A DNA stretch of 59,861 bases, from positions 102,574-162,434 of the forward strand of contig NEWT02000037.1 in assembly GCA_002869925.2 (NCBI GenBank), written 5' to 3'. Position numbers and translations under genes: made by a program. The notes below the pieces were generated by a model. It ran no database searches and was not told the DNA's origin. It saw only the letters and a list, made by a program, of their open reading frames with translations. The stretch is from Nitrospira sp. CG24A (GTDB lineage: Bacteria; Nitrospirota; Nitrospiria; Nitrospirales; Nitrospiraceae). Shown piece by piece: positions 1 through 59,861 of this stretch (position 1 is its first letter; each line of letters begins with the position of its first letter).

Positions 1-102
1 AATCTTCCAAAGGGCCAAACGTATTTCTTCGCCTTGTCCGCGCTCGACACCGCTGGCAACGAAAGCGTGCTGTCTGCCGAAATCAGCAAGAGCCTCTACT
101 AG
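1..102 (+). CDS. C-terminal end of a fibronectin type III domain protein (partial)
   Basis: Reading from base 1 gives 33 residues ending at TAG 100-102, containing GQTYFFALSALDTAGNES. The Y-x-F-A-L-S-A-x-D-x-x-G-N-E-S pattern is the F and G strands of a fibronectin type III domain, so this is the end of an exported or surface protein whose N-terminus lies outside the window. The palindromic repeat begins at the base after the stop codon. The full domain layout cannot be known from here. Confidence 0.75.
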   Translation, partial: NLPKGQTYFFALSALDTAGNESVLSAEISKSLY

Positions 103-278
103 CCCGCATTATTCATGACGCTTCTGCTGCAAGCGCGGATACGCGGCTGCGACGGGCAGTCTCGCCGTTCAGCCCTTCGACATACTGCACGAGTATGCCT
201 CAGGACTTCACGCCTCCGAGTGCCCGTCTCGCTTCGCGCTTGCACGCTTTCGCGACGAACCGTCATGAATAATGCGGG
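103..278. repeat. Palindromic element family I, copy 1 (176 bp)
   Basis: The ends are perfect 18-bp inverted repeats (CCCGCATTATTCATGACG at the left, its complement at the right). The body is an imperfect foldback with a central hairpin, CATACT-gcacg-AGTATG, at 181-197. Other copies lie at 5525-5713, 19432-19607 (opposite orientation) and 59763 to the window end. The element starts directly after the stop codon at 100-102. It has no coding capacity, so it resembles a non-autonomous MITE or REPIN-like element. Confidence 0.85.
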
Positions 279-279
279 C

Positions 280-472
280 TAGCGACCGCTGAAAAGGGGA
301 GCAGGGGAGCGGCCAGGTGCCCTTCTTGCTCGCAGAACGCGCACGATGAAACTGTGCTCGTTCGATGCGCGCAGTAAAGGGCGGCCTTGGCCACTCCCCC
401 TAAGAGAGGGTATAAGGAATCGGACGGCCCTCCCTGTGGCCTCGCTGGATGACCGTTTTGAGTAGCCGCTTG
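280..472. repeat. Palindromic element family II, variant core
   Basis: The ends (TAGCGACCGCTGAAAA at the left, TTTTGAGTAGCCGCT at the right) are degenerate versions of the family II ends. The interior differs from normal family II copies but is shared, nearly identical over about 110 bases, with 47227-47391 in the opposite orientation. A minus-strand ORF over 279-518 is made almost wholly of this repeat and is not considered a gene. Bases 103-592 are thus nearly all repeat sequence. Confidence 0.65.
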
Positions 473-504
473 TGAATAAGAAAGTGAGGAAGCGTTCTCT
501 CTGT

Positions 505-592
505 AGCAGGATGCTCAAATAGACGACCCAACAAGGCCGCAGGGAGTCCGGCGACTGAGAACGACGTTGGGCGGCTATTTCAGCATCCTGCT
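505..592. repeat. Palindromic element family II, short copy
   Basis: Inverted ends AGCAGGATGCTCAAATAG and CTATTTCAGCATCCTGCT flank a shortened core. The right end overlaps the TAG stop (591-593, read on the minus strand) of the SUMF1-like gene, so that gene terminates directly into the repeat. Confidence 0.75.
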
Positions 593-1388
593 AGGATTTG
601 GCGCAGCGGAAGCCCGTATAACTATTTCGAGTTTCAGGTGGGAGTCTGAAGCGGCCATAGGTCAGCAAATACTTCGGCAGATCTGACCACGACCCTCCAC
701 GTAGCACTTTGAACTGCCCCAGCTCGGGGCCTTGCGGATCCTGTCCCGGCGAGTCATCGTAATAGTTCACGGCGTACCAATCCTGCACCCATTCCCAGAC
801 ATTCCCTGCCATGTGATAGAGCCCGTAGGGACTCTTACCCTGTTCATAGGACTGCGCGGGCATCAAGACCTGGCTGTAGCTGAACCGCGCACCCAACGCG
901 AAATTGGCCAGATCCTTGTTGGGAACCCGATTGCCCCAGGGATAGAGCCTTCCATCCATTCCTCTGGCCGACTTCTCCCATTCCGCTTCGGTGGGAAGCC
1001 TCTTTCCCTTCCACCGGCAATAGGCATCGGCGTCCGACCAGTCCACGCCAATCACCGGCCGATCGTGATGCCGCGTTAGATCGACTGTGTCCCATTGCCA
1101 TGGAGCGGCTCGATTTGTCGCAGCGAGAAATGATGCATACTGCGCCGTGGTGACTTCATGGAGGTCTATAAAGAAGGCCTGCAGCCAGACTCGATGTTGG
1201 GGGCGCTCATCCTGCAGGGCCTGCATCCCATCCAATCCCATGGCGAACTCACCGGCTGGAATCTCGACCATAGGAGTTTCAGCAACAGCCGTCTGGTCCA
1301 AGGCTTTGGGCTTCCCGAACCGATCATGTTGAGCCTCACTGACAGAAACCATAGTAGTGAGACATAGAAGAATGCTCAAAAATGCCAT
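591..1388 (-). CDS. SUMF1/formylglycine-generating-enzyme-like domain protein, probably exported
   Basis: The protein has the full SUMF1 (FGE-sulfatase) fold signature: IPAGEFAMG near the start, DERPQHRVWLQAFFID, RLPTEAEWEKSARG, GLYHMAGNVWEWV, LRGGSWSD and the terminal GFRCA. True formylglycine-generating enzymes have two cysteines between RGGS and GFRC. None is present there, so sulfatase-activating chemistry is unlikely and a non-enzymatic or different role is more probable. The start is uncertain: ATG 1388 gives a hydrophobic leader ending S-E-A-Q, but that ATG lies inside a family II repeat, an upstream TTG at 1466 is entirely repeat-encoded, and no Shine-Dalgarno precedes any candidate. 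ATG 1352 would remove the leader. The 3' end runs directly into another repeat. Confidence 0.8.
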   Translation of the reverse strand: MAFLSILLCLTTMVSVSEAQHDRFGKPKALDQTAVAETPMVEIPAGEFAMGLDGMQALQDERPQHRVWLQAFFIDLHEVTTAQYASFLAATNRAAPWQWDTVDLTRHHDRPVIGVDWSDADAYCRWKGKRLPTEAEWEKSARGMDGRLYPWGNRVPNKDLANFALGARFSYSQVLMPAQSYEQGKSPYGLYHMAGNVWEWVQDWYAVNYYDDSPGQDPQGPELGQFKVLRGGSWSDLPKYLLTYGRFRLPPETRNSYTGFRCAKS

Positions 1389-1494
1389 CCAACGCGGCCG
1401 CAGGCGAGAGAAAACCGGAGGCGTAGCCTCTGGGCTACGTTGAGGATTTTGTCGAGCCGAGAACAAAGTTGGAGGCCTTTTTCAGCATTCTTCT
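1367..1494. repeat. Palindromic element family II, full copy
   Basis: Ends GAAGAATGCTCAAAAA and TTTTTCAGCATTCTTC are inverted. The central hairpin CGTAGCC-tctg-GGCTACG lies at 1422-1439. Compared with other copies (CGTACCC/GGGTACG) the fifth stem pair is changed on both sides, so pairing is kept. It lies between the methyltransferase stop codon (1497-1499) and the SUMF1-like gene, and supplies that gene's first codons. Confidence 0.85.
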
Positions 1495-1496
1495 TC

Positions 1497-2156
1497 TCAA
1501 TGAATGATTCCGCCGACCACCCAATGCCGATCATCAATGACATCAATCAACAGGCGCGTCAGATTCATCCGCGCCAACTGCGCGCCGATTTCATCTTCCG
1601 TAAATGCCGCGAGCAGCGAATTATAGAAATCTTTCCTGAGTATGTCCGGAGCATCGGAGGCATATCGATCGACGATAGCCTGCGCGTCTTCTGGCGAGTC
1701 CGGCCTCAATAAGTCCATCACGAGCACCGGAGAGCCTGGTTTCACGGCCAATCGCAACTTGTGCCAAAACTGCAGCGGGTTCGGCACATGATGTAACAAG
1801 CTGTTGGAAATAGCGGCATCGGCGACACTGACCCCGGCGAGGTCCTGAAATCGTTCACAGCGGAACGTCATACGGTCGGACAGCCCCGCTTTCCGGGCAG
1901 TGGCTTCAGCCAATCGCACCATCGGAGCCGATGCGTCGACACCAGTGATACGACAAGAGGGAAACAACCGAGCGAAGCGGATAGGGATATCGCCAGGGCC
2001 ACAGCCAAGGTCAAACACATGCCCCTCGGAAAAATCGGGGAAATAGTCGCGGAAGCGATCGACGAACCCCTGGTTCTCTTGTTCAAAATCTGCCTGTGCA
2101 TAGATACGCGCCTGCTCAGGATCGTCCATGAGTTCAGGTTCAAGGGTGCGGTTCAT
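1497..2156 (-). CDS. Class I SAM-dependent methyltransferase
   Basis: A 219-residue protein with the Rossmann methyltransferase core. Motif I is VFDLGCGPGD, the acidic end of strand 2 is ITGVDAS, and the motif IV region is DAAISNSLLHHVPNP, as in methyltransferase-11/25 family enzymes acting on small molecules. The substrate cannot be told. It is read with the MOSC and prmA genes in the same direction, with a palindromic repeat (2168-2232) between it and the MOSC gene and a family II repeat directly after its stop. Confidence 0.85.
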   Translation of the reverse strand: MNRTLEPELMDDPEQARIYAQADFEQENQGFVDRFRDYFPDFSEGHVFDLGCGPGDIPIRFARLFPSCRITGVDASAPMVRLAEATARKAGLSDRMTFRCERFQDLAGVSVADAAISNSLLHHVPNPLQFWHKLRLAVKPGSPVLVMDLLRPDSPEDAQAIVDRYASDAPDILRKDFYNSLLAAFTEDEIGAQLARMNLTRLLIDVIDDRHWVVGGIIH

Positions 2157-2167
2157 GGGCTCCTTGC

Positions 2168-2232
2168 TCTCAGCAATCAGCCGTCAGCAAGTCATCCGGA
2201 ATCGAAACCTGAACGCTGATGGCTGACAGCTA
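2168..2232. repeat. Palindromic repeat, CAGC(T/C)GTCAGC family, copy 1
   Basis: The left arm contains CAATCAGCCGTCAGC and the right arm GCTGATGGCTGACAGC, forming a foldback. The TAG stop of the MOSC gene (2230-2232) lies within the right arm. A second member lies at 40952-41052 between tdh and kbl. Confidence 0.7.
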
Positions 2233-2721
2233 GTCCTTCTTTTCAAGAACCACTTCGTCTCCTGGACGTACCACGCCCTCGCACAGTACTTTCGCGTAAA
2301 GCCGACTCCATCCCGGATTCAATTTCTGGGATACACGCTTGTAGTCTCTGTCCCGGAACCACTGCGCATTCTTCTCACAGGGAGTCGTATAACTCATGAT
2401 TTCTACCTGCACCTCTGGGCCAACATGAAGCCGATCCCCCGGTTTCAACTTCTCCCACTCAAGCCCGGCAAGTGTCAGATTTTCTCCGGAGGAACCAGCC
2501 TCAATCGAGTGGCCCTCGTCCTGCAAACGCTCGATTAGTTCTTGCGAATACAGACAAATTGCCCGATCCGGCCCGCCATGGAATTTCAGATTTCGTTGCC
2601 GATCTCCCTCGACTCCGGCTTTGGTAATCAGGGCTTCCAGCACCGGACGTTTCGGCACGCCGCCGTCCGACACACTGACCTGGCACACGTGGGGATAGGG
2701 TGGTCGTCCATTCTCAGACAT
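2230..2721 (-). CDS. MOSC domain protein
   Basis: From ATG 2721 the protein is 163 residues. It shows the MOSC (molybdenum cofactor sulfurase C-terminal) family pattern: an early VSDGGVPKRPV, then KFHGGPDRAICLYS, GSSGENLTLAGLEW, LKPGDRLHVG, and the conserved cysteine in YTTPCEKN. MOSC proteins bind molybdenum cofactor or transfer sulfur; YiiM-like members of this length reduce N-hydroxylated compounds. ATG 2721 is preferred over an upstream ORF start at 2796 because an AAGGG precedes it and it overlaps the prmA stop by 8 bp, which suggests translational coupling. Confidence 0.88.
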   Translation of the reverse strand: MSENGRPPYPHVCQVSVSDGGVPKRPVLEALITKAGVEGDRQRNLKFHGGPDRAICLYSQELIERLQDEGHSIEAGSSGENLTLAGLEWEKLKPGDRLHVGPEVQVEIMSYTTPCEKNAQWFRDRDYKRVSQKLNPGWSRLYAKVLCEGVVRPGDEVVLEKKD

Positions 2722-3604
2722 CGAGGCACCCTTCGCACGATTCCGCCATGAGCAAGTGCACCGCCACCCAGCCCTCTTGTTCACGCCGTTGCACAACTAA
2801 GGCCCTCACCTTAGAGAACATCTCGATCATCTCTTCCTCCTGCTCAAGCAGAATACCGGACAACAAGAGCCGCGCACCGTGGCCCACGTACCGCGCCAAT
2901 ACATCGCTCAGTTGCACCAGCGTCTGGCGATCGAGGTTGGCAAGAACCACATCCGGCCGCAGCGTACCCTGTCGGTCTACATCCTGTAACCTCCCGCACC
3001 GAACTTCGAGAGCGCTCCCAAACCCATTTTCTCGGGCATAGTCTCGTGCGCATTCCACCGCAACAGGATCGCATTCCACGCCCAAAGCCGACACGGCCCC
3101 AAGCCGTAACGCAACCATCGCCAGAATACCGCTCCCCGTCCCCACATCCAGCACGGATTCACCCCCGTGAATGAGGTCTTCGAGCCATTCCAACAACATC
3201 CTGGTCGTCGCATGATGGCCCGTCCCGAAGGCCTGCTTCGGATCGAGCACAATCTCAATATCCTGCGCCTGCAACACCACTGACTCCCAACTTGGCCTGA
3301 TCACAATTCGTCGGCCAATCCTGATCGGTTTCACCGATTCTGCCCACTGCCGGTTCCAGTCCTGATCGGGCAATTCCTCAACACGAATATCTTCCTCGCT
3401 GGACACGTTCGGATCAAATTCTTGTAGCACACGGAATAGACGAGCGCGCGCCTCCAGGCTCCATTGTGGTTTCGGCCAATAGAGATGGACCAGCCCTTGA
3501 TCCTCCCATCCTCCCTGGATCACAGGATCAGCTAACAGGCCAAGCAACTCTGCCGGATCGACAACGGTGCGAATCTGGACATCGATCCATCCTTCTGACT
3601 TCAT
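2714..3604 (-). CDS. prmA: Ribosomal protein L11 methyltransferase
   Basis: A 296-residue protein with the PrmA layout: an N-terminal substrate-recognition domain (first ~100 residues), the linker signature FGTGHHATTRMLLEWLE, motif I SVLDVGTGSGILA, the acidic ALGVECDP, and the post-motif DVVLANLDRQTL. It trimethylates ribosomal protein L11 in E. coli. Length matches the family (about 295). It overlaps the MOSC gene by 8 bp and is divergent from the MutS-like gene with almost no spacer. Confidence 0.92.
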   Translation of the reverse strand: MKSEGWIDVQIRTVVDPAELLGLLADPVIQGGWEDQGLVHLYWPKPQWSLEARARLFRVLQEFDPNVSSEEDIRVEELPDQDWNRQWAESVKPIRIGRRIVIRPSWESVVLQAQDIEIVLDPKQAFGTGHHATTRMLLEWLEDLIHGGESVLDVGTGSGILAMVALRLGAVSALGVECDPVAVECARDYARENGFGSALEVRCGRLQDVDRQGTLRPDVVLANLDRQTLVQLSDVLARYVGHGARLLLSGILLEQEEEMIEMFSKVRALVVQRREQEGWVAVHLLMAESCEGCLDV

Positions 3605-3652
3605 AATGAGCTAGAGTTGACGCACTCTCCCCCTTCCAGTAAGGTCGGCTTT

Positions 3653-5524
3653 ATGCTCCAGAACCAGCCTGTATCGCCTATGACGAAAACCCATGTGTTG
3701 ACACGCCTCGTCGCAAAACTCGATCGGACGATCGCCCTAGCCACCGCGGCTAGCTCCGCACTGACACGTTGGCGTCTCGTCTTGTTCATCGTCGGAGCGA
3801 TCTGCACGGTCGCCCTCTATAAAATGGGATGGTATCAAACCGGTAATGGGGCACTCCTCGCCTTCGTCGCCCTGTTTTTCATTGTGGCTTTGTATCATAA
3901 CAGGCTCGAAAGTCGCTTGCATCGCCTTCGTCTCTGGAAGCAGATCAAGCTCGTGCACCTCGCACGTCTTCGGCTGGATTGGCCGCACATTCCTCCTCGT
4001 CCCTCGAGCGCTCCCGAACAGCATCCGTATGCGAAAGACTTAGACCTGGTCGGCCCTCACTCGCTTCTCCATCTGCTCGACACCACCGTCTCCTCACATG
4101 GGCAAGCACGATTGGTATCATGGCTGCTTGAGCAACCACCTGAACTGGACCGATGGCTCATGCGCCGTCGACTCGTGCAGGAGCTCATTCCGAGATCGCT
4201 GTTTCGAGATCGGCTGGGGCTCGAAGCTCAGCTCATTGGCGAACAGGAAATCAACGGACGACGGCTAGAGGCAGTCCTGCAACATGCAGTCGGATTCCCT
4301 CACCTCACCACCGTCTTAGCGATTCAAACCCTGCTTGCTGCCATCACAATCGGGCTCGGGTTGAGTGCGCTGATTGACTGGCTCCCGAATTATTGGATGT
4401 GGTCCTTCGCCCCCTATGCTTTGATCTATTTCTGGACCGATCAGGGCGAAGAGTTACTGGAACATGCGGTGGGCGTGCACTTCGAACTGGAGAAACTGGG
4501 CGCCGTGTTGGGCTTTGTTGAACGACACGCTCGGCCTCGCCATACTGCGCTCGCCGACTTGTGGGCGCCGCTACTCATACCGGGAGTGAATCCTCCCCAG
4601 CTCGTCCGGCAAGCCGCTCGCATCCTGCATGCCATCAGCGTGAAAGCACACCCACTCATTCATCTGATCATCAACGCGTTCTGCCCCTGGGACTTGTGGT
4701 TCACCTATCGACTCCAACAGATCCAAGCTCAGGTCGCCTCCCATCTTCCGACCTGGCTGGATCGAGTCGCCGAAGTCGAGGCGGCGTCAGCACTCGCGAC
4801 GTTTGCCGCGCTACATCCATCGTATCACTGGCCAGCCCCGCTCGCTGCAGACCACAGTCGTAACGGAGCGCAGACCGGGCTATCGGCAAACAACCTTGCC
4901 CATCCACTCATTCCGGAGACACACAGAGTCTCCAACGATATCACCCTCGACACGTTGGGAACCGTACTCTTGGTAACCGGATCCAACATGTCGGGGAAAA
5001 GCACCTTCCTGCGAACTCTGGGCATTAATCTCTGCCTGGCCCAGGCAGGGGCGCCGGTCTGCGCCGATCTGTTCGAATGGACGTGGATACGCCTCGCCAC
5101 CTGTATCCGCGTGGATGACTCGCTCGAAGCGGGCTTGTCTTTTTTCTATGCCGAGGTGAAACGCCTCAAAAGTCTACTCGACGCGGCAACGGATCGATCC
5201 TGCGCGCCGGTAGTCTTTCTGATCGACGAGATATTCAAAGGCACCAACAATCGGGAACGGTTAATCGGAAGCCGTGCCTTCATCGCCGCACTCGCGCAAG
5301 GCAACGGGTTCGGCTTGGTCACCACCCACGATCTGGAATTGACCGATCTCGAGAAGACCGTGCCAAGATTACGGAACGCCCACTTTCAAGAAACAGTCGC
5401 AGCCGGCGCGCTTCAATTCGACTACAAACTCAGGCCCGGCCCCTGCCCCACCACCAACGCGTTGCGGATTATGGAGTTAGAAGGACTGCCGGTGCCCAAA
5501 GAGAGAGACGGACGAGAAGGTTAA
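3653..5524 (+). CDS. Membrane-anchored MutS-family ATPase
   Basis: The C-terminal ~200 residues are a MutS ATPase domain: Walker A TGSNMSGKST, the middle motif DDSLEAGLSFFYAEVKRL, Walker B VVFLIDEIFKGTNN, and the TTHD signature. The N-terminus has two hydrophobic stretches (LVLFIVGAICTVALY; ALLAFVALFFIVALY), and more follow in the middle. There is no MutS mismatch-recognition domain I, so this belongs to the short, membrane-attached MutS-like proteins rather than replication mismatch repair. Start ATG 3653 has AAGG eight bases upstream; a TTG at 3617 and ATG 3680 are alternatives. The stop TAA abuts a family I palindrome. Confidence 0.85.
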   Translation: MLQNQPVSPMTKTHVLTRLVAKLDRTIALATAASSALTRWRLVLFIVGAICTVALYKMGWYQTGNGALLAFVALFFIVALYHNRLESRLHRLRLWKQIKLVHLARLRLDWPHIPPRPSSAPEQHPYAKDLDLVGPHSLLHLLDTTVSSHGQARLVSWLLEQPPELDRWLMRRRLVQELIPRSLFRDRLGLEAQLIGEQEINGRRLEAVLQHAVGFPHLTTVLAIQTLLAAITIGLGLSALIDWLPNYWMWSFAPYALIYFWTDQGEELLEHAVGVHFELEKLGAVLGFVERHARPRHTALADLWAPLLIPGVNPPQLVRQAARILHAISVKAHPLIHLIINAFCPWDLWFTYRLQQIQAQVASHLPTWLDRVAEVEAASALATFAALHPSYHWPAPLAADHSRNGAQTGLSANNLAHPLIPETHRVSNDITLDTLGTVLLVTGSNMSGKSTFLRTLGINLCLAQAGAPVCADLFEWTWIRLATCIRVDDSLEAGLSFFYAEVKRLKSLLDAATDRSCAPVVFLIDEIFKGTNNRERLIGSRAFIAALAQGNGFGLVTTHDLELTDLEKTVPRLRNAHFQETVAAGALQFDYKLRPGPCPTTNALRIMELEGLPVPKERDGREG

Positions 5525-5713
5525 CCCGCATTATTCACGAGGGTTCGTGACGAAACCACCGAGACGCCAGGCGAGACGGGCGCGCGGAGCCGTGAGGGAG
5601 GGAGGCATACTGGAGACAGTATGTTGACCGACTGAGCGGCGAGCCCGCCCGCGCTAGGCTTGTCGCAGCGGCGTCTCGGCGGTTGCAGTAGAAACTTTCG
5701 TGAATAATGCGGG
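5525..5713. repeat. Palindromic element family I, copy 2 (189 bp)
   Basis: Inverted ends CCCGCATTATTCACGA and its near complement enclose a foldback with the central hairpin CATACTG-gaga-CAGTATG at 5606-5623. The left end begins right after the TAA of the MutS-like gene. The right arm (5654-5713) is read as the last codons of the membrane protein gene on the other strand. Confidence 0.85.
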
Positions 5714-6346
5714 TGAACGATCCTTGAGTACGAGCGCACCCCGATAGAAGAGATACATCCCGCCCATCTGGATCACGTGATAGATGTCATTGTGATTGAA
5801 GTGCTGATGGAGTGCGATCTCGTTGAACTGAGCGGCCGCCGCCAAGAAGCTTACCAGCACGCCTCCTGCCAGCCACGGAGCACTCCTGGCTCTCCGGGTA
5901 ATACCGGCATAAAACTGTAGCGCCACTATGCCCAGATTGGTGAAGGCGTAATCATAGATGACATAGCGAAAGTCATCGTGGGTCGCCATCCAGAGCGCAT
6001 AGACAATCAGTTGAACATAGGGAATCAGCAACGTGAACCGACGCAGGGACGGCACGATGCAGGCGCTGAGTGTGCCGACTAGCAAAAAGAAGCTTGCCAA
6101 CCCGACAGCATAGATGGTGACCTTCCACAATGACTGAAGTGCAGCCTCGCTGAGCAATGTCGAGAAGCCGTGAACCGTCCCGCCGGCGAGCGAAGCCACT
6201 CCGAAACACACGAACCCCGCGGCCCAGGAGCACACACTTGTCTGCGCGCCTCCCCACCCCACCCTCCATAGCCGCCATGCAAAGAACCCGCACAACACGG
6301 CAAGCACATAGTCTGTCACCATCGTGGTTGGTTCGGAGAAAGACAT
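5654..6346 (-). CDS. Polytopic membrane protein, possibly ceramidase-like (CREST) fold
   Basis: About 230 residues from ATG 6346 with roughly seven hydrophobic segments. Polar signatures are GGTVHG near the second helix, HDDFRYVIYDY, and HQHFNHNDIYHVIQMGG near the end. Conserved His and Asp in such helices recall the ceramidase/CREST hydrolase superfamily, but this is only a resemblance. It starts 4 bases after the stop of the upstream small membrane protein, so it is the last gene of the MoxR operon. The last ~19 residues (from PALFTK to the stop) are encoded by the arm of a family I palindrome, so the native C-terminus was probably replaced. Confidence 0.7.
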   Translation of the reverse strand: MSFSEPTTMVTDYVLAVLCGFFAWRLWRVGWGGAQTSVCSWAAGFVCFGVASLAGGTVHGFSTLLSEAALQSLWKVTIYAVGLASFFLLVGTLSACIVPSLRRFTLLIPYVQLIVYALWMATHDDFRYVIYDYAFTNLGIVALQFYAGITRRARSAPWLAGGVLVSFLAAAAQFNEIALHQHFNHNDIYHVIQMGGMYLFYRGALVLKDRSPALFTKVSTATAETPLRQA

Positions 6347-6350
6347 GTGG

Positions 6351-6806
6351 CTAGGACGGTCGCGACGACTGTATGAGTCGACCCCTGTGATACTGCCCAA
6401 AGGCGATGATGAAGCTCGCTAAGACCCAATGGAAGAAAATTGGAATGGTCCCGCCGAACCATCGTGCCTCTGGATAGAGACTCATGCGAATAATGTAGCG
6501 GAGAAGCATGGCGGCCAAATAGACATAGCCAAACCAAAGCACACCATGCCCAAACAGGGGCTTGGTCTGAACAAAGTAGCCCTCCCCACGGGTAAAGTCC
6601 CAACAGACTATTGTGCAGATCGCAATGATGAGTAACTGCGTTGGAAGTAGGATCGGATAGGGCAACAGGCCGGAGTACCACTCCTCCATCGGTGGAAGCC
6701 ACCGCACGTCAAGAAAGGCTACCAAGGATTGGCCAAGTACGCGGCAACAGAAGGCGAGCAGGAGGATCCACAGCAGCCCAATTAATCGACGTGGCGGATT
6801 CTTCAT
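6351..6806 (-). CDS. Small membrane protein coupled to the transglutaminase/oxidase fusion
   Basis: A 151-residue protein with four hydrophobic segments (LIGLLWILLLAFCC; LPTQLLIIAICTIVCW; VLWFGYVYLAAMLL; IFFHWVLASFIIAF). No family is recognised. ATG 6806 overlaps the stop of the upstream gene in an ATGA arrangement, a sign of translational coupling. A longer reading of the same frame up to 7415 runs antisense-free through the upstream gene and is a shadow extension. With the next gene it makes a two-gene membrane module attached to the oxidase; an electron-acceptor or partner role is a guess. Confidence 0.7.
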   Translation of the reverse strand: MKNPPRRLIGLLWILLLAFCCRVLGQSLVAFLDVRWLPPMEEWYSGLLPYPILLPTQLLIIAICTIVCWDFTRGEGYFVQTKPLFGHGVLWFGYVYLAAMLLRYIIRMSLYPEARWFGGTIPIFFHWVLASFIIAFGQYHRGRLIQSSRPS

Positions 6807-9800
6807 AGATAATCGGCAAACATGATCCTGTAATGTCGATACCAGTCGCTCTGGAACCGTTCGTGAGGATCGTATCTCCGTTTCAACCGAAGAAATTCGG
6901 GAAACTGCGGATAGCAGGCTTCGACTTGCGCGCGAGTCGCCCATTTGTGATAGGTCAAGAAATAACTGCCTCCCCGCTTCCTCGCCAGATCGATCAATCG
7001 ACGGAACGAGGCCGCGGCCCGTTCGATGCCGTCCGGCGTATGGGACACGTGAAGATTCAAGACGGTGCAGGCCCAGGGCTCTTTTGCCCAGGCCAGAAAC
7101 GATTCCTCGTCCCGTTCGATCAGGCGGATCGTGCCGTAAATCGCTTCGACCTTGTGTGTCCGGAAATCCTCCCGCATGTCCGCAAAGAATGACGCGAGTT
7201 CCTTCCGAGGGACATAGAGTTCCGAAATCATTTCCGATCCGGGAATCCCTGCCTTCATCTTGTCGTCGAGCGATCGGTGATAGCCTTCCGGGTAGTAACT
7301 TAATTGATGCGTATCGGACCAATAGATCTGGCCATTCGTCGTCAAATACTCGCGGGAATACACCTCGAACGCCTTCGTCTTGTCCGCATGGGCCAAATAA
7401 AGCAGGCGCAGCCATTGTTCTTCAGAGATTTCCCGCTGGCGAGAGGGAATCGGCGTAGTCGGATCGACCGGCTTGTAGCAAGAAAAAATCCCTCGCTTCA
7501 GAAAGTCCTCGGAGGCCGGGTCGAGCGCAAACTGACAATCCCCGTAGAGATATCCCTCTGCAATCCGTTGTTCGAACCGTTCCATCACATCGTCGACTTG
7601 GACCAGCTCGACGACACGCTGAAGCTTCTGCCGTGGCATGAGTCGAAGCGTGACCGACGACACCACGCCGAAGAGACCATACCCGCCGACCGCTAACCTA
7701 AAGAGATCGGAGTGCTCCGACCTGCTGCACGTCACCACCTGACCATCGGCTAAGACAAGCCTGAACGAGTCGATATCTCCAATGAATGGCTTAAGCCGTA
7801 GCCCTCGCCCATGGATGTTGGCCGAGAGGCCGCCCCCGATGCTCAGCCGATCCGCACCGGTCTGCTTCTGAACAATACCCCATGGCTTGGCGGCACCCGC
7901 CTGCATGGTCAGAGAGGCTTGGATCAACTCAGGCCATTGAATACCCGCTTCGACCTCGACCAAACCGGAGCCCGAGTCGAAATGCAGCACACGATTGAAC
8001 GATCGCATATCGAGATGCAACGTGTCGGTTCCGAACTGCTGAGTCCCCATCGCATGACGACCACCGGCGACAGAAATGGCCGTTCTGGCAAATTCATTAG
8101 CGGTGGCGGATGGAGGTTTGCGCACGCCGCGTTTTTCCACTGTACGAACCATGCGAGTATAGAGATGGGCGATCGCAAGCTGTGGATGCGATGTCGGAAG
8201 ATGGGTGGTCGCCCAGAGTCCGATTCTATCCCGAAGTATAAGGAGAAGCAGGGCTAAGCCGACCACGACTACGCCTGTTATGAGTTCCAGCATGCCAGGC
8301 CGAAACGTGTGGGCCACATGCACCAAGCCGCTGAAGCCCTTTTCTATGGGGGCACTGATCAATGAACCCCAGTGGCTCGCTTGTTCACGCAGAGCATCAC
8401 GACTTTCACGCACTCCGTGAACGACTGCTAGTTGATCCTTCGCACTATAACGTACGAACAGACGGTCCCACTGTAATCGAACGGATTCCCCGAGGTGGCG
8501 AACGGATTCCCAACGATTGGTGGCGACCAGTGTGTCGGTGGTGGGGGTGGGATCCATGATGATCCAGCCTGAGGAAGGAAAATAGACCTCGACCCAGGCA
8601 TGGGCATCTCGCTGGCGCACAGTGAAGTAGCCTCCATATTCATTCCATTCTGTGGCCAAAAACCCTGTCACTAGTCGAGCAGGAATGCCAATGGTTCGCA
8701 GCATCACGACCATGGCGGTGGCGTAATGTTCGCAATATCCGGTTTTTCTTGTGAAAAGAAATTCCTCGAGCGGATGACGGAGCGTGGCCGTATCGCCTTC
8801 AAGGCTGTAGCGGTAATTTTCCAAGAGATGTTGGTGGACGGCCAACACTCGCCCGAATGGAGTGGTGGCTTCTTGGGTGACGCGCTGCGCTAAGTCCGCC
8901 ACCAGCTGTGATTCCTCAGGAACCTGAAGATAGTGGGAACGGATAAAGTCTGGGTAGACCAGGGTCGATGCGGTCCGTTCGTCCTGGGCCAGGCGTGTCA
9001 CGTGCGAGGTCACGGAGTATCGAATACGGGAAGAAGGAGGAGAGGGCAAGTACAGTCCACCCATGGTATCGGTCAGGACCGTCAGAAACTCGCCGCTCAC
9101 CCGTTCAGCGAATGGCGCCGCAAACAGGACAGCGGTATCGAGTGTTTCCAGCAGGATATCTTGCCGGATCGGTATCGACAGGCTGCCGGGAGGGAGGTCG
9201 GTTGGGCGAACGAGGAATACTCTTCCTTCATCGACGGAATTCAACGAGCGACGTCGGGTTTCGCTGTGGTTCCATGATCGCCCATTGTACTGATCGTACG
9301 CGAGTCCTCTCAGGTAGAGTCGATCTTTTTGAACGGCGGGCTGGTCAGGCAATTCAACTCGCATGACGATCTGCGGATCTTGTTTGACTGACCCGATTGT
9401 GCCCAAGTCGACACGATCAGAAAACCCGGTCGTCCGCACGGTTTCCCCGCTTGTTTTCTGAAACATCCCTGCGCCGATGCGAGGAATGAGAAAGAAAATA
9501 GTCAGCGTCAGCGCAATCGTCATGAGGGCCGTTCCGTTGGTCAACCAAAAGAACCGGCGTGTGATGCCACTTGGAAATGCTGCGTGACCGGCTGCCGTGC
9601 TTGAGGATGTGATGCTGGGAGAGATGTCGTCCGTTTCGTGGGTCAAGTGATACAGCAAGAGCGTCCAGACCGCCGCAAGCAGGTACAGCAGAAATATGGG
9701 GATAAACCACGCGTCGGTCGTCAGTGCGGCGGACGCCAAGATGGCCATAAGACTAATCGCGTAGAGATGCCGATAGTCATGCCGTTGTTGAAGAGTGAGT

Positions 9801-10114
9801 AACTTGATATCCAGCAACACGACGAGAAAGTGGATACCGGCCGGGAGCAAGTCTTGTGACACCAGGGTGAGATCGATCAGTAATATGAGAAAGGCGCAGA
9901 TCAGCAGGACATTCCACAAGGTTGCCGAGACGGTGACCCGGGCCATTGCCCGACGAATGATTCCCTTCCCTTCAGCGCGAAGCAACGAGATGATGAGGAT
10001 GATCACGGTGGGAAGCGCGAGCCAGAGCGGGACGCTCTGCACAAGTACGAGCCCACTGAACGCCGTGGTGGCAAGGAGAACGGAGCTGATGGTAAAGGCC
10101 CGATCAAAAAGCAT
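6803..10114 (-). CDS. Fusion of TgpA-type membrane transglutaminase and FAD-linked (PCMH) oxidase
   Basis: Residues 1 to ~678 are a TgpA/DUF3488 protein: about six N-terminal membrane helices, a periplasmic transglutaminase core with catalytic C461 (TGYCEHYAT), H505 (DAHAWVEVYF) and D521 (WIIMDPTP), a further helix around 625-645, and the start of a DUF4129-like tail (LYTRMVRTVEKRG...ANEFART). From ~681 the frame continues as an FAD-binding oxidase: AGGRHAMG at 683-690, GADRLSIGGGLSANIHGRG, GGYGLFGVVSSVTLRL, and a C-terminal substrate domain ending near 1103. The oxidase lacks the usual ~50 residues before its GGRH loop, and the DUF4129 tail is cut short, as if one deletion fused two adjacent genes. 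The start overlaps the DUF58 gene by 11 bp and the stop overlaps the next gene by 4 bp. Confidence 0.85.
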   Translation of the reverse strand: MLFDRAFTISSVLLATTAFSGLVLVQSVPLWLALPTVIILIISLLRAEGKGIIRRAMARVTVSATLWNVLLICAFLILLIDLTLVSQDLLPAGIHFLVVLLDIKLLTLQQRHDYRHLYAISLMAILASAALTTDAWFIPIFLLYLLAAVWTLLLYHLTHETDDISPSITSSSTAAGHAAFPSGITRRFFWLTNGTALMTIALTLTIFFLIPRIGAGMFQKTSGETVRTTGFSDRVDLGTIGSVKQDPQIVMRVELPDQPAVQKDRLYLRGLAYDQYNGRSWNHSETRRRSLNSVDEGRVFLVRPTDLPPGSLSIPIRQDILLETLDTAVLFAAPFAERVSGEFLTVLTDTMGGLYLPSPPSSRIRYSVTSHVTRLAQDERTASTLVYPDFIRSHYLQVPEESQLVADLAQRVTQEATTPFGRVLAVHQHLLENYRYSLEGDTATLRHPLEEFLFTRKTGYCEHYATAMVVMLRTIGIPARLVTGFLATEWNEYGGYFTVRQRDAHAWVEVYFPSSGWIIMDPTPTTDTLVATNRWESVRHLGESVRLQWDRLFVRYSAKDQLAVVHGVRESRDALREQASHWGSLISAPIEKGFSGLVHVAHTFRPGMLELITGVVVVGLALLLLILRDRIGLWATTHLPTSHPQLAIAHLYTRMVRTVEKRGVRKPPSATANEFARTAISVAGGRHAMGTQQFGTDTLHLDMRSFNRVLHFDSGSGLVEVEAGIQWPELIQASLTMQAGAAKPWGIVQKQTGADRLSIGGGLSANIHGRGLRLKPFIGDIDSFRLVLADGQVVTCSRSEHSDLFRLAVGGYGLFGVVSSVTLRLMPRQKLQRVVELVQVDDVMERFEQRIAEGYLYGDCQFALDPASEDFLKRGIFSCYKPVDPTTPIPSRQREISEEQWLRLLYLAHADKTKAFEVYSREYLTTNGQIYWSDTHQLSYYPEGYHRSLDDKMKAGIPGSEMISELYVPRKELASFFADMREDFRTHKVEAIYGTIRLIERDEESFLAWAKEPWACTVLNLHVSHTPDGIERAAASFRRLIDLARKRGGSYFLTYHKWATRAQVEACYPQFPEFLRLKRRYDPHERFQSDWYRHYRIMFADYL

Positions 10115-11279
10115 GTGTCAATTCTTCAAGCTGCGCGGCATGGAGTACCCGATCGGCCTGTACCGGGCTCGCAGAAGCCTCCTGATCCGACCATGGCATA
10201 ACCGCCACCGTGTAGCCTCGCTCGTCGTTATGCATGAGCGGGAGGCTCTCGCCGTGTTGGGCGCCACCAGTGTTAGGTACCCGCCGTTCGCATAACGCCA
10301 ACACGCGCAGCATCGCCAAGAGATGACCGGATCCCGACCCGAGTCCCGAGTCTGCCGTTCCGACAATCAGTCGCACAGGGTAGGCTCGCTCGGTCAGTTG
10401 TGAAAGCAGTGATGCCACGAATGTCACGCTCCGCTCGAAGAGGGCGTCGCATTCTTCGGGGGCCACGATTGACAAGATGACGGTGATCCGCCTTTGATCC
10501 TCCGCTTCTGTTTCCCGAACGATCAGCTGAGACGTGCGGGCAGTGGTCATCCAATGAATTGCTCTGGAGTCATCGCCCGGTCGATAGAGGCGGAGGTTGT
10601 AGAGTTGAGTTCCATCTCCTCGTTGTGGGATGGATTCTCCTTGCCCCTCACTGACTAATTCATCGATAAATCGCACGGTGAGCGGTTTGATGGGTGGGCT
10701 GACGAGCAGATGCGTTTCCTTAGGGTAGCGCCCTTTCTTGAGGAACAGGCCGAAGGGGAACAGCGTGTGAGCTCGGGTGGCTTCAATCCGGATCCGGCCT
10801 CGTTTCGTCGCGAGGAGTGGATAGGACAAGAGCACAGAACTCTGTGCCGGCAGGAGAGGGATCATGAGACCTCGATCGACATCGTTGCCTTCGACGACAT
10901 CGCAGAAACGTAAAGAAAAGCTGGGTAGGTGACGGTTGCGATTCGTCACTGAAAGTGTGAGGGAGGTCGGCTCGTTGGCGATGATGAGGTCGGGGACATG
11001 GCGGTGAAATTCCAGGCGCTTCAGGCAGTGCTCTGAGAGCAGTCCAGAGATCACGATCAGGCTGAGCATCATCGCAAAGAGCAAGTAAAACAAATTGTTA
11101 CCGGTATTGATGGCGGCGAGTCCGATCCCGAAGGTGAAAAGAAGGAACTTTGTTCCTTCAGATGTGAGACGGATCGACCGTTTCTGTGAGAGGCCTCGAA
11201 TGAACGAGAGGGGGGAGGAGGCACGGAGGTTGAGGAATAGATGCTTCACGCGCCTCATGTAGCCGGTTGGCCGGGACAT
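10104..11279 (-). CDS. DUF58 domain protein
   Basis: A 391-residue protein. Two adjacent hydrophobic segments near residues 45-85 (FLLFTFGIGLAAINTG; LLFAMMLSLIVISGLL) anchor it. A beta-rich region follows, then the DUF58 signature LRLYRPGDDSRAIHW...LIVRETEAE. DUF58 proteins have a von Willebrand A-like fold and are found in operons with MoxR ATPases and transglutaminases, as here. It follows moxR with a 14-bp gap and overlaps the fusion gene by 11 bp. Confidence 0.9.
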   Translation of the reverse strand: MSRPTGYMRRVKHLFLNLRASSPLSFIRGLSQKRSIRLTSEGTKFLLFTFGIGLAAINTGNNLFYLLFAMMLSLIVISGLLSEHCLKRLEFHRHVPDLIIANEPTSLTLSVTNRNRHLPSFSLRFCDVVEGNDVDRGLMIPLLPAQSSVLLSYPLLATKRGRIRIEATRAHTLFPFGLFLKKGRYPKETHLLVSPPIKPLTVRFIDELVSEGQGESIPQRGDGTQLYNLRLYRPGDDSRAIHWMTTARTSQLIVRETEAEDQRRITVILSIVAPEECDALFERSVTFVASLLSQLTERAYPVRLIVGTADSGLGSGSGHLLAMLRVLALCERRVPNTGGAQHGESLPLMHNDERGYTVAVMPWSDQEASASPVQADRVLHAAQLEELTHAF

Positions 11280-11293
11280 CCATCGCTGACTGA

Positions 11294-12235
11294 CTAGACC
11301 GGGACGGGGACGGTCTCGACAATATCGAGCACCATACGTTCCGCCTGTTCGAAACTCTGTGTCCGCATGCCATGGGTTCGGTTCAGCATGACGCGGTGAG
11401 ACAGCACAATTGGCGCCAGCTCTTTGATGTCATCGGGGAGGCAGTAGTCGCGCCCTCGGACGACGGCCAGGGCCTTGGCCGCTTTGCTCAACCCCAGTGC
11501 GCCGCGCGTGCTGACCCCCAAGGATAAGAGTTCACTCTGACGGGTGGCTTGTACAATCGCCAGGAGATAATCGGTCAGACTCTCTTCCATGTGGACCTGA
11601 TCTACACGGGCCTGCAGAGCCAACACTTCCTGGGCCGACAGAACCGGATCCAGCATTTCAGCTGGGTGCAACGAATACGCACGGTTGAGCACCTTTCTCT
11701 CTTCCTTGAGCGTGGGATATCCAATGCAGAGGCGCATCAAAAACCGATCGAGCTGGGATTCGGGAAGGGGGAATGTCCCATGGTATTCTGCGGGGTTCTG
11801 GGTGGCGATCACCATAAATGGTTGCTCAAGCGGGTGTGTCTGATTATCCACTGAAATCTGCGCTTCACCCATCGCTTCCAGGAGACTACTCTGGGTCTTC
11901 GGTGTGGTGCGATTGATCTCGTCGGCCAGCACGACATTCGCGAAAATCGGCCCCGGTATAAATTCGAATCCTTGTTTTTGCCGATTAAACATGGAGACCC
12001 CGACGATGTCGGAAGGCAAGAGATCGCTGGTGAATTGAATGCGCTTGAACGAACAGCTCAATGATCGAGCCAAGCTGTGCGCCAGCGTGGTCTTCCCGAC
12101 GCCAGGCACGTCTTCGAGGAGAAGATGGCCCCGTGCCAGCAGGCAGACGACTGCCATTTCGATCACATGAGTCTTTCCCTTGATGACCAGCGCAATATTG
12201 TCCTGGATCGACCGGATGGTGTGAGATGAGTTCAT
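11294..12235 (-). CDS. MoxR-family AAA+ ATPase
   Basis: A 313-residue ATPase with Walker A EDVPGVGKTTLAHSLA, the MoxR signature RIQFTSDLLPSDIVGV, Walker B NVVLADEINRTTPKTQSSLLEAM, sensor 1 VIATQNPAEYHGTFPLPESQLDRF, and a C-terminal lid. MoxR proteins act as chaperone-like ATPases for maturation of protein complexes. It is the first gene of the MoxR-DUF58-TgpA operon running down to 5654. The 186 bp upstream up to the repeat at 12422 must hold the promoter, but I see no clear boxes. Confidence 0.93.
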   Translation of the reverse strand: MNSSHTIRSIQDNIALVIKGKTHVIEMAVVCLLARGHLLLEDVPGVGKTTLAHSLARSLSCSFKRIQFTSDLLPSDIVGVSMFNRQKQGFEFIPGPIFANVVLADEINRTTPKTQSSLLEAMGEAQISVDNQTHPLEQPFMVIATQNPAEYHGTFPLPESQLDRFLMRLCIGYPTLKEERKVLNRAYSLHPAEMLDPVLSAQEVLALQARVDQVHMEESLTDYLLAIVQATRQSELLSLGVSTRGALGLSKAAKALAVVRGRDYCLPDDIKELAPIVLSHRVMLNRTHGMRTQSFEQAERMVLDIVETVPVPV

Positions 12236-12421
12236 GTTGGGATTAGTGGTCCTGATGGTTCAGGAATGCAGGATATTCTGACACGATCGAAGTCTAACAA
12301 AGGGTCAGTAGATGGTCAATTTTCACCTGAGTTCTTGCATTGACCACTCTGGAAAGAGCGAGGTGTAAGGCTTTGCGCCAACTAGGCTGTTCGCGTGCCA
12401 TAACAACAGCAGGACCGTCAC

Positions 12422-12545
12422 GCAAGAGGCTCAAAAATTTCGTCCAGCAAGGCCGCAGCGAGTGAAAACCCGAGGCGTACCCTTGGGGTACGTTGAGGGT
12501 CTGAACGATGCGAGAACGCCGCTGGCGAATTTTTTCAGTCTCTTG
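12422..12545. repeat. Palindromic element family II, full copy
   Basis: Ends GCAAGAGGCTCAAAAA and TTTTTTCAGTCTCTTGC are inverted; the central hairpin CGTACCC-ttg-GGGTACG is at 12476-12492. The right end abuts the stop codon (12546-12548, minus strand) of the methyltransferase-like gene. Confidence 0.85.
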
Positions 12546-13865
12546 CTATTCCGGGACGAGAATCAGCATCCAAGGAGGGTGTTCTTCGGCCATGTCAGAA
12601 AACCGTCGGGCAGTTCTGCTGGCGGGAATTCCTGGGAAGATGGCTCCACGGCGGATCTGGATGGAGCGAAAACGGTAGGAGGGATCCTGCATCGGGAGAA
12701 GGGGAAGGACACGTGGAATCTCTTTGCGTAATGGACCGCAATCCGACAAGTTCAGCCTATCCCCGATCGCAAGGCGCGAAAGCTGTTCGAAGATTGGGCC
12801 GAACACCACGGGGAGGTTTTCTGGTGTGAATGGCTGATTGTCAGGTCGATAACGGACATCGTCGAGTAGTTGCGCAAGAATTTCCCAGAAGACCTGGGTA
12901 TCGACGGCTCCCAGAACGCAGAGGAGGCTACGGCGCGCCATCAGGTCGAGCAAAGCGAGCGGGCCTCGAACTTCGAATTTCCAAGGGGGAAAGAGGAGCG
13001 CACGGCCTTCATGCTGGACCTCCAGTGCCGGTTCGCCAGAATAGCGGGTCTGCTTGAATGTGCCTTTGGTCTGAAGGAGATCTTGCGCGATGATGGACTC
13101 AGACATTCGGGTCGGTTCATAGGCAAATGTGGGTGTCGCGGGGGCCCAGCAGGTCGCGATCGTGTAGCGGGGTGCGAGCTTTCTCGCCTGATCGAGGCTG
13201 CCCAGGTCGAACATGTCCTGGTTCCCGTAGAATTGAAACGAGAGTCCTGCCCGAGATCGCAGGCCGTTGAGAGTTTCTCGCTCTGGATGGAGGGGGCCAC
13301 CGAGCTTTGATCCTGGTTGAATCCGGTCGAGCGCATGAAGAATCAATTCGCGCTGCCTGTGCTGCAGGGGGGCGACGTAGAGCTCAACCAGCTCTGTGGC
13401 GAAGGAGAGGTCGCCGGCTCCTAGATCGAGCAGAGAGGCGACGTCTGCGTCGAGCAAGAGGTCAAAGGGATTGGTGTGCGACTGGGCGAACGCCTCGATC
13501 TCTTGACTCTGCTGGGATGTCACAGGCCACTGGGGCGTCGGGCTTTCAAGGATGCCGAACCATACACAAAGGGCCCGTATAGCTTTGGTTGGAGGGAGCC
13601 CTGTAAGTTCTTTGAGTCGAGGGCCTGGGAGACTTTGAATACTGGTGGCTTCTGAGCCTCCCAACGCCAAGGTGATGGCATCTTGGACAATGATGGGAAG
13701 ATCAACGCGGTGGGCTTCTTCAATCAGCCGCTTCAATGTCGCCGCGAGCTGCTTCGCTTCAACCAATTGGCGAGAAGCCTCCCACTCTTTATCGCGCTCC
13801 TGCAAGAGTTGGGTGACTTGTGACCGAAAGTCTGCAAGGACCTGTGCGGGAGAATCCAATTCCAT
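12546..13865 (-). CDS. Methyltransferase-like protein of unknown function
   Basis: A 439-residue protein. An N-terminal ~70 residues rich in Glu, Gln, Lys and Leu look like a coiled coil. A Rossmann-like stretch begins around residue 145 with SLLDLGAGDLSFATELVE, followed by NQDMFDLG and YTIATCWAPATPTFAYEP, in the order of motifs I, II/III and IV of class I methyltransferases. The C-terminal third is not recognised. Without clear substrate motifs it may be a degenerate or very divergent methyltransferase. It is alone on the minus strand between a repeat and the divergent ChaN gene. Confidence 0.7.
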   Translation of the reverse strand: MELDSPAQVLADFRSQVTQLLQERDKEWEASRQLVEAKQLAATLKRLIEEAHRVDLPIIVQDAITLALGGSEATSIQSLPGPRLKELTGLPPTKAIRALCVWFGILESPTPQWPVTSQQSQEIEAFAQSHTNPFDLLLDADVASLLDLGAGDLSFATELVELYVAPLQHRQRELILHALDRIQPGSKLGGPLHPERETLNGLRSRAGLSFQFYGNQDMFDLGSLDQARKLAPRYTIATCWAPATPTFAYEPTRMSESIIAQDLLQTKGTFKQTRYSGEPALEVQHEGRALLFPPWKFEVRGPLALLDLMARRSLLCVLGAVDTQVFWEILAQLLDDVRYRPDNQPFTPENLPVVFGPIFEQLSRLAIGDRLNLSDCGPLRKEIPRVLPLLPMQDPSYRFRSIQIRRGAIFPGIPASRTARRFSDMAEEHPPWMLILVPE

Positions 13866-13999
13866 GAATCGAGTGGTGCGGGGCGGGAAAGCCCATCCGT
13901 CATTGTCGGTTGATTACAATGCGGCAGCATAACGACCTCGCCCACCAGCGTCAAGGTTTCCATCTTGCCCATCCCGCGAGACCTGTGTTAGGACACACC

Positions 14000-15022
14000 A
14001 TGCGAAAGATTCCAGTCGTGTGTGCTACACGAGCAATCCTCGGCATATGTCAGGCGCTGTTGATCATCGGGGCCTTGTGCGTCACTGTCGCCTGTATGAG
14101 TGGAGGAGGGGCTAGATCTTCTGCCTCTTCGCAGGACGGGCGGGATGCATTATTCAAGGAATGGCAGATCATTGATACGAAGACGGGTCAACCGGTTTCC
14201 CTTGATCAATGGGCGGGGTCGTTGCTCCAGCAGGACATTATTTACCTAGGAGAGGAACATCACAATCGATTTCATATCGACGCAGCGCTGATGGTGTTGC
14301 GGTGGCTGAAGGCGGGGGGGCGCATACCGGCCTTAGCCATGGAGATGTTCGGTTGGGACGGTCAAGCGGCATTGGATCGGTATGTGTCCGGGTCAGACAT
14401 GAACCGGCAGGAATTTCTAGAGGCAGTCTGGTGGCGACAGAACTGGGGCGGCCAGTTCGAGGATTATGAACCGCTGGTTCAGTTGGCGAAAGATCACCAT
14501 TGGACTGTGGATGCGATGAATCCTCCAAAGCCGTTGGTAAGGATCGTGGCCAAGAATGGTTTGGCCCAAGCAGAGTCTGATCCCATGATGGCGCAATGGG
14601 ATATGAAGGATGAAGCGATTGTCGATGATCCGATCTATCGGGCCCGTATTCTTCAGCAACTCCAGGCCTGTCACGGCAAGGGGGATGACAGCCTCTATCA
14701 GACGATGCTCGACGCGTCCATGTTTCGCGACGAAGGGATGGCGAAGACCTTAGTCCGTCGCTTCAACCAGATTCGTTCGTTAAACGATACAATGGCTGGG
14801 CCGTTGGTGAGCTATACAGGGGCCGGACATATTCAGTACAACCTTCCGGTTCCCAAGCGAGTGACTCGCCGCCTCACGGATCAGGTCCGCCAGATCAGCG
14901 TCTATATGACGTCGTTCGACGTGGGGCGCATCGAGGAGTTACAAGGTATGATTGACGAAAAAGTTGCGGACTATCTGTGGCTGACACCGGTCAGTGCGAA
15001 GGGGCTGCCTCGCCGATGTTGA
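14000..15022 (+). CDS. ChaN-family (haem-binding uptake, Tiki-like fold) lipoprotein
   Basis: A 340-residue protein from ATG 14000 (GGA about 5 bases upstream). The leader ends in the lipobox-like VTVAC, followed by a flexible MSGGGARSS linker. The body matches the ChaN/DUF399 domain: DIIYLGEEHHNRFHIDA, RIPALAMEMF, FLEAVWWRQNWGGQFEDYEPLVQLAK, AMNPPK and VSYTGAGHIQYNLPVP. In Campylobacter ChaN binds haem at the outer membrane. An ORF start at 13910 would place the leader internally and is not preferred. Confidence 0.85.
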   Translation: MRKIPVVCATRAILGICQALLIIGALCVTVACMSGGGARSSASSQDGRDALFKEWQIIDTKTGQPVSLDQWAGSLLQQDIIYLGEEHHNRFHIDAALMVLRWLKAGGRIPALAMEMFGWDGQAALDRYVSGSDMNRQEFLEAVWWRQNWGGQFEDYEPLVQLAKDHHWTVDAMNPPKPLVRIVAKNGLAQAESDPMMAQWDMKDEAIVDDPIYRARILQQLQACHGKGDDSLYQTMLDASMFRDEGMAKTLVRRFNQIRSLNDTMAGPLVSYTGAGHIQYNLPVPKRVTRRLTDQVRQISVYMTSFDVGRIEELQGMIDEKVADYLWLTPVSAKGLPRRC

Positions 15023-15311
15023 CAAAGCCATGAGGTATACAGAACGCCTCACCGGTGTGTGTTGCCTCACCTTCTGCTCACTATGTAGTGCTGGCTGCGG
15101 TTTACCTCACGAACACACACAATTCTATCGCTAGCAGAGCCTGTATATTCTCCATACCTAACCGGCCGCCATGGAATCAAGGATAGGCACTGCACAATAT
15201 CGATGAAAGAGGTATTGCGGTGATGCAGCACTCGTTGAAAGCGGATGAATTGTTGACAGTTTCCCGGGCCTGTTTCAGACTACGACGGAAGAGAAGCGGG
15301 GTTATGAACAA
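15023..15311. other. Gene-free stretch before the SWIM gene
   Basis: No gene is apparent. A TTGACA at 15254-15259 lies about 70 bp upstream of the likely SWIM gene start, but no convincing -10 box follows at the right distance. No strong hairpin or repeat was seen. Confidence 0.4.
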
Positions 15312-15326
15312 TTGGGAACATCACAG

Positions 15327-16229
15327 ATGCGAAACAAGATCCCCTGTTCCGCTGAGCGGTTAAGCCTCCTGGATCCTCCGATGATCAAGGCAGTGGCTGA
15401 TCGCAATGCCTTTCACATCGGCAACCAGTACCTCTCTGAAAATCGCGTTCGGATTATCGAGGCTGATGACGCCCAGATTTCGTCCGCTGTCATCGGGAAT
15501 TCCGGCCTCTATGAACAGACGATCCGTCTCAAGGATGGGCATCTCATCTCAAAGTGCAGCTGCGCGTTACCGGAAGAGCCAATGTGTCGTCATTGCATTG
15601 CAGTCCTGTTGGAATATCATCGCTGGGCCCAGCCGAGGAGTGGCCAGCAGAGGAGGGTGAAGCCGTCTACAGCCCCACAGCCTGTACAGGCCTCTCCAAT
15701 TCGCGACGCTGTGCCTGCGCTAAGTACCGCTTCGACGACCGATCTGAAGCTGGGCGAGGTGATGGCATTCATCGAGTGGTTGAGTCCTGCATTGAAGGCA
15801 TTGGAGCGTGGGCAGACATTGCCGGACTCGGCAAAGCTACCTGGGGACGTTGCGTCTTGGAGTCAGATCATTCGGAATCTGGAGGAGCGCCGCCGCGAGA
15901 GTGAAGAAGTACGGATGAACTTGGAATCCGATATGCGGGATCGGGAAGCCTATGTCGGTCGATTGACACAACAAGTGCAAGCGTCGATGGAGGAGATCAA
16001 GGCCGCTCAGGCTTGCTCTCAGCAACTTCAGCAGGAATTGACGGCGTGCAGAGAGGTCCTCACGAAGATTTCAGAAATTGCCTCAGAGGTTGGGAGCTAT
16101 GAGAGCCAGCTGAAGTCTCTCGCAGGCGAGGTGATCGCAAAGGGATCACAACTCGACAAACTTGCTCAATCGTTTAGGGAAGTCTCAACGGTATTGAAAG
16201 CGCTTACCAAGACCCCTGCCATTTCCTAG
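15327..16229 (+). CDS. SWIM zinc-finger protein with coiled-coil C-terminus
   Basis: About 300 residues. The SWIM motif (C-x-C...C-x-H) is ISKCSCALPEEPMCRHCIAVLLEY, around residues 78-100, in the usual context of a small beta-rich domain. A Pro/Ala/Ser linker follows, then roughly 130 residues of Glu/Gln-rich helix (RNLEERRRESEEVRM; QQVQASMEEIKAAQ), a likely coiled coil. SWIM domains bind DNA or protein partners; here there is no helicase domain. ATG 15327 has only a weak ribosome binding site; TTG 15312 is an alternative. It is convergent with the flavoprotein gene, 17 bp away. Confidence 0.8.
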   Translation: MRNKIPCSAERLSLLDPPMIKAVADRNAFHIGNQYLSENRVRIIEADDAQISSAVIGNSGLYEQTIRLKDGHLISKCSCALPEEPMCRHCIAVLLEYHRWAQPRSGQQRRVKPSTAPQPVQASPIRDAVPALSTASTTDLKLGEVMAFIEWLSPALKALERGQTLPDSAKLPGDVASWSQIIRNLEERRRESEEVRMNLESDMRDREAYVGRLTQQVQASMEEIKAAQACSQQLQQELTACREVLTKISEIASEVGSYESQLKSLAGEVIAKGSQLDKLAQSFREVSTVLKALTKTPAIS

Positions 16230-16246
16230 TTTCTGTTGCGGGTTGA

Positions 16247-17512
16247 TCAGGGCGTTGCCGTTGCCGCCCGTCCTGCCAGCCAGCCCGTCGCCCATGCCCA
16301 TTGGAAATTGAACCCACCGATTCGGCCGTCGCAGTCGAGGATCTCCCCGATCAGATAGAGCCCCGGCACCAGCTTGGATTCCATTGTCCGGTAGTTGATC
16401 TCTTCGAGAGGTACGCCACCGGCGGTGACTTCGGCATGGTTCCAGCCTCGATCGTGTGTGACGGGGAGCTTAAACCTGGTCAATGCCACGAGCAGCCGGT
16501 CGCGGCCAATTCGTGATAATTGGGCAATTGCTGTCTTGGGATCGCATTCGACGTGGGAGCAGAGCGCTTCGGCAAACCGCCCTGGTATCTGCTGCGCCCA
16601 TGTCTTCAGTAACGATCGTCGAGGATTGTTCGCGGCTTGTTCCATCAGCCACGATTTCGCTTGCTCTTGCGTCTGGCCGGGCAAGAAATTTACAGAGACC
16701 TCGACAGTTTCTCCCTGGTCACGTCCGAGTGTCCAGAAGCGGCTGGCATCCATGATCACTGGCCCACTCACACCAAAGTGGGTCCAAAGCATACTTCCCG
16801 TTCGGCGATCGAGAACGCGACCCTTCACTACCATGGTGAGCTCAACTTCCTGCGAGAGACCGGAGAGAGTCTTGTGAAACATCCGGTCATCAAGCATCAA
16901 CGGCACGAGCGCCGGGACGGTGGCCGTCACGTGATGGCCGAGTCGCCGGGCAAGATCATATCCAAACCCGTCACTCCCCGATTTGGGAATCGATCTGCCT
17001 CCGGTCGCCAGAATGACCTTCTTTGCGTGGAGGGTCCCGTGGCTGTGTTGCAGAATAAATCCGGCTTCAGGAGATTTCTCGATGTCTATCACGCGATGAT
17101 CAGGTCGAATACGCGCACCCAGTGCATGACAGCGATTGACGAGCGCGTGAAGAATCGTTCGGGCCTTATCAGTGACGGGAAAAAGCTTTCCAGTCTCTTC
17201 ACGTTTAAGATCGACCCCTAACGAGGCAAACCACGCCACGGTGTGTTCAACGGGGAGCGCTGCCAGCACGTTCTTAATAATGCGGCGATTGCCAAAGAAG
17301 TCGATGGGCGAGACGACTTCGTGCGTGACATTACAGCGGCCGCCTCCGGAGACCAGGATCTTGGCGCCGATGGTTTTTGCACCATCGAGCAGCACGATCC
17401 TCCGGGCGTGACCATCCCTTGTCGCTGCCTCTGCAGCGAAAATCGAGGCTGCCAACCCGGCGGCGCCTGCCCCGACCACTGCAACATCGTGCGCATCGTC
17501 ATGTATAGACAT
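16247..17512 (-). CDS. HI0933/YhiN-family FAD-dependent oxidoreductase
   Basis: A 421-residue flavoprotein: dinucleotide-binding VAVVGAGAAGLAAS at residues 10-23, the family signature KILVSGGGRCNVTH, LKREETGKLFPVTDKA, KKVILATGGRSIPKSGSDG, THFGVSGPVIMDASR, and the C-terminal IGEILDCDGRIGGFNFQWAWATGW. The HI0933/BaiN-like family contains uncharacterised NAD(P)/FAD oxidoreductases; the substrate is not known. It is divergent from the small zinc-ribbon gene. Confidence 0.9.
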   Translation of the reverse strand: MSIHDDAHDVAVVGAGAAGLAASIFAAEAATRDGHARRIVLLDGAKTIGAKILVSGGGRCNVTHEVVSPIDFFGNRRIIKNVLAALPVEHTVAWFASLGVDLKREETGKLFPVTDKARTILHALVNRCHALGARIRPDHRVIDIEKSPEAGFILQHSHGTLHAKKVILATGGRSIPKSGSDGFGYDLARRLGHHVTATVPALVPLMLDDRMFHKTLSGLSQEVELTMVVKGRVLDRRTGSMLWTHFGVSGPVIMDASRFWTLGRDQGETVEVSVNFLPGQTQEQAKSWLMEQAANNPRRSLLKTWAQQIPGRFAEALCSHVECDPKTAIAQLSRIGRDRLLVALTRFKLPVTHDRGWNHAEVTAGGVPLEEINYRTMESKLVPGLYLIGEILDCDGRIGGFNFQWAWATGWLAGRAATATP

Positions 17513-17624
17513 TAGAGAGTTTTAACTGCCAGTTAACACCGTATTAATCTTGTAATGTTACAGTCCCCCTCGTGAAAGGCAGACTTGTCGGCGCTGGAAT
17601 ACTTGAGAGCAGGAGGAGGGCACG

Positions 17625-17795
17625 ATGATTTGTCAAAAATGCAAAGGGTTGATGGTGAAAGAGTGGCGGCCGGAGTTTTCGCAGGAAGCCGCCGTGCTCC
17701 GTTGTATCAATTGCGGCCTGGTCCTCGATCCGTTGATTGCGCAGAATCGCGTGACCATATTGCCTGCCAAGCAGCGGGCTTTGAGGGCGGCGTAA
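17625..17795 (+). CDS. 56-residue zinc-ribbon protein
   Basis: ATG 17625 to TAA 17793-17795 encodes 56 residues with two CxxC knuckles: CQKC at residues 3-6 and CINC about 20 residues later, followed by a basic tail. The start is set by a very strong Shine-Dalgarno AGGAGGAGGG at 17611-17620. Four cysteines at this spacing predict one bound zinc ion. Small zinc ribbons of this type often bind nucleic acid or ribosomes; nothing more specific can be said. A longer ORF in another frame over the same bases is a shadow. Confidence 0.8.
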   Translation: MICQKCKGLMVKEWRPEFSQEAAVLRCINCGLVLDPLIAQNRVTILPAKQRALRAA

Positions 17796-17885
17796 TAGTT
17801 CCTTCAATCTCGTGAGCCAGTTCGGACGGCGCGGACAATTTATTAAACAGACTGAATTGGGCAAGTGTGGACGTGGCGCTCGTGG

Positions 17886-18659
17886 TTAGACCGAAAACTC
17901 CGCCCATAAAAATGTGTGATCTGAAGAGTCTTTCGCTCGCCGCGGCTCGACGTCCACCTCTACCCTGAGACAATGCTCTGCCAGCGAGGCCGTCGCCAGA
18001 ATATGGTCGATGCGCCAGCCTTTGTTCGCTTCCAGTGAGTTGGGCGCCCGGTAATCCCAAAACGTATATTGCTGCCGATGTGGGTAGAGTTTCACGAACA
18101 CATCCTGAAATCCCCATGCCAGGGTGTGTTCATAGGCCCGCCGTACCTCTTCGTGATAGCACACATGCTTGAGATGTTTTTCCGGGCTATGCACGTCTAT
18201 CGGACGCGGAGCCACATTCATGTCACCGCACCAGATGGCTGGTTTGTCCGGCGACAGGTGTGTCTTAAAATACTTGGCGAGTCGATCATACCAGCCAAGC
18301 TTGTATTGATACTTGGGTGAGTCGATCTCGAAGCCCTGTGGCACGTAGGTATTGACGATGGGGATTCCCTTGATCACCACGCGCAAGAGCCGGGCATCCT
18401 CCGTTTCTCCTCCATCATCAAACCCATAGGCTATCGATTCCGGTTTCTCCCGGCTCAATATTGCCACGCCGTTGTACGATTTCATTCCTCGGTAGGTGAT
18501 GTGGTATCTCGACTCAGCTAGTGCCAGCAGCGGAAATTCGCTGTCTTGGACCTTGGTTTCTTGAAGGCAGAGTACATCAGGCTTGTGTTGCGCAAGCCAG
18601 TCGAGCACGATCGGCATACGCTTGCGGAGCGAATTGACATTGAATGTCGCGACTTTCAT
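17886..18659 (-). CDS. xth: Exodeoxyribonuclease III
   Basis: A 257-residue AP endonuclease/exonuclease of the exonuclease III family. Visible motifs are the N-terminal KVATFNVNSLRKR with the metal-binding N7, LCLQETK with catalytic E34, WCGDMNVAP, and the C-terminal SSDHTFLWAEF with the catalytic Asp-His pair. Length and order match ExoA/XthA. It removes abasic-site damage in base excision repair, as does endonuclease III near 58.2 kb. Confidence 0.95.
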   Translation of the reverse strand: MKVATFNVNSLRKRMPIVLDWLAQHKPDVLCLQETKVQDSEFPLLALAESRYHITYRGMKSYNGVAILSREKPESIAYGFDDGGETEDARLLRVVIKGIPIVNTYVPQGFEIDSPKYQYKLGWYDRLAKYFKTHLSPDKPAIWCGDMNVAPRPIDVHSPEKHLKHVCYHEEVRRAYEHTLAWGFQDVFVKLYPHRQQYTFWDYRAPNSLEANKGWRIDHILATASLAEHCLRVEVDVEPRRAKDSSDHTFLWAEFSV

Positions 18660-18832
18660 GGGTCCCCCACAGACACTTCAGCCGCCGCATCCTAGCAAAA
18701 GGCTCATGAGGGAACAAGACGAGTGATCGCATCATTGCCGCAGACGCAGCAGAAGAGGTGGCTTCAGACTTTTCGGTGATCCCCCGAAGAGTTTTCTTCC
18801 CACCGGGCCTCAACCTGAGATGTTCCCTAACA

Positions 18833-18870
18833 GAAAAAAGCCCTCAGGAGGAAAGACCTCCCGAGGGCCC
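18833..18870 (-). terminator. Intrinsic terminator after the Lys/Met-rich protein gene
   Basis: On the minus strand CCCTCGGGAGG pairs with CCTCCTGAGGG across a 5-base loop, with one central mismatch, and is followed by CTTTTTT. It lies 30 bp after the stop of the gene at 18899. Confidence 0.85.
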
Positions 18871-18898
18871 GGCAATCTACGAATACGACCACGAGAAT

Positions 18899-19252
18899 TT
18901 AGGGTGCGGCAACAGGAGCAGGAGTTGCTGGAACTGCTGCTTTCATGTCTTGCCCCATTGACTGAGCGGCGCCCTGAGCCTCTTGAGCTTTGGTGTTTGC
19001 CGTATTTTTGTGCGCCTTCACTTTCTCCTTCATGTCATGGCGCTTCGTTTTCATTGCTTCTTTTCGGGCTTTCATCTTGCCCTTCATCTCTTCCTTCTTT
19101 GCCTTCATCTCACTCTTCATCGCATTTTTCTCAGCCTTCATCTCGTCTTTCATCTTGCCCATCTCGCCTTTCATGGCATCGTCAGCCAGGGCCAGCGAGC
19201 TGGCCCCCATCAGGCATAGAGTGGCAAACGCGACGACGATCGATTTCTGCAT
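18899..19252 (-). CDS. Exported Lys/Met/Glu-rich low-complexity protein
   Basis: From ATG 19252, placed by a perfect AGGAGGTGTT ribosome binding site, it is 117 residues. A signal peptide ends at LALA-DD. The mature part is a repeated pattern of Met-Lys-(Gly/Ala/Ser)-Glu-Met-Lys units for about 70 residues, predicted as one long charged helix, then an Ala/Pro/Val-rich tail. No family is recognised; length, periplasmic location and composition recall metal-responsive or stress periplasmic helical proteins, but that is a guess. It has its own strong terminator, so it is probably a well-expressed single gene. Confidence 0.75.
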   Translation of the reverse strand: MQKSIVVAFATLCLMGASSLALADDAMKGEMGKMKDEMKAEKNAMKSEMKAKKEEMKGKMKARKEAMKTKRHDMKEKVKAHKNTANTKAQEAQGAAQSMGQDMKAAVPATPAPVAAP

Positions 19253-19431
19253 GCAACACCTCCTGGAATAGAGAGTAGTGATGGTTCCGGCGCAATCAAA
19301 AGACAGCCTGCGCCCCATTTTCAATCCTGTCAAGAATTAGCCCTGGAACCGACGTGTCGTATGCCCAGGTCTTAATCAGTGGGCCAACCCGATTTCGGCT
19401 CTTGGTCCTGCAAGATGTACATCACTCATAA

Positions 19432-19607
19432 CTCGCATTATTCATGAAGGTTCGTCGCGAAAGCGTGCAAACGCGAAGCGAGACGGGCACTCGGAGGCGT
19501 GAATTCCTGAGGCATACTCGTGCAGTATGTCGAAGGGCTGAACGGCGAGACTGCCCGTTGGAGCCGCGTATCCGCGCTTGCAGCAGAAGGGTTATGAATC
19601 ATGCGGG
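19432..19607. repeat. Palindromic element family I, copy 3 (176 bp)
   Basis: Same length as copy 1 and in the opposite orientation, with ends CTCGCATTATTCATGA and TTATGAATCATGCGGG. The central hairpin CATACT-cgtgc-AGTATG is at 19513-19529. It sits in a gene-free stretch next to the SUMF1 remnant. Confidence 0.85.
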
Positions 19608-19679
19608 ATAAGTGCATGTCTGGCTGAATCCAGTGCTGTGTGAAAATCTATATTCTGTTGTGGTGCAGGTGTATGTATT

Positions 19680-19832
19680 TCGCCGATCGGCAATCGCGAG
19701 TTGAGGCGGAGCCTCTATGGCGCCCACGACCTGGCCGGGAGTCTCTATGAGTGGGTGGCTGAGAGCGATCCGACCGAGCCTGCGCCGAACGTCGGGTTTC
19801 GTTGTGCCCAAGATGTGCCGACCCTGCCGTAG
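19680..19832 (+). pseudogene. Remnant of a SUMF1-domain protein C-terminus
   Basis: Read in the frame of TAG 19830-19832, the stretch gives SLYGAHDLAGSLYEWV, then AESDPTEPAPNVGFRCAQD and the stop. These are the two hallmark ends of a SUMF1 domain (YGLYDMAGNVWEWV and GFRCA), but the ~40 residues normally between them are missing and there is no start or N-terminal half. It is a decayed, internally deleted copy and differs from the intact gene at 0.6 kb. Confidence 0.65.
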
Positions 19833-19841
19833 GCCCAGCAG

Positions 19842-20567
19842 CTACCGAGCAGACTTGCTCGCGCGTGTCGGGGGGGTGCTTGCCGGCTGACCGGCCAGGA
19901 AGGGATAGACCACGCCGGCGAGCGCGCCGCCCAGGATCGGGGCCACCCAGAACAGCCAGAGTTGTTGGAGCGCCCAGCCGTCGGCAAAGACGGCGGTGGC
20001 GGTGCTGCGTGCCGGGTTCAGCGAGAGATTGGTCACCGGGATGCCCGCCCAATTGATCAGCGCCACGGCCAGGCCGATGGCCAAGGGAGCAAAGCCCTGG
20101 GGGGCGCGGCTGTCCGTCGAGCCCAGAATGATCAGGAGGAAAAAGAATCCGAAGATCGTTTCGGCGCAGAAGCCGGCTACGAGCGAATAGCCGGCCGGGG
20201 AATGGTCCCCGTAGCCGTTGGAGGCGAAGCCGCCGGGGACGAACCCGGCCCGTCCGGTGGCGATGAGATAGAGGGCCCCGGCCCCCAGAATACCCCCGAG
20301 CACTTGGGCGGCAATGTAGCCCGGCACCTCGTGCGCCGGGAACCGCTTACTGACCATGAGGCCGACCGTGACAGCGGGGTTAATATGGCAGCCGGAGATA
20401 TGGCCGATGGCGTACACGATGGTGACCACGGCCACTCCGAAGGCGAAGGCGATGCCGACGATGCCGATGCCGAGTCCCGGCAGGCCGGCGCTCAGCAGCG
20501 CACTCCCGCAGCCGGCAAAGACGAGCCAGAAGGTGCCGAGTGCTTCGGCGGTTAAGCGTCGTCCCAT
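19842..20567 (-). CDS. aqpZ: Aquaporin Z-like MIP channel
   Basis: A 241-residue six-helix channel with both NPA boxes: HINPAVT (N63) and LNPARS (N184). It closely follows E. coli AqpZ in landmarks (GTFWLVFAGCGSALL, GHISGCHINPAVT, FASNGYGDHSP, GFAPLAIGLA). Compared with AqpZ as I remember it, two pore-filter positions differ: the helix-5 His is Asn (LINWAGIPVTN, N172) and the loop Thr is Leu (L181), while the Arg after NPA (R187) and a Phe in helix 2 remain. The gene looks more GC-rich than its neighbours, possibly acquired. Confidence 0.9.
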   Translation of the reverse strand: MGRRLTAEALGTFWLVFAGCGSALLSAGLPGLGIGIVGIAFAFGVAVVTIVYAIGHISGCHINPAVTVGLMVSKRFPAHEVPGYIAAQVLGGILGAGALYLIATGRAGFVPGGFASNGYGDHSPAGYSLVAGFCAETIFGFFFLLIILGSTDSRAPQGFAPLAIGLAVALINWAGIPVTNLSLNPARSTATAVFADGWALQQLWLFWVAPILGGALAGVVYPFLAGQPASTPPTRASKSAR

Positions 20568-20686
20568 CGTGTGCCCACTCCTCGTGAATACCGGTGCGCA
20601 CTATGCCGTGGGCCGCGCAAAAGTGCAAGCGGCGGCAGGCAGCGGGACGCCTTATCGTTGGGCACTAGCACCAGATCAATCAGAGG

Positions 20687-22285
20687 TTATTCAGGTTTCA
20701 CGGGCGGCTGGAGCGGAGCGGATGGATCTGCGATATTCGGATGAGGGCGGAGCGTTCCATTTTGATTATCAAGTTTTTCTAAGACATCTTGCTTAAGCTT
20801 CGTGGGCTCCTCAATCCGATTTTCGCGCTGCAATGTTCCCAGCTCCGTGGATTTTTGGACATTCAACCTGACCATATCTGCCTCATCCCGGACTAGGGTT
20901 GGGGTTAGGAACACGAGCAGGTTGAGCTTCTCGATCTGTTGGCTCTGGAATTTGAACAGCCAACCTAAGAACGGAATATCACCCAGGAGCGGAACCTTTC
21001 GCTCACTGATGGTGATGTTATCTCGGACCAGCCCGCCGATGACGATCGTCTGTTGATCTTTCGCGATCGTGGTCGTCTCCATCGACCGTTTGGTTGTGGT
21101 GGGTCCGACCGGGATGCTGGCGGTGCCGCTCCCGATCGTTTGTGCGACATTCTCTGCGATCGCCGTAAGCTCCTGCTTGATTTCTAATCGAATCAGGTCG
21201 TTTTCCATCACTTGAGGGGTAATTTCCAACGTGACACCGACATCTTTTCGCTCGATCGTGACGAGGGTGCCACCCGTGATTCCCTGGGCCTGACCAGTAG
21301 GGAACGGACGATTTTCACCCACGACGATTTTAGCCTTCTGGTTATCTGCAGCGAGCACTTGAGGGGTTGATAGGACATTCGTGTCTGTCAAGCTCAGCAA
21401 CAGTTGCAGGAAGGCGCGCACGTTGACCGTGTTGAGAACCGACACTCCTCCAGTTGCAGCACCCGCAGCAGCTCCAGTAATGGCATTCGCGATGGTTGCC
21501 AAATTTTCTGGAGCGTTATTGAGTCCAGCAAGGCCTTGCAGTGAACCGCTCTTGCCTGCACCGATGACCTGAATAGGGTCGCTTCCAATCTGTCTGAGCC
21601 GATCGACCTGCACTTCCAAGATGACGGCTTCCACAAAGACCTGATTCCGGCGTGTATCGAGGTCCCGCATGACGGCCAGCAATTTCGTATAGGCGCCTTT
21701 TGTCGAACTGATGACGATCGAGTTCGTTGCCTTGTCCGCAAAGACCTGGACGGGGGCTTCGAACTCGCTCAAGGATCTAAATAATGGCCTGGTGCCCGGT
21801 GTTGTCTGTACCACGGTCTGAGATCGGGCGACGAGATTGGTCAGGATGGCGGCAAGGTCGGTCGCATTGGCGTTTTTGAGTTTATAGACGTACGCCCCAC
21901 GTTCAGGAGGAAGTTCGCCCATTGCGACGATTTGATGAACATTCCCTTTCGCGATGACAGCCAGACGACTGACTTCGAGCGCCGCTACGAACATGCTGTA
22001 GGCTTGGTCGGGGGTGACCTTGGTCGGGGAATATACGCTGATTTTCCCCCCGGCCTTTTTGACCACTTCGTCCAAGACGAAGTTCTTACCGGTTAATTCA
22101 CTGATGAAACGAACAAATACAGATAGTTCAACATCATTGAAGTCGAGAGAGACGCGTCCGGAGTTACTTCCTCCTGATTCAGCCCGCAGAGTGGGAGGAA
22201 TCAGCCATCCACTCAGCGCTGCCAGTAGACAGATGAGCGAGGCATGCCTGATCCATCTTGATTGTCCGAAAAAGAAAAAATCCAT
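20687..22285 (-). CDS. gspD: GspD-type secretin (type II secretion/type IV pilus outer-membrane channel)
   Basis: A 532-residue protein with a signal peptide (hydrophobic LICLLAALSGWLI, then LRAES). It has an N0 domain (SLDFNDVELSVFVRFISELTGKNFVLD) with PTKVTPDQAYSMF, one N1-type domain (AYVYKLKNANATDLAAIL), and the secretin core: VFVEAVILEVQVD, VRAFLQLLLSLTDTNVLSTPQVLAADNQKA, GENRPFPTG, VGVTLEITPQV, and the closing VPLLGDIPFLGWLFK...NLLVFLTPTLV. It is shorter than typical GspD (about 650) because it has fewer N domains. No other secretion gene is adjacent; it is divergent from the 1320-residue TPR protein. Confidence 0.9.
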   Translation of the reverse strand: MDFFFFGQSRWIRHASLICLLAALSGWLIPPTLRAESGGSNSGRVSLDFNDVELSVFVRFISELTGKNFVLDEVVKKAGGKISVYSPTKVTPDQAYSMFVAALEVSRLAVIAKGNVHQIVAMGELPPERGAYVYKLKNANATDLAAILTNLVARSQTVVQTTPGTRPLFRSLSEFEAPVQVFADKATNSIVISSTKGAYTKLLAVMRDLDTRRNQVFVEAVILEVQVDRLRQIGSDPIQVIGAGKSGSLQGLAGLNNAPENLATIANAITGAAAGAATGGVSVLNTVNVRAFLQLLLSLTDTNVLSTPQVLAADNQKAKIVVGENRPFPTGQAQGITGGTLVTIERKDVGVTLEITPQVMENDLIRLEIKQELTAIAENVAQTIGSGTASIPVGPTTTKRSMETTTIAKDQQTIVIGGLVRDNITISERKVPLLGDIPFLGWLFKFQSQQIEKLNLLVFLTPTLVRDEADMVRLNVQKSTELGTLQRENRIEEPTKLKQDVLEKLDNQNGTLRPHPNIADPSAPLQPPVKPE

Positions 22286-22913
22286 GATTCCTATAACAGG
22301 TACGTGGAGAGACCGATCATCCAGCGGAACCGACCGAGCATGAAGAAGGGAATAGGGAACGGTACCATAAGGCTCGTCATCGACACAACCAACTAATGTA
22401 TCTGTTGCATGAAATTTGCCTCAGCGACCTCGATCAGACGGTCGGATCTGCGGCTCGATTGCTCGACATTTTGTGTGAATATCCCCCTCCTGTCCAAGAC
22501 GGACAAGCTCTTGAAGCGCTGTTGTGCAGGAAATAGTATTTTTACATTTTGCTGAGCGCCCCTCCTGCCTGCTGAACACTGATCCGTGACGTTCGGACTT
22601 CCATAGAGGAAGGAACGGTCCATGTGCGTGTGTTCGCCCGTCATCGCTTCACGAATACGCTCTCTCGCGGCGATTCTTGACAGGCTTGTCCATTTTTGAA
22701 AATGAGCGAGAACTAAGAAGAGAAAATTGGCTAAACTCCTTAATAATCAATGAAGTTCGAAATTCACACGAAGACCATAGCGGCACTAGGATTGTACCCC
22801 TCACCTCAGTGTGCCCATCTCAAGCTCGTACGAGATCGAACAGACTCGAAATCTGCTGCAAGTTGGCCAAGGGAAACACTTCGCATCTTTCGATGATCTG
22901 CTAAGGTTATAAC
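22286..22913. other. Long divergent intergenic region with two doubtful small ORFs
   Basis: 628 bp between the secretin and the TPR-protein genes. A plus-strand ORF at 22396-22536 would encode 46 residues of protein-like composition but has no ribosome binding site. A 25-residue ORF at 22622-22699 is preceded by AGAGGAAGGAA and could be a leader peptide. The rest likely carries both divergent promoters; no family repeat was seen here. Confidence 0.35.
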
Positions 22914-25900
22914 GTGCGGACCGATAAGAAACCCTCTCAAAAAACTGACAAGAAAGCTCCCTCTCGAGCGCATAGCCGGGGTGTGATCGGCTACGGCAAG
23001 AAAAGCGTGCTTCTGGAAGAAGCCATCACCCACATGAATGCCGGCAAGTATGGCCGGTCGTCCGCTGCGTTAAAAGAGCTGCTCTCCCTTGACCCTCAAA
23101 ACACGGAAGCCCGGCGACTCTTTGCCACGCTGCACCTACGACTGGGCAGCCTTGTCACGGCGCGGCAGGCATTTGAGGCTCTCGCCAATGAAGCGATCGA
23201 GCGACAAGACTTATGGCTGGCCGAATCCTTGTTGCGAGAGTATTTGGCTGCAGGACCGCGCTGCGTGCCGTTCCTCGAACTCTTGGCCTATGTGTACGAT
23301 GAAAAGGGAGACGCCATGGCTGCGGTGGCCGAATTAGGGAAGGCCATCGACATCCTTATCGAAGATCCAGACTCTGACAATCCCAAGAAACCCTCTCAGC
23401 TTTATACAAAGGTACGAGCGCTTTCGCCAGCAAGCCCGGTGGCACTCAAGTTCGCCTCTCTCTTCGATATACAAACAGGCGAGCTTCTTGCGCCTCATCC
23501 ACCGGCTCCTGCCGAAGTGGCGCCAGTGGAAGCCGATGCCTCCCTGCATCTCCAGAGCGAAACCTTCTCTATCTCCGAAGAATCTCAGGCGATCTCTGAT
23601 GTGATGCCGTGGGAACAGCTCGACGGGGTTCCTCCGAATGAGGAGGCTCCGCCGCCCGCTTCGTCGAGTCCCATCATCGAATCGCTCGATGCGCTCGATG
23701 TTATGATCGATCCGAGGATGGCTGGTTTGGCTACCCAGGAACTGGAGATTCCGCGATTCGAATCTACTGGACCAATTCAGGAGGACAATCGCCTCGATCA
23801 GGAAATGGGGCCATCAATATTGACGGTGCCTTCCCTTTCAATGAATGGGTATCGTGATGATGAGGTGAAAGATCCGATTGACGAAGCTTCGTCTGTTGTG
23901 GAGGAGGGACTTACCCCTACCCCTCTAGAAAATTACACAGGAGATGGAGCGAGCGTCGCGGTCTCTTCCGTCGGATCGACGGGATTATCTTCTCCCATGC
24001 CTTGGGAGCAAGTAGAGAACGTCACGATCAAGATTGAGGAAACGATCCCGCCGCCGGCTCCATTGGCACAATCGGAAGAGGCGCCCCTGTCGGGAGGCGA
24101 ATCCGTTTTTGCTTCGCCTGCTGTCACTCAGTCTGAATCTGTATCGGAACAGTTATCGAGTCCAACTCCCGTGCCGGATATGACCGAAGCGCGTGAATCG
24201 ATCTTTACGGCGGAGCCGTCAACGATTCCCGCGATACCTCAAGAACCTGAAGTCTCACCCCGGCCTGCCGCCGATTCCTCGCCCACGGCCCCGTTTTCAT
24301 GGAACACCATATTCGACGGCGCATGGAAGTTTACCGAAGAAACGCTGTCGCCAAATTCACCGGCCGCATTGTCCAAGTCGGATACGACTTCTCAGGATAC
24401 GAAGGACATAGAATTCGTTCAGCCAGAACCCGTAACAGACTCGGTATTCTCCGCCCCCTCCAGTCCTTCAACTCCCGAACCGCTGGTTTCATTCAGTGAT
24501 CCCGATCCGCTGCCGGACACTCACCCTTCGATCTTGAGTCAAGTGAGTGGCTCGATTACAGAAACACCTGCGATCAGAGCGTCTGATCTACCATCCTCAA
24601 CTGCGGCTGTTCTTTCGGAAGCGCCTTTGCAGCTAGAGGAGCCACCAACTTTATCGAGCGATGCCCCAAGCTCCTTCAAGATGGATGTTCCGGGGCCTCC
24701 TCTGCCAGAGCTGGCCGAACCCGCTCGAGAACCTGAATCAGTTTCATTTTCGTACTTTACGCAGCCGCAACCTGTGGCGCCATTTCCGGAAGCCTCCGCT
24801 CCAGAACCCTCACATTCAGTGGTGATTCCGGAAGCGCCACCTATACCTGATATTGCTTCCACAGAACCCCCCGAAATGCCCGTTCCACTGGTTGTCTCGG
24901 CTCCTCCACCCTCCGTGACACCAAGCGCTGCGCCATCGATGAAGACAGTGTCGCCTTGGAGTACAGGCGAGGTCGAGGTTCAGCCACATCGTCCGTCTGA
25001 AAAGAAACGAAACTGGGACAAGGAGAAGGGGGATGTCCCACTCGATCCCGCGGTTTCTTTGCCAGTGATCGAGGCATCGGCTGCATCGGCGACTGAATTG
25101 TCACGTAGCGGAGGGTGGGCGGCGGTTCCTTCTGAAGCGGCCCCTCCTGTCGAAGCAGTGGCTCCCATTCCGGAAAAAGTGATTCCTCCGGAAGATACGA
25201 GACCGGAGTGGGTTCGGGCGAGTGAGTCGATCACATTTGTGAGCACTCCTCCACCATTTACTGAGACGCGGGAGGATCCTGATGCCGAATCTAGTCATTC
25301 GACACCAGAGCCTGCCGTGTCGGTTGCTGCGTCGGCCGTGGATGTACTTTTTGACTCAACAGGTGAGCATCGCCAGGTTCTTACGCAGGATCGTCTGGCA
25401 TCGCCACGACCGCGGCCTCGGGTTTCCAGGAAAATGGCGCGGATCCGCAACGGCATCTCGTCGTTTATCGGGTCGTGTTTTTCGACAACGCGATCGATGG
25501 TGTTGTTGTGTGTGGGGTTGGTGTTCTCCTGTGTGATATTGACGGCAATCGGCATAGGGGCGGTCGGATTAGCCTGGATTATGATGGAAGCTCCCCCGTC
25601 GTCGACCTATCAGAACCTGACAGCGAGTCCTCCACAGGCACTCACCGATTCAACAAAAAACGGGTATTTCTTGCTGCTCGGATTCGATGTTCCGGGGGGA
25701 CAGAATCCGATTCGAGCGGGTTACGATCGTAATGCGGAGGAGATCGATCTTCAGGCTGCGCATTCCTGCATGCTGGGCGATGAAGGGGAAGGCGCGACGA
25801 CAGGAACCCCTGCGCATGTGGCCCATGAATGGTTCGCCAGCGCCGACCCGATGGCACAACTGAAACTGCAGGCAGCATCGATACGACTCTGGGCGGCTCA

Positions 25901-26876
25901 AGAATCGCTCGCCCTCAAACGTTACCAACAGTGGCTGTCGATGCCGTTTGAAGATGCGGGCTACGGGAAAATCTTGAGCCCGAACTGTGCCCATATTCTC
26001 CTGGCTCATCGGTTGTACCTGGCAGAAGGGTTTGGGCAGGATATCAACGCAGGGCTCGGCCGGCTTGAGAACGATATGGCATCCTGGCGTACTGTGCTGG
26101 GTCAGTCGAAGACGTTGATGGTGAAAATGTTGGCCGTGACGGCGGTACAGGACGACGCGGCTATTGCGTCCGGGCTCTTGACCCGTCAGGATCTCGATGA
26201 GGCAGTAGTCGATCGACTCGGCAAGATCGTTCGCCCTCTGGATCAGGTTGAGTTGTCCCTCCGATGGCCGATGCAGAGCCATCTTCTGTGGGGGACGAAT
26301 GCTGCGATGAAGAGCGAGAAGAACGACAAGACTGCCGACCGCTCTCTGTATGTTGCCATAGCGGCTGCGATGCCCCTTCCTGTGCAGCGGCGATCCAATG
26401 ATTATGCTGATTACTATGAGGAGGCGGGCAAAGCGGTGGCGGAAGGGCGCTATACCAACTTGCCCAAACCGTCTAGTTTCATTCGAACTTCCGTTACCAG
26501 CGTGGTGGACTACGTGGCGAATCCGATCGAGCACATTATTGGAATCGAGCCGCTTCCTTCATGGGATCCCTATGTTGGGCGAACAGTGGAGACTGATGCG
26601 CGGCTTCGTCTGGCGAGCCTGCAAGTCTGGATCAGACGGGGGGCGCAAGATGGAGATGTGATCACGCGTCTCGCAAAGGCGAGCCAGACTCTGTACGATC
26701 CCTTTACCGGGCTCCCTATGTTGGTCGATCAGCGTAAAGGCGTGCTCTATAGTGTTGGGCAAGACGGTAAAGATCAAGAAGGCGATTCCCAGCGCGATGT
26801 CGCCGTCACCATTCCCAAATCTCAATCGATTGGGCTTGAGAGAAGCCGCTCCGTGTCTTCACCGCGGTCCAAGTAA
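22914..26876 (+). CDS. Large TPR/disordered/single-transmembrane protein (FimV-like layout)
   Basis: A 1320-residue protein starting at GTG 22914 (TAAGG upstream). Residues ~25-185 are TPR-like helices (ALKELLSLDPQNTEARRLFATL; AAVAELGKAIDIL). Residues ~190-840 are Pro/Ser/Glu-rich and probably disordered, with short recurring units such as MPWEQLDGV and MPWEQVENV. One hydrophobic helix lies at ~862-890 (LLCVGLVFSCVILTAIGIGAVGLAW), followed by ~430 residues of a folded, mostly helical domain, on the other side of the membrane. Position of the TPRs argues for a cytoplasmic N-terminus. The layout recalls, in mirror order, FimV/TspA hub proteins of pili and secretion; divergence from a secretin gene supports that link, but homology is not shown. 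Confidence 0.75.
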   Translation: MRTDKKPSQKTDKKAPSRAHSRGVIGYGKKSVLLEEAITHMNAGKYGRSSAALKELLSLDPQNTEARRLFATLHLRLGSLVTARQAFEALANEAIERQDLWLAESLLREYLAAGPRCVPFLELLAYVYDEKGDAMAAVAELGKAIDILIEDPDSDNPKKPSQLYTKVRALSPASPVALKFASLFDIQTGELLAPHPPAPAEVAPVEADASLHLQSETFSISEESQAISDVMPWEQLDGVPPNEEAPPPASSSPIIESLDALDVMIDPRMAGLATQELEIPRFESTGPIQEDNRLDQEMGPSILTVPSLSMNGYRDDEVKDPIDEASSVVEEGLTPTPLENYTGDGASVAVSSVGSTGLSSPMPWEQVENVTIKIEETIPPPAPLAQSEEAPLSGGESVFASPAVTQSESVSEQLSSPTPVPDMTEARESIFTAEPSTIPAIPQEPEVSPRPAADSSPTAPFSWNTIFDGAWKFTEETLSPNSPAALSKSDTTSQDTKDIEFVQPEPVTDSVFSAPSSPSTPEPLVSFSDPDPLPDTHPSILSQVSGSITETPAIRASDLPSSTAAVLSEAPLQLEEPPTLSSDAPSSFKMDVPGPPLPELAEPAREPESVSFSYFTQPQPVAPFPEASAPEPSHSVVIPEAPPIPDIASTEPPEMPVPLVVSAPPPSVTPSAAPSMKTVSPWSTGEVEVQPHRPSEKKRNWDKEKGDVPLDPAVSLPVIEASAASATELSRSGGWAAVPSEAAPPVEAVAPIPEKVIPPEDTRPEWVRASESITFVSTPPPFTETREDPDAESSHSTPEPAVSVAASAVDVLFDSTGEHRQVLTQDRLASPRPRPRVSRKMARIRNGISSFIGSCFSTTRSMVLLCVGLVFSCVILTAIGIGAVGLAWIMMEAPPSSTYQNLTASPPQALTDSTKNGYFLLLGFDVPGGQNPIRAGYDRNAEEIDLQAAHSCMLGDEGEGATTGTPAHVAHEWFASADPMAQLKLQAASIRLWAAQESLALKRYQQWLSMPFEDAGYGKILSPNCAHILLAHRLYLAEGFGQDINAGLGRLENDMASWRTVLGQSKTLMVKMLAVTAVQDDAAIASGLLTRQDLDEAVVDRLGKIVRPLDQVELSLRWPMQSHLLWGTNAAMKSEKNDKTADRSLYVAIAAAMPLPVQRRSNDYADYYEEAGKAVAEGRYTNLPKPSSFIRTSVTSVVDYVANPIEHIIGIEPLPSWDPYVGRTVETDARLRLASLQVWIRRGAQDGDVITRLAKASQTLYDPFTGLPMLVDQRKGVLYSVGQDGKDQEGDSQRDVAVTIPKSQSIGLERSRSVSSPRSK

Positions 26877-26996
26877 TTCACCGTTCCCTTCCTTATCTGT
26901 ACTCAAAGATTTCTGATTTCTTCACCCGCTCTGGTTGCTTGACACTGCTGACCGTATTCCACAGAATCACAGCACACCACTACGAGAATAGACACC

Positions 26997-28478
26997 ATGT
27001 CGTCCTCACCATCACCCTTTCCACATGCTTCCTCGGCAAAGAAAGGGGCCACATTTCCATCTGCCGTTCCGACGCAGATCGTCTCGAACGAAGAGTTCCC
27101 CCCTTTCAGTCAGACGGCAGATCAGGCCCGTGTTGAATCGCGTGTCGTCACGATTGTGGAGAGAACCGCCGCTCGACGAGGCCTCACGCGTCGAGATTTT
27201 CTTCGGACGACCGGTGGGATGGCCGCTGCGTTGCTGGCCATGAACTCGATCTTCGGAAAATTTTTTGAAGTTGGAGAAATCGAACTGTTTGAAACGGCAG
27301 CCTTTGCCGAGCAACAGGGCGCGCCCTACTTCATCTTCGATGTACAGACGCATTACGTCGGCTCGCATTTCGATCCGACCGATGCGGAACATACGCGAAA
27401 GGGCGCGGTGTCCAAACAGGGGCTGCTGTCGCTCAGACGATGGATACGGGAGTCCGGGCTCAATCCGAAGCTGGCGGGAGATCGAGGCACCATCGACGAT
27501 CTTTCGTGGAAGAATTTTGTGAAAGAAGTGTTTCTCGACAGCGAGACCGCTATCGGCCTCATCAGTACACCGCCGGGACCCTATCCGCAAGAAGCGGTCG
27601 TGCCGCCGAACGAGATGGCGCATATCCGTGACGAGATCAATAGGCTTGCGCAGTCCCAACGCATGCTGGCGCATGGATTGGCCACACCCCAGCTGGGGAC
27701 AGCCGACCTGGACTTCATGGCGATGCAGGCGGAGATGCTCAAGGTCGATGCGTGGAAGTGTTACACCGGCTCCTGTCCGAAAGGATTCGATCGTGGTTGG
27801 TGGATGGACGATGAGAAGATCGCCTATCCGATGCTGGAGCAAGCGCGCAAGCTCAATATTAAACGGGTTTGTGTTCACAAAGGACTTCCTCTTGGGCCGG
27901 TGCCGGATTACAACCATCCCAAGGATCTGATCAAAGCCGCAAGAGATTTTCCAGACATCGATTTCCTGGTCTATCACTCGGGGCTCAAGAGTACGGCGAC
28001 AGCGGATACTGTATTTGCAAAGACAGGCGAAATTCCTTGGACAACCGAGTTCTGTCGTATGAAGCAGGCGCAGCCTGGAATTAAAAACATTTATATGGAG
28101 CTTGGCTCGACCTTTGCACAACTTGTCACGACCCATCCGGCGGTCTGCGCGCATCTGCTCGGGCAGATCATCGAGGCGTTCGGCGTCGATCATGTGCTCT
28201 GGGGGACAGACTCGATTTGGTATGGGTCGCCGCAATGGCAGATCGAAGCCTTTCGGCGGTTCCAGATTCCGGATCAATTAATTGAGCAGCATCGGTACCA
28301 GCCGCTTACACGTATGGTAAAGGAACAGATCTTTGGATTGAATGCGGCGCGCGTGTTTGGCGTTGATGTCAAGGCGAAACGGAATGCATTACAACAAGAC
28401 GTGCTGGGGCAACTCAGGATGAGCTATCTGGAGGAAGGGCCGGAGCCGAGCCATCGAGTCTATGGGTGGGTGGTATGA
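26997..28478 (+). CDS. Tat-exported amidohydrolase-2 family metal-dependent hydrolase
   Basis: A 493-residue protein. A twin-arginine motif LTRRDFLRTTGG lies at ~residues 60-71, followed by a hydrophobic GMAAALLAMNSIF, so it is exported folded. The body is an amidohydrolase_2 TIM barrel: FIFDVQTHYVG (HxH-like strand 1, here a Gln-Thr-His), KCYTGS, KRVCVHKGLPLG, DFLVYHSGL, and VDHVLWGTDSIWYGSPQWQ with the conserved Asp. Family members include decarboxylases and lactonases acting on small carboxylic acids; the substrate is unknown. The Tat motif is 60 residues in, so a later start is possible, though no later Met precedes it. Confidence 0.85.
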   Translation: MSSSPSPFPHASSAKKGATFPSAVPTQIVSNEEFPPFSQTADQARVESRVVTIVERTAARRGLTRRDFLRTTGGMAAALLAMNSIFGKFFEVGEIELFETAAFAEQQGAPYFIFDVQTHYVGSHFDPTDAEHTRKGAVSKQGLLSLRRWIRESGLNPKLAGDRGTIDDLSWKNFVKEVFLDSETAIGLISTPPGPYPQEAVVPPNEMAHIRDEINRLAQSQRMLAHGLATPQLGTADLDFMAMQAEMLKVDAWKCYTGSCPKGFDRGWWMDDEKIAYPMLEQARKLNIKRVCVHKGLPLGPVPDYNHPKDLIKAARDFPDIDFLVYHSGLKSTATADTVFAKTGEIPWTTEFCRMKQAQPGIKNIYMELGSTFAQLVTTHPAVCAHLLGQIIEAFGVDHVLWGTDSIWYGSPQWQIEAFRRFQIPDQLIEQHRYQPLTRMVKEQIFGLNAARVFGVDVKAKRNALQQDVLGQLRMSYLEEGPEPSHRVYGWVV

Positions 28479-28511
28479 GAACTGATATGAATAGATGGAG
28501 GGCGTGACGAC

Positions 28512-29195
28512 ATGAAAAGCGAAATCTTATACCCAGGGGCGTTTCCAATGGTGCGCGTAGAGTTGGCGGCCGGTGAGAACATCAAAGCCGAGTCTGGCGC
28601 CATGGTGGCATGTTCACCAACTATCGACATTGAGAGCAAGATGGAAGGCGGCTTTCTCGGAGCCTTGTCACGAAAGTTTCTGACGGGTGAGAAGTTCTTC
28701 TTCCAGACGCTGCGCGCCAGCCGCGGCCCTGGCGAGGCATTGTTGGCTCCGACGGTGCCAGGCGAGATTGTCATTTTGGAACTCGATGGTGTGAACGAAT
28801 ACATGGTGCAGAAAGACGGATTCCTCGCGGGCGCCGACGCGATCGTCATCGAAAGTAAAATGCAGGGCCTGAGTCGTGGACTGTTGGGTGGAGAGGGTTT
28901 CTTCATTCTGAAAATCAGCGGGAAGGGGACACTCGTTCTGAACAGCTTCGGGGCCATTCACAAGATCGAGTTGAAACCCGATCAGGAATATATCGTGGAC
29001 AATAGCCACCTCGTAGCTTGGTCCTCCACGACATCCTACAACATTGAAAAAGCCACCTCCGGTTGGGTCGCCAGCTTCACTTCAGGCGAGGGGTTTGTCT
29101 GCCGGTTCAAAGGACCTGGACTCGTCTACATTCAAAGCCGGAACCCGGGCAGTTTTGGGGCGTGGGTACGCCAATTCATCCCGGTCTCCGAATAG
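28512..29195 (+). CDS. AIM24/TIGR00266 family protein
   Basis: A 227-residue beta-rich protein of the AIM24 family: YPGAFPMVRVELAAGENIKAESGAMVACSP, GGFLGALSRKFLTGEKFFFQTLRA, VPGEIVILELDG, GEGFFILKISGKGTLVLNSFGAI, VDNSHLVAWSSTTSY, and the closing GPGLVYIQSRN. The fold is a double-stranded beta prism. The function in bacteria is unknown; the yeast member is mitochondrial. GGAGG lies upstream. A family II repeat begins at the base after the stop. Confidence 0.9.
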   Translation: MKSEILYPGAFPMVRVELAAGENIKAESGAMVACSPTIDIESKMEGGFLGALSRKFLTGEKFFFQTLRASRGPGEALLAPTVPGEIVILELDGVNEYMVQKDGFLAGADAIVIESKMQGLSRGLLGGEGFFILKISGKGTLVLNSFGAIHKIELKPDQEYIVDNSHLVAWSSTTSYNIEKATSGWVASFTSGEGFVCRFKGPGLVYIQSRNPGSFGAWVRQFIPVSE

Positions 29196-29318
29196 CGGAT
29201 GCTGAAAACGCCCGCCAACGTCGTTCTCGGCTCGAAACAATCCTCAACGTACAGCAGAGGGTACGTCTGCGGTTCTTTCTCACCTGCGGCCTTGTTGGCT
29301 GTCGTTTTGAGCATCCGC
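29196..29318. repeat. Palindromic element family II, degenerate copy
   Basis: Ends GCGGATGCTGAAAAC and GTTTTGAGCATCCGC are inverted. The central stem is reduced to CGTAC/GTACG around a longer loop. Starts directly after TAG 29193-29195 of the AIM24 gene. Confidence 0.8.
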
Positions 29319-29361
29319 ACGAGAACATTCCACCTTCAATGAATCGATCATCAATCACATC

Positions 29362-30486
29362 ATGACGCAATTTTCCCCCAACGCTCTCTGCTTCGGTGAT
29401 GAGTTCCCTGCCGCTGGTGCGCCTTGTCTTGTTCACATCGAGGAGCACGGACTCACCGTTGCTTTTGTATCAGATACTACCGATGGCCAGCCGGAATCTG
29501 TTCCTTTTACAAGCCTCACCGTCTCGGCAGGGGGACTCGACCACGACCAGCTTGTCGTCAAGTGGGCCGGGCAGAAAGGAGAGCGAACGCTCTATCTGAA
29601 AAACCCTGACGTGATTCGCGCCTTCCGCCAATCGGCGCCGGATTATGTGAGTCATTCCTTTGAACAGGCGGCGGAACGCGTCCGTCAGGTACGTCACCGG
29701 GGCCGGCTTGTCTGGAGCCTAGTTGGCGGGATGTTCCTGGCCACGGTGCTGGGACTCTGGTTCCAGTCTGATCTGCTCGTCGAGATTGCGGTGAGCCGGA
29801 TTCCGGTAGAGTGGGAGCAAAAGCTGGGAGAGTCGGCCTATCGGGATTTTCTCAGCCATCAGGAAGTGATGAAAGAGGGCTCCGCGGTTGCAGCGCTGGC
29901 AGAGATGACCCAACGGATGACCACCCAGATCCCGGATAATCCCTACAAGTTCGAAGTGACCGTGGTGAAGAGTGATGTCGTGAATGCCTTCGCGCTTCCC
30001 GGTGGGTACGTGGTGGTGTTCACCGGGCTCATGAAAAAAGCAGCAAGCGGCGAAGAAGTGGCGGGTGTGCTGAGCCATGAGCTGAACCATGTGCTGCAGC
30101 GGCACGGGCTTGAACGGATCGTGAAAAGCCTTGGGCTGATGACGGTAACGGCCATTGTGTTCGGCAATCAGCAGGGCCTCGTCGGGATGATGAAGCAGCT
30201 CGGTGTCGAGCTGTTCACCCTCAAGTTCGGCAGAGAGCAGGAGACCGAGGCCGATCTCACGGGATTACAATTGCTTCAGCGGGCGAAGATCGATCCCTCC
30301 GGTATGATCACGTTTTTCGAACGGCTCTCGGAGAAAGATCAGGGTCGAATGGAGTGGCTCTCCACGCATCCGATGAGCGCCGACAGGGCTGAACGATTGA
30401 AAGCCGAACTCGCCGCCTTGCCGAAGAAATCGCCGGAGCCGTTCACGTTCGACTGGAAACAGGTACAAACTTCACTCGGACCTTAG
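29362..30486 (+). CDS. M48 family membrane metalloprotease
   Basis: A 374-residue protein with an N-terminal ~100-residue domain resembling a small beta domain (HIEEHGLTVAF...LTVSAGGLDHDQ), one membrane helix at ~118-138 (LVWSLVGGMFLATVLGLWF), and a peptidase M48 domain: zinc site HELNH at 239-243 and the third ligand E294 in ETEAD. The Ser/His-rich closing STHPMSADRAERL is typical of Oma1/YcaL/BepA-like periplasmic proteases that handle misfolded outer-membrane proteins. No clear Shine-Dalgarno is visible before ATG 29362; the repeat ends 43 bp upstream. Confidence 0.9.
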   Translation: MTQFSPNALCFGDEFPAAGAPCLVHIEEHGLTVAFVSDTTDGQPESVPFTSLTVSAGGLDHDQLVVKWAGQKGERTLYLKNPDVIRAFRQSAPDYVSHSFEQAAERVRQVRHRGRLVWSLVGGMFLATVLGLWFQSDLLVEIAVSRIPVEWEQKLGESAYRDFLSHQEVMKEGSAVAALAEMTQRMTTQIPDNPYKFEVTVVKSDVVNAFALPGGYVVVFTGLMKKAASGEEVAGVLSHELNHVLQRHGLERIVKSLGLMTVTAIVFGNQQGLVGMMKQLGVELFTLKFGREQETEADLTGLQLLQRAKIDPSGMITFFERLSEKDQGRMEWLSTHPMSADRAERLKAELAALPKKSPEPFTFDWKQVQTSLGP

Positions 30487-30620
30487 CTCGGCTCATTGGC
30501 TCATCCATATTTCGATGAATCTGTTCCCGTCGATCCTGCGTTTCAATAATCGAGCGCCTCTTGCAGCTCAAGGGTATTTGTATTGCACTGATGTACTACA
30601 CGATCATCGGAGGGGAGATC

Positions 30621-30884
30621 ATGGGAACTAGCGTTCGTTTGCCGGCTCGACTTGAACGACTGGTTGCGCGTGTCGCGAAAGAGCGCGGAGCCACAAAGTC
30701 CGAAGTCATTTGTAGCGCGCTGACCGCCCTTGAGCATGAAAGACGTGTGGCCCGCACCCGCCCGACTCCTTACGCTGCGATGAAGCATTTGATTGGGTGT
30801 GCCTCTGGAGGTCCGTCCGATCTCTCCGTAGAAACTGGCAAGAAGTTTCATGAGTTGCTCGCGCGAGGGCAGTCGATCCCGTGA
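30621..30884 (+). CDS. Ribbon-helix-helix antitoxin (VapB-like)
   Basis: From ATG 30621, set by GGAGGGGAG just upstream, it is 87 residues. The start SVRLPARLERLVARVAKERGATKSEVICSALTALEHER is a ribbon-helix-helix DNA-binding fold: a beta strand then two helices. The C-terminal half should contact the toxin. Its stop overlaps the PIN-domain start by 4 bp (GTGA), the usual toxin-antitoxin order. It would repress its own promoter. A longer ORF start at 30561 has no ribosome site. Confidence 0.85.
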   Translation: MGTSVRLPARLERLVARVAKERGATKSEVICSALTALEHERRVARTRPTPYAAMKHLIGCASGGPSDLSVETGKKFHELLARGQSIP

Positions 30885-31291
30885 ACGCGATTCTGGTCGA
30901 CGCAGGCCCGCTGGTGGCGCTCTTGCTTCGTGATGATCAGCACCATCAGATATGTGTGGAGGCACTCACCAAAATCCGCGATCCGTTGGTCACCGTTTGG
31001 CCCGCCATCACGGAAGCGATGTACCTGCTGAATTTCTCGTGGCGGGCGCAAGACGCGCTGTGGGAGTTGGTGCTGGAAGGAACCGTCCGGTTGCTACCTG
31101 TGGAGACTGATGATCATCGCCGCATGCGAGACCTGATGAAAAAGTATCGGATGTTGGCTATGGATTTGGCCGATGCGGCATTGGTAGCCGTGGCAGAGCG
31201 TGAGCGGATTCGACGCATCTTCACCATTGACCGGCGAGGTTTTTCAATCTATCGTCCTGCTAAACAGGGTAAGTTGATGATCGTTCCATAG
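30881..31291 (+). CDS. PIN-domain toxin (VapC-like RNase)
   Basis: A 136-residue PIN domain starting at GTG 30881. The acidic metal-binding residues are in place: D7 (ILVDAGPLVALL), E45 (PAITEAMYLL), D95/D98 (MDLADAALVAVAE) and D117 (IFTIDRRGF). PIN toxins cleave RNA, usually tRNA or rRNA, when not bound by the antitoxin. It follows the antitoxin gene with translational overlap. It looks intact. Confidence 0.9.
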   Translation: MNAILVDAGPLVALLLRDDQHHQICVEALTKIRDPLVTVWPAITEAMYLLNFSWRAQDALWELVLEGTVRLLPVETDDHRRMRDLMKKYRMLAMDLADAALVAVAERERIRRIFTIDRRGFSIYRPAKQGKLMIVP

Positions 31292-31304
31292 CATCGTCGC
31301 ATCG

Positions 31305-31643
31305 AATCGCATAGCGATCTCGGCAATGTCGATGATGACGAACAGAGAGGATTTTCGTCCGAGGCCATAATCGAACTGGCAGGCCGCCGCATCGCCGTCC
31401 GTCATATTCTGCATGAAGGCGGTCTTTGGCCACACGCATCAGCCGAAAGTTGAAAGGCTTGGTCAGACGCTGTTCTTCAATCCTGGGTCAGCTGGCCCTA
31501 AGCGGTTCTCACTCCTACGTGGGATCGGGCTATTGACCATTCGGAAGGAAAAGGTCCTATCTAAGCTAATTCGCTTGAGCGATAAGGTGAATCATCGAAA
31601 TAGATCCGGAGGCATAAAGCTCCCCAAGAAAAAGGAGAAATAA
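31305..31643 (+). pseudogene. Frameshifted remnant of a YfcE/MJ0936-type metallophosphoesterase
   Basis: One frame reads DLGNVDDDEQRGFSSEAIIELAGRRIAVRH, matching the GN(C/V)DD and GGRRIAV-x-H elements of the family. After a frame change near 31410 another frame reads AVFGHTHQPKVERLGQTLFFNPGSAGPKRFSLLRG, the hallmark FGHTH metal site and NPGSAGPKR end. The N-terminal D-x-H and GD-x-x-D parts are missing. So this is the decayed 3' half of a small phosphodiesterase. The ORF at 31413-31643 alone is not a functional gene. Confidence 0.75.
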
Positions 31644-31644
31644 C

Positions 31645-32259
31645 ATGAAGGGAAAGACACTGAGAAATAGGATCGTCGCAGCAGTAGTTATGGGAAGTTT
31701 CCTGACGCTCACGACGGCCTGTTACGGGCCGTTCAATCTGACCAGAAACGTCTATCACTGGAATAGCAATATCAAAGGCGGCAAAGAAGTTAACGAGAAG
31801 TGGATGAAGGAGATCGTCTTCTTCGGCATGATCATTATTCCGGTGTACATGTTCTCTGCGCTGCTCGATGCCTTCATCTTCAACTCCATTCAATTTTGGA
31901 GCGGGGACAATCCGATTAAAGCTTCGGATTTGCGTGACGACGGCCAGACCAAGGTCGCTCAAGTCGGTGATCTCACGATGCGGTGGACATCAACGAGCGA
32001 GGGCGCGACCGTCACCTATGAGCGACGTGGAATCATTGAGCGCCGCGCCACAATCGTGTCGAGCGCGACCGGCTATCGCCTGGTTAACGAAAAAGGCACT
32101 ACGCTCGCCGAAGTCGAATATGGGGCTGACGGCACTCTCACTGTACTCGATCAGGACTGTCGAGTTGTGCAGCGGTGGGCGGATGATCAGCTACGAGGGC
32201 TTGTCCAGGGCCATGGGGCCTCATTGGGCGAGTCTGCGGCGCTCTTGGCTGCCAAGTAG
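31645..32259 (+). CDS. DUF3332 family lipoprotein
   Basis: A 204-residue protein with a lipoprotein-type leader ending LTLTTAC-YGPF. The core fits the DUF3332 pattern: C-YGPFNLTRNVYHWN, a membrane-like stretch IVFFGMIIIPVYMFSALLDAFIFNSIQFWSG, then a soluble beta-rich tail with YERRGIIERR and YRLVNEKG. AAGGAG lies 8 bases upstream of ATG 31645. The function of the family is unknown; it is an envelope protein. Confidence 0.8.
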   Translation: MKGKTLRNRIVAAVVMGSFLTLTTACYGPFNLTRNVYHWNSNIKGGKEVNEKWMKEIVFFGMIIIPVYMFSALLDAFIFNSIQFWSGDNPIKASDLRDDGQTKVAQVGDLTMRWTSTSEGATVTYERRGIIERRATIVSSATGYRLVNEKGTTLAEVEYGADGTLTVLDQDCRVVQRWADDQLRGLVQGHGASLGESAALLAAK

Positions 32260-32280
32260 GCCTGTACTTCGTGAGAAGGT

Positions 32281-32299
32281 AGTGAACGAGTTGTTCACT
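32281..32299. other. Short inverted repeat between convergent genes
   Basis: AGTGAAC-gagtt-GTTCACT, a perfect 7-bp stem without a following T-run. It may be a weak terminator stem or an operator-like site; it lies 22 bp after the DUF3332 stop. Confidence 0.35.
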
Positions 32300-32411
32300 C
32301 TGAAGCTCGACCGTGACAGGAGACCTTAGCTGATACAGGCTTGGCTGTAAAAGAGTGAACGTACTTCGCAAACAGCTTGCATGCCCTGATTCAATCGTGA
32401 AACAACACTAA

Positions 32412-32828
32412 TTATTGGGTTGGAGCCATCTTCTGCTCAGGTTCCAGCGTTATTCCTATTTCAGCCGGGTCGTGTTCATAGGCGGCGGAGGAAAGCAGGC
32501 CGAAAAACGGTACTAGCCAAATAGCCCCACCGACGATATCAAGAATGCCCAGAGTACTTATCCTTCTCGACAGCGTTCGGTATTGGGTTTGGTATCCCGA
32601 TTTCTGCACCTCGATAAGCAGGTTGTCTCCCCTCTGTGCCTCGAAGTAAAGAGGGGTTGTCCCCACAGGTTTCCCGCTGGCGATAACCCGAGCCCCTGGG
32701 GGGTCTGAGCTTACGCCGATGCTCTCGCTTCTCGGGCCGAATAATGAACAGCCGGTAAGGTAACACGAGACAACTGCAAGTGAGATCAATTGAAAAGAGA
32801 CCTTCTTCACAATCTGCAACCATTGCAT
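32412..32828 (-). CDS. PEGA-domain lipoprotein
   Basis: A 138-residue protein. The leader ends in a lipobox LTGC-S (around residue 27). The PEGA domain follows: IGVSSDPPGARVIASGKPVGTTPLYFEAQRGDNLLIEVQKSGYQTQ. A glycine-rich hydrophobic segment TLGILDIVGGAIWLVPFFGLL is near the C-terminus, like the glycine-zipper tails of such proteins. PEGA domains are small beta modules of surface and envelope proteins. It is convergent with DUF3332 and divergent from the second PEGA lipoprotein. Confidence 0.8.
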   Translation of the reverse strand: MQWLQIVKKVSFQLISLAVVSCYLTGCSLFGPRSESIGVSSDPPGARVIASGKPVGTTPLYFEAQRGDNLLIEVQKSGYQTQYRTLSRRISTLGILDIVGGAIWLVPFFGLLSSAAYEHDPAEIGITLEPEQKMAPTQ

Positions 32829-33064
32829 TGCTCAATCCTCCGGACCTGGTTTATTGTCAGGTGTCGTCAAACGATAGAAGTTTGGCAGATAGCGTGGCGA
32901 AAATCAAAGGGCACCACTACGTTTTCGTTCCATGAAAAATCCTTGTAGTCCGACGGGGCAATTGAGTAACTATCACCATTCCCACAAGTTGAGAGCGTTT
33001 GGCATTAACTAGCCGATGAGCATGAAGAACAGGAGTCAGCAGACTCACAGTCGATGGGAGAGCG

Positions 33065-33091
33065 TTGACAATTAGAGGATTTATACATAAT
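33065..33091 (+). promoter_or_regulatory. Sigma70-like promoter of the second PEGA lipoprotein
   Basis: TTGACA at 33065-33070 and CATAAT at 33086-33091, 15-bp spacer, about 58 bp before the likely start codon. An ORF start placed at the TTG of this -35 box is therefore rejected. Confidence 0.55.
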
Positions 33092-33148
33092 GCTGTGAAC
33101 CTGGTACAAGTATGCATCTTTGAAGTTCCTTCAGAAGGAATGAGAAAA

Positions 33149-33706
33149 ATGATCAGAAGGACGAGTGGCGTGTTGTGTTTGGCTGTAATGGGAATCTTCT
33201 TTGCGGGTTGCACGAAAATAGTCTTCACGGGTAGCAAAGGGGAGCTCGACCAGAAAATCAGAATTACTTCAGATCCTCCCGGTGCAGAGGTGTTCCTCAT
33301 GGGTTCCACTCCGCTCGGCGCGACCCCACTCCTGGATGTAGCAATCGAACGAACAAACGACACGTTCCTGACTTTTAAGAAGGAGGGATATGAAGACCAA
33401 AAACTCCTCCTGCGACATCACTATCACGTCGTGCTGACTCCGAAGAAGGCTTCCCGTGAACAACGAGAGCAGGTTGCGCGAATCAAGACAGCGAGGAATC
33501 TGACGCTGATAGGGTATTCAGAGGTTCAACAAAATTTGGCTGTTGGGCAGGGAGAATATCTCGCGAGTCTATTGGTCACGTTGGGGGTGCCAGAATCTGA
33601 GCGAGGCAATGCGATTCGTCAGTTACAGGAGATTATCGCGGATTCAGCGGACCCATTAGATTTTTCAGATAAGGTTCTTGATCGTTTTCATCTGTCACGG
33701 TTCTAG
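33149..33706 (+). CDS. PEGA-domain lipoprotein with a DUF3015-like C-terminal motif
   Basis: 185 residues from ATG 33149, which has GAAGGA at 8-base spacing; ATG 33140 is too close to that site. The leader ends in the lipobox FFAGC-T. Next comes a PEGA domain: IRITSDPPGAEVFLMGSTPLGATPLLDVAIERTNDTFLTFKKEGYEDQ. The C-terminal ~75 residues carry NLAVGQGEYLASLLVTLGVPESER, which matches the motif DMAQGRGEHLASLATLMGVPANQ of the DUF3015 protein encoded next. This pairs two envelope modules in one lipoprotein beside a separate carrier of the same motif. Confidence 0.75.
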   Translation: MIRRTSGVLCLAVMGIFFAGCTKIVFTGSKGELDQKIRITSDPPGAEVFLMGSTPLGATPLLDVAIERTNDTFLTFKKEGYEDQKLLLRHHYHVVLTPKKASREQREQVARIKTARNLTLIGYSEVQQNLAVGQGEYLASLLVTLGVPESERGNAIRQLQEIIADSADPLDFSDKVLDRFHLSRF

Positions 33707-33804
33707 TAAAACTGGGCGGACTTGATCCCTTGAAATTGTTAGATGAGGAAATAGATTACGTGGCAATCCATTTGTAGACATGGAGAGAAGCGGCAAGTAT
33801 TTTT

Positions 33805-33833
33805 TTACCAGAACGTCCTTTTTCGGCTATAAT
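33805..33833 (+). promoter_or_regulatory. Sigma70-like promoter of the DUF3015 gene
   Basis: TTACCA at 33805-33810 and a perfect TATAAT at 33828-33833 with a 17-bp spacer, 60 bp before ATG 33893. The region is AT-rich, unlike the surrounding coding DNA. Confidence 0.65.
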
Positions 33834-33892
33834 GCGACCGTTGTTTCTTGTGAGCAACAGGGAGTTATACACTCACGCAAGGAGGAAAATTT

Positions 33893-34399
33893 ATGTCGAA
33901 GAAAGTGATCATGCTATCAATCGCGGTGCTCTTTGGCATGCAGGCAGGCCTCGCGATGGCAACCAATCCTGACACAGGGCCCGGTTGTGGCTTAGGAAAG
34001 ATATTATGGGCTGATAACGCGCACCAAAAGAATATCGCGCCTCAAGTCTTCATGGCCACCACCAATGGGACTGGCATGAATACCTTTGCCATCAGTTCCG
34101 GGACATCAGGTTGCACAAACGACGGGAAGATAATGGCTGAGCACAAAGCTACTGTTTTCACCGCGGCAAATTTTGAGAATCTATCCCAGGATATGGCACA
34201 GGGTCGAGGCGAGCACCTGGCCTCATTGGCTACTCTGATGGGCGTACCGGCCAACCAACAAGACGAGTTTTTCGCCATGACCCAGAGCCAATACACCGCC
34301 CTTATCCAGGAGGGTAAAGCTTCACCAGTTGCGATGGTCAAAGCAATCAATGGCGCAATTGCCTCGCACCCAGTCCTTGCCCAAGCTTCAACTCGTTAA
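33893..34399 (+). CDS. DUF3015 family exported protein
   Basis: A 168-residue protein with an Ala-terminated signal peptide (GLAMA-TNP). It matches DUF3015: GPGCGLGKILWAD, the Gln/Asn/Thr segment VFMATTNGTGMNTFAISSGTSGC (two cysteines probably disulfide-bonded), the helical AEHKATVFTAANFENLSQDMAQGRGEHLASLATLMGV, and a short tail. AAGGAGG precedes ATG 33893 and a clear promoter lies upstream. Its terminator-like hairpin lies over the start of the next gene. The function is unknown; it is periplasmic. Confidence 0.88.
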   Translation: MSKKVIMLSIAVLFGMQAGLAMATNPDTGPGCGLGKILWADNAHQKNIAPQVFMATTNGTGMNTFAISSGTSGCTNDGKIMAEHKATVFTAANFENLSQDMAQGRGEHLASLATLMGVPANQQDEFFAMTQSQYTALIQEGKASPVAMVKAINGAIASHPVLAQASTR

Positions 34400-34405
34400 C
34401 CACGT

Positions 34406-34441
34406 ACACGGGGCTTCGATGTCAACGTCGAAGCCCCGTGT
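34406..34441 (+). terminator. 14-bp perfect hairpin over the DUF4105 start codon
   Basis: ACACGGGGCTTCGA (34406-34419) pairs perfectly with TCGAAGCCCCGTGT (34428-34441) across an 8-base loop; CTTTCT follows. It looks like the terminator of the DUF3015 gene, but the ATG of the next gene (34419-34421) sits at the stem-loop junction, so the hairpin could also hide that start codon. Confidence 0.7.
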
Positions 34442-36365
34442 CTTTCTGGCCAGCCGCTTGTACATCGTCCTACTGCTGTTCACTCTTATTCTCTTTCCAC
34501 CCTCGCCGGTTGGTGCAGGTGAGCCATCTGAGAATGCCTACCTTGCCGAACTGATCGACAAGAGTCTGCAGGCCAAGCTCGCCGGCGAGCGAGAATGGCA
34601 TCTTCTGCTTCACTATAGAGCAAATCTTTTCGGGGGCTATACCAGTGAGCAGGACGACCCGGGATTTTTCATGTCGCCCAACGGGAAAACCGATCCACAG
34701 GCGGAACTCGACGCGACGCTGAAGCAATTCTTTTCCGAGGAACTCGTCGGGCGCTCAAGGCAGCCGGCTCAATGCGCCTTTATCGCTCGGTACTACTGGT
34801 TGCGGGAACGGTTGCAGTTCGACGATTCCCGTTTGCCGAAAATGGCATGCGAGCGGTTTGACCGCTGGTTCAATGACTTCGAGGCGCAGTCGATCACGCT
34901 CATTTTCCCCTCTGCTTTCTTGAACAATCCTGCTTCCATGTTCGGTCATACGTTTCTTCGGATCGATCAGAAGGGCCAGACCGACCAGACCAAAATTCTG
35001 GCGCAGACAGTCAACTATGCGGCGTACGTCCCTCCTGATGCCGGACTCGCGTATCCGATCCGAGGCCTTTTCGGCGGATACAGTGGATACTTCTCGACCT
35101 ATCCCTATTACTTGAAGGTGCAGGAATATCGAGATATCGAAAATCGGGATATCTGGGAATATCGACTCAGTTTCACGGAATCGCAAGTGAAGCGGTTGCT
35201 GATGCACTCGTGGGAACTTGGGAACGCCGCCTTTGACTATTTCTTTCTCAAAGAGAACTGCTCCTATCATCTCCTGGCGCTTCTTGAATATGCCGATCCT
35301 ACCCTGCACCTCACCGACAAGTTTTTTGTTTGGACTGTCCCTGCCGATACCGTCCGGCTGATTGCATCGAAACCCGGGCTAGTTACCAACATTGCCTATC
35401 GGCCATCTCGGAGCAACGTGATCCGGCGGAAGCGCGAATTCCTGCCTGCAAGCGAACGAGAGTTGGCACATCGGATCACGCAAGATTTCGGCGAACTTAC
35501 CTCGCCGGCTTTTGTCCAATTGGATCCTGCGCGGCAAGTATTTCTGCTCGACCTGGCTTCAGATTATCTCCGATATCGTTCCGAGACGACCGATTCTCCA
35601 CAGCCTGAATGGAAAGAGCGCAACCGGGCAATCCTGACAGCCCGGAGTCAACTCAGAATTCCGTCTCAGGAGTTCACGGTAGTGCCCTTTGCGAAACAAC
35701 CGGAGTTGGGTCACAGGACGTCCCGGGCCTCGGTGGGTGCCGGTTGGCGGAACAACGACACGTTTGAAGAAGTCACCGTACGGGCCGGGTATCACGATCT
35801 GCTCGATCCAGAGATCGGGTATACGCCGAATGCGCAGATCGAGATCGCGTCAGTCAGCCTGCGTCACTATAACCGCGTCGATCAGACGAGAATTGAACGG
35901 GCAACACTGGCCAACATCATGTCGCTCTCACCGATTGATTCGGTCTTTCACGCACCTTCGTGGAAATTCAATCTGGGGATGCAGACCATCACACACAACG
36001 AATGTCAGCTCTGCAGCAACGGGGTCATGAATCTCGGCATCGGGGGAGCGATCGAGTCTCGATTGTTGAAGCGTGAAGTCCTGTTTGCGTTTGCAGAGGC
36101 TGAAGCGAATTACAGTCGTGCGTATGAGGAACAGCATCGTGTCGGCGGCGGTGGAACGGTCGGGATGCTGGCCGACGTCACCGATCAGTGGAAAATGATG
36201 GCCACCGGCACATATTTGAAGTACGGGCTAGGGGAACAGTCCGACGATATTCGGTGGTTTATCGGATCGCGCTATACGATGTCACAGAATTGGGCCATTC
36301 GGCTTGAGTACAACCACCGCGACCGCGACAACGACGTCCTGTTTTCTGCACAGACATTTTTCTAA
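34419..36365 (+). CDS. DUF4105 family envelope protein (permuted His/Cys site)
   Basis: 648 residues from ATG 34419: signal peptide (LYIVLLLFTLILFPPSPVGAG), then a helical region (LFGGYTSEQDDPGFFMSPNGKTDP), then the DUF4105 core. Key residues are H177 in SMFGHTFLRID and C281 in LKENCSYHLLALLE. His before Cys is the order seen in permuted papain-like enzymes (YiiX/LRAT type), so a thiol acyltransferase or peptidase is plausible. I recall, without being able to check, a report that a Bacteroides DUF4105 protein (Lnb) N-acylates lipoproteins. The last ~200 residues are beta-strand-like and end in Phe-Phe, suggesting an outer-membrane barrel. The function is inferred only. Confidence 0.85.
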   Translation: MSTSKPRVFLASRLYIVLLLFTLILFPPSPVGAGEPSENAYLAELIDKSLQAKLAGEREWHLLLHYRANLFGGYTSEQDDPGFFMSPNGKTDPQAELDATLKQFFSEELVGRSRQPAQCAFIARYYWLRERLQFDDSRLPKMACERFDRWFNDFEAQSITLIFPSAFLNNPASMFGHTFLRIDQKGQTDQTKILAQTVNYAAYVPPDAGLAYPIRGLFGGYSGYFSTYPYYLKVQEYRDIENRDIWEYRLSFTESQVKRLLMHSWELGNAAFDYFFLKENCSYHLLALLEYADPTLHLTDKFFVWTVPADTVRLIASKPGLVTNIAYRPSRSNVIRRKREFLPASERELAHRITQDFGELTSPAFVQLDPARQVFLLDLASDYLRYRSETTDSPQPEWKERNRAILTARSQLRIPSQEFTVVPFAKQPELGHRTSRASVGAGWRNNDTFEEVTVRAGYHDLLDPEIGYTPNAQIEIASVSLRHYNRVDQTRIERATLANIMSLSPIDSVFHAPSWKFNLGMQTITHNECQLCSNGVMNLGIGGAIESRLLKREVLFAFAEAEANYSRAYEEQHRVGGGGTVGMLADVTDQWKMMATGTYLKYGLGEQSDDIRWFIGSRYTMSQNWAIRLEYNHRDRDNDVLFSAQTFF

Positions 36366-36537
36366 TTTCATCCAATCTCGTCGGATATCGGACGGATAGG
36401 TATGCTGACCCATCTCTGTGTCCCTCTCACTTCTCAATTGACAGATTCTTTGCTCCCTTCTATACTCCGCGCGACAGCTCCGATGGAGGGATCCTTCGGG
36501 GAGAATCGCGTCACTCATCCAAAAACCAGGAGGACTC

Positions 36538-36864
36538 ATGAAGCAGATAAAAGTCGCTTTGACACTCGCAGGATTGACAGTGGCAGCGTTGAGCCTGACG
36601 GCCTGCCAGATCGTCTATTCGCCGATGGCCGGCACCACGTTCAACGAGACGAAGTACGGCAACATCGCGACGGATGAAGCCGTAGCGACCAAAGAGGGGA
36701 AAGCCTGCGGGACCTCGATTTTGGGGTGGATTGCCCAGGGTGATGCCAGCATCGTTGCGGCCAAAGCCAATGGTGGAATCACGAAAGTTTCGTCCGTGGA
36801 CCATTACGCCAAGAGTATCTTGGGGATCTACGGCGAATGGTGCACGATCGTCAAGGGTAACTAA
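36538..36864 (+). CDS. TRL-like lipoprotein
   Basis: A 108-residue protein with lipobox LTAC-Q and the TRL-family pattern: a short GTTFNETKYG segment, GKACGTSILGWIAQGDASIVAAKANGGITKVSSVDHYAKSILGIYGEWCTIVKG. The two remaining cysteines could pair. The AGGAGG ribosome site is 5-6 bases before ATG 36538. Related TRL proteins are small lipoproteins of unknown function found in many Gram-negatives. A strong terminator follows. Confidence 0.8.
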   Translation: MKQIKVALTLAGLTVAALSLTACQIVYSPMAGTTFNETKYGNIATDEAVATKEGKACGTSILGWIAQGDASIVAAKANGGITKVSSVDHYAKSILGIYGEWCTIVKGN

Positions 36865-36886
36865 TTCTCGAACGTCCGTAATCGAA

Positions 36887-36926
36887 GGGGCCTTTGGGGT
36901 AGAAGCCCCAGAGGCCCTTTTATTTT
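36887..36926 (+). terminator. Intrinsic terminator after the TRL-like gene
   Basis: GGGCCTTTGGGG pairs with CCCCAGAGGCCC (12 pairs including one G-T) around a 6-base loop, followed by TTTTATTTT. Confidence 0.9.
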
Positions 36927-36967
36927 GGTCGGCGCTGCTGGCCAATGGGGTGTAGGGTAGACTTGCG

Positions 36968-37621
36968 ATGTGGCCATTCCCATTGGCGCTCCCGGCTTTC
37001 TTCTCGTTCTCGCTTGCCCTCATAATTTTCTTACTGCAACCTGTCTGGGTTACAGCCGCTGAGACCGCAGACATAGATGTTGGCCTGTATGCATTAGGCG
37101 CCTTTCCATCAGATCAAGGCCTCTTTGCTCAAGGGGGTAATCCTTCGGACGCCAGGATTGCTAATGGGGCTGGAGCTGGTATTAAGGCTTCGGTGTTTCC
37201 GCACGGTTTGGGAAACATCATCGGGATCGGACTGGAATCGTCTGGCCATGGAAGTGAGATCTCATTTTCTTCACCGGTGAACGCAGGCTCCTCGGTCAGT
37301 ACCAACCTCTGGGTCTTCAGTTCAATGGTGAATCTGACTCTTCGCTACCCGGGGAATGCGTTTGTTCCTTACATCGGTGTCGGAGGTGGTTATTCGAGCG
37401 GGGTGCTCAGCCATGCCGACATTCCCGGTCGGTCGGACGAGGATTTTGAAGGTTCATGGGCATTCGGCTCTCAATTCTTTGGTGGAGTGCAGGGTAATCT
37501 GACCGAAAAGGTATTTCTATTCAGTGAATACAAGTACTTCTCTGCCAACTATCACTGGAAGCAGCTCGCGCTGGATTTCCGCTCCCAGTCCGTCTTGTTT
37601 GGCATCGGGCTGCGCTTTTGA
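36968..37621 (+). CDS. Outer-membrane beta-barrel protein
   Basis: A 217-residue protein with a signal peptide (LALIIFLLQPVWVTAAE) and alternating beta strands typical of an OmpA/OmpW-type 8-stranded barrel: IDVGLYALGAF, GAGIKASVFPHGLGNIIGIGLES, NLWVFSSMVNLTLRYPG, VPYIGVGGGYSSG, FGSQFFGGVQGNLTEKVFLFSEYKYFS, and SVLFGIGLRF ending in Phe as outer-membrane proteins do. It is annotated on fold only. The stop (TGA) is followed at once by a short family II repeat. Confidence 0.8.
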   Translation: MWPFPLALPAFFSFSLALIIFLLQPVWVTAAETADIDVGLYALGAFPSDQGLFAQGGNPSDARIANGAGAGIKASVFPHGLGNIIGIGLESSGHGSEISFSSPVNAGSSVSTNLWVFSSMVNLTLRYPGNAFVPYIGVGGGYSSGVLSHADIPGRSDEDFEGSWAFGSQFFGGVQGNLTEKVFLFSEYKYFSANYHWKQLALDFRSQSVLFGIGLRF

Positions 37622-37682
37622 CAGAATGCTGAAAAAACCCGCCAGCAGCGTCCTCGCTGGACGGCCTTTTTGAGCATCCTGC
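37622..37682. repeat. Palindromic element family II, core-deleted copy (61 bp)
   Basis: CAGAATGCTGAAAAAACCCGCCAGC at the left and GCTGGACGGCCTTTTTGAGCATCCTG at the right (short of the whole arms) pair directly around a short spacer. It keeps only the outer arms: a GC stem flanked by A-run and T-run. Starts at the base after TGA 37619-37621. Confidence 0.8.
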
Positions 37683-37787
37683 GCGATTGTGTCGTCAGTG
37701 CCATTCTGTGATAGTTCATCGGTATGTTCTGTATGAATTGAGTTTTTTCGCAACCTGTTAAGTCGTCGTTCTCCGAAGTAAAGCGCG

Positions 37788-38549
37788 ATGAGCCTCCTCG
37801 ACCAATTCTTCGTCTATCACCCAGAGCCATGGCAAGATAAGGACTGGGCTCGGCTCAGTGGTTTGCCGCTGGAAGATGTCTGGTTCATAGCAGCCGATGG
37901 GATGAAGCTGTTTGGCTGGTATGTGGAGGCGCCGGCAGATCGTCCAGTCATACTCTGGTGCCACGGCAACGCGGGGAACATCATCAACCGTCTCGAGAAT
38001 CTGAGGCTTCTCTATCAGTTGGGATTGTCGGTGTTCCTATTCGACTATCGTGGCTATGGTCGGAGCCAGGGGAAGCCGTCTGAAGAGGGGCTCTATCAGG
38101 ATGCGCTCGGAGCGCACGATTATCTTACGCGAACGAGAATGATTCGTCCCGAGCGCATCATCATCTTCGGGCGTTCGCTCGGCGCGGCTGTAGCCGGGGA
38201 AGTTGCCGCGCAGAAATCTGCCGCTGGTTTGATTCTTGAGTCATCGTTCCCGTCGATCGAAGCAGTGGCAAAGTTCCATTACGGTGGCCTGCCGGTTCAT
38301 TGGCTGCTCGGGGCAGACTTTACCTTAATCGATCGCCTTCCACAGCTCTCGCTCCCGAAGCTGATTATTCACGGCGACAAAGACGACATCATCCCAATTG
38401 AGTTGGGCCGACAGGTCTTTGAAGCGGCCAAGCTACCCAAATCCTTCTATGTCATTGAAGGTGCCGATCACAACAATACCTATCAGGTCGGTGGTGCGGC
38501 TTATTTCCGTCGATTTGCCGAATTTGCTCAAGCCGCCATCCGATCCTAG
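37788..38549 (+). CDS. Alpha/beta hydrolase, BEM46-like
   Basis: A 253-residue hydrolase. It has the oxyanion loop VILWCHGNAGN, SVFLFDYRGYGRS, the nucleophile elbow GRSLGAA (Ser), the acid in IHGDKDDIIP, and the His in GADHNNTY. The order and length match the BEM46/YtaP-like group of serine hydrolases. The substrate is unknown. A short N-terminal segment with LDQFFVYHPEPW is typical of the family. Confidence 0.88.
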   Translation: MSLLDQFFVYHPEPWQDKDWARLSGLPLEDVWFIAADGMKLFGWYVEAPADRPVILWCHGNAGNIINRLENLRLLYQLGLSVFLFDYRGYGRSQGKPSEEGLYQDALGAHDYLTRTRMIRPERIIIFGRSLGAAVAGEVAAQKSAAGLILESSFPSIEAVAKFHYGGLPVHWLLGADFTLIDRLPQLSLPKLIIHGDKDDIIPIELGRQVFEAAKLPKSFYVIEGADHNNTYQVGGAAYFRRFAEFAQAAIRS

Positions 38550-38701
38550 CTTACATTCAGCGAGCGCGCGAGACAGATAGGGATAGGGTTTGCCTGTCTT
38601 ACGAGCTGCGTCCGGGCACGCCGCGATGTTGTACGAAAGAAAAGATTAGATTGGCGATTGTCTCGGCATTTGGTACAGTGCGCGTCGGCTGAGCCTAGGG
38701 C

Positions 38702-38737
38702 CTGCTCAGAGGATTGCCTTGCTGGCGGTCTGAGCAG
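38702..38737. promoter_or_regulatory. 9-bp hairpin upstream of mlaA
   Basis: CTGCTCAGA (38702-38710) and TCTGAGCAG (38729-38737) form a perfect inverted repeat 41 bp before the mlaA start. There is no T-run, so it is a candidate 5'-leader hairpin or operator, not a terminator. Confidence 0.35.
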
Positions 38738-38777
38738 ACATGTTCATGACCAAATTGGGATAAGAGGAGGCCGGGTG

Positions 38778-39653
38778 ATGATTCACGTTCGTCTGCTGGC
38801 GTTCTGTCTACTGGTTGTTGCGGCAATGCTTGCGACCGGCTGTGCGGGGAAAACCGGCACAGCGCAGCTGCAAGGGGTGAACGACGCGACGCCAAACGCG
38901 GATCAGGCTCCAGCTCTGGCCCCTCCGGCGCAGTCAGCGACTTCACTCAATGGCCCGCTTGACCCTTTTGCCAGCGCCGACGAGGGAGATGGTGACGAGA
39001 ATGATCCCTGGGAGCCGGTGAACGCCAACATCTTCGAGTTCAACCTCAAGGTCGATCGATATGTGCTCAAGCCGGTGGCGAAGGGCTATGATTTTGTTAT
39101 GCCAGACCTGGTCCAAGTTGGCATCAGCAACATCTTTACCAATCTTCGATTCGCTCCTCGCTTTTTGAACAATGTATTTCAGGGCAAGATCAAAGGCGCC
39201 GGCATTGAAGTCGGGCGGTTCCTCATCAATAGTACGGTTGGGTTGGCCGGCTTCTTCGATCTTGCGACAAAAATTGATCTGGTGACGCCGGAGGAAGATT
39301 TAGGGCAGACGCTCGGCTTTTATGGGGTGAGGCCGGGACCCTATCTTGTGCTCCCCCTGCTTCAGCCCTTTACCGTTCGGGATTTTGTGGGATATGTCGG
39401 CGATGTGTTTCTCAACCCAATCAACTGGTTGGTTGTACCGATCATTGAAGTCGATGGTGTCCCTTCGGTGATTGCCCACAAGAACCGTACGACGACGAGC
39501 ATTATCCAGTATGGGGCACGCGTGGGAGAGGTCGTCAATGATCGGTCGCGGAATCTCCAAAAGTTTCAGGGAGTCGAGGAAGCGACGTTGGATCTCTATA
39601 CCGCAGTCCGCAACGCCTATCTGCAGAAGCGCGCCCAGGCGGTTCGGGAGTAG
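38778..39653 (+). CDS. mlaA: MlaA (VacJ) family phospholipid-transport lipoprotein
   Basis: 291 residues from ATG 38778 (AGAGGAGG upstream). A lipobox LATGC-A ends the leader; a ~60-residue acidic linker follows. The MlaA core is clear: DPWEPVNANIFEFNLKVDRYVLKPVAKGYDFVMPDLV, NIFTNLRFAPRFLNNVFQGK, GRFLINSTVGLAGFFDLATK, EDLGQTLGFYGVRPGPYLVLPLLQP. MlaA sits in the outer membrane and removes misplaced phospholipids with the Mla ABC system, whose other genes are not in this window. Confidence 0.93.
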   Translation: MIHVRLLAFCLLVVAAMLATGCAGKTGTAQLQGVNDATPNADQAPALAPPAQSATSLNGPLDPFASADEGDGDENDPWEPVNANIFEFNLKVDRYVLKPVAKGYDFVMPDLVQVGISNIFTNLRFAPRFLNNVFQGKIKGAGIEVGRFLINSTVGLAGFFDLATKIDLVTPEEDLGQTLGFYGVRPGPYLVLPLLQPFTVRDFVGYVGDVFLNPINWLVVPIIEVDGVPSVIAHKNRTTTSIIQYGARVGEVVNDRSRNLQKFQGVEEATLDLYTAVRNAYLQKRAQAVRE

Positions 39654-39662
39654 CGAAGCCAG

Positions 39663-39744
39663 GTTTGTTTAGTTCATCTGGTTGGTCTGGTTTGTTTGGT
39701 TGTAAACGAGAAAAACCAGATAAACCAAATAGACCAGACAAACG
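39663..39744. repeat. GTTTGTTT palindrome family, copy 1
   Basis: Left arm (GTTTGTTTAGTTCATCTGG, then GGTCTGGTTTG) and right arm (ACCAGATAAACCAAATAGA, then CCAGACAAACG) form an AT-rich foldback of about 82 bp between the converging mlaA and kbl stops. A second member is at 55742-55822. Confidence 0.7.
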
Positions 39745-39747
39745 TTT

Positions 39748-40947
39748 TTATTGGATGATGCCCAGTTCTCGACCAACTGTGGCAAAAGCGGCGCTGGCGC
39801 GTATCAGCTGTTCATGCTGGTGGGCTGCCGACATCTGGACACGAATTCTTGCCTGACCTTCCGGCACGACCGGGTAACTGAACCCTACGACGTACACTCC
39901 TTCTTCCAAGAGTCGCTCCGCCATTCTGGTGGCGAGTGCGGCGTCGCCCAACATCACCGGGATAATGGGGTGCTCGCCGGGAATGAGCCGGAATCCGAGG
40001 GCGGTGAGTTGCGCGCGGAAGAACGCCGCGTTCTCGCGCAGCCTGGCCCGCAACTGGTCGCCTTGAGCGACGAGGGTCATGGCTCGTCGGGCTGCTGCGG
40101 CAATGACCGGGGGCAGTGAATTCGAAAACAAGTAGGGTCTCGATCGCTGGCGCAACAGCTCAACGATCTCTTTTCGTCCGGACGTAAACCCGCCGGTCGC
40201 GCCGCCCAAAGTCTTGCCCAGGGTGCTGGTGATCATCTCGATCCGGTCGGCAACCGCGAAATGGTCCGGTGTGCCGCGTCCGTTGTGCCCGAGTACGCCG
40301 GTCGCGTGACTATCGTCGACGATTACGGCGGCATCGTACCGATCCGCCAGCTCGACGATTCGATCGAGTTTTGCGAGATCGCCGTCCATGGAGAAGACTC
40401 CGTCCGTCGCAATGAGGCGCAGGCGAGAGGATGCCGCATCACGCAGCTTGTTTTCCAGGTCCGCCATGTCGGAGTGGGCATAGCGAAGCCTGGTGGCCTT
40501 GCAGAGCCGGATGCCGTCGATCAGGCTGGCGTGGTTCAGCGCGTCGCTGATGACGGCATCGTGCTCGCCGAGGAGCGCCTCAAAGAGTCCGCCGTTGGCG
40601 TCGAAGCAGGAACTATAGAGGATCGTGTCTTCTGTACCGAGAAAGGTGCTGATCGACTGTTCGAGTTGTGTATGGAGATCCTGCGTGCCGCAAATGAATC
40701 GGACGGAAGCCATGCCGTAGCCATGTTCATGCAGCCCCGCAGTGGCGGCCTGTCTGATGTCGGGATGGTTGGCCAGCCCCAAATAGTTGTTGGCGCAGAG
40801 ATTGAGGACTTCACCTTGGGCTACTCGGACCTCAGCCCCTTGAGGACCAAGGATCTGCCGCTCGGATTTGTAGAGGCCTGCCGCACGGATGTCAGCGAGC
40901 CGCTCTGAAATAGTTTTCTTGAACGAGTCGTAGGCCATCTTCTTCAC
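39748..40947 (-). CDS. kbl: Glycine C-acetyltransferase (2-amino-3-ketobutyrate CoA ligase)
   Basis: A 399-residue pyridoxal-phosphate enzyme of the alpha-oxoamine synthase family: [90 protein letters not shown], and the PLP lysine in [13 protein letters not shown]. It splits 2-amino-3-oxobutyrate with CoA into glycine and acetyl-CoA, the second step of threonine breakdown. tdh lies directly upstream on the same strand, so the two form a pathway operon interrupted only by a palindromic repeat. An alternative ATG is at 40938. Confidence 0.95.
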
Positions 40948-40951
40948 TGAG

Positions 40952-41052
40952 CATACAGCCGTCAGCGATCAGCTGTCAGCTTCGGATGGACCAGAAGGAG
41001 AACGTTGTGCATGAATCCTGTGCTGATAGCTGTAGGCTGACCGCTGAAAGCT
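40952..41052. repeat. Palindromic repeat, CAGC(T/C)GTCAGC family, copy 2
   Basis: Left arm ACAGCCGTCAGCGATCAGC and right arm GCTGATAGCTGTAGGCTGAC, followed by CGCTGAAAGC, fold back over a short spacer, all within the tdh-kbl gap. Confidence 0.7.
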
Positions 41053-41054
41053 TT

Positions 41055-42089
41055 CTATGGGAACAGCACTACTTTTCCACATTGGCCTGAATTGATCAAC
41101 TCAAATCCCCGTGCGAAGTCTGTCAGGGGAAATGTATGGGTGATCACTGGCTTGATATTGAGTCCGGCCTGGAAGAGGCCGGTCAAGCGATACCAGGTTT
41201 TGAACAGTCGGCGGCCTGTAATGCCGTAGACGCGAATCCCTTTAAAAATGATTTCATTGGCGAGATCGCAATTGATCGGGCCGGTTGGAATGCCGAAGAG
41301 CGTGACGCGTCCGCCGTTCTTGACGGCGCTGAAGGCTTGATGCAGCGCCGTCGGGTTTCCCGACATTTCGAGCGACGCGTCGACGCCTTCGCCGCCGGTG
41401 ATGTCGCGAATGGCGGCAGCGATCTGGTCTGTGGTTTCCGTTTTGGCGTTGATGAGATGATCAGCCCCGACCTGTTTGGCAAGGTCCAGGCGGTACTGAC
41501 TGACATCTGAGGCGATGATGATGGCAGCGCCGGCTGTTCGTGCGACGGCGGCAGCGAACAGTCCTGTCGGACCACAGCCTGTAATCAAGATCGTCTGTCC
41601 GGTGAGGTCTTCAACTAACGCGGCGTCGACGGCGTTGCCGAGCGGTTCTTGGAGGCAGGCAAGTTCTGGTGGAAGGGTGGGCGAGGTCTTCCAGAGCACC
41701 GCCTCAGGCAAGGACACATATTCCGCGAACGACCCGTCGCGATCGACGCCAAGGATGCGATAATTCTTGCACACATGCGCTTGTCCGGTCCGACATTGGA
41801 AGCATTGGCCGCATGTGATGTGCGACTCAGCCGCGACGTAATCGCCCACTTTGGCGAGCGTGACGTCCGAGCCGACTTCCACGACCTCGCCGCACATTTC
41901 ATGGCCAATGATGCGTGGCGGCTGGATGCGGCTGTGCGCCCAGGGATCCCAATTGTAAATATGGGCATCGGTCCCGCAGAGCGAGGTGGCGGTGACGCGG
42001 ATGATGGTGTCGGTAGGGCCCGGTTTCGGATCCGGCCTGTCGGTGGCAATTAATCCTGGTTGAGCCGCTGTCTTGACGAGTGCTCGCAT
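41055..42089 (-). CDS. tdh: L-threonine 3-dehydrogenase
   Basis: 344 residues from ATG 42089, the family's usual length. It is a zinc-dependent medium-chain dehydrogenase: catalytic-zinc SLCGTDAHIYNWD and GHEMCGEVVEVG, structural-zinc cysteines CGQCFQCRTGQAHVC, the TDH-specific QEPLGNAVDAAL, and nucleotide-binding TILITGCGPTGLFAAAVA. It oxidises threonine to 2-amino-3-oxobutyrate for Kbl, encoded next. A longer ORF start at 42293 is rejected because homology begins at MRALVK. TATACAAT lies 8-15 bases before the ATG and could be the promoter's -10 region. Confidence 0.95.
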   Translation of the reverse strand: MRALVKTAAQPGLIATDRPDPKPGPTDTIIRVTATSLCGTDAHIYNWDPWAHSRIQPPRIIGHEMCGEVVEVGSDVTLAKVGDYVAAESHITCGQCFQCRTGQAHVCKNYRILGVDRDGSFAEYVSLPEAVLWKTSPTLPPELACLQEPLGNAVDAALVEDLTGQTILITGCGPTGLFAAAVARTAGAAIIIASDVSQYRLDLAKQVGADHLINAKTETTDQIAAAIRDITGGEGVDASLEMSGNPTALHQAFSAVKNGGRVTLFGIPTGPINCDLANEIIFKGIRVYGITGRRLFKTWYRLTGLFQAGLNIKPVITHTFPLTDFARGFELINSGQCGKVVLFP

Positions 42090-42343
42090 GGATTCATTGT
42101 ATACCACGGGTTTGATCCCGCCTACTCTTCCTGGGGAAACTGAGGCTGTCCGCGCTCCTGTCCACGATAACTTTCCGAGATTTTGACCTCGAGCAGCCTC
42201 TGCACAGTCAGGAGCTCTCAATGAAAAACAGGACAGTGTTTCCTGCAATTTCAATTGGTTGGATCCGTAAACGCAGGGGTTCACTCCCGTCATTGACCGT
42301 AGTGGGTTGCGCTCGGGTTCACAAGATCGGTAGGATGCGCCAT

Positions 42344-43339
42344 ATGAAGGCTCTGTCCCGCCAAGGCCTTATGGTAGCAGTTGGAATGTGTTGTGTAGCC
42401 CTCCTCTGCCCCAGCCTCGTTACACCCGCGCAGGCTGCATCATCGCCACAGACAGCATCCTCATCCGGTCCCACAAAGCGGTGGGCGCAGTTCGAGTTGA
42501 GCCAAGCGGGGTCGACGGGAGATCCCCAAACCGGCAAGCCCGTCACCCTGACGATTGTTCTTGGAGGCGTGCCGGTTGGAACCACTCCGGTGGTGGCGAT
42601 CTGTGAATCGATTCTGTTTCAAGCTCAAATGGTGACGCTCGAACCGGATGCCGAGTCGATGGTGTTGAAAGGGACGGTGACGCTCGAACCGATTCTCATG
42701 AGTCGGACGTCCGTGCAACCCAGGGCGGCGCGAGTGCAAGTGACGTTTTCGCGGTCCCGTCCGGACAAACTCGAACGGTTTATGCGGCGGGTCGTATATG
42801 TGACCATGGACCGTTCGGAGCCACCCAATGAAAATAGTGAGTTGCCGCCCACTCGCCCCGAAGAATCGCAGAGCGAGGATGTCATTTTAGATGAAGTGAA
42901 ACCGGCCGTAGACCCGGTCTCGACCGGTGCGTTAGCCGAGGAAGATCTGGTCCCGTTTCCCTCCCCCGGGGAGGGGAAGGCGTACTGGCAGCATGTGAGC
43001 CATCTTATCAGCCGGAGTTGGGCTCGCCAGGTCCGCGGAATCCGGCATGCGCCAAGCAGTGAGACAGTGAAGGTCCTGTTCAAGATGTTTCCGAATGGCC
43101 GCGCCCAGCTGGTCGAGATTGAGAAAGGATCCGGGACACGAGAAATCGACGAGGCTGGAATCCATGCGGTGATTAATGCCCAACCGTTCCTGCCGTTTCC
43201 CAGCGAGTTGGGAGAAGAGGTGGTGGACGTGCATGTTCGAATGCGGACCGGTAGTCGGGGGCGGTCTCTTGAGATACAGTCGGTCGGGAGCCGGTCAACC
43301 AGCAAGCCTGACACGGCGAGCCAGCCTTCGAAGAAATAG
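42344..43339 (+). CDS. Exported protein with TonB-like C-terminal domain
   Basis: 331 residues from ATG 42344. A signal peptide (VAVGMCCVALLCPSLVTPAQA) is followed by ~200 residues rich in Pro/Glu with beta-rich stretches (FELSQAGSTGDPQTGKPVTLTIVLGG). The C-terminal ~90 residues resemble a TonB/TolA-type domain: YWQHVSHLISRSW, VKVLFKMFPNGRAQLVEIEKGSGTREIDEAGIHAVINAQPFLPFP. It lacks an N-terminal membrane anchor of TonB, so it is probably periplasmic. The start is between ATG 42335 and 42344. Confidence 0.7.
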   Translation: MKALSRQGLMVAVGMCCVALLCPSLVTPAQAASSPQTASSSGPTKRWAQFELSQAGSTGDPQTGKPVTLTIVLGGVPVGTTPVVAICESILFQAQMVTLEPDAESMVLKGTVTLEPILMSRTSVQPRAARVQVTFSRSRPDKLERFMRRVVYVTMDRSEPPNENSELPPTRPEESQSEDVILDEVKPAVDPVSTGALAEEDLVPFPSPGEGKAYWQHVSHLISRSWARQVRGIRHAPSSETVKVLFKMFPNGRAQLVEIEKGSGTREIDEAGIHAVINAQPFLPFPSELGEEVVDVHVRMRTGSRGRSLEIQSVGSRSTSKPDTASQPSKK

Positions 43340-43415
43340 TAGGCTACGGAAAGACCATGTTGGCACGGTGAAAATTCGATGGCCTGCACATCTAGGACAA
43401 CAGAAGAATACCGCA

Positions 43416-43539
43416 CAGGATGATCAAAAAGGCCGCCCAGCAAGGCCGCAGCGAGTGAAGGACCGAGGCGTACCCTCAGGGGTACGTTGAGGGTCTGAAC
43501 GATGCGAGAACGCTGCTGGCGGACGTTTTCAGCATCCTG
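43416..43539. repeat. Palindromic element family II, full copy
   Basis: Ends CAGGATGATCAAAAAGGCC and TTTTCAGCATCCTG are inverted; the central hairpin CGTACCC-tcag-GGGTACG is at 43469-43486. It ends 16 bp before the yceI start codon, and the bases following it hold that gene's ribosome binding site. Confidence 0.85.
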
Positions 43540-43555
43540 CCGGAAGGAGTGATTC

Positions 43556-44167
43556 ATGCTGAAGAAAAGAGGGGCGCGTTGGTTCGTGTTCTTGCTGCTG
43601 GAAGCGGTGATTTTGTTCCCGTTGGTGGTTCACGCTGAACCAGCTCGTTGGAACCTGGATACTGAACACTCGACGATCGAGTTTCGTGTCGCACACATGG
43701 TCGTATCGAAGACCACTGGCCGATTCACGGACTATACAGGCTTTGCCGATATGGACGCTGAGGCAGGCACTGTGACGGCCATTGAAGCCACCATTAAAGC
43801 TGGTTCAGTGAGTACGAACCACGAAAAACGTGATGCTCACTTACGGAATGCCGATTTTCTCGACGTGGAACAATACCCGACGATGATCTATAAGTTGAAG
43901 AGCTATAAGAAATCCGCAGAGGGCTTCACGGCGGTAGGAGACCTCACGCTACATGGTGTGACCAAGGACGTCACCCTGGTGGGCCGTTATAACGGGGCGA
44001 CAAAGGATCCCTGGGGTAATGTCAGGGCCGGCTTCAGCGCGGAGGGGAAGCTCAACCGCAAAGACTTTGGTTTGGTCTGGAACAAGACGCTGGATAGCGG
44101 CGGACTCGTCGTCGGCGACGAGGTTCAGATACGACTTGATATAGAATGTATCAAAACGAAGCCCTAG
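43556..44167 (+). CDS. YceI-family periplasmic protein
   Basis: A 203-residue lipocalin-like protein: signal peptide ending VVHA-EP, then ARWNLDTEHSTIEFRVAHMVVSKTTGRFTDYTGF, AEAGTVTAIEATIKAGSVSTNHEKRDAHLRNADFLDVEQYPTMIYK, GDLTLHGVTKDVTLVG, and LNRKDFGLVWNKTLDSGGLVVGDEVQI. YceI proteins bind polyisoprenoid lipids. GGAAGGAG precedes ATG 43556. The stop TAG is followed at once by a family II repeat end (CAGGATGCTGAAAAA). Confidence 0.92.
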   Translation: MLKKRGARWFVFLLLEAVILFPLVVHAEPARWNLDTEHSTIEFRVAHMVVSKTTGRFTDYTGFADMDAEAGTVTAIEATIKAGSVSTNHEKRDAHLRNADFLDVEQYPTMIYKLKSYKKSAEGFTAVGDLTLHGVTKDVTLVGRYNGATKDPWGNVRAGFSAEGKLNRKDFGLVWNKTLDSGGLVVGDEVQIRLDIECIKTKP

Positions 44168-44325
44168 CAGGATGCTGAAAAAGCCCGCCAGCATATGAAG
44201 ATCGGTACGCGTGAGACGTGAAAAGTGAAAGGTAAAACGTAGGATTGCCGAAAGCCCTTTCTTTAAAACCTTTCACCTTTTACGTTTCACCTTTCACGAA
44301 CGACAAGGACGGCCTTTTTGAACAA
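44168..44325. repeat. Family II element with a GTGAAAGG palindrome nested inside
   Basis: Outer arms CAGGATGCTGAAAAAGCCCGCCAGC (about 25 bases) at the left and GGACGGCCTTTTTGAACAACCTG at the right belong to family II. Between them (44209-44298) lies a foldback of a different family: GACGTGAAAAGTGAAAGGT at the left arm and ACCTTTCACC...GTTTCACCTTTCACG at the right. One element has replaced or entered the core of the other. Confidence 0.75.
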
Positions 44326-44341
44326 CCTGTGTGGTGTTGGC

Positions 44342-45343
44342 ATGAAGGCCATGGTTCTGGAGCGTACCGCGGATGTGGGAACTGCCCCGCTTCAGCTTCG
44401 CGAACTTCCAATACCAGAGCCAGGTCCTGGAGAGGTTCTGGTTCGCCTCACTGTCTGCGGGATTTGCCGGACGGATCTCCACGTCATCGAAGGTGAACTA
44501 CCAGACCCGTTGCTTCCGCTCATTCCTGGCCACCAAGCTGTCGGGATGGTGAGTCAGGTCGGCGCCGGTGTAAGTGAGCGGACGGTCGGCGAGCGAGTCG
44601 GGGTCGCCTGGCTGCAGCATACGTGCGGCCACTGCGAATTTTGCACAAGCGGGCGCGAGAACCTGTGCGAGCGCGCCAGATTTACCGGCTATCAGGTCGA
44701 TGGCGGGTACGCGGAGTATGCGCTTGTCCCGGAAGCATTTGCCTATCCGATTCCACCGGTCTTCAGTGATGCAGAAGCGGCCCCCCTCCTCTGTGCCGGG
44801 ATCATCGGCTACCGCGCGTTACGCCTGAGTGGAATCCAGCCGGGCCAACGGCTCGGTCTCTATGGGTTTGGCGCATCCGCTCACATTGCCATTCAGATTG
44901 CTCGGCATTGGGGCTGTCAGATCTATGTCAGTTCGTTGAAATCGGAGCATCGACGTCTCGCGCATGAATTGGGCGCCAAGTGGGTTGGTGGAGCGGCGGA
45001 CCTGCCACCGGACAAGCTCCATAGCTCAATCATCTTTGCGCCAGCCGGGGAATTGGTCCCGTCTGCCTTGCGTGCATTAGAGCGAGGCGGCACGCTCGCC
45101 CTCGCTGGTATTCATATGACGCCGATTCCCTCTCTCAATTATGATCGCGAGGTTTTTGGAGAGCGGGTCATTCGAAGCGTCACAGCCAATACGAGGCAGG
45201 ACGGGCTCGATCTCCTGCGCGAAGCTGCTGCAATCCCCATCAAACCACGCACCTTGTCATTCCCCCTCGCTGATGCCAACCGCGCGCTGCAAGAGTTAAA
45301 AGCCGGGCGCTATTCAGGAGCCGGCGTGCTCGTGCTCTCCTAA
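44342..45343 (+). CDS. Zinc-dependent alcohol dehydrogenase
   Basis: 333 residues from ATG 44342. It has medium-chain dehydrogenase motifs: [13 protein letters not shown] and [12 protein letters not shown] (catalytic zinc), [15 protein letters not shown] (structural zinc), [19 protein letters not shown], and [17 protein letters not shown] for nucleotide binding. The sequence is of the AdhP/zinc-binding group that oxidises or reduces aliphatic alcohols and aldehydes; the substrate is unclear. The first eight codons of an upstream TTG start (44318) are inside a repeat and are not counted. No clear ribosome binding site is visible. Confidence 0.88.
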
Positions 45344-45442
45344 CCAGTCCTGAAAAAGTGAGTGTTGCTTCTGGTCCCCGGCGTGCCATTGGGCTTTCTC
45401 GAAAACTGAATTTGCTTCTTCAAGACAGGCGACCAGTTCATA

Positions 45443-45471
45443 TTGAGGCAAATTACACGTACTCTGATAAA
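45443..45471 (+). promoter_or_regulatory. Possible promoter of the lipoprotein gene at 45563
   Basis: TTGAGG at 45443-45448 and GATAAA at 45466-45471 with a 17-bp spacer, about 90 bp before the start codon. Both boxes are imperfect. Confidence 0.3.
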
Positions 45472-45562
45472 TAGGGTGCTTTCCAAGGGTTTCGCCCAAT
45501 GAGCGAGGCGTTTTCCCGAGGTCTGTTACTGCTATTGGAGTAATCACTGTAAGGAGATTCGG

Positions 45563-46258
45563 ATGTGGGCAAGAATGCTACTGGTTCTCGTGTGCGTGAG
45601 CGGAGCGCTTGTCGGCTGCGCGAAAGACCCAATACTGATAACGGCCGAAAACCGTTCGTTGCTCAAGAGTCCCCCATTCTATTCTGCGCATGGCTCTATT
45701 CCAAAATTTTACTATGCTTCACGCGGAGAGCAAACGACCGCGTTTTTGGGAGGGCTTCTCTTTAGTCTTCTGTTCTTGCCTGTCGCGATGGCGATGGAGA
45801 ATTCCCATGATGACCTTGCGGGGCTCTATCGCTTGGAAAACCCTGGCCTAAAGATTGAGGAGGATCTTACTCGACGTATTGTCAAAGAATATGATTTGAA
45901 AGACATCCGCCCGAATGAGGTCGGTGGATCTTGGAGCGAACCAGAGGATCTGAAGCGTCGTTTTTCACAGGGGTTGTTTCTTGAAGTACGAAGTGATCAA
46001 TGGGGGCTTCAACCCTCTTCGTGGTCGCAGTTTCATGTCGTTTTGAAATCGAGCGCACGACTGGTATCAGTTCAGGATGCCAAAGAGATATGGTATGACA
46101 CTTGTACCTCTGAAAAGATTGATGGGGAGCGAGACCCGAAGCTAGAGGATTTAAAAGCGAAGGACGGAGAACTATTAAAGACGATGGTGAAAGAGGCTAC
46201 AGAAGCTTGTGCAAATGAGCTGTGGCAAAAACTCCAAATGGTTGCGATGCCGAAATAA
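45563..46258 (+). CDS. Lipoprotein of unknown function
   Basis: A 231-residue protein with leader MWARMLLVLVCVSGALVGC ending in a lipobox. A second hydrophobic stretch AFLGGLLFSLLFLPVAMAM lies at ~residues 54-72. The rest is a soluble alpha/beta region with no recognised family (LTRRIVKEYDLKDIRPNEVGGSW; FHVVLKSSARLVSVQDAKEIWYDTC; two Cys). TAAGGAG lies 7 bases upstream of ATG. It is convergent with the HemD-like gene. Confidence 0.7.
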   Translation: MWARMLLVLVCVSGALVGCAKDPILITAENRSLLKSPPFYSAHGSIPKFYYASRGEQTTAFLGGLLFSLLFLPVAMAMENSHDDLAGLYRLENPGLKIEEDLTRRIVKEYDLKDIRPNEVGGSWSEPEDLKRRFSQGLFLEVRSDQWGLQPSSWSQFHVVLKSSARLVSVQDAKEIWYDTCTSEKIDGERDPKLEDLKAKDGELLKTMVKEATEACANELWQKLQMVAMPK

Positions 46259-46291
46259 GTCTCCGTGCAGGAAGGTGGTATTTGGAAGAAA

Positions 46292-47137
46292 TCAGTTGGG
46301 CCGTCTTTTCCTATTCAGAGTAGCGCAGGCCTGCTCGCTGGTCTCTTTGACCAGCACTCCCATCTTCGGGTGTGACGGTTCGAAGTCGATCGGCCACTCG
46401 TGGTGGCGGAGGCGTTCGCTTGCGGTGGGGCCGATGGAGGCGACGACCATTTTCTTGAGTGCTGCACGAAAGGGCTCCACCTTCCCGTCTTTCTCTAATA
46501 CCTGCATGACATGATCGACTTGGGCGGCGTTGGTGATAAGGAGCACCGCGACTTTCCCGGCGATGATGTCGTCGAGTGCCTGTCTGAGTGCTCCCAGCTC
46601 TTCCGGGAGGGCCCAGCGATAGATGGGGACCTGGAAGACTTTGGCCCCTCGCTGGTTCAAGGCTTCCAGTAAATCCAGATTGGATACTCCGTACTCCTGC
46701 ACAGCGACGCGCAACCCCTTCACCGGCCGGTACTCATCCAACGTAGAGATCAGATCGACCCAGGTATTCGGTTCGGGTACCGTCAACGTCGGTTGGAGGC
46801 CGAATGATTTAAGGGCTGCGACCGGTTTGGGTCCTCGGGCAACTATGGCCGTCTGTTCGAGCGCTGCCACTATCGATGCCCAGGGATAGCGTGTCTTGAG
46901 GAGATCGAACAGCGCGGTGGTGCCGACGCCGGTCAACAGGATAAGCATATCGACTCGCTCGGTCGTCAGCTGAACCCCAAACTTCAACGCCGCGGAATTG
47001 TCATCCAATGGAATTTCACGGAGGGCAGGAGTGACGAGCGGATTTCCCCCATGGCGCTCGATGAGCCGGGCGATCTCCGCCGCCATGCGGCTCTCGAAGG
47101 CGGCGACGGTGAGACCATTGAATCCGACGGTAGCCAT
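46292..47137 (-). CDS. hemD: Uroporphyrinogen-III synthase-like protein
   Basis: A 281-residue two-domain protein of the HemD fold: GLTVAAFESRMAAEIARLIERHGG, VDMLILLTGVGTTALFDLLK, AIVARGPKPVAALKSFG, LRVAVQEYGVSNLDLLEALNQRGAKVFQVPIYRW, AVLLITNAAQVDHVMQVL, VVASIGPTASERLRHHEWPIDFEPSHPKMGVLVKE. Uroporphyrinogen-III synthase closes the tetrapyrrole ring on the way to haem, sirohaem and cobalamin. The gene is apart from other haem genes, so a paralogue with another role cannot be excluded. Confidence 0.85.
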   Translation of the reverse strand: MATVGFNGLTVAAFESRMAAEIARLIERHGGNPLVTPALREIPLDDNSAALKFGVQLTTERVDMLILLTGVGTTALFDLLKTRYPWASIVAALEQTAIVARGPKPVAALKSFGLQPTLTVPEPNTWVDLISTLDEYRPVKGLRVAVQEYGVSNLDLLEALNQRGAKVFQVPIYRWALPEELGALRQALDDIIAGKVAVLLITNAAQVDHVMQVLEKDGKVEPFRAALKKMVVASIGPTASERLRHHEWPIDFEPSHPKMGVLVKETSEQACATLNRKRRPN

Positions 47138-47226
47138 TTATAGGTTCGAAGCAAAAAGCTCAGTGGACTGTTTGTTCAAGATGGGGAACGTGGGCATCGT
47201 ACCATAATTGGCCAGTACGCGTGACC

Positions 47227-47391
47227 GATGAGGTCCCTCAGATTTCTTATACCTCTCTTCATGAGGGTGGCCGAGGCTGCCCTTTACTGCGCGCATCGAA
47301 CGAGCACATTCTGATCGTGCGCGTTCTGCGAGCAAGAAGGGCACCTGGCCATCCCCCCTCCGCTGGCGGCCTTTTTCAGCATCCTGCTAGG
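47227..47391. repeat. Family II variant, one arm plus alternative core
   Basis: The right end GGCGGCCTTTTTCAGCATCCTG is a normal family II arm. The interior, containing GCCCTTTACTGCGCGCATCG and GTGCGCGTTCTGCGAGCAAG, is nearly identical in reverse to 283-425. The left arm is not recognisable, so this copy is truncated. Spurious ORFs occur in it on both strands. Confidence 0.7.
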
Positions 47392-47445
47392 GTTTTCAAT
47401 TGACGGAGCAGAGGGTGTCTCCCTACTATACGAATTCAATCGAGG

Positions 47446-47892
47446 ATGTTTATGAGTGCTCCGCTCCACCGAGGATTACGCCATGTGGCGCTGCGCGTCA
47501 CGAATATCGTGCGCTCTCGCACGTTCTATGAACAGTTGTTGGGAATGAAGGTGGTCTGGGAGCCAGACCCCGATAACGTGTATTTCAGTTCTGGGTCGGA
47601 TAATTTCGCCTTGCACCAGATTCCACTGCCCGATCTCGCATCGTATCAACCCTTGAAGGGGCAATCGTTGGATCACATTGGCGTAATCCTTGAGAGTCCT
47701 GGGGCCGTCGACCGAATGTATCGGGAAATCGAACCGCGGCTGCTGCAGCTGGGTGGCCGGGTTGTGACACCACCAAAGCAGCATCGCGACGGCAGCTATT
47801 CGTTTTACTTTTCCGATCCCGACGGGATTGTCATTCAAGCATTGTACGAACCCATCATCAGCAAGCTGGAGTGGGTGAAAGGTAAAACGTGA
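47446..47892 (+). CDS. VOC-superfamily (glyoxalase/dioxygenase-fold) protein
   Basis: A 148-residue vicinal-oxygen-chelate protein with two beta-alpha-beta-beta-beta modules: LRHVALRVTNIVRSRTFYEQLLGMKVVWEPDPDNVYFSSGSDNFALHQ, and SLDHIGVILESPGAVDRMYREIEPRLLQLGGRV...SYSFYFSDPDGIVIQALYEP. Metal ligands H13-like, H68-like and E-like positions are plausible. The last codons and the TGA stop lie inside the GTGAAAGG palindrome (47875-47940), so the end of the protein (WVKGKT) is repeat-encoded. Confidence 0.85.
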   Translation: MFMSAPLHRGLRHVALRVTNIVRSRTFYEQLLGMKVVWEPDPDNVYFSSGSDNFALHQIPLPDLASYQPLKGQSLDHIGVILESPGAVDRMYREIEPRLLQLGGRVVTPPKQHRDGSYSFYFSDPDGIVIQALYEPIISKLEWVKGKT

Positions 47893-47940
47893 AAGGTAAG
47901 TCAGCCACGTACGTTTTACCTCTCACGTTTCACCTTTCAC
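47875..47940. repeat. GTGAAAGGT/ACGTTTCACC palindrome, copy 2
   Basis: The left arm (GTGAAAGGTAAAACGTGAAA) and right arm (TTTTACC...CACGTTTCACCTTTCAC) fold back around a short loop containing ACGTACGT. Related units: 44209-44298, 51771-51834 and 58849-58926. It encodes the VOC gene's last codons and stop, and ends just before the next start codon. Confidence 0.8.
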
Positions 47941-47944
47941 GAGT

Positions 47945-49585
47945 ATGAAGATCTGGGACAGTCTGCCGAAACAGCAGTATCTCAGCCTGGCGCCCTGGGC
48001 ATGGGTTCAATTAGAGAGCGCGGACCCTCCTGGGCCTTTTCCCTTTATTGCAGGGGTGGCGCCTGAAGTTGTCGCCAGTCTCCATGAGGCCCATGGTCTC
48101 CTCTCCAGCGCGCTCGATACGGCTATCAGCGATGTCTTTTCTAAACGGGCTCCGATCGACGATCCTGATCGCCAGCGTCGGCTGGAAGATGCGTATGCGG
48201 AGGTGATTAGAGCCCATCCCCATCTGCAACAGCACATTCGTTGCGGGCGGAAGCCGGACGGGACGTTTCACTGGGAGTTTCCAACCGATTCCTCAAAATC
48301 CTCCACGGTCACGAATGGCGGGCTTCGGATCTTCCATTCCGTGAGGCGGCAGGCGATTCCAATCGGGTTCGACCAGCGTGAGATGGGGCCGCTGGTGGGA
48401 AAACTCCTGGGGTTCTTGGACGGCACCCATCAGACTGAGGAGATCAAGACGGTGGTAGCGACCTCGGGGCGGGATGGTGAACGTCTACTGACGCGACTGA
48501 TCGAGTCCCTTCACCAGCATGAGTGCTTGGTCAGCTCGATCATCTCCTCCGTCAGATCCCATTGGTTGGAAACGCTGCACGATCAAGACACGGTCCACCT
48601 CGGTCATGCCGCGCTGCTCTATCGGCAACGGGACCACGTGCTGTGGTTCGATCCCTGGCTGCTCCCCTGGTTTGCGGAGTCTTCCGTTCCGTCGCTCTGG
48701 GGGTCGCTGCTGCCCAAACCGGCTGCCGTCTTCTTGACCCACGATCATGACGATCATGTGGATCCTCGCACGCTTTTGCACCTGCCCAAGGACACGCCGA
48801 TCATCGTGCCGAGCCGAAGGAATCGGCGCACCCTCTCCTACGATTATCTGTCGCTCTTGCGGGAACTGGGGTTCGGACATGTGATCGAATTGGCGCATGG
48901 AGATGGTTGGGCGTTCGATGGAGGGGCCGTGTATGCTGTGCCGTTCTACGGCGAAGATCCATGCGACCTGGAGATGCCGCGTAACTGTTACCTTATCGTC
49001 GATCGTGGCTATAATGTGCTTGTGCATGCGGATAGCGGGCCAACGAATAGTGGCAGGTCAGCCCTCAAGGATGGCGTGATCCAATCGCTCGCGCAGAAGC
49101 ATGGGGCGATTCCACTGGTGTTTGCCTCGCAACAACAATTGCTCGAAGTTCGTGGCCATGCGGCCCACGCACCCTTGTCTCATCCAGGGAAATGGCTCGA
49201 CGTGGGAGAAAACGGCTATCTGACGAACGCGTATCTTGCCGATGTGTGCGCGGCAGCACAGGCCAAGCTCTTCGTGTCCTATGCCACCGGTGGCGCAGAG
49301 TGGTATCCGGACCATCTCTCGTTCATGTTCAGCCGACGGAATCCAGCGCGCACCGCGCTGTTGACGGCTCATTGGGAACGGCCTGAAGCTCTCAAGGAAC
49401 TTCTCGTGACGCAGGGATGCGAGTATCATCACAGCCATGCGTTGGATCTGTTTCGTCGCACGGCTGATGGGCAGGTGAAACCGTTGACGACAGGGGAAGC
49501 TCTGACGCCCCTCTCTCTCCACCGGCTTGACCATGGCGATCCTCTGTTTATCACCGCGAACAGCCGCACTGCGCCATCTCGATAA
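47945..49585 (+). CDS. Metallo-beta-lactamase-fold hydrolase with N-terminal helical domain
   Basis: A 546-residue protein. The first ~210 residues are mostly helical and unrecognised; residues around 140-160 ([19 protein letters not shown]) resemble a small winged-helix of the PqqD type. From ~210 there is an MBL domain: [15 protein letters not shown], the metal-binding [34 protein letters not shown]. The C-terminal residues have further His. The HxHxDH motif supports a two-metal hydrolase; the substrate is unknown. The ATG follows the palindrome with no strong ribosome binding site. Confidence 0.8.
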
Positions 49586-49601
49586 ATCGAAAGGACTGAC
49601 T

Positions 49602-50633
49602 ATGGCCGTACATAAGAAGCAGCAAGATCCCATCCTCGTCACCGGCGTCGCAGGATTTATCGGCTTCCATACCGCGATCAGATTGCTGGAGCGAGGTGAG
49701 CAGGTAATCGGACTCGATAACGTCAACGACTACTACGACGTACGACTGAAGAAGGCGAGACTGGCGAAGCTGAAACCGTTCAAGTCGTTTTCGTTCACGA
49801 AGCTTGATCTAGCCAATCGGGTCGGGATGAAGAAGCTGTTCGCGAAGCATCCGATCCGACGCGTGGTCCATCTGGCGGCGCAGGCAGGTGTGCGGTATTC
49901 GCTGGTGAACCCGCATGCCTATACGGACAGCAACATCGAAGGGTTCTTAAACATATTGGAAGGCTGCCGGCATGCGAAGGTGAAGCACCTCGTCTATGCC
50001 TCGTCGAGTTCTGTGTATGGCGGCAATACGCAGATGCCGTTTTCAATTCATGACAACGTCGATCACCCTGTCTCTCTCTATGCGGCCAGCAAAAAGGCCA
50101 ATGAACTCATGGCCCATTGCTATGCGCATCTGTATCGGGTTCCCTGCACGGGGCTGAGGTTTTTCACGGTGTATGGGCCCTGGGGAAGACCCGATATGGC
50201 GCTCTTCATATTTACGAAGGCGATCTTGGAGGGAAAACCGATTGAGGTCTACAACCATGGAAAGATGCGCCGCGACTTTACCTATATCGATGACATCGTT
50301 GAAGGCGTGATTCGGACACTCGATCACCCAGCCACGCCGAACCAGGCCTGGTCCGGAGATAGACCGGATCCCGGGACGAGTTCAGCGCCGGCCAGGATCT
50401 ACAATATCGGGAATCATCAGCCGGTCGAGCTACTCCACTTCATCGAGGTGCTGGAGCAGGAGCTAGGAAAGAAAGCGGTGAAGAAGTTGCTGCCGATTCA
50501 GCCGGGCGATGTGCCGGCGACGTATGCCGATGTCGAAGATCTGACTCGAGACGTTGGGTTTGCCCCAGCGACGCCGATCGAAGAAGGTATCGCGCGTTTT
50601 GTGCAGTGGTATCGGGACTTCTACAAAAAGTAA
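49602..50633 (+). CDS. UDP-glucuronate 4-epimerase-like SDR
   Basis: 343 residues from ATG 49602 (AAAGGA upstream). An extended short-chain dehydrogenase: [58 protein letters not shown], the catalytic [11 protein letters not shown] Ser and Y-x-x-x-K in [10 protein letters not shown], and [23 protein letters not shown]. The DNVNDYYD and GVRYS patterns are specific to UDP-glucuronate 4-epimerases, which make UDP-galacturonate for surface polysaccharide. It overlaps the MBL gene's frame only if a longer upstream start is used. A terminator follows. Confidence 0.93.
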
Positions 50634-50669
50634 GGGACGTCAAACCATTCATGGCCTGACGTCCCTTCT
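50634..50669. terminator. Terminator hairpin shared by converging genes
   Basis: GGGACGTCA (50634-50642) pairs with TGACGTCCC (50657-50665) and is followed by TTCTC; the first base is right after the epimerase stop. On the minus strand it can also serve the exported-protein gene at 50689. Confidence 0.6.
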
Positions 50670-50688
50670 CGGATACGTTGATCGTCAG

Positions 50689-51258
50689 TTACGGACAGCC
50701 AATCGGTATAAATCCGCGCCCGAAAATCTTGGACAGAGTGACGTAGCGAGCATTGTCGTAAAACGAATAGCTCGCTCCGCGCTGATTTTTTCCAGAAAGG
50801 TCTCCGCCGTACGAGGGGTCTGTCCCATAAAAGAACCCGCCGCGAGTTTTCTCGTTGAGATGTAGCCATTCTCCATATTTCGAACAGACTTCAGCCTGGA
50901 CCGATCCTGATGAGGCGATGCTAGCATGCCAATCGCTAGCCCAATCAGGTGTCTGCCCTCCACTGGCCACGCCGGTATGATTGCGGTCGGAGTGCGAGGG
51001 AATGTCGTAGTGAGGAGCTGTAGCCACGGTGGGGCGATAGGTTGGCATGTCTTCCAGCGATGGCACAATCGACAGTTCTTTTAAGGTCATCAGCGTACAA
51101 CCAGGTAAATCTTTGTTGGTATAGAGGGGGCTCCCATCGGCTTGAGGGCATTCCCGCATCAGGAATGGGTCGGAGGCGATGGTGGTATCGGCTAATACCG
51201 ATGTTGAGGAAAGAACAAGAGCCGTCGCGGCGATTATGAGCAGATGGGCAGGTTGCAT
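50689..51258 (-). CDS. Exported protein of unknown function
   Basis: 189 residues from ATG 51258, placed by GGGGGAGG upstream. A signal peptide ends SVLA-DT. The mature part has ECPQADGSPLYTNKDLPGC, a motif of small exported proteins with a Cys pair and a DUF4124-like start, then a Pro/Thr-rich linker, then WHASIASSGSVQAEVCSKYGEWLHLNEKTRGGFFYGTDPSYG and a basic end with a last Cys. There are four cysteines in all. No firm family. Confidence 0.65.
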   Translation of the reverse strand: MQPAHLLIIAATALVLSSTSVLADTTIASDPFLMRECPQADGSPLYTNKDLPGCTLMTLKELSIVPSLEDMPTYRPTVATAPHYDIPSHSDRNHTGVASGGQTPDWASDWHASIASSGSVQAEVCSKYGEWLHLNEKTRGGFFYGTDPSYGGDLSGKNQRGASYSFYDNARYVTLSKIFGRGFIPIGCP

Positions 51259-51849
51259 AAAGTGCCTCCCCCGAGATGGTGAAATAGACAGGGTCTGTTT
51301 CATCGGTCACCTGTCCGAATTCATATTCACCGATGGTAGTGACAAGCTATTCTGTCAGAGCCAAAGCTGTCTATGCATCTTTCGAGGGGGGTCGTGCTGC
51401 ATATGTGGGTGGCGGCAAGATGGCTCCAATGGCCGATTGGCCTGCATTTTCGGTTCGAACAATAGAAAGAATGTGTATTCCAAATGTATTGGAATAAGAT
51501 GTACTTGGTCAGTTGTTCCAAAGAGAGGCAGAGGCCGGCGAGTGGCCCTGTATCCTCGATGTCTTTGCTCAGTGGATGTCGACTCGGTGATTCTCCTGCA
51601 GCACATTTCGGGGCATAGTGATCAGAGGTGCGGGGGTCCCGTCATGGCGCAGACTATGGTCTGTCTCGCTCAATCATTTCATGAACTCATCGTTTCGTAG
51701 CCGTCTCAGCTGAACAACATCTTTGCCTTGTTCCCTTCTTATTGCTAAGGTATTCTCCGGCTTAAATCCTGAAACGTGGAGCGTGAGAGATTCGAGGAAT
51801 TTTCCTCGCACGGCCCCCTCTCACTCTTCACGTCTGAATAATTTCCACT
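51259..51849. other. Gene-poor region with a palindrome and a repeat unit
   Basis: No convincing gene. A plus-strand ORF at 51179-51700 is cysteine-rich without family, start site or codon bias and is rejected. At 51476-51496 lies a perfect inverted repeat TATTCCAA-atgta-TTGGAATA, operator-like. A palindromic unit (51774-51833) precedes the antiporter gene by 16 bp. Confidence 0.5.
51771..51834. repeat. GTGAAAGG-related palindrome, copy 3
   Basis: ACGTGGAGCGTGAGAG (51774-51789) pairs with CTCTCACTCTTCACGT (51818-51833) with two mismatches; an inner CGAGGAA-tt-TTCCTCG stem at 51793-51808 completes the foldback. It lies 16 bp before the antiporter start. Confidence 0.65.
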
Positions 51850-53856
51850 ATGACCGACTACGGTGTGCTCGCAAATCTGCTTGTCATTTTCACGGCGTCG
51901 ATCGCCGTCGTCTTTGTATTCCATCAGTTCAGACTTCCCTCGATCGCTGGATTCTTGGTTGCCGGCGCGCTCATCGGACCCTATGGGTTGAATCTCATTT
52001 CTGACATCGAAACGGTTCGAGCATTGGCGGAGATCGGGATTGTGCTGCTGCTCTTCACCATCGGCATCGAATTTTCGTTGGTGCATTTAGTTTCCATGCG
52101 CCGTCTCATGTTTTTGGCTGCACCCATCCAGGTTGGGGGCGTGCTGTGCATCGCGTGGCTCGGGGCGATGCTTGCCGGACTGTCTTGGCAGCAGGGAATT
52201 TTCTGGGGATTTCTTTTCTCGCTGAGCAGCACGGCGATTGTGTTAAAGACCTTGGCAGAACGGGGAGATAGCGACTCCATTCATGGCCGAGCCACGATCG
52301 GCATTCTCGTCTTTCAGGATTTGGCCGTCGTTCCCATGATGTTGTTGACGCCGATTCTTGGGGGCCAATCGGAAGGAAGTGCGCTGGCGATTCTGCTCAC
52401 GTTGGGGGAGTCGGTCCTCGTCGTCGCGCTCGTCATTGGCGCATCCTGGTATCTGGTCCCCAAGGTGTTGGGACATATCGTCCGTAGCCGCAGCCGCGAG
52501 TTGTTCTTGCTGACGATCATTGTCTCCTGCCTCGGTATCGCGTGGCTCAGCTCACTCGGCGGTCTTTCGTTGGCGCTGGGCGCGTTCATCGCCGGATTGG
52601 TCATTTCAGAATCGGAATACAGCCATCAGGCCATGGCCGAAGTGCTGCCATTTCGCGACAGTTTCAACAGTCTATTTTTCGTGTCAATCGGTATCCTCAT
52701 GGACTGGCGGGTATTATTTTCCCATCCGTTGCCGGTCGCCGGACTACTTGCCGCTGTTCTGTTGGTGAAGTGTGTCGCCGGCGCTGGAGCCGTCCTGTTG
52801 GCGGAGGTTCCTCTCCGTTCAGCGATTATGGTGGGCATCGCTCTCGCTCAGGTCGGAGAGTTCAGCTTCTTGTTGGCGCAGCAAGGGCAGGAGAGCGGTT
52901 TCTTGCGGGGCGATCCGTATCAGGTGTTTCTCGCGGTCTCGGTGCTTTCTATGATTGTGACCCCTTTTCTCATGCAGTGGTCGCCTCACTTGGCTCGTCG
53001 TGCAGAAGCGTGGCAACGGCTTCGTCATTGGTTGCCGAGTCACACCACCGGCCATGTCGTGCAGACCGAAGGAAAACAGATTCGGGTCAAGGATCACGTC
53101 ATTATTGTGGGGTATGGGTTGAACGGGAGGAATCTTGCCCGCGTTCTCGGCGAGACCGAGATTCCCTATCTGGCATTGGATCTCGATGGCGATATCGTCA
53201 GCCGGGAGGCGAAACACGGAGTGCCCGTCTATTATGGCGATGGCACGAATCCAAACGTGCTACGGCACATGAAAATCGAGGATGCGAAGGTGTTGGTGGT
53301 CGCCATTTCTGATCCGTTTATCACCAGACGAGCCGTGCAGGTGGCCAAGGGCCTCAACCCCCAACTCCATGTCGTCGTACGAACTCGCTATCTGCGGGAA
53401 TTGGAGGAGCTGCACCAACTCGGCGCGGACGATGTGGTGCCGGAGGAGTTCGAAACATCCATTGAGATTTTTTCTTTAGTGCTCCACACCTACAAACTGC
53501 CGCAGGAATTTGTGATGGAGAAAGCAAAGCAGATTCGCCGTGAAGGGTATGCCTTGCTTCGTCGCAGCGAATTGCCTGAGCTTTCGCATCATCTGCGTGG
53601 CGGCACATTGGCCGATGCGGCAGTTGAAACCTTCCGTATTGATGACGATTCACCTGCGCAGGGGAAGACGTTGGCTGAAATTGCTCTCCGCCCACGCACC
53701 GGCGCTTCGATCATTGCCTGGACGCGTGCCGGGGTGACGCAAGCCAATCCGTCAGAGAATACTCGGTTGATGGCAGGCGACATCGTGGTATTAATCGGCT
53801 CGCGCGTGCAGATTCGGCAGGCGATGGAACTGTTAGTGCAGATGGGTGAGAAATGA
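51850..53856 (+). CDS. CPA2-family cation:proton antiporter with RCK domains (KefB/YbaL-like)
   Basis: A 668-residue protein. Residues ~1-390 form about 12-13 membrane helices of a Na+/H+ exchanger domain (LPSIAGFLVAGALIGPYGLN; EIGIVLLLFTIGIEFS; GFLFSLSSTAIVLKTLAERG; FQDLAVVPMMLL). Residues ~415-540 are an RCK N domain with HVIIVGYGLNGRNLARVLGE, LDLDGDIVSREAKHGVPVYYGDGTNPNVL. The C-terminus is an RCK C domain (ETFRIDDDSPAQGKTLAEI...ENTRLMAGDIVVLIGS). It exchanges K+ or Na+ for protons, gated by ligand at the RCK ring. There is no KefC-type regulator nearby. Confidence 0.93.
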   Translation: MTDYGVLANLLVIFTASIAVVFVFHQFRLPSIAGFLVAGALIGPYGLNLISDIETVRALAEIGIVLLLFTIGIEFSLVHLVSMRRLMFLAAPIQVGGVLCIAWLGAMLAGLSWQQGIFWGFLFSLSSTAIVLKTLAERGDSDSIHGRATIGILVFQDLAVVPMMLLTPILGGQSEGSALAILLTLGESVLVVALVIGASWYLVPKVLGHIVRSRSRELFLLTIIVSCLGIAWLSSLGGLSLALGAFIAGLVISESEYSHQAMAEVLPFRDSFNSLFFVSIGILMDWRVLFSHPLPVAGLLAAVLLVKCVAGAGAVLLAEVPLRSAIMVGIALAQVGEFSFLLAQQGQESGFLRGDPYQVFLAVSVLSMIVTPFLMQWSPHLARRAEAWQRLRHWLPSHTTGHVVQTEGKQIRVKDHVIIVGYGLNGRNLARVLGETEIPYLALDLDGDIVSREAKHGVPVYYGDGTNPNVLRHMKIEDAKVLVVAISDPFITRRAVQVAKGLNPQLHVVVRTRYLRELEELHQLGADDVVPEEFETSIEIFSLVLHTYKLPQEFVMEKAKQIRREGYALLRRSELPELSHHLRGGTLADAAVETFRIDDDSPAQGKTLAEIALRPRTGASIIAWTRAGVTQANPSENTRLMAGDIVVLIGSRVQIRQAMELLVQMGEK

Positions 53857-53961
53857 ATGGGGGCGCGAGACAAGCGCGATTCGAAGGCTGAAGGCCAGAG
53901 GTCGGAGATCCGAACACTTCAGCCTGCTTCACCAGTCGCGCTTTCCCCGCCAGTCTCGCCG

Positions 53962-55050
53962 TCAACTCTTCCAGCGAAGTGTGACCCGTTCTTTGAGTGG
54001 GTGGTCGAGTGGCTGCCCAGTTTGCACCGATGCGAGGTGTGCGGCTTTCAACTTGTAGTACCACTTCGCCGGCGTATCGGCGTCGTCGATGAGCATTAAG
54101 GCAGGTTTGTAGCGCAAACCCACCGCCTGACGCTCCATCGCCTCCCGATCCTGTGTCATGAAAATATTGGCGAAGTAGCGAAAGATGGTCTTGGAAAATG
54201 GAACCCAGCTGAGACAGTTCCATGCCGCGGTAAAATCGATGCGGCATTGCTGGTCACTGATCGGCGTGACCGTGGCGCGGCTCGACACGAAGAGGGATCC
54301 GCACTGGACGAACTCGAATCGCTGGTTGGGCAGCACAAAGTCGATGGTGGTCGTCAACGGCCCTCCGTAAAACAGGTTCAGAAGCTTGTACGGTCCGCTG
54401 TTCTTAGAGGGAGCGTGAGGGGCCATGCGGAAGCCGTGGGGGATCGGTTCAAAGGTCTTGGCCTTTTCGTGGATGCTTGCCTGGCTCCGCCACCAGGAAC
54501 TTTGATGGACAAAGGGGCCGTGAGCCGGGTCCATTAGGCCGACGATCCCGTCGTCGATGGTACAATCTAACAGCGTCGAAATGTGAACCATCCGATAAGG
54601 AGAGGAGGGGAGCGGTAGCGGCGGTACATCTGGGATGGTCTGATTCAGTCGTTGAGGGTCAGGAACAAACACCCACACATAACCATCCCGCTCGCGACAA
54701 GGGTAGGTCGTGATGCCGATTTTGTCGGCTTGAATAGGGGAACCTTCGACCAGCGCGGGAATCTCCCGGCAACGGCCTCCCTGGTCGAACTGCCAACCAT
54801 GGTAGGCGCATTCGACACAGTCGCCTTTCATTTTGCCGAATGACAGCGGCATTCCACGATGTGGGCAAATGTCGCGCATGGCCGCGACCTGACCCTGTGA
54901 GGTTTTGCAGACGAGAATCGGGAGGCCTAACAGGATGGTTCCCTTTAGGCTATCAGGAGCGAGTTCACTGCTCAGACAAGCAGGGTACCAGAAGCCGAAG
55001 AGCGGTGCGCTCTTGGATGGTTTAATTTCGGTGATAAGGCTGCTGTTCAT
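53962..55050 (-). CDS. Rieske-type aromatic ring-hydroxylating oxygenase subunit
   Basis: A 362-residue protein. The Rieske [2Fe-2S] ligands are C62, H64 (CPHRGMPLSFG) and C81, H84 (CAYHGWQFD). The mononuclear iron site fits D174, H177, H182 (MDPAHGPFVH, D-x2-H-x4-H). The first residues PLFGFWYPACLSSEL are a typical start. Oxygenases of this size act on small aromatics, sterols or chlorophyll-like rings; the substrate is not evident. It is alone, convergent with the antiporter gene and divergent from the DsrE gene. Confidence 0.9.
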   Translation of the reverse strand: MNSSLITEIKPSKSAPLFGFWYPACLSSELAPDSLKGTILLGLPILVCKTSQGQVAAMRDICPHRGMPLSFGKMKGDCVECAYHGWQFDQGGRCREIPALVEGSPIQADKIGITTYPCRERDGYVWVFVPDPQRLNQTIPDVPPLPLPSSPYRMVHISTLLDCTIDDGIVGLMDPAHGPFVHQSSWWRSQASIHEKAKTFEPIPHGFRMAPHAPSKNSGPYKLLNLFYGGPLTTTIDFVLPNQRFEFVQCGSLFVSSRATVTPISDQQCRIDFTAAWNCLSWVPFSKTIFRYFANIFMTQDREAMERQAVGLRYKPALMLIDDADTPAKWYYKLKAAHLASVQTGQPLDHPLKERVTLRWKS

Positions 55051-55128
55051 GAGAAGAATGGAGTGGCAGGTGACATCGGTTCACTTGGAACTATATCCGC
55101 CGTGCCGGGTGAGGTCAAGGTCGTTGCC

Positions 55129-55158
55129 TTGACAAGAAAAAGAAACGGGGACTATAGT
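55129..55158 (+). promoter_or_regulatory. Sigma70-like promoter of the DsrE-TusA pair
   Basis: TTGACA at 55129-55134 and TATAGT at 55153-55158 with an 18-bp spacer, 56 bp before ATG 55214. Confidence 0.6.
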
Positions 55159-55213
55159 TAATTTTATACTCAAATTGCTGCACGCATGCGAACCTGACGG
55201 GAAAGAGGGCGTC

Positions 55214-55744
55214 ATGACAACTGCGCAGATGGACCCAGCGGTCGCATTGGACAACCTACGGGCCTCCAAGCCTGACAAGGTGACGATCGTGCTGTTGAGC
55301 GGTGACATGGACCGAGCAATGGCGGCGTTCATCATTGCCACCGGGGCTGCTGCCATGGGAATGCAGGTCACCGTCTTTTTCACCTTCTGGGGTCTCAATG
55401 CCATTCGCCGGAAAGGCGCGAGCAGCTCTGCCAAGGACTGGTTGCGCCAGATGTTCGGCCTACTCAATAAAGGGGGCGCGGACAGCCTTCCCCTCTCGCG
55501 GTTTCACATGTGGGGCCTGGGCACGAAGATGATGCAAAAGGTCATGAAGCAGAACCGGATGCCGGGCGTGCCTGAACTCATGGAAACAGCGCTGGACCTC
55601 GGAGTTCACTTTATTGCCTGCACGACGACCATGGGGTTGATGGGGATTACGAAAGATACGCTGATTGAGGGTATCGATCAGTTTGCAGGGGTGACCACCT
55701 ATCTTGCCGAAGCCAAGCAAGGCAGCGTCAACTTGTTCATTTAG
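55214..55744 (+). CDS. DsrE/DsrF/DrsH-like protein
   Basis: 176 residues from ATG 55214 (AAAGAGG upstream). DsrE-superfamily landmarks: KVTIVLLSGDMDRAMAAFIIATGAAAMGMQVTVFFTFWGLNAIRRKG, GLGTKMMQKVMKQNRMPGVPELMETALDLGVHFIACTTTMGLMGI, and the end TTYLAEAKQGSVNLFI. The conserved cysteine is in FIACTTTMGLMG. These proteins bind or move sulfane sulfur between TusA and partners such as Dsr, heterodisulfide reductase or rhodanese systems. It is followed by tusA 81 bp downstream, past a repeat that begins at its TAG stop. Confidence 0.92.
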   Translation: MTTAQMDPAVALDNLRASKPDKVTIVLLSGDMDRAMAAFIIATGAAAMGMQVTVFFTFWGLNAIRRKGASSSAKDWLRQMFGLLNKGGADSLPLSRFHMWGLGTKMMQKVMKQNRMPGVPELMETALDLGVHFIACTTTMGLMGITKDTLIEGIDQFAGVTTYLAEAKQGSVNLFI

Positions 55745-55822
55745 TTTATTTGGTTCATTTGGTGTGGGGCTTCAGTTAACTAAACAAACGAAATCAACCA
55801 AACAAACCAGAGAAACGAGACG
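55742..55822. repeat. GTTTGTTT palindrome family, copy 2
   Basis: Left part (GTTTATTTGGTTCATTTGG) and right part (AAATCAACCAAACAAACC) form an imperfect AT-rich foldback. It starts with the TAG of the DsrE gene and ends just before the tusA start. Confidence 0.65.
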
Positions 55823-55824
55823 CC

Positions 55825-56070
55825 ATGCCACATGCCGATGTGAAGCTCGATACGCTCGGGTACTTTTGCCCGATGCCGATTATTATGACCCTCAAGAAGA
55901 TTAAGGAACTGACGCTGGGTCAGGTTCTTGAAGTCGTCTCGGACGACGAAGGCATTAAAAAGGATATGCCTGCCTGGTGTGACACAACAGGCCATCAGAT
56001 GGTCGGGCTCGAAGAAGAACAGACGAAGTCGGGAATGATCTATAAAGCATTTGTGAGAAAGACAAAGTAA
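55825..56070 (+). CDS. tusA: TusA-family sulfur carrier protein
   Basis: An 81-residue protein with the TusA signature LDTLGYFCPMPIIMTLKKIKEL: the Cys of C-P-x-P carries persulfide. A typical beta-alpha-beta-alpha layout follows (QVLEVVSDDEGIKKDMPAWCDTTGHQMVGLEEE) with the second Cys. It moves sulfur for tRNA thiolation, molybdenum cofactor or dissimilatory sulfur oxidation. Pairing with DsrE points to a sulfur-trafficking role. The start has AGAGAAACGAG upstream, within the repeat's end. Confidence 0.93.
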   Translation: MPHADVKLDTLGYFCPMPIIMTLKKIKELTLGQVLEVVSDDEGIKKDMPAWCDTTGHQMVGLEEEQTKSGMIYKAFVRKTK

Positions 56071-56133
56071 GCTCACAGACAGAGCTTTCACAGGCCAGAA
56101 CCTTCCATAAACGATCTCAATGTCAACATAGCC

Positions 56134-56261
56134 TCAGGATGCTCAAAAAGGCCGTCCAGCAAGGCCGCAGCGAGTGAAGGCCCGGAGGCGTACCCTCTGG
56201 GGTACGTTGAGGGCTTGAGCGATGCGAGAACGCAGTTGGCGGTCTTTTTCAGCATCCTGAG
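56134..56261. repeat. Palindromic element family II, full copy
   Basis: Ends CTCAGGATGCTCAAAAAG and CTTTTTCAGCATCCTGAG are inverted; central hairpin CGTACCC-tctg-GGGTACG is at 56189-56206. Confidence 0.85.
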
Positions 56262-56269
56262 TAGTGGTG

Positions 56270-56316
56270 AGAGAAGCCGGAGGGCTGACAGTCAGACCTC
56301 CGGCTTCTCTATTTTC
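56270..56316 (+). terminator. 14-bp perfect terminator hairpin just before ftcD
   Basis: AGAGAAGCCGGAGG (56270-56283) pairs with CCTCCGGCTTCTCT (56297-56310), followed by ATTTTC. It is 13 bp upstream of the ftcD start (56324), after a family II repeat. Confidence 0.75.
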
Positions 56317-56323
56317 ATTCGTG

Positions 56324-58015
56324 ATGAGGCAGGACGTGGATCGACTCGTCGAGTGTGTGCCGAACTTCAGTGAGGGACGAAACCAGGCAACAGTGCGGGC
56401 ACTGGCGCTGGCTGTGGAGTCGGTGCAAGGGGTTTGGCTGTTGGACCAAACGATGGATCGAGATCACCATCGTTCCGTCATTAGTTTTTCAGGCGAACCA
56501 GACGCCGTTGTTGAAGCGGCTTTTCGCGCGATTCGCGTGGCGACCGATCTCATCGATCTCCGGAAGCACAAGGGCGTCCATCCAAGGGTGGGAGCCACGG
56601 ATGTCGTGCCTTTCGTGCCGTTGCGCGGTGCGACGATGCAGGACTGTATTCATCTGGCAAAGCGGTTGGGGCAGCGGGTCGGAACAGAGCTTGAGATTCC
56701 GGTATTTCTCTATGAACAAGCGGCTCTGCACCATGATCATGCTCCGCTCGAATCGGTCCGCCGGGGAGGACTTCAAGGCCTCGCGTTCCGTATGGCTTCG
56801 GATCCGGACTGGAGACCGGATTATGGACCCCATCAACTGCATGAGACGGCTGGTGCCGTGGTGATCGGTGCACGACCTCCCTTGATCGCCTTTAATGTCA
56901 ATCTCCGCTCGACGGACCTGGCGCTGGCCCGATCCATCGCCAAAGACATTCGCCAATCGAACGGAGGGCTGCCCCATCTCAAAGCGATCGGTGTGGAGTT
57001 AGCCAGCCGAAAGATGGTTCAGGTGGCTATGAATCTCACTGATTACATCATCACGCCGCTCCATGTCGCGTTTGAAGCGGTTCGAACTCGTGCAGCTGAG
57101 AGAGGTGTGTTAGTAGCGGAGAGCGAAGTGATCGGGCTTGTGCCCCAGGCTGCGCTGATTCAGGCTGCCGGGCATAGCTTGGCGCTCGAACAGTTCGACT
57201 CGACCCAGGTGCTGGAAGCGAGATTGGAGACTCGACTATTCGGTGAGTCAGCGCGACGAGGTCCGTCTGGCGAACAGGAATCGATAGACATGCACGCGCA
57301 TCCCCTTGCAGATTTTTTGGATGCAGTCGCAGCGGCGACTCCGATTCCTGCCGGCGGCACGGTCGCAGCCTTGGTGGGCGCTCTCGCGGCCTCGCTGGGG
57401 ATGATGGGGGCGCGTTTGAGTCGGCAACAAGGTGTGGAACATCGGTTGAGTGAAGTTGGGCGACGGCTTCGTGATCTGATGCAGGCTGACGGCGAAGCCT
57501 ATCAGCGATTTATCCAGGCCACGAAGCTGGAGAAGACAGACCGGACTCGCCCTGCCGCCTTGGCGTCCGCGCTTCATCTGGCGACGGAGATTCCCCTCGA
57601 GATTGCCGAACAGGCGACGGAGGCTGGAGTGCTTCTTCATGCCTGCTCGGCAGGGGTCAAGCCACGTGTTCGTTCTGATCTTGCCGTTGGACTGATACTG
57701 GCAATTGCCGCAGCCGACGCGGGGCGTCATACGGTAGAAGAAAATATGAACAGTCAGCGCAATCAACGACTTAAGTTGTCACTTCGCGACAGGATTGAGC
57801 TAATGACTATCCGTCTTGAGGAACTCAGGAGCCTATGTTACATTACGCCCCTTAGTCAGGATCGGGCTGGCACGAGAAAAAAACCTGTACAGGCATCGCC
57901 TGGGAAACTACACAAACGGGAAGAATGGAAATCAAAGTCTTCAATAATAACGTCGAGAAAGCTCTCAAAGTTGCGAAGAAGAAGCTCGCGGGAGAAGGAC
58001 TCTTCCGGGAACTAA
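56324..58015 (+). CDS. ftcD: Fused glutamate formimidoyltransferase / formimidotetrahydrofolate cyclodeaminase
   Basis: 563 residues from ATG 56324 (or GTG 56336, which has GAGG upstream). The N-terminal ~300 residues are FtcD transferase: RLVECVPNFSEGRN, DHHRSVISFSGEPDAV, KHKGVHPRVGATDVVPFVP, RPDYGPHQLHETAGAVVIGARPPLIAFNVNL. The rest is the cyclodeaminase: PLADFLDAVAAATPIPAGGTVAALVGALAASLGMMGARL, with helical EIPLEIAEQATEAG. It moves the formimino group to tetrahydrofolate and makes methenyl-THF plus ammonia. The last ~60 residues after LRSLCYITPL are Lys/Arg/Ser-rich, unlike the family, and the last 91 bp overlap rpsU in another frame. Confidence 0.9.
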   Translation: MRQDVDRLVECVPNFSEGRNQATVRALALAVESVQGVWLLDQTMDRDHHRSVISFSGEPDAVVEAAFRAIRVATDLIDLRKHKGVHPRVGATDVVPFVPLRGATMQDCIHLAKRLGQRVGTELEIPVFLYEQAALHHDHAPLESVRRGGLQGLAFRMASDPDWRPDYGPHQLHETAGAVVIGARPPLIAFNVNLRSTDLALARSIAKDIRQSNGGLPHLKAIGVELASRKMVQVAMNLTDYIITPLHVAFEAVRTRAAERGVLVAESEVIGLVPQAALIQAAGHSLALEQFDSTQVLEARLETRLFGESARRGPSGEQESIDMHAHPLADFLDAVAAATPIPAGGTVAALVGALAASLGMMGARLSRQQGVEHRLSEVGRRLRDLMQADGEAYQRFIQATKLEKTDRTRPAALASALHLATEIPLEIAEQATEAGVLLHACSAGVKPRVRSDLAVGLILAIAAADAGRHTVEENMNSQRNQRLKLSLRDRIELMTIRLEELRSLCYITPLSQDRAGTRKKPVQASPGKLHKREEWKSKSSIITSRKLSKLRRRSSREKDSSGN

Positions 58016-58119
58016 AGCGACGGCGTTTTTATGAAAAGCCAAGTGTCAGGAAGAAAGCCAAGGAGCGCGAGGCACAGCGGCGGCGTCAAAAGTGGTTGTC
58101 GAAGCGTAAGCCAGAGTAA
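57925..58119 (+). CDS. rpsU: 30S ribosomal protein S21
   Basis: A 64-residue protein matching S21: MEIKVFNNNVEKALKVAKKKLAGEGLFRELKRRRFYEKPSVRKKAKEREAQRRR and a basic end. Length (64) is normal. It binds the 3' end region of 16S rRNA in the small subunit and helps initiation. Its first 91 bp are also read, in another frame, as the end of ftcD, so the two genes overlap unusually far. A GGGAAG-like sequence 7 bases upstream is the probable ribosome site. Confidence 0.95.
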   Translation: MEIKVFNNNVEKALKVAKKKLAGEGLFRELKRRRFYEKPSVRKKAKEREAQRRRQKWLSKRKPE

Positions 58120-58189
58120 GCACCCTTCAAGAACTTGCCCGTTCGGTCGATCGCATTTCTGCCAAGATCTTCAAATAGTTACCTCATCC

Positions 58190-58849
58190 ATGCGTCAGGA
58201 ACAGATGACTGCTGCGCTTCGAATCGTGAAGCGCGAGATTCGACAGTGGGAGGAGCCGGTTGTCGGCGTGGTGGCACGCGAGTCGAACCGAGACCCCTTC
58301 CGCATCCTCATATCGTGCCTGCTCAGCCTTCGCACTAAGGACAAGACGACATCTGAAGCCAGTGCCAGGTTGTTCGCGCTGGCGTATCAGCCTGCCACCA
58401 TGTTGACCCTCCCGCTCCGGAAGATCGAGCGAGCCATCTATCCCGTCGGATTCTATCGGACAAAATCGAAGTCTATCCATGCCATTTGTCGTCGCCTTTT
58501 GGATGTGTATGGAGGGACGGTTCCCGATTCTATCGAGGAGCTCGTGACGCTGTCAGGGGTTGGACGGAAGACGGCGAACTTGGTGGTGACGGTCGGTTAT
58601 GGCCAGCCCGGCATCTGTGTGGATATTCACGTACATCGGATCTGCAACCGTTGGGGTTATGTGAGAACCAAGACACCGGAGGAAACTGAACAGGCTCTGC
58701 GTAGGAAATTGCCGGCTCAGCATTGGATCACCTTCAACGATTTGCTTGTTCCCTACGGGCAGAACCTCTGCCAACCAGTCTCGCCCTTCTGTAGCCAGTG
58801 CAAGCTCACCGAATACTGTGATCGGGTCGGGATAAAGAAGTCGCGTTAA
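58190..58849 (+). CDS. nth: Endonuclease III (DNA glycosylase/AP lyase)
   Basis: 219 residues. Helix-hairpin-helix signature LSGVGRKTANLVVTVGYG with catalytic K127, catalytic D145 (VDIHVHR), and the [4Fe-4S] cluster C194-x6-C201-x2-C204-x5-C210 at the C-terminus. The LSLRTKDKTT region replaces the common LSAQATD motif, as in archaeal-like/long-patch variants of the family. It removes oxidised pyrimidines in base excision repair. ATG 58190 is the likely start; ATG 58205, with CAGGA upstream, is an alternative. Its TAA touches a palindromic repeat. Confidence 0.93.
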   Translation: MRQEQMTAALRIVKREIRQWEEPVVGVVARESNRDPFRILISCLLSLRTKDKTTSEASARLFALAYQPATMLTLPLRKIERAIYPVGFYRTKSKSIHAICRRLLDVYGGTVPDSIEELVTLSGVGRKTANLVVTVGYGQPGICVDIHVHRICNRWGYVRTKTPEETEQALRRKLPAQHWITFNDLLVPYGQNLCQPVSPFCSQCKLTEYCDRVGIKKSR

Positions 58850-58926
58850 ACGTTAGATGTGAAACGTGAAATGTAACAATCCGGACGGGGCATATTCGTT
58901 TCACCTCTTACGTTTCACTTTTCACG
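58849..58926. repeat. GTGAAACG palindrome, copy 4
   Basis: Left arm AAACGTTAGATGTGAAACGT, with GAAATGTAAC after it, and right arm CGTTTCACCTCTTACGTTTC, with ACTTTTCACG after it, fold back over a GC-rich loop between the convergent nth and DsrE genes. Confidence 0.75.
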
Positions 58927-58930
58927 TCCG

Positions 58931-59350
58931 TCAGATGAACAGCGTCGTTTCCGCTCCTGCCGTAAGGGCGATGATCGCAGGCAGTCCCATCACCTCGTCG
59001 ACATTCTTTTCGACGTCGACGCTATCTACTCCCATGTATTCCAGGCCGGCGCTGCAGGCGATCAGACGAAACTTTCCGACCTGTTTGGCGTCCTGAAACA
59101 TTTCAGAGATCTTCGGCACCTTCTTTTCTTTCAACAGCCGTGTCACTTCGTCGGCTGAGGCAGCATACTCAGGGGGAAAGTCCACCTGATCGATCTTTCC
59201 CTCGGCCAGCTTCTTGATCGTCCAGAACAAGAGAATCACCATCACGTCTTTTCCCATCGCCGCGGCGGTGAGTCCAAGCGTCGCGACCTGGTGCAGCGTG
59301 TCGTAAGTGGCGTGATGGGCGAAGATGACGAACTTGGGTTGAGTCGGCAT
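58931..59350 (-). CDS. DsrE/DsrF-like protein, short form
   Basis: A 139-residue DsrE-superfamily protein: FVIFAHHATYDTLHQVATLGLTAAAMGKDVMVILLFWTIKKLAEGK, EKKVPKISEMFQDAKQVGKFRLIACSAGLEYMGVD, and LPAIIALTAGAETTLFI. The conserved Cys is in RLIACSAGLEYMG, matching the FIACTTTMGLMG position of the other DsrE protein in this window. It likely binds sulfane sulfur as TusA partner. It lies 9 bp after the exported-protein gene on the same strand, so they are probably cotranscribed. Confidence 0.9.
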   Translation of the reverse strand: MPTQPKFVIFAHHATYDTLHQVATLGLTAAAMGKDVMVILLFWTIKKLAEGKIDQVDFPPEYAASADEVTRLLKEKKVPKISEMFQDAKQVGKFRLIACSAGLEYMGVDSVDVEKNVDEVMGLPAIIALTAGAETTLFI

Positions 59351-59359
59351 GGCTGGTCA

Positions 59360-59713
59360 CTACTCCTTTGTCGCGCGCGTCTTGACGCTGTTCACATATT
59401 CGGCAATGGCCGCATCGACTTCGCCTGTCGTCATGGGGCGGTCATGTGTTTCACTTTCATCGACAAGATACGTCTCGTGCTCTTTCTCCTGCCTGAGGAC
59501 CACGGAATTCTCCGGTGTCACCTCGATCAGCATGAACCACTCGCGCGCACCCTGCGTGATGACGACCTGCTTGCCAAGGCCTTTCTTCGTCATCTCGATA
59601 TGCAGATCATCGGACGCGCTGACGATAGAGGGAGAGGTCAGGAGTCCCAGGCTCAGGCTTGCGATTCCTAGTACCGTGCTGATCTGACGTGTGAAAGGTG
59701 AATGACCCCACAT
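59360..59713 (-). CDS. Small exported protein upstream of the second DsrE gene
   Basis: 117 residues from ATG 59713. A signal peptide (LGIASLSLGLLTSPSIVSAS-DD) is followed by a ~75-residue mature domain: LHIEMTKKGLGKQVVITQGAREWFMLIEVTPENSVVLRQEKEHETYLVDE, and a C-terminal helix. No family is recognised; it has no Cys in the mature part. It precedes a DsrE gene by 9 bp. A TATAAT sits only about 10 bases before the ATG, so the mRNA may have almost no leader. A longer ORF start at 59776 is in the family I palindrome. Confidence 0.65.
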   Translation of the reverse strand: MWGHSPFTRQISTVLGIASLSLGLLTSPSIVSASDDLHIEMTKKGLGKQVVITQGAREWFMLIEVTPENSVVLRQEKEHETYLVDESETHDRPMTTGEVDAAIAEYVNSVKTRATKE

Positions 59714-59722
59714 CGCAGAGGG

Positions 59723-59751
59723 ATTATAGCCCGTCGAGAAACATGCCGTAA
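59723..59751 (-). promoter_or_regulatory. Likely promoter of the exported protein-DsrE pair
   Basis: On the minus strand a perfect TATAAT (59723-59728) with a weak TTACGG -35 (59746-59751), 17-bp spacer. The -10 box ends 9 bases before ATG 59713, suggesting a very short or absent leader. Confidence 0.5.
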
Positions 59752-59762
59752 ACACGAGCGAG

Positions 59763-59861
59763 CCGGCATTATTCATGACGGTTCGTCGTGAAATCGCTGA
59801 GCCGCGTCGTGAGACCTGCGCGCAGAGCCGTGAGGCCCCGACGCGTACTCGTGCAGTACGT
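59763..59861. repeat. Palindromic element family I, copy 4 (cut by window end)
   Basis: Left end CCGGCATTATTCATGACG and a diverged body up to the window edge. The central hairpin is CGTACT-cgtgc-AGTACG at 59844-59860, versus CATACT/AGTATG in other copies: both sides of the second pair are changed together. Confidence 0.75.

Follow-up and report, generated by a model that had tools for sequence, protein, structure and literature searches.

Why does a dispersed repeat begin at the very base that follows a stop codon, and what might it do there? Within the window, the 59,861-nucleotide stretch of the Nitrospira sp. CG24A genome that was analysed, a YceI-like open reading frame (43556-44167, plus strand) ends in a TAG codon (44165-44167) that also forms the last three bases of a CTAG target motif. 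A repeat, here called family II, starts immediately behind it. This copy (44168-44329, plus strand) retains a left arm (44168-44183) and an inner arm (44314-44329); its right end is lost, a hairpin module of the GTGAAACG type has taken the place of its interior, and the copy reaches to within 12-13 nt of the next start codon.

Family II copies in the window

A preliminary description of the window placed family II exactly at six stops. Five of these stand (593, 12546, 29195, 37621 and 44167), but the sixth, at 1497, is a TGA codon (1497-1499) that lies 4 nt away from the left end of a degenerate copy (1368-1492, minus strand). The stops touched at 593, 12546, 29195 and 44167 are TAG, and the one at 37621 is TGA. 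On the minus strand, the left end (590) of the copy at 507-590 adjoins the TAG (591-593) of ORF 591-1466, and the left end of a degenerate copy at 12423-12545 adjoins the TAG at 12546-12548. On the plus strand, the copy at 29196-29318, a hairpin in RNA folding, lies directly behind the TAG at 29193-29195. A 61-bp copy (37622-37682) had been taken to keep only the outer, terminator-like part of the repeat; the short copy is real, its hairpin spanning 37622-37681, but a tail and a decayed right end carry the copy on to about 37757. Given this remnant, whose right repeat ends before TTAA, and given that the G009 ortholog has a 125-bp hairpin at the same stop (TGA at 37619-37621, TAG in G009), the copy (37622-37757, plus strand) is best read as the product of an internal deletion.

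Family II is also found away from stops, at 43416-43539 and 56135-56259 (both minus strand). G008 and G009 lack the latter copy at the corresponding position, and this empty-site comparison is unfit to define a duplication because the orthologous sequence is too diverged. At 47252-47386 (minus strand), a left end (47386) with a CTAG flank is joined to an interior replaced by another repeat module. A module with the sequences GTGAAACGTGAAA / TTTCACGTTTCAC occurs at 44200-44300, 47911-47942 and 58896-58927, both inside family II hairpins and standing alone.

Family II is an IS5-type MITE whose target can hold the stop

Family II is almost certainly a transposon whose duplicated target includes the stop codon. 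It has the structure of an IS5-type MITE of Nitrospira, a short non-coding unit of about 205 bp with terminal inverted repeats of 15-16 bp, CAGGATGCTGAAAAA on the left and TTTTTCCGCAGCCTG on the right; in the 99 copies that bear both ends, the modal length bins are 190-209 bp. The full order is YTAR, left repeat CAGGATGCTGAAAAAG, interior, inner arm CTTTTTGAGCATCCTG, a tail of about 60-80 nt found by flank alignment beyond the hairpin, the right repeat and YTAR again. The target-site duplication is 4 bp of YTAR, mostly CTAG: the left and right flanking 4-mers are identical in 33 of the 99 copies versus 16.2 in shuffles, and in 30 of the 47 copies with YTAR on both sides versus 20.9 (p = 0.0016).

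An orthologous comparison places the stop within this duplication. At C29:210232, the source genome carries an element of 165 bp that splits GTCGGTCTAG from CTAGTCGG, and the empty site is a single CTAG in three relatives (G017, G004 and G012) and a single TTAA in G008; the TAG inside the duplicated CTAG closes an open frame of 276 codons. C29:205140 provides a second empty site; a further comparison, at C29:482306, was set aside owing to an irregular 7-bp overlap. In the mechanism that we propose, an IS5-type transposase would insert family II into YTAR, usually CTAG, duplicating these 4 bp. Because YTAR contains TAG or TAA, an insertion at a stop regenerates that stop; with the stop restored, the protein is unchanged and the repeat begins exactly behind it.

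The candidate parents are two insertion sequences of 1318 and 1319 bp (L278 and L281) located in other Nitrospira species. They have YTAR flanks and ends (CAGGCTGCGGAAAAAC) that match the family II right repeat, and their transposases bear PF05598 and PF01609 and score 267-281 bits against the IS5 model NF033581 (NCBIfam; cut-off 140). The source genome itself yielded no intact parent element bearing the exact family II ends. Three further loci (L283, L285 and L293) share a sister end, CAGGCTGTTGACAAAC, with CTAG flanks. The IS5 of E. coli duplicates Py-T-A-Pu, most commonly CTAG (PMC5493358), and so has the target of family II, but it is autonomous and not the family II parent. The claim that these repeats are mobile is borne out by their terminal repeats and YTAR duplications, by the empty sites and by a parent whose ends are identical.

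A REP or REPIN-type element moved by a RAYT or IS200/IS605 (Y1) transposase was first suggested by a TAR flank on one side only; the repeat is also palindromic, and the genome holds three Y1 transposase matches. This idea was dropped once the tail and right repeat were found: none of the three Y1 loci has family II ends, and the element duplicates its target and matches an IS5-type parent, which makes such an origin highly improbable. An IS110 gene lying between two family II ends (C29:154587-155880) was likewise rejected as a parent, being a passenger inserted inside a copy. This IS110-family RNA-guided transposase gene (L068:14587-15880, G000:C29:154587-155880; NF033542, 218 bits) sits on the GTACGCCT side of the inner hairpin; CT is found at either junction, and family II may be a target of the IS110 element. 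At C29:205140, two IS5-type end subfamilies, CAGGAGGCTGAAAAA and CAGGCTGTTGAC-like, occupy the same CTAG stop, the G008 ortholog having the other end type from the source genome (L351/L357).

The family is abundant and widespread in Nitrospira. Its end motif has about 150 matches per strand in the source genome, which is of Nitrospira type and 3.36 Mb in size (at most one mismatch; zero for the reversed control), and a 26-base end pattern occurs at no fewer than 80 loci of the species genomes scanned, all of those listed being Nitrospira/Nitrospirota records. A DNA query spanning several copies found matches in 32 of the 32 Nitrospira genomes searched, the source genome included, and an Rfam search returned no match.

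Stops are hit as targets, not as stops

Placement was analysed in 848 kb of the source genome (contig C29 and parts of C31) with ORFs of at least 80 codons. There, 33 of 91 left ends lie at distance 0 behind an ORF stop and 46 lie within -1 to +4 nt, as opposed to one of 78 inner arms at distance 0. The expectation that the repeats lie closer to stops than chance would put them was confirmed against uniform placement in the same intergenic regions, with 28 exact matches versus 0.14 expected, counts that rest on home-made gene calls probably missing short genes (coding fraction 76%).

Such adjacency at many genes could also arise if placement were directed to stop codons as such, in the manner of a site-specific 3' UTR module, whatever the sequence. 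The choice of stop codon tells the two apart: TGA makes up 37% of stops and is touched once in 46 cases, the trinucleotides touched being TAG 35, TAA 10 and TGA 1 versus a genome usage of 198, 209 and 236 (p = 6e-10). Together with CTAG, TTAG and CTAA flanking copies away from gene stops, this contrast leaves directed placement with hardly any likelihood and argues for a target motif that incidentally serves as a stop. The two ends also differ, as 110 of about 180 TAR-flanked left ends coincide with the in-frame stop of an ORF that is 80 codons or longer, compared with 15 of 57 right ends (p = 7e-6); in the source genome alone the difference (33 of 46 versus 3 of 8) is not significant (p = 0.10).

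Family I uses a similar target

The window also contains a second family, family I, an IS1380-type MITE with a target similar to that of family II. Its flanks are CTAG or TTAA. Locus L310, which encodes an IS1380 transposase (NF033539, 394 bits), has the same ends as family I, with the left end CCCGCATTATTCATGA after CTAG and an imperfect right end (TCGTGAATTATTCAGG) before CTAA. Family I had been reported directly behind the stops at 102 and 5524, and both placements are exact: one copy (103-278, strand not assigned, as for the other two) has IS1380-type ends CCCGCATTATTCATGA and CTAG on both sides, behind the TAG at 100-102, and another (5525-5713) directly follows the TAA at 5522-5524 with a left flank of TTAA. 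A third copy (19432-19607) has ATAA on both sides. In G015, family II is separated from the YceI stop by a family I copy flanked by CTAG left and right.

The arms of family II form a covarying hairpin

The long hairpin of family II, which has A5/T5 runs, arises by pairing of the left end with an inverted copy of itself inside the element. The GC stem bracketed by A and T runs that had been noticed earlier (AAAAAG...CTTTTT) is real. The left arm pairs with the inner arm with one constant G-G mismatch, a mismatch that the scans defining the two arms also required. RNA folding, RNAalifold included, gives one long and very stable stem (z -4 to -7), the outer arms are paired in the minimum-energy fold of 60 of 64 copies, and in 61 of 64 copies 4 or more of the 7 nt tested after the stem are T. 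In full-length copies, joint compensated changes between left and inner arms number 12 versus 0.8 in shuffles, an excess also seen in further copies. The same full-length copies give 3 versus 2.9 for left and right repeats and 1 versus 1.4 for inner arm and right repeat, indicating that it is the hairpin, and not the transposon ends, that coevolves.

Based on covariation with its internal control, on orientation and on retention, the hairpin is very probably under selection; that the selection is for termination, as the stem flanked by A5 and T5 and the gene context suggest, is somewhat favoured. The covarying arms, their orientation toward gene 3' ends, the rarity of copies in divergent gaps and their persistence at orthologous stops lend the terminator reading indirect support. 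Several features weaken the putative terminator reading. First, a short-loop terminator consensus scan of 40000-59861 found no site in the family II hairpins there (17 sites overall versus 18.4 in shuffles). Second, in the predicted fold the T-run is paired with the A-run, and the loop is large and usually long. Third, in 6 of the 35 co-directional cases, among them the 44168 copy, fewer than 50 nt separate the end of the hairpin from the next start codon; if the hairpin terminates, such copies would leave little room for a promoter.

The main alternative is an effect of the hairpin on translation or on the stability of the mRNA instead of on transcription: a strong stem placed 0-4 nt past the stop would slow terminating ribosomes or block 3' exonucleases. 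This would fit the concentration of left ends within a few nucleotides of stops and the great stability of the folds, and would also account for copies just before a co-directional gene; there is a precedent in the E. coli REPs lying at most 15 nt from a stop, which stall ribosomes according to work cited in PMC12306157. The exact distance to the stop is, however, already explained by the target duplication, the A5/T5 runs retained in nearly all copies are unneeded for stability alone, and few intact copies (5 of 64) lie between divergent genes. We therefore regard this alternative as unlikely, and keep to the reading of the hairpin as a putative terminator.

Orientation and retention point to selection

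The arrangement of copies relative to genes is biased. In co-directional gaps, the left end is turned toward the 3' end of the upstream gene in 40 cases and reversed in 13 (p = 0.0003), and it faces a gene 3' end in 48 of 64 intact copies (75%). A terminator working in both directions had been proposed; the A5/T5 symmetry is compatible with it, but the copies are strongly oriented, so that function or retention is asymmetric. The 848 kb hold 91 left ends, 78 inner arms and 14 right ends, meaning that the hairpin half outlives the right repeat. At orthologs of the YceI stop, the left end is directly behind the stop in 20 of 24 relatives, 16 of them with a pairing inner arm.

These same data bear on the possibility that family II has no host function, inserting at random into YTAR and surviving where harmless, with paired changes arising by templated repair between the arms; the covariation could indeed alternatively stem from quasi-palindrome templated mutation. 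Target motif and gene density by themselves favour stops, 15 of the 46 left ends at stop trinucleotides are not at long-ORF stops, and family I, with a like target, touches stops too (of 54 ends, 32 have a TAR flank and 12 are in frame with an ORF 80 or more codons long). Gene stops nevertheless make up only about 15% of non-coding YTAR (194 of about 1307) versus about 70% of stop-flanked left ends, and the biased orientation, the survival of the hairpin half over the right repeat and the arms kept across the genus at one stop likewise speak against this possibility. An element without host function is accordingly improbable, slightly more so than an effect on translation or stability, and we return to a hairpin kept by selection.

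The interior of the hairpin is exchanged. At the YceI-stop orthologs it consists of several unrelated hairpin modules. In G003 (L269) and G021 (L252), the orthologs of 44167 lack the left end of family II and have other inverted-repeat modules directly behind the same TAG. At C29:210232, the source genome and G009 share the same tail with different interiors; the tail in G010 is different, most likely because this stop was hit independently there. At 39661-39780, a long GGTTTGTTTGGTT inverted repeat unrelated to family II is present in the source genome and G008, and the G009 ortholog has family II in its place; terminator-like hairpins of different families replace each other in this gap.

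Discussion

The account that we consider probable as a whole is that of an IS5-type MITE with a stop-containing duplication and a hairpin kept as a likely terminator. Once the element is in place, co-transcription of the left and inner arms would give a long hairpin with a T-run just behind the gene. The hairpin is kept, mostly facing the upstream gene, while the tail and right repeat decay, with selection as the presumed cause. The likely role of the hairpin would be in terminating the transcript or shielding its 3' end, an intrinsic terminator being the most likely form. The preliminary description overlooked the stop within the duplication, the approximately 80 bp beyond the hairpin to the right end and the fact that two different insertion-sequence families behave alike.

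SPRITE of Streptococcus pneumoniae, a MITE-like repeat proposed to have been recruited as a terminator, is the closest precedent (PMC3049150); a 2024 review of prokaryotic MITEs, citing SPRITE, deems MITE terminators conceivable (PMC10969869). SPRITE is likewise a dispersed MITE-like repeat with a terminator-like fold, enriched near gene 3' ends, but its sequence and phylum are different and no target duplication could be established, whereas family II has a duplication that holds the stop, an identified parent family and covarying arms. In Pseudomonas syringae, MITEPsy1 (ISPsy2-related, about 100 nt; PMC3189936) shares the IS5 type, a 4-bp duplication (CTAG or YTAA) and 18-nt repeats ending CTGAAAAAGCC. 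It has 6 copies per genome and no reported association with stops or terminators, in contrast to the roughly 150 copies, the internal inverted arm forming a hairpin and the genus-wide retention at 3' ends seen for family II. Haemophilus USS and Neisseria DUS also form terminator stems behind genes from genome-wide repeats (PMC5217627, PMC3049150), but these stems are uptake signals and family II is a transposon with a target duplication. REPs, too, are repeated hairpins close behind stops (PMC12306157); they measure 20-40 bp and in many genomes are tied to Y1/RAYT enzymes, unlike family II. The open-access literature searched contains no account of the Nitrospira family I or II repeats. As far as that literature shows, the stop in the duplication, the covarying hairpin of an end and its internal copy, the exchange of interiors at orthologous stops and the occurrence of more than one independent insertion at a given stop are new.

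More speculatively, the IS5 and IS1380 families may have independently seeded Nitrospira with stop-duplicating MITEs, the IS5 type re-inserting at the same stops across species and swapping interiors, such that 3' ends throughout the genus would draw on a mobile, exchangeable pool of terminators; we hold this broader picture to be possible, short of probable.

A duplicated target that holds the stop is a simple route for a transposon to settle at gene ends without harm to the protein. Filled and empty orthologous stops found side by side in close Nitrospira offer a natural experiment on the birth of bacterial terminators, to which independent insertions at the same stop add. If the proposed role is confirmed by transcript mapping, the annotation of Nitrospira 3' ends should count these repeats as functional parts.
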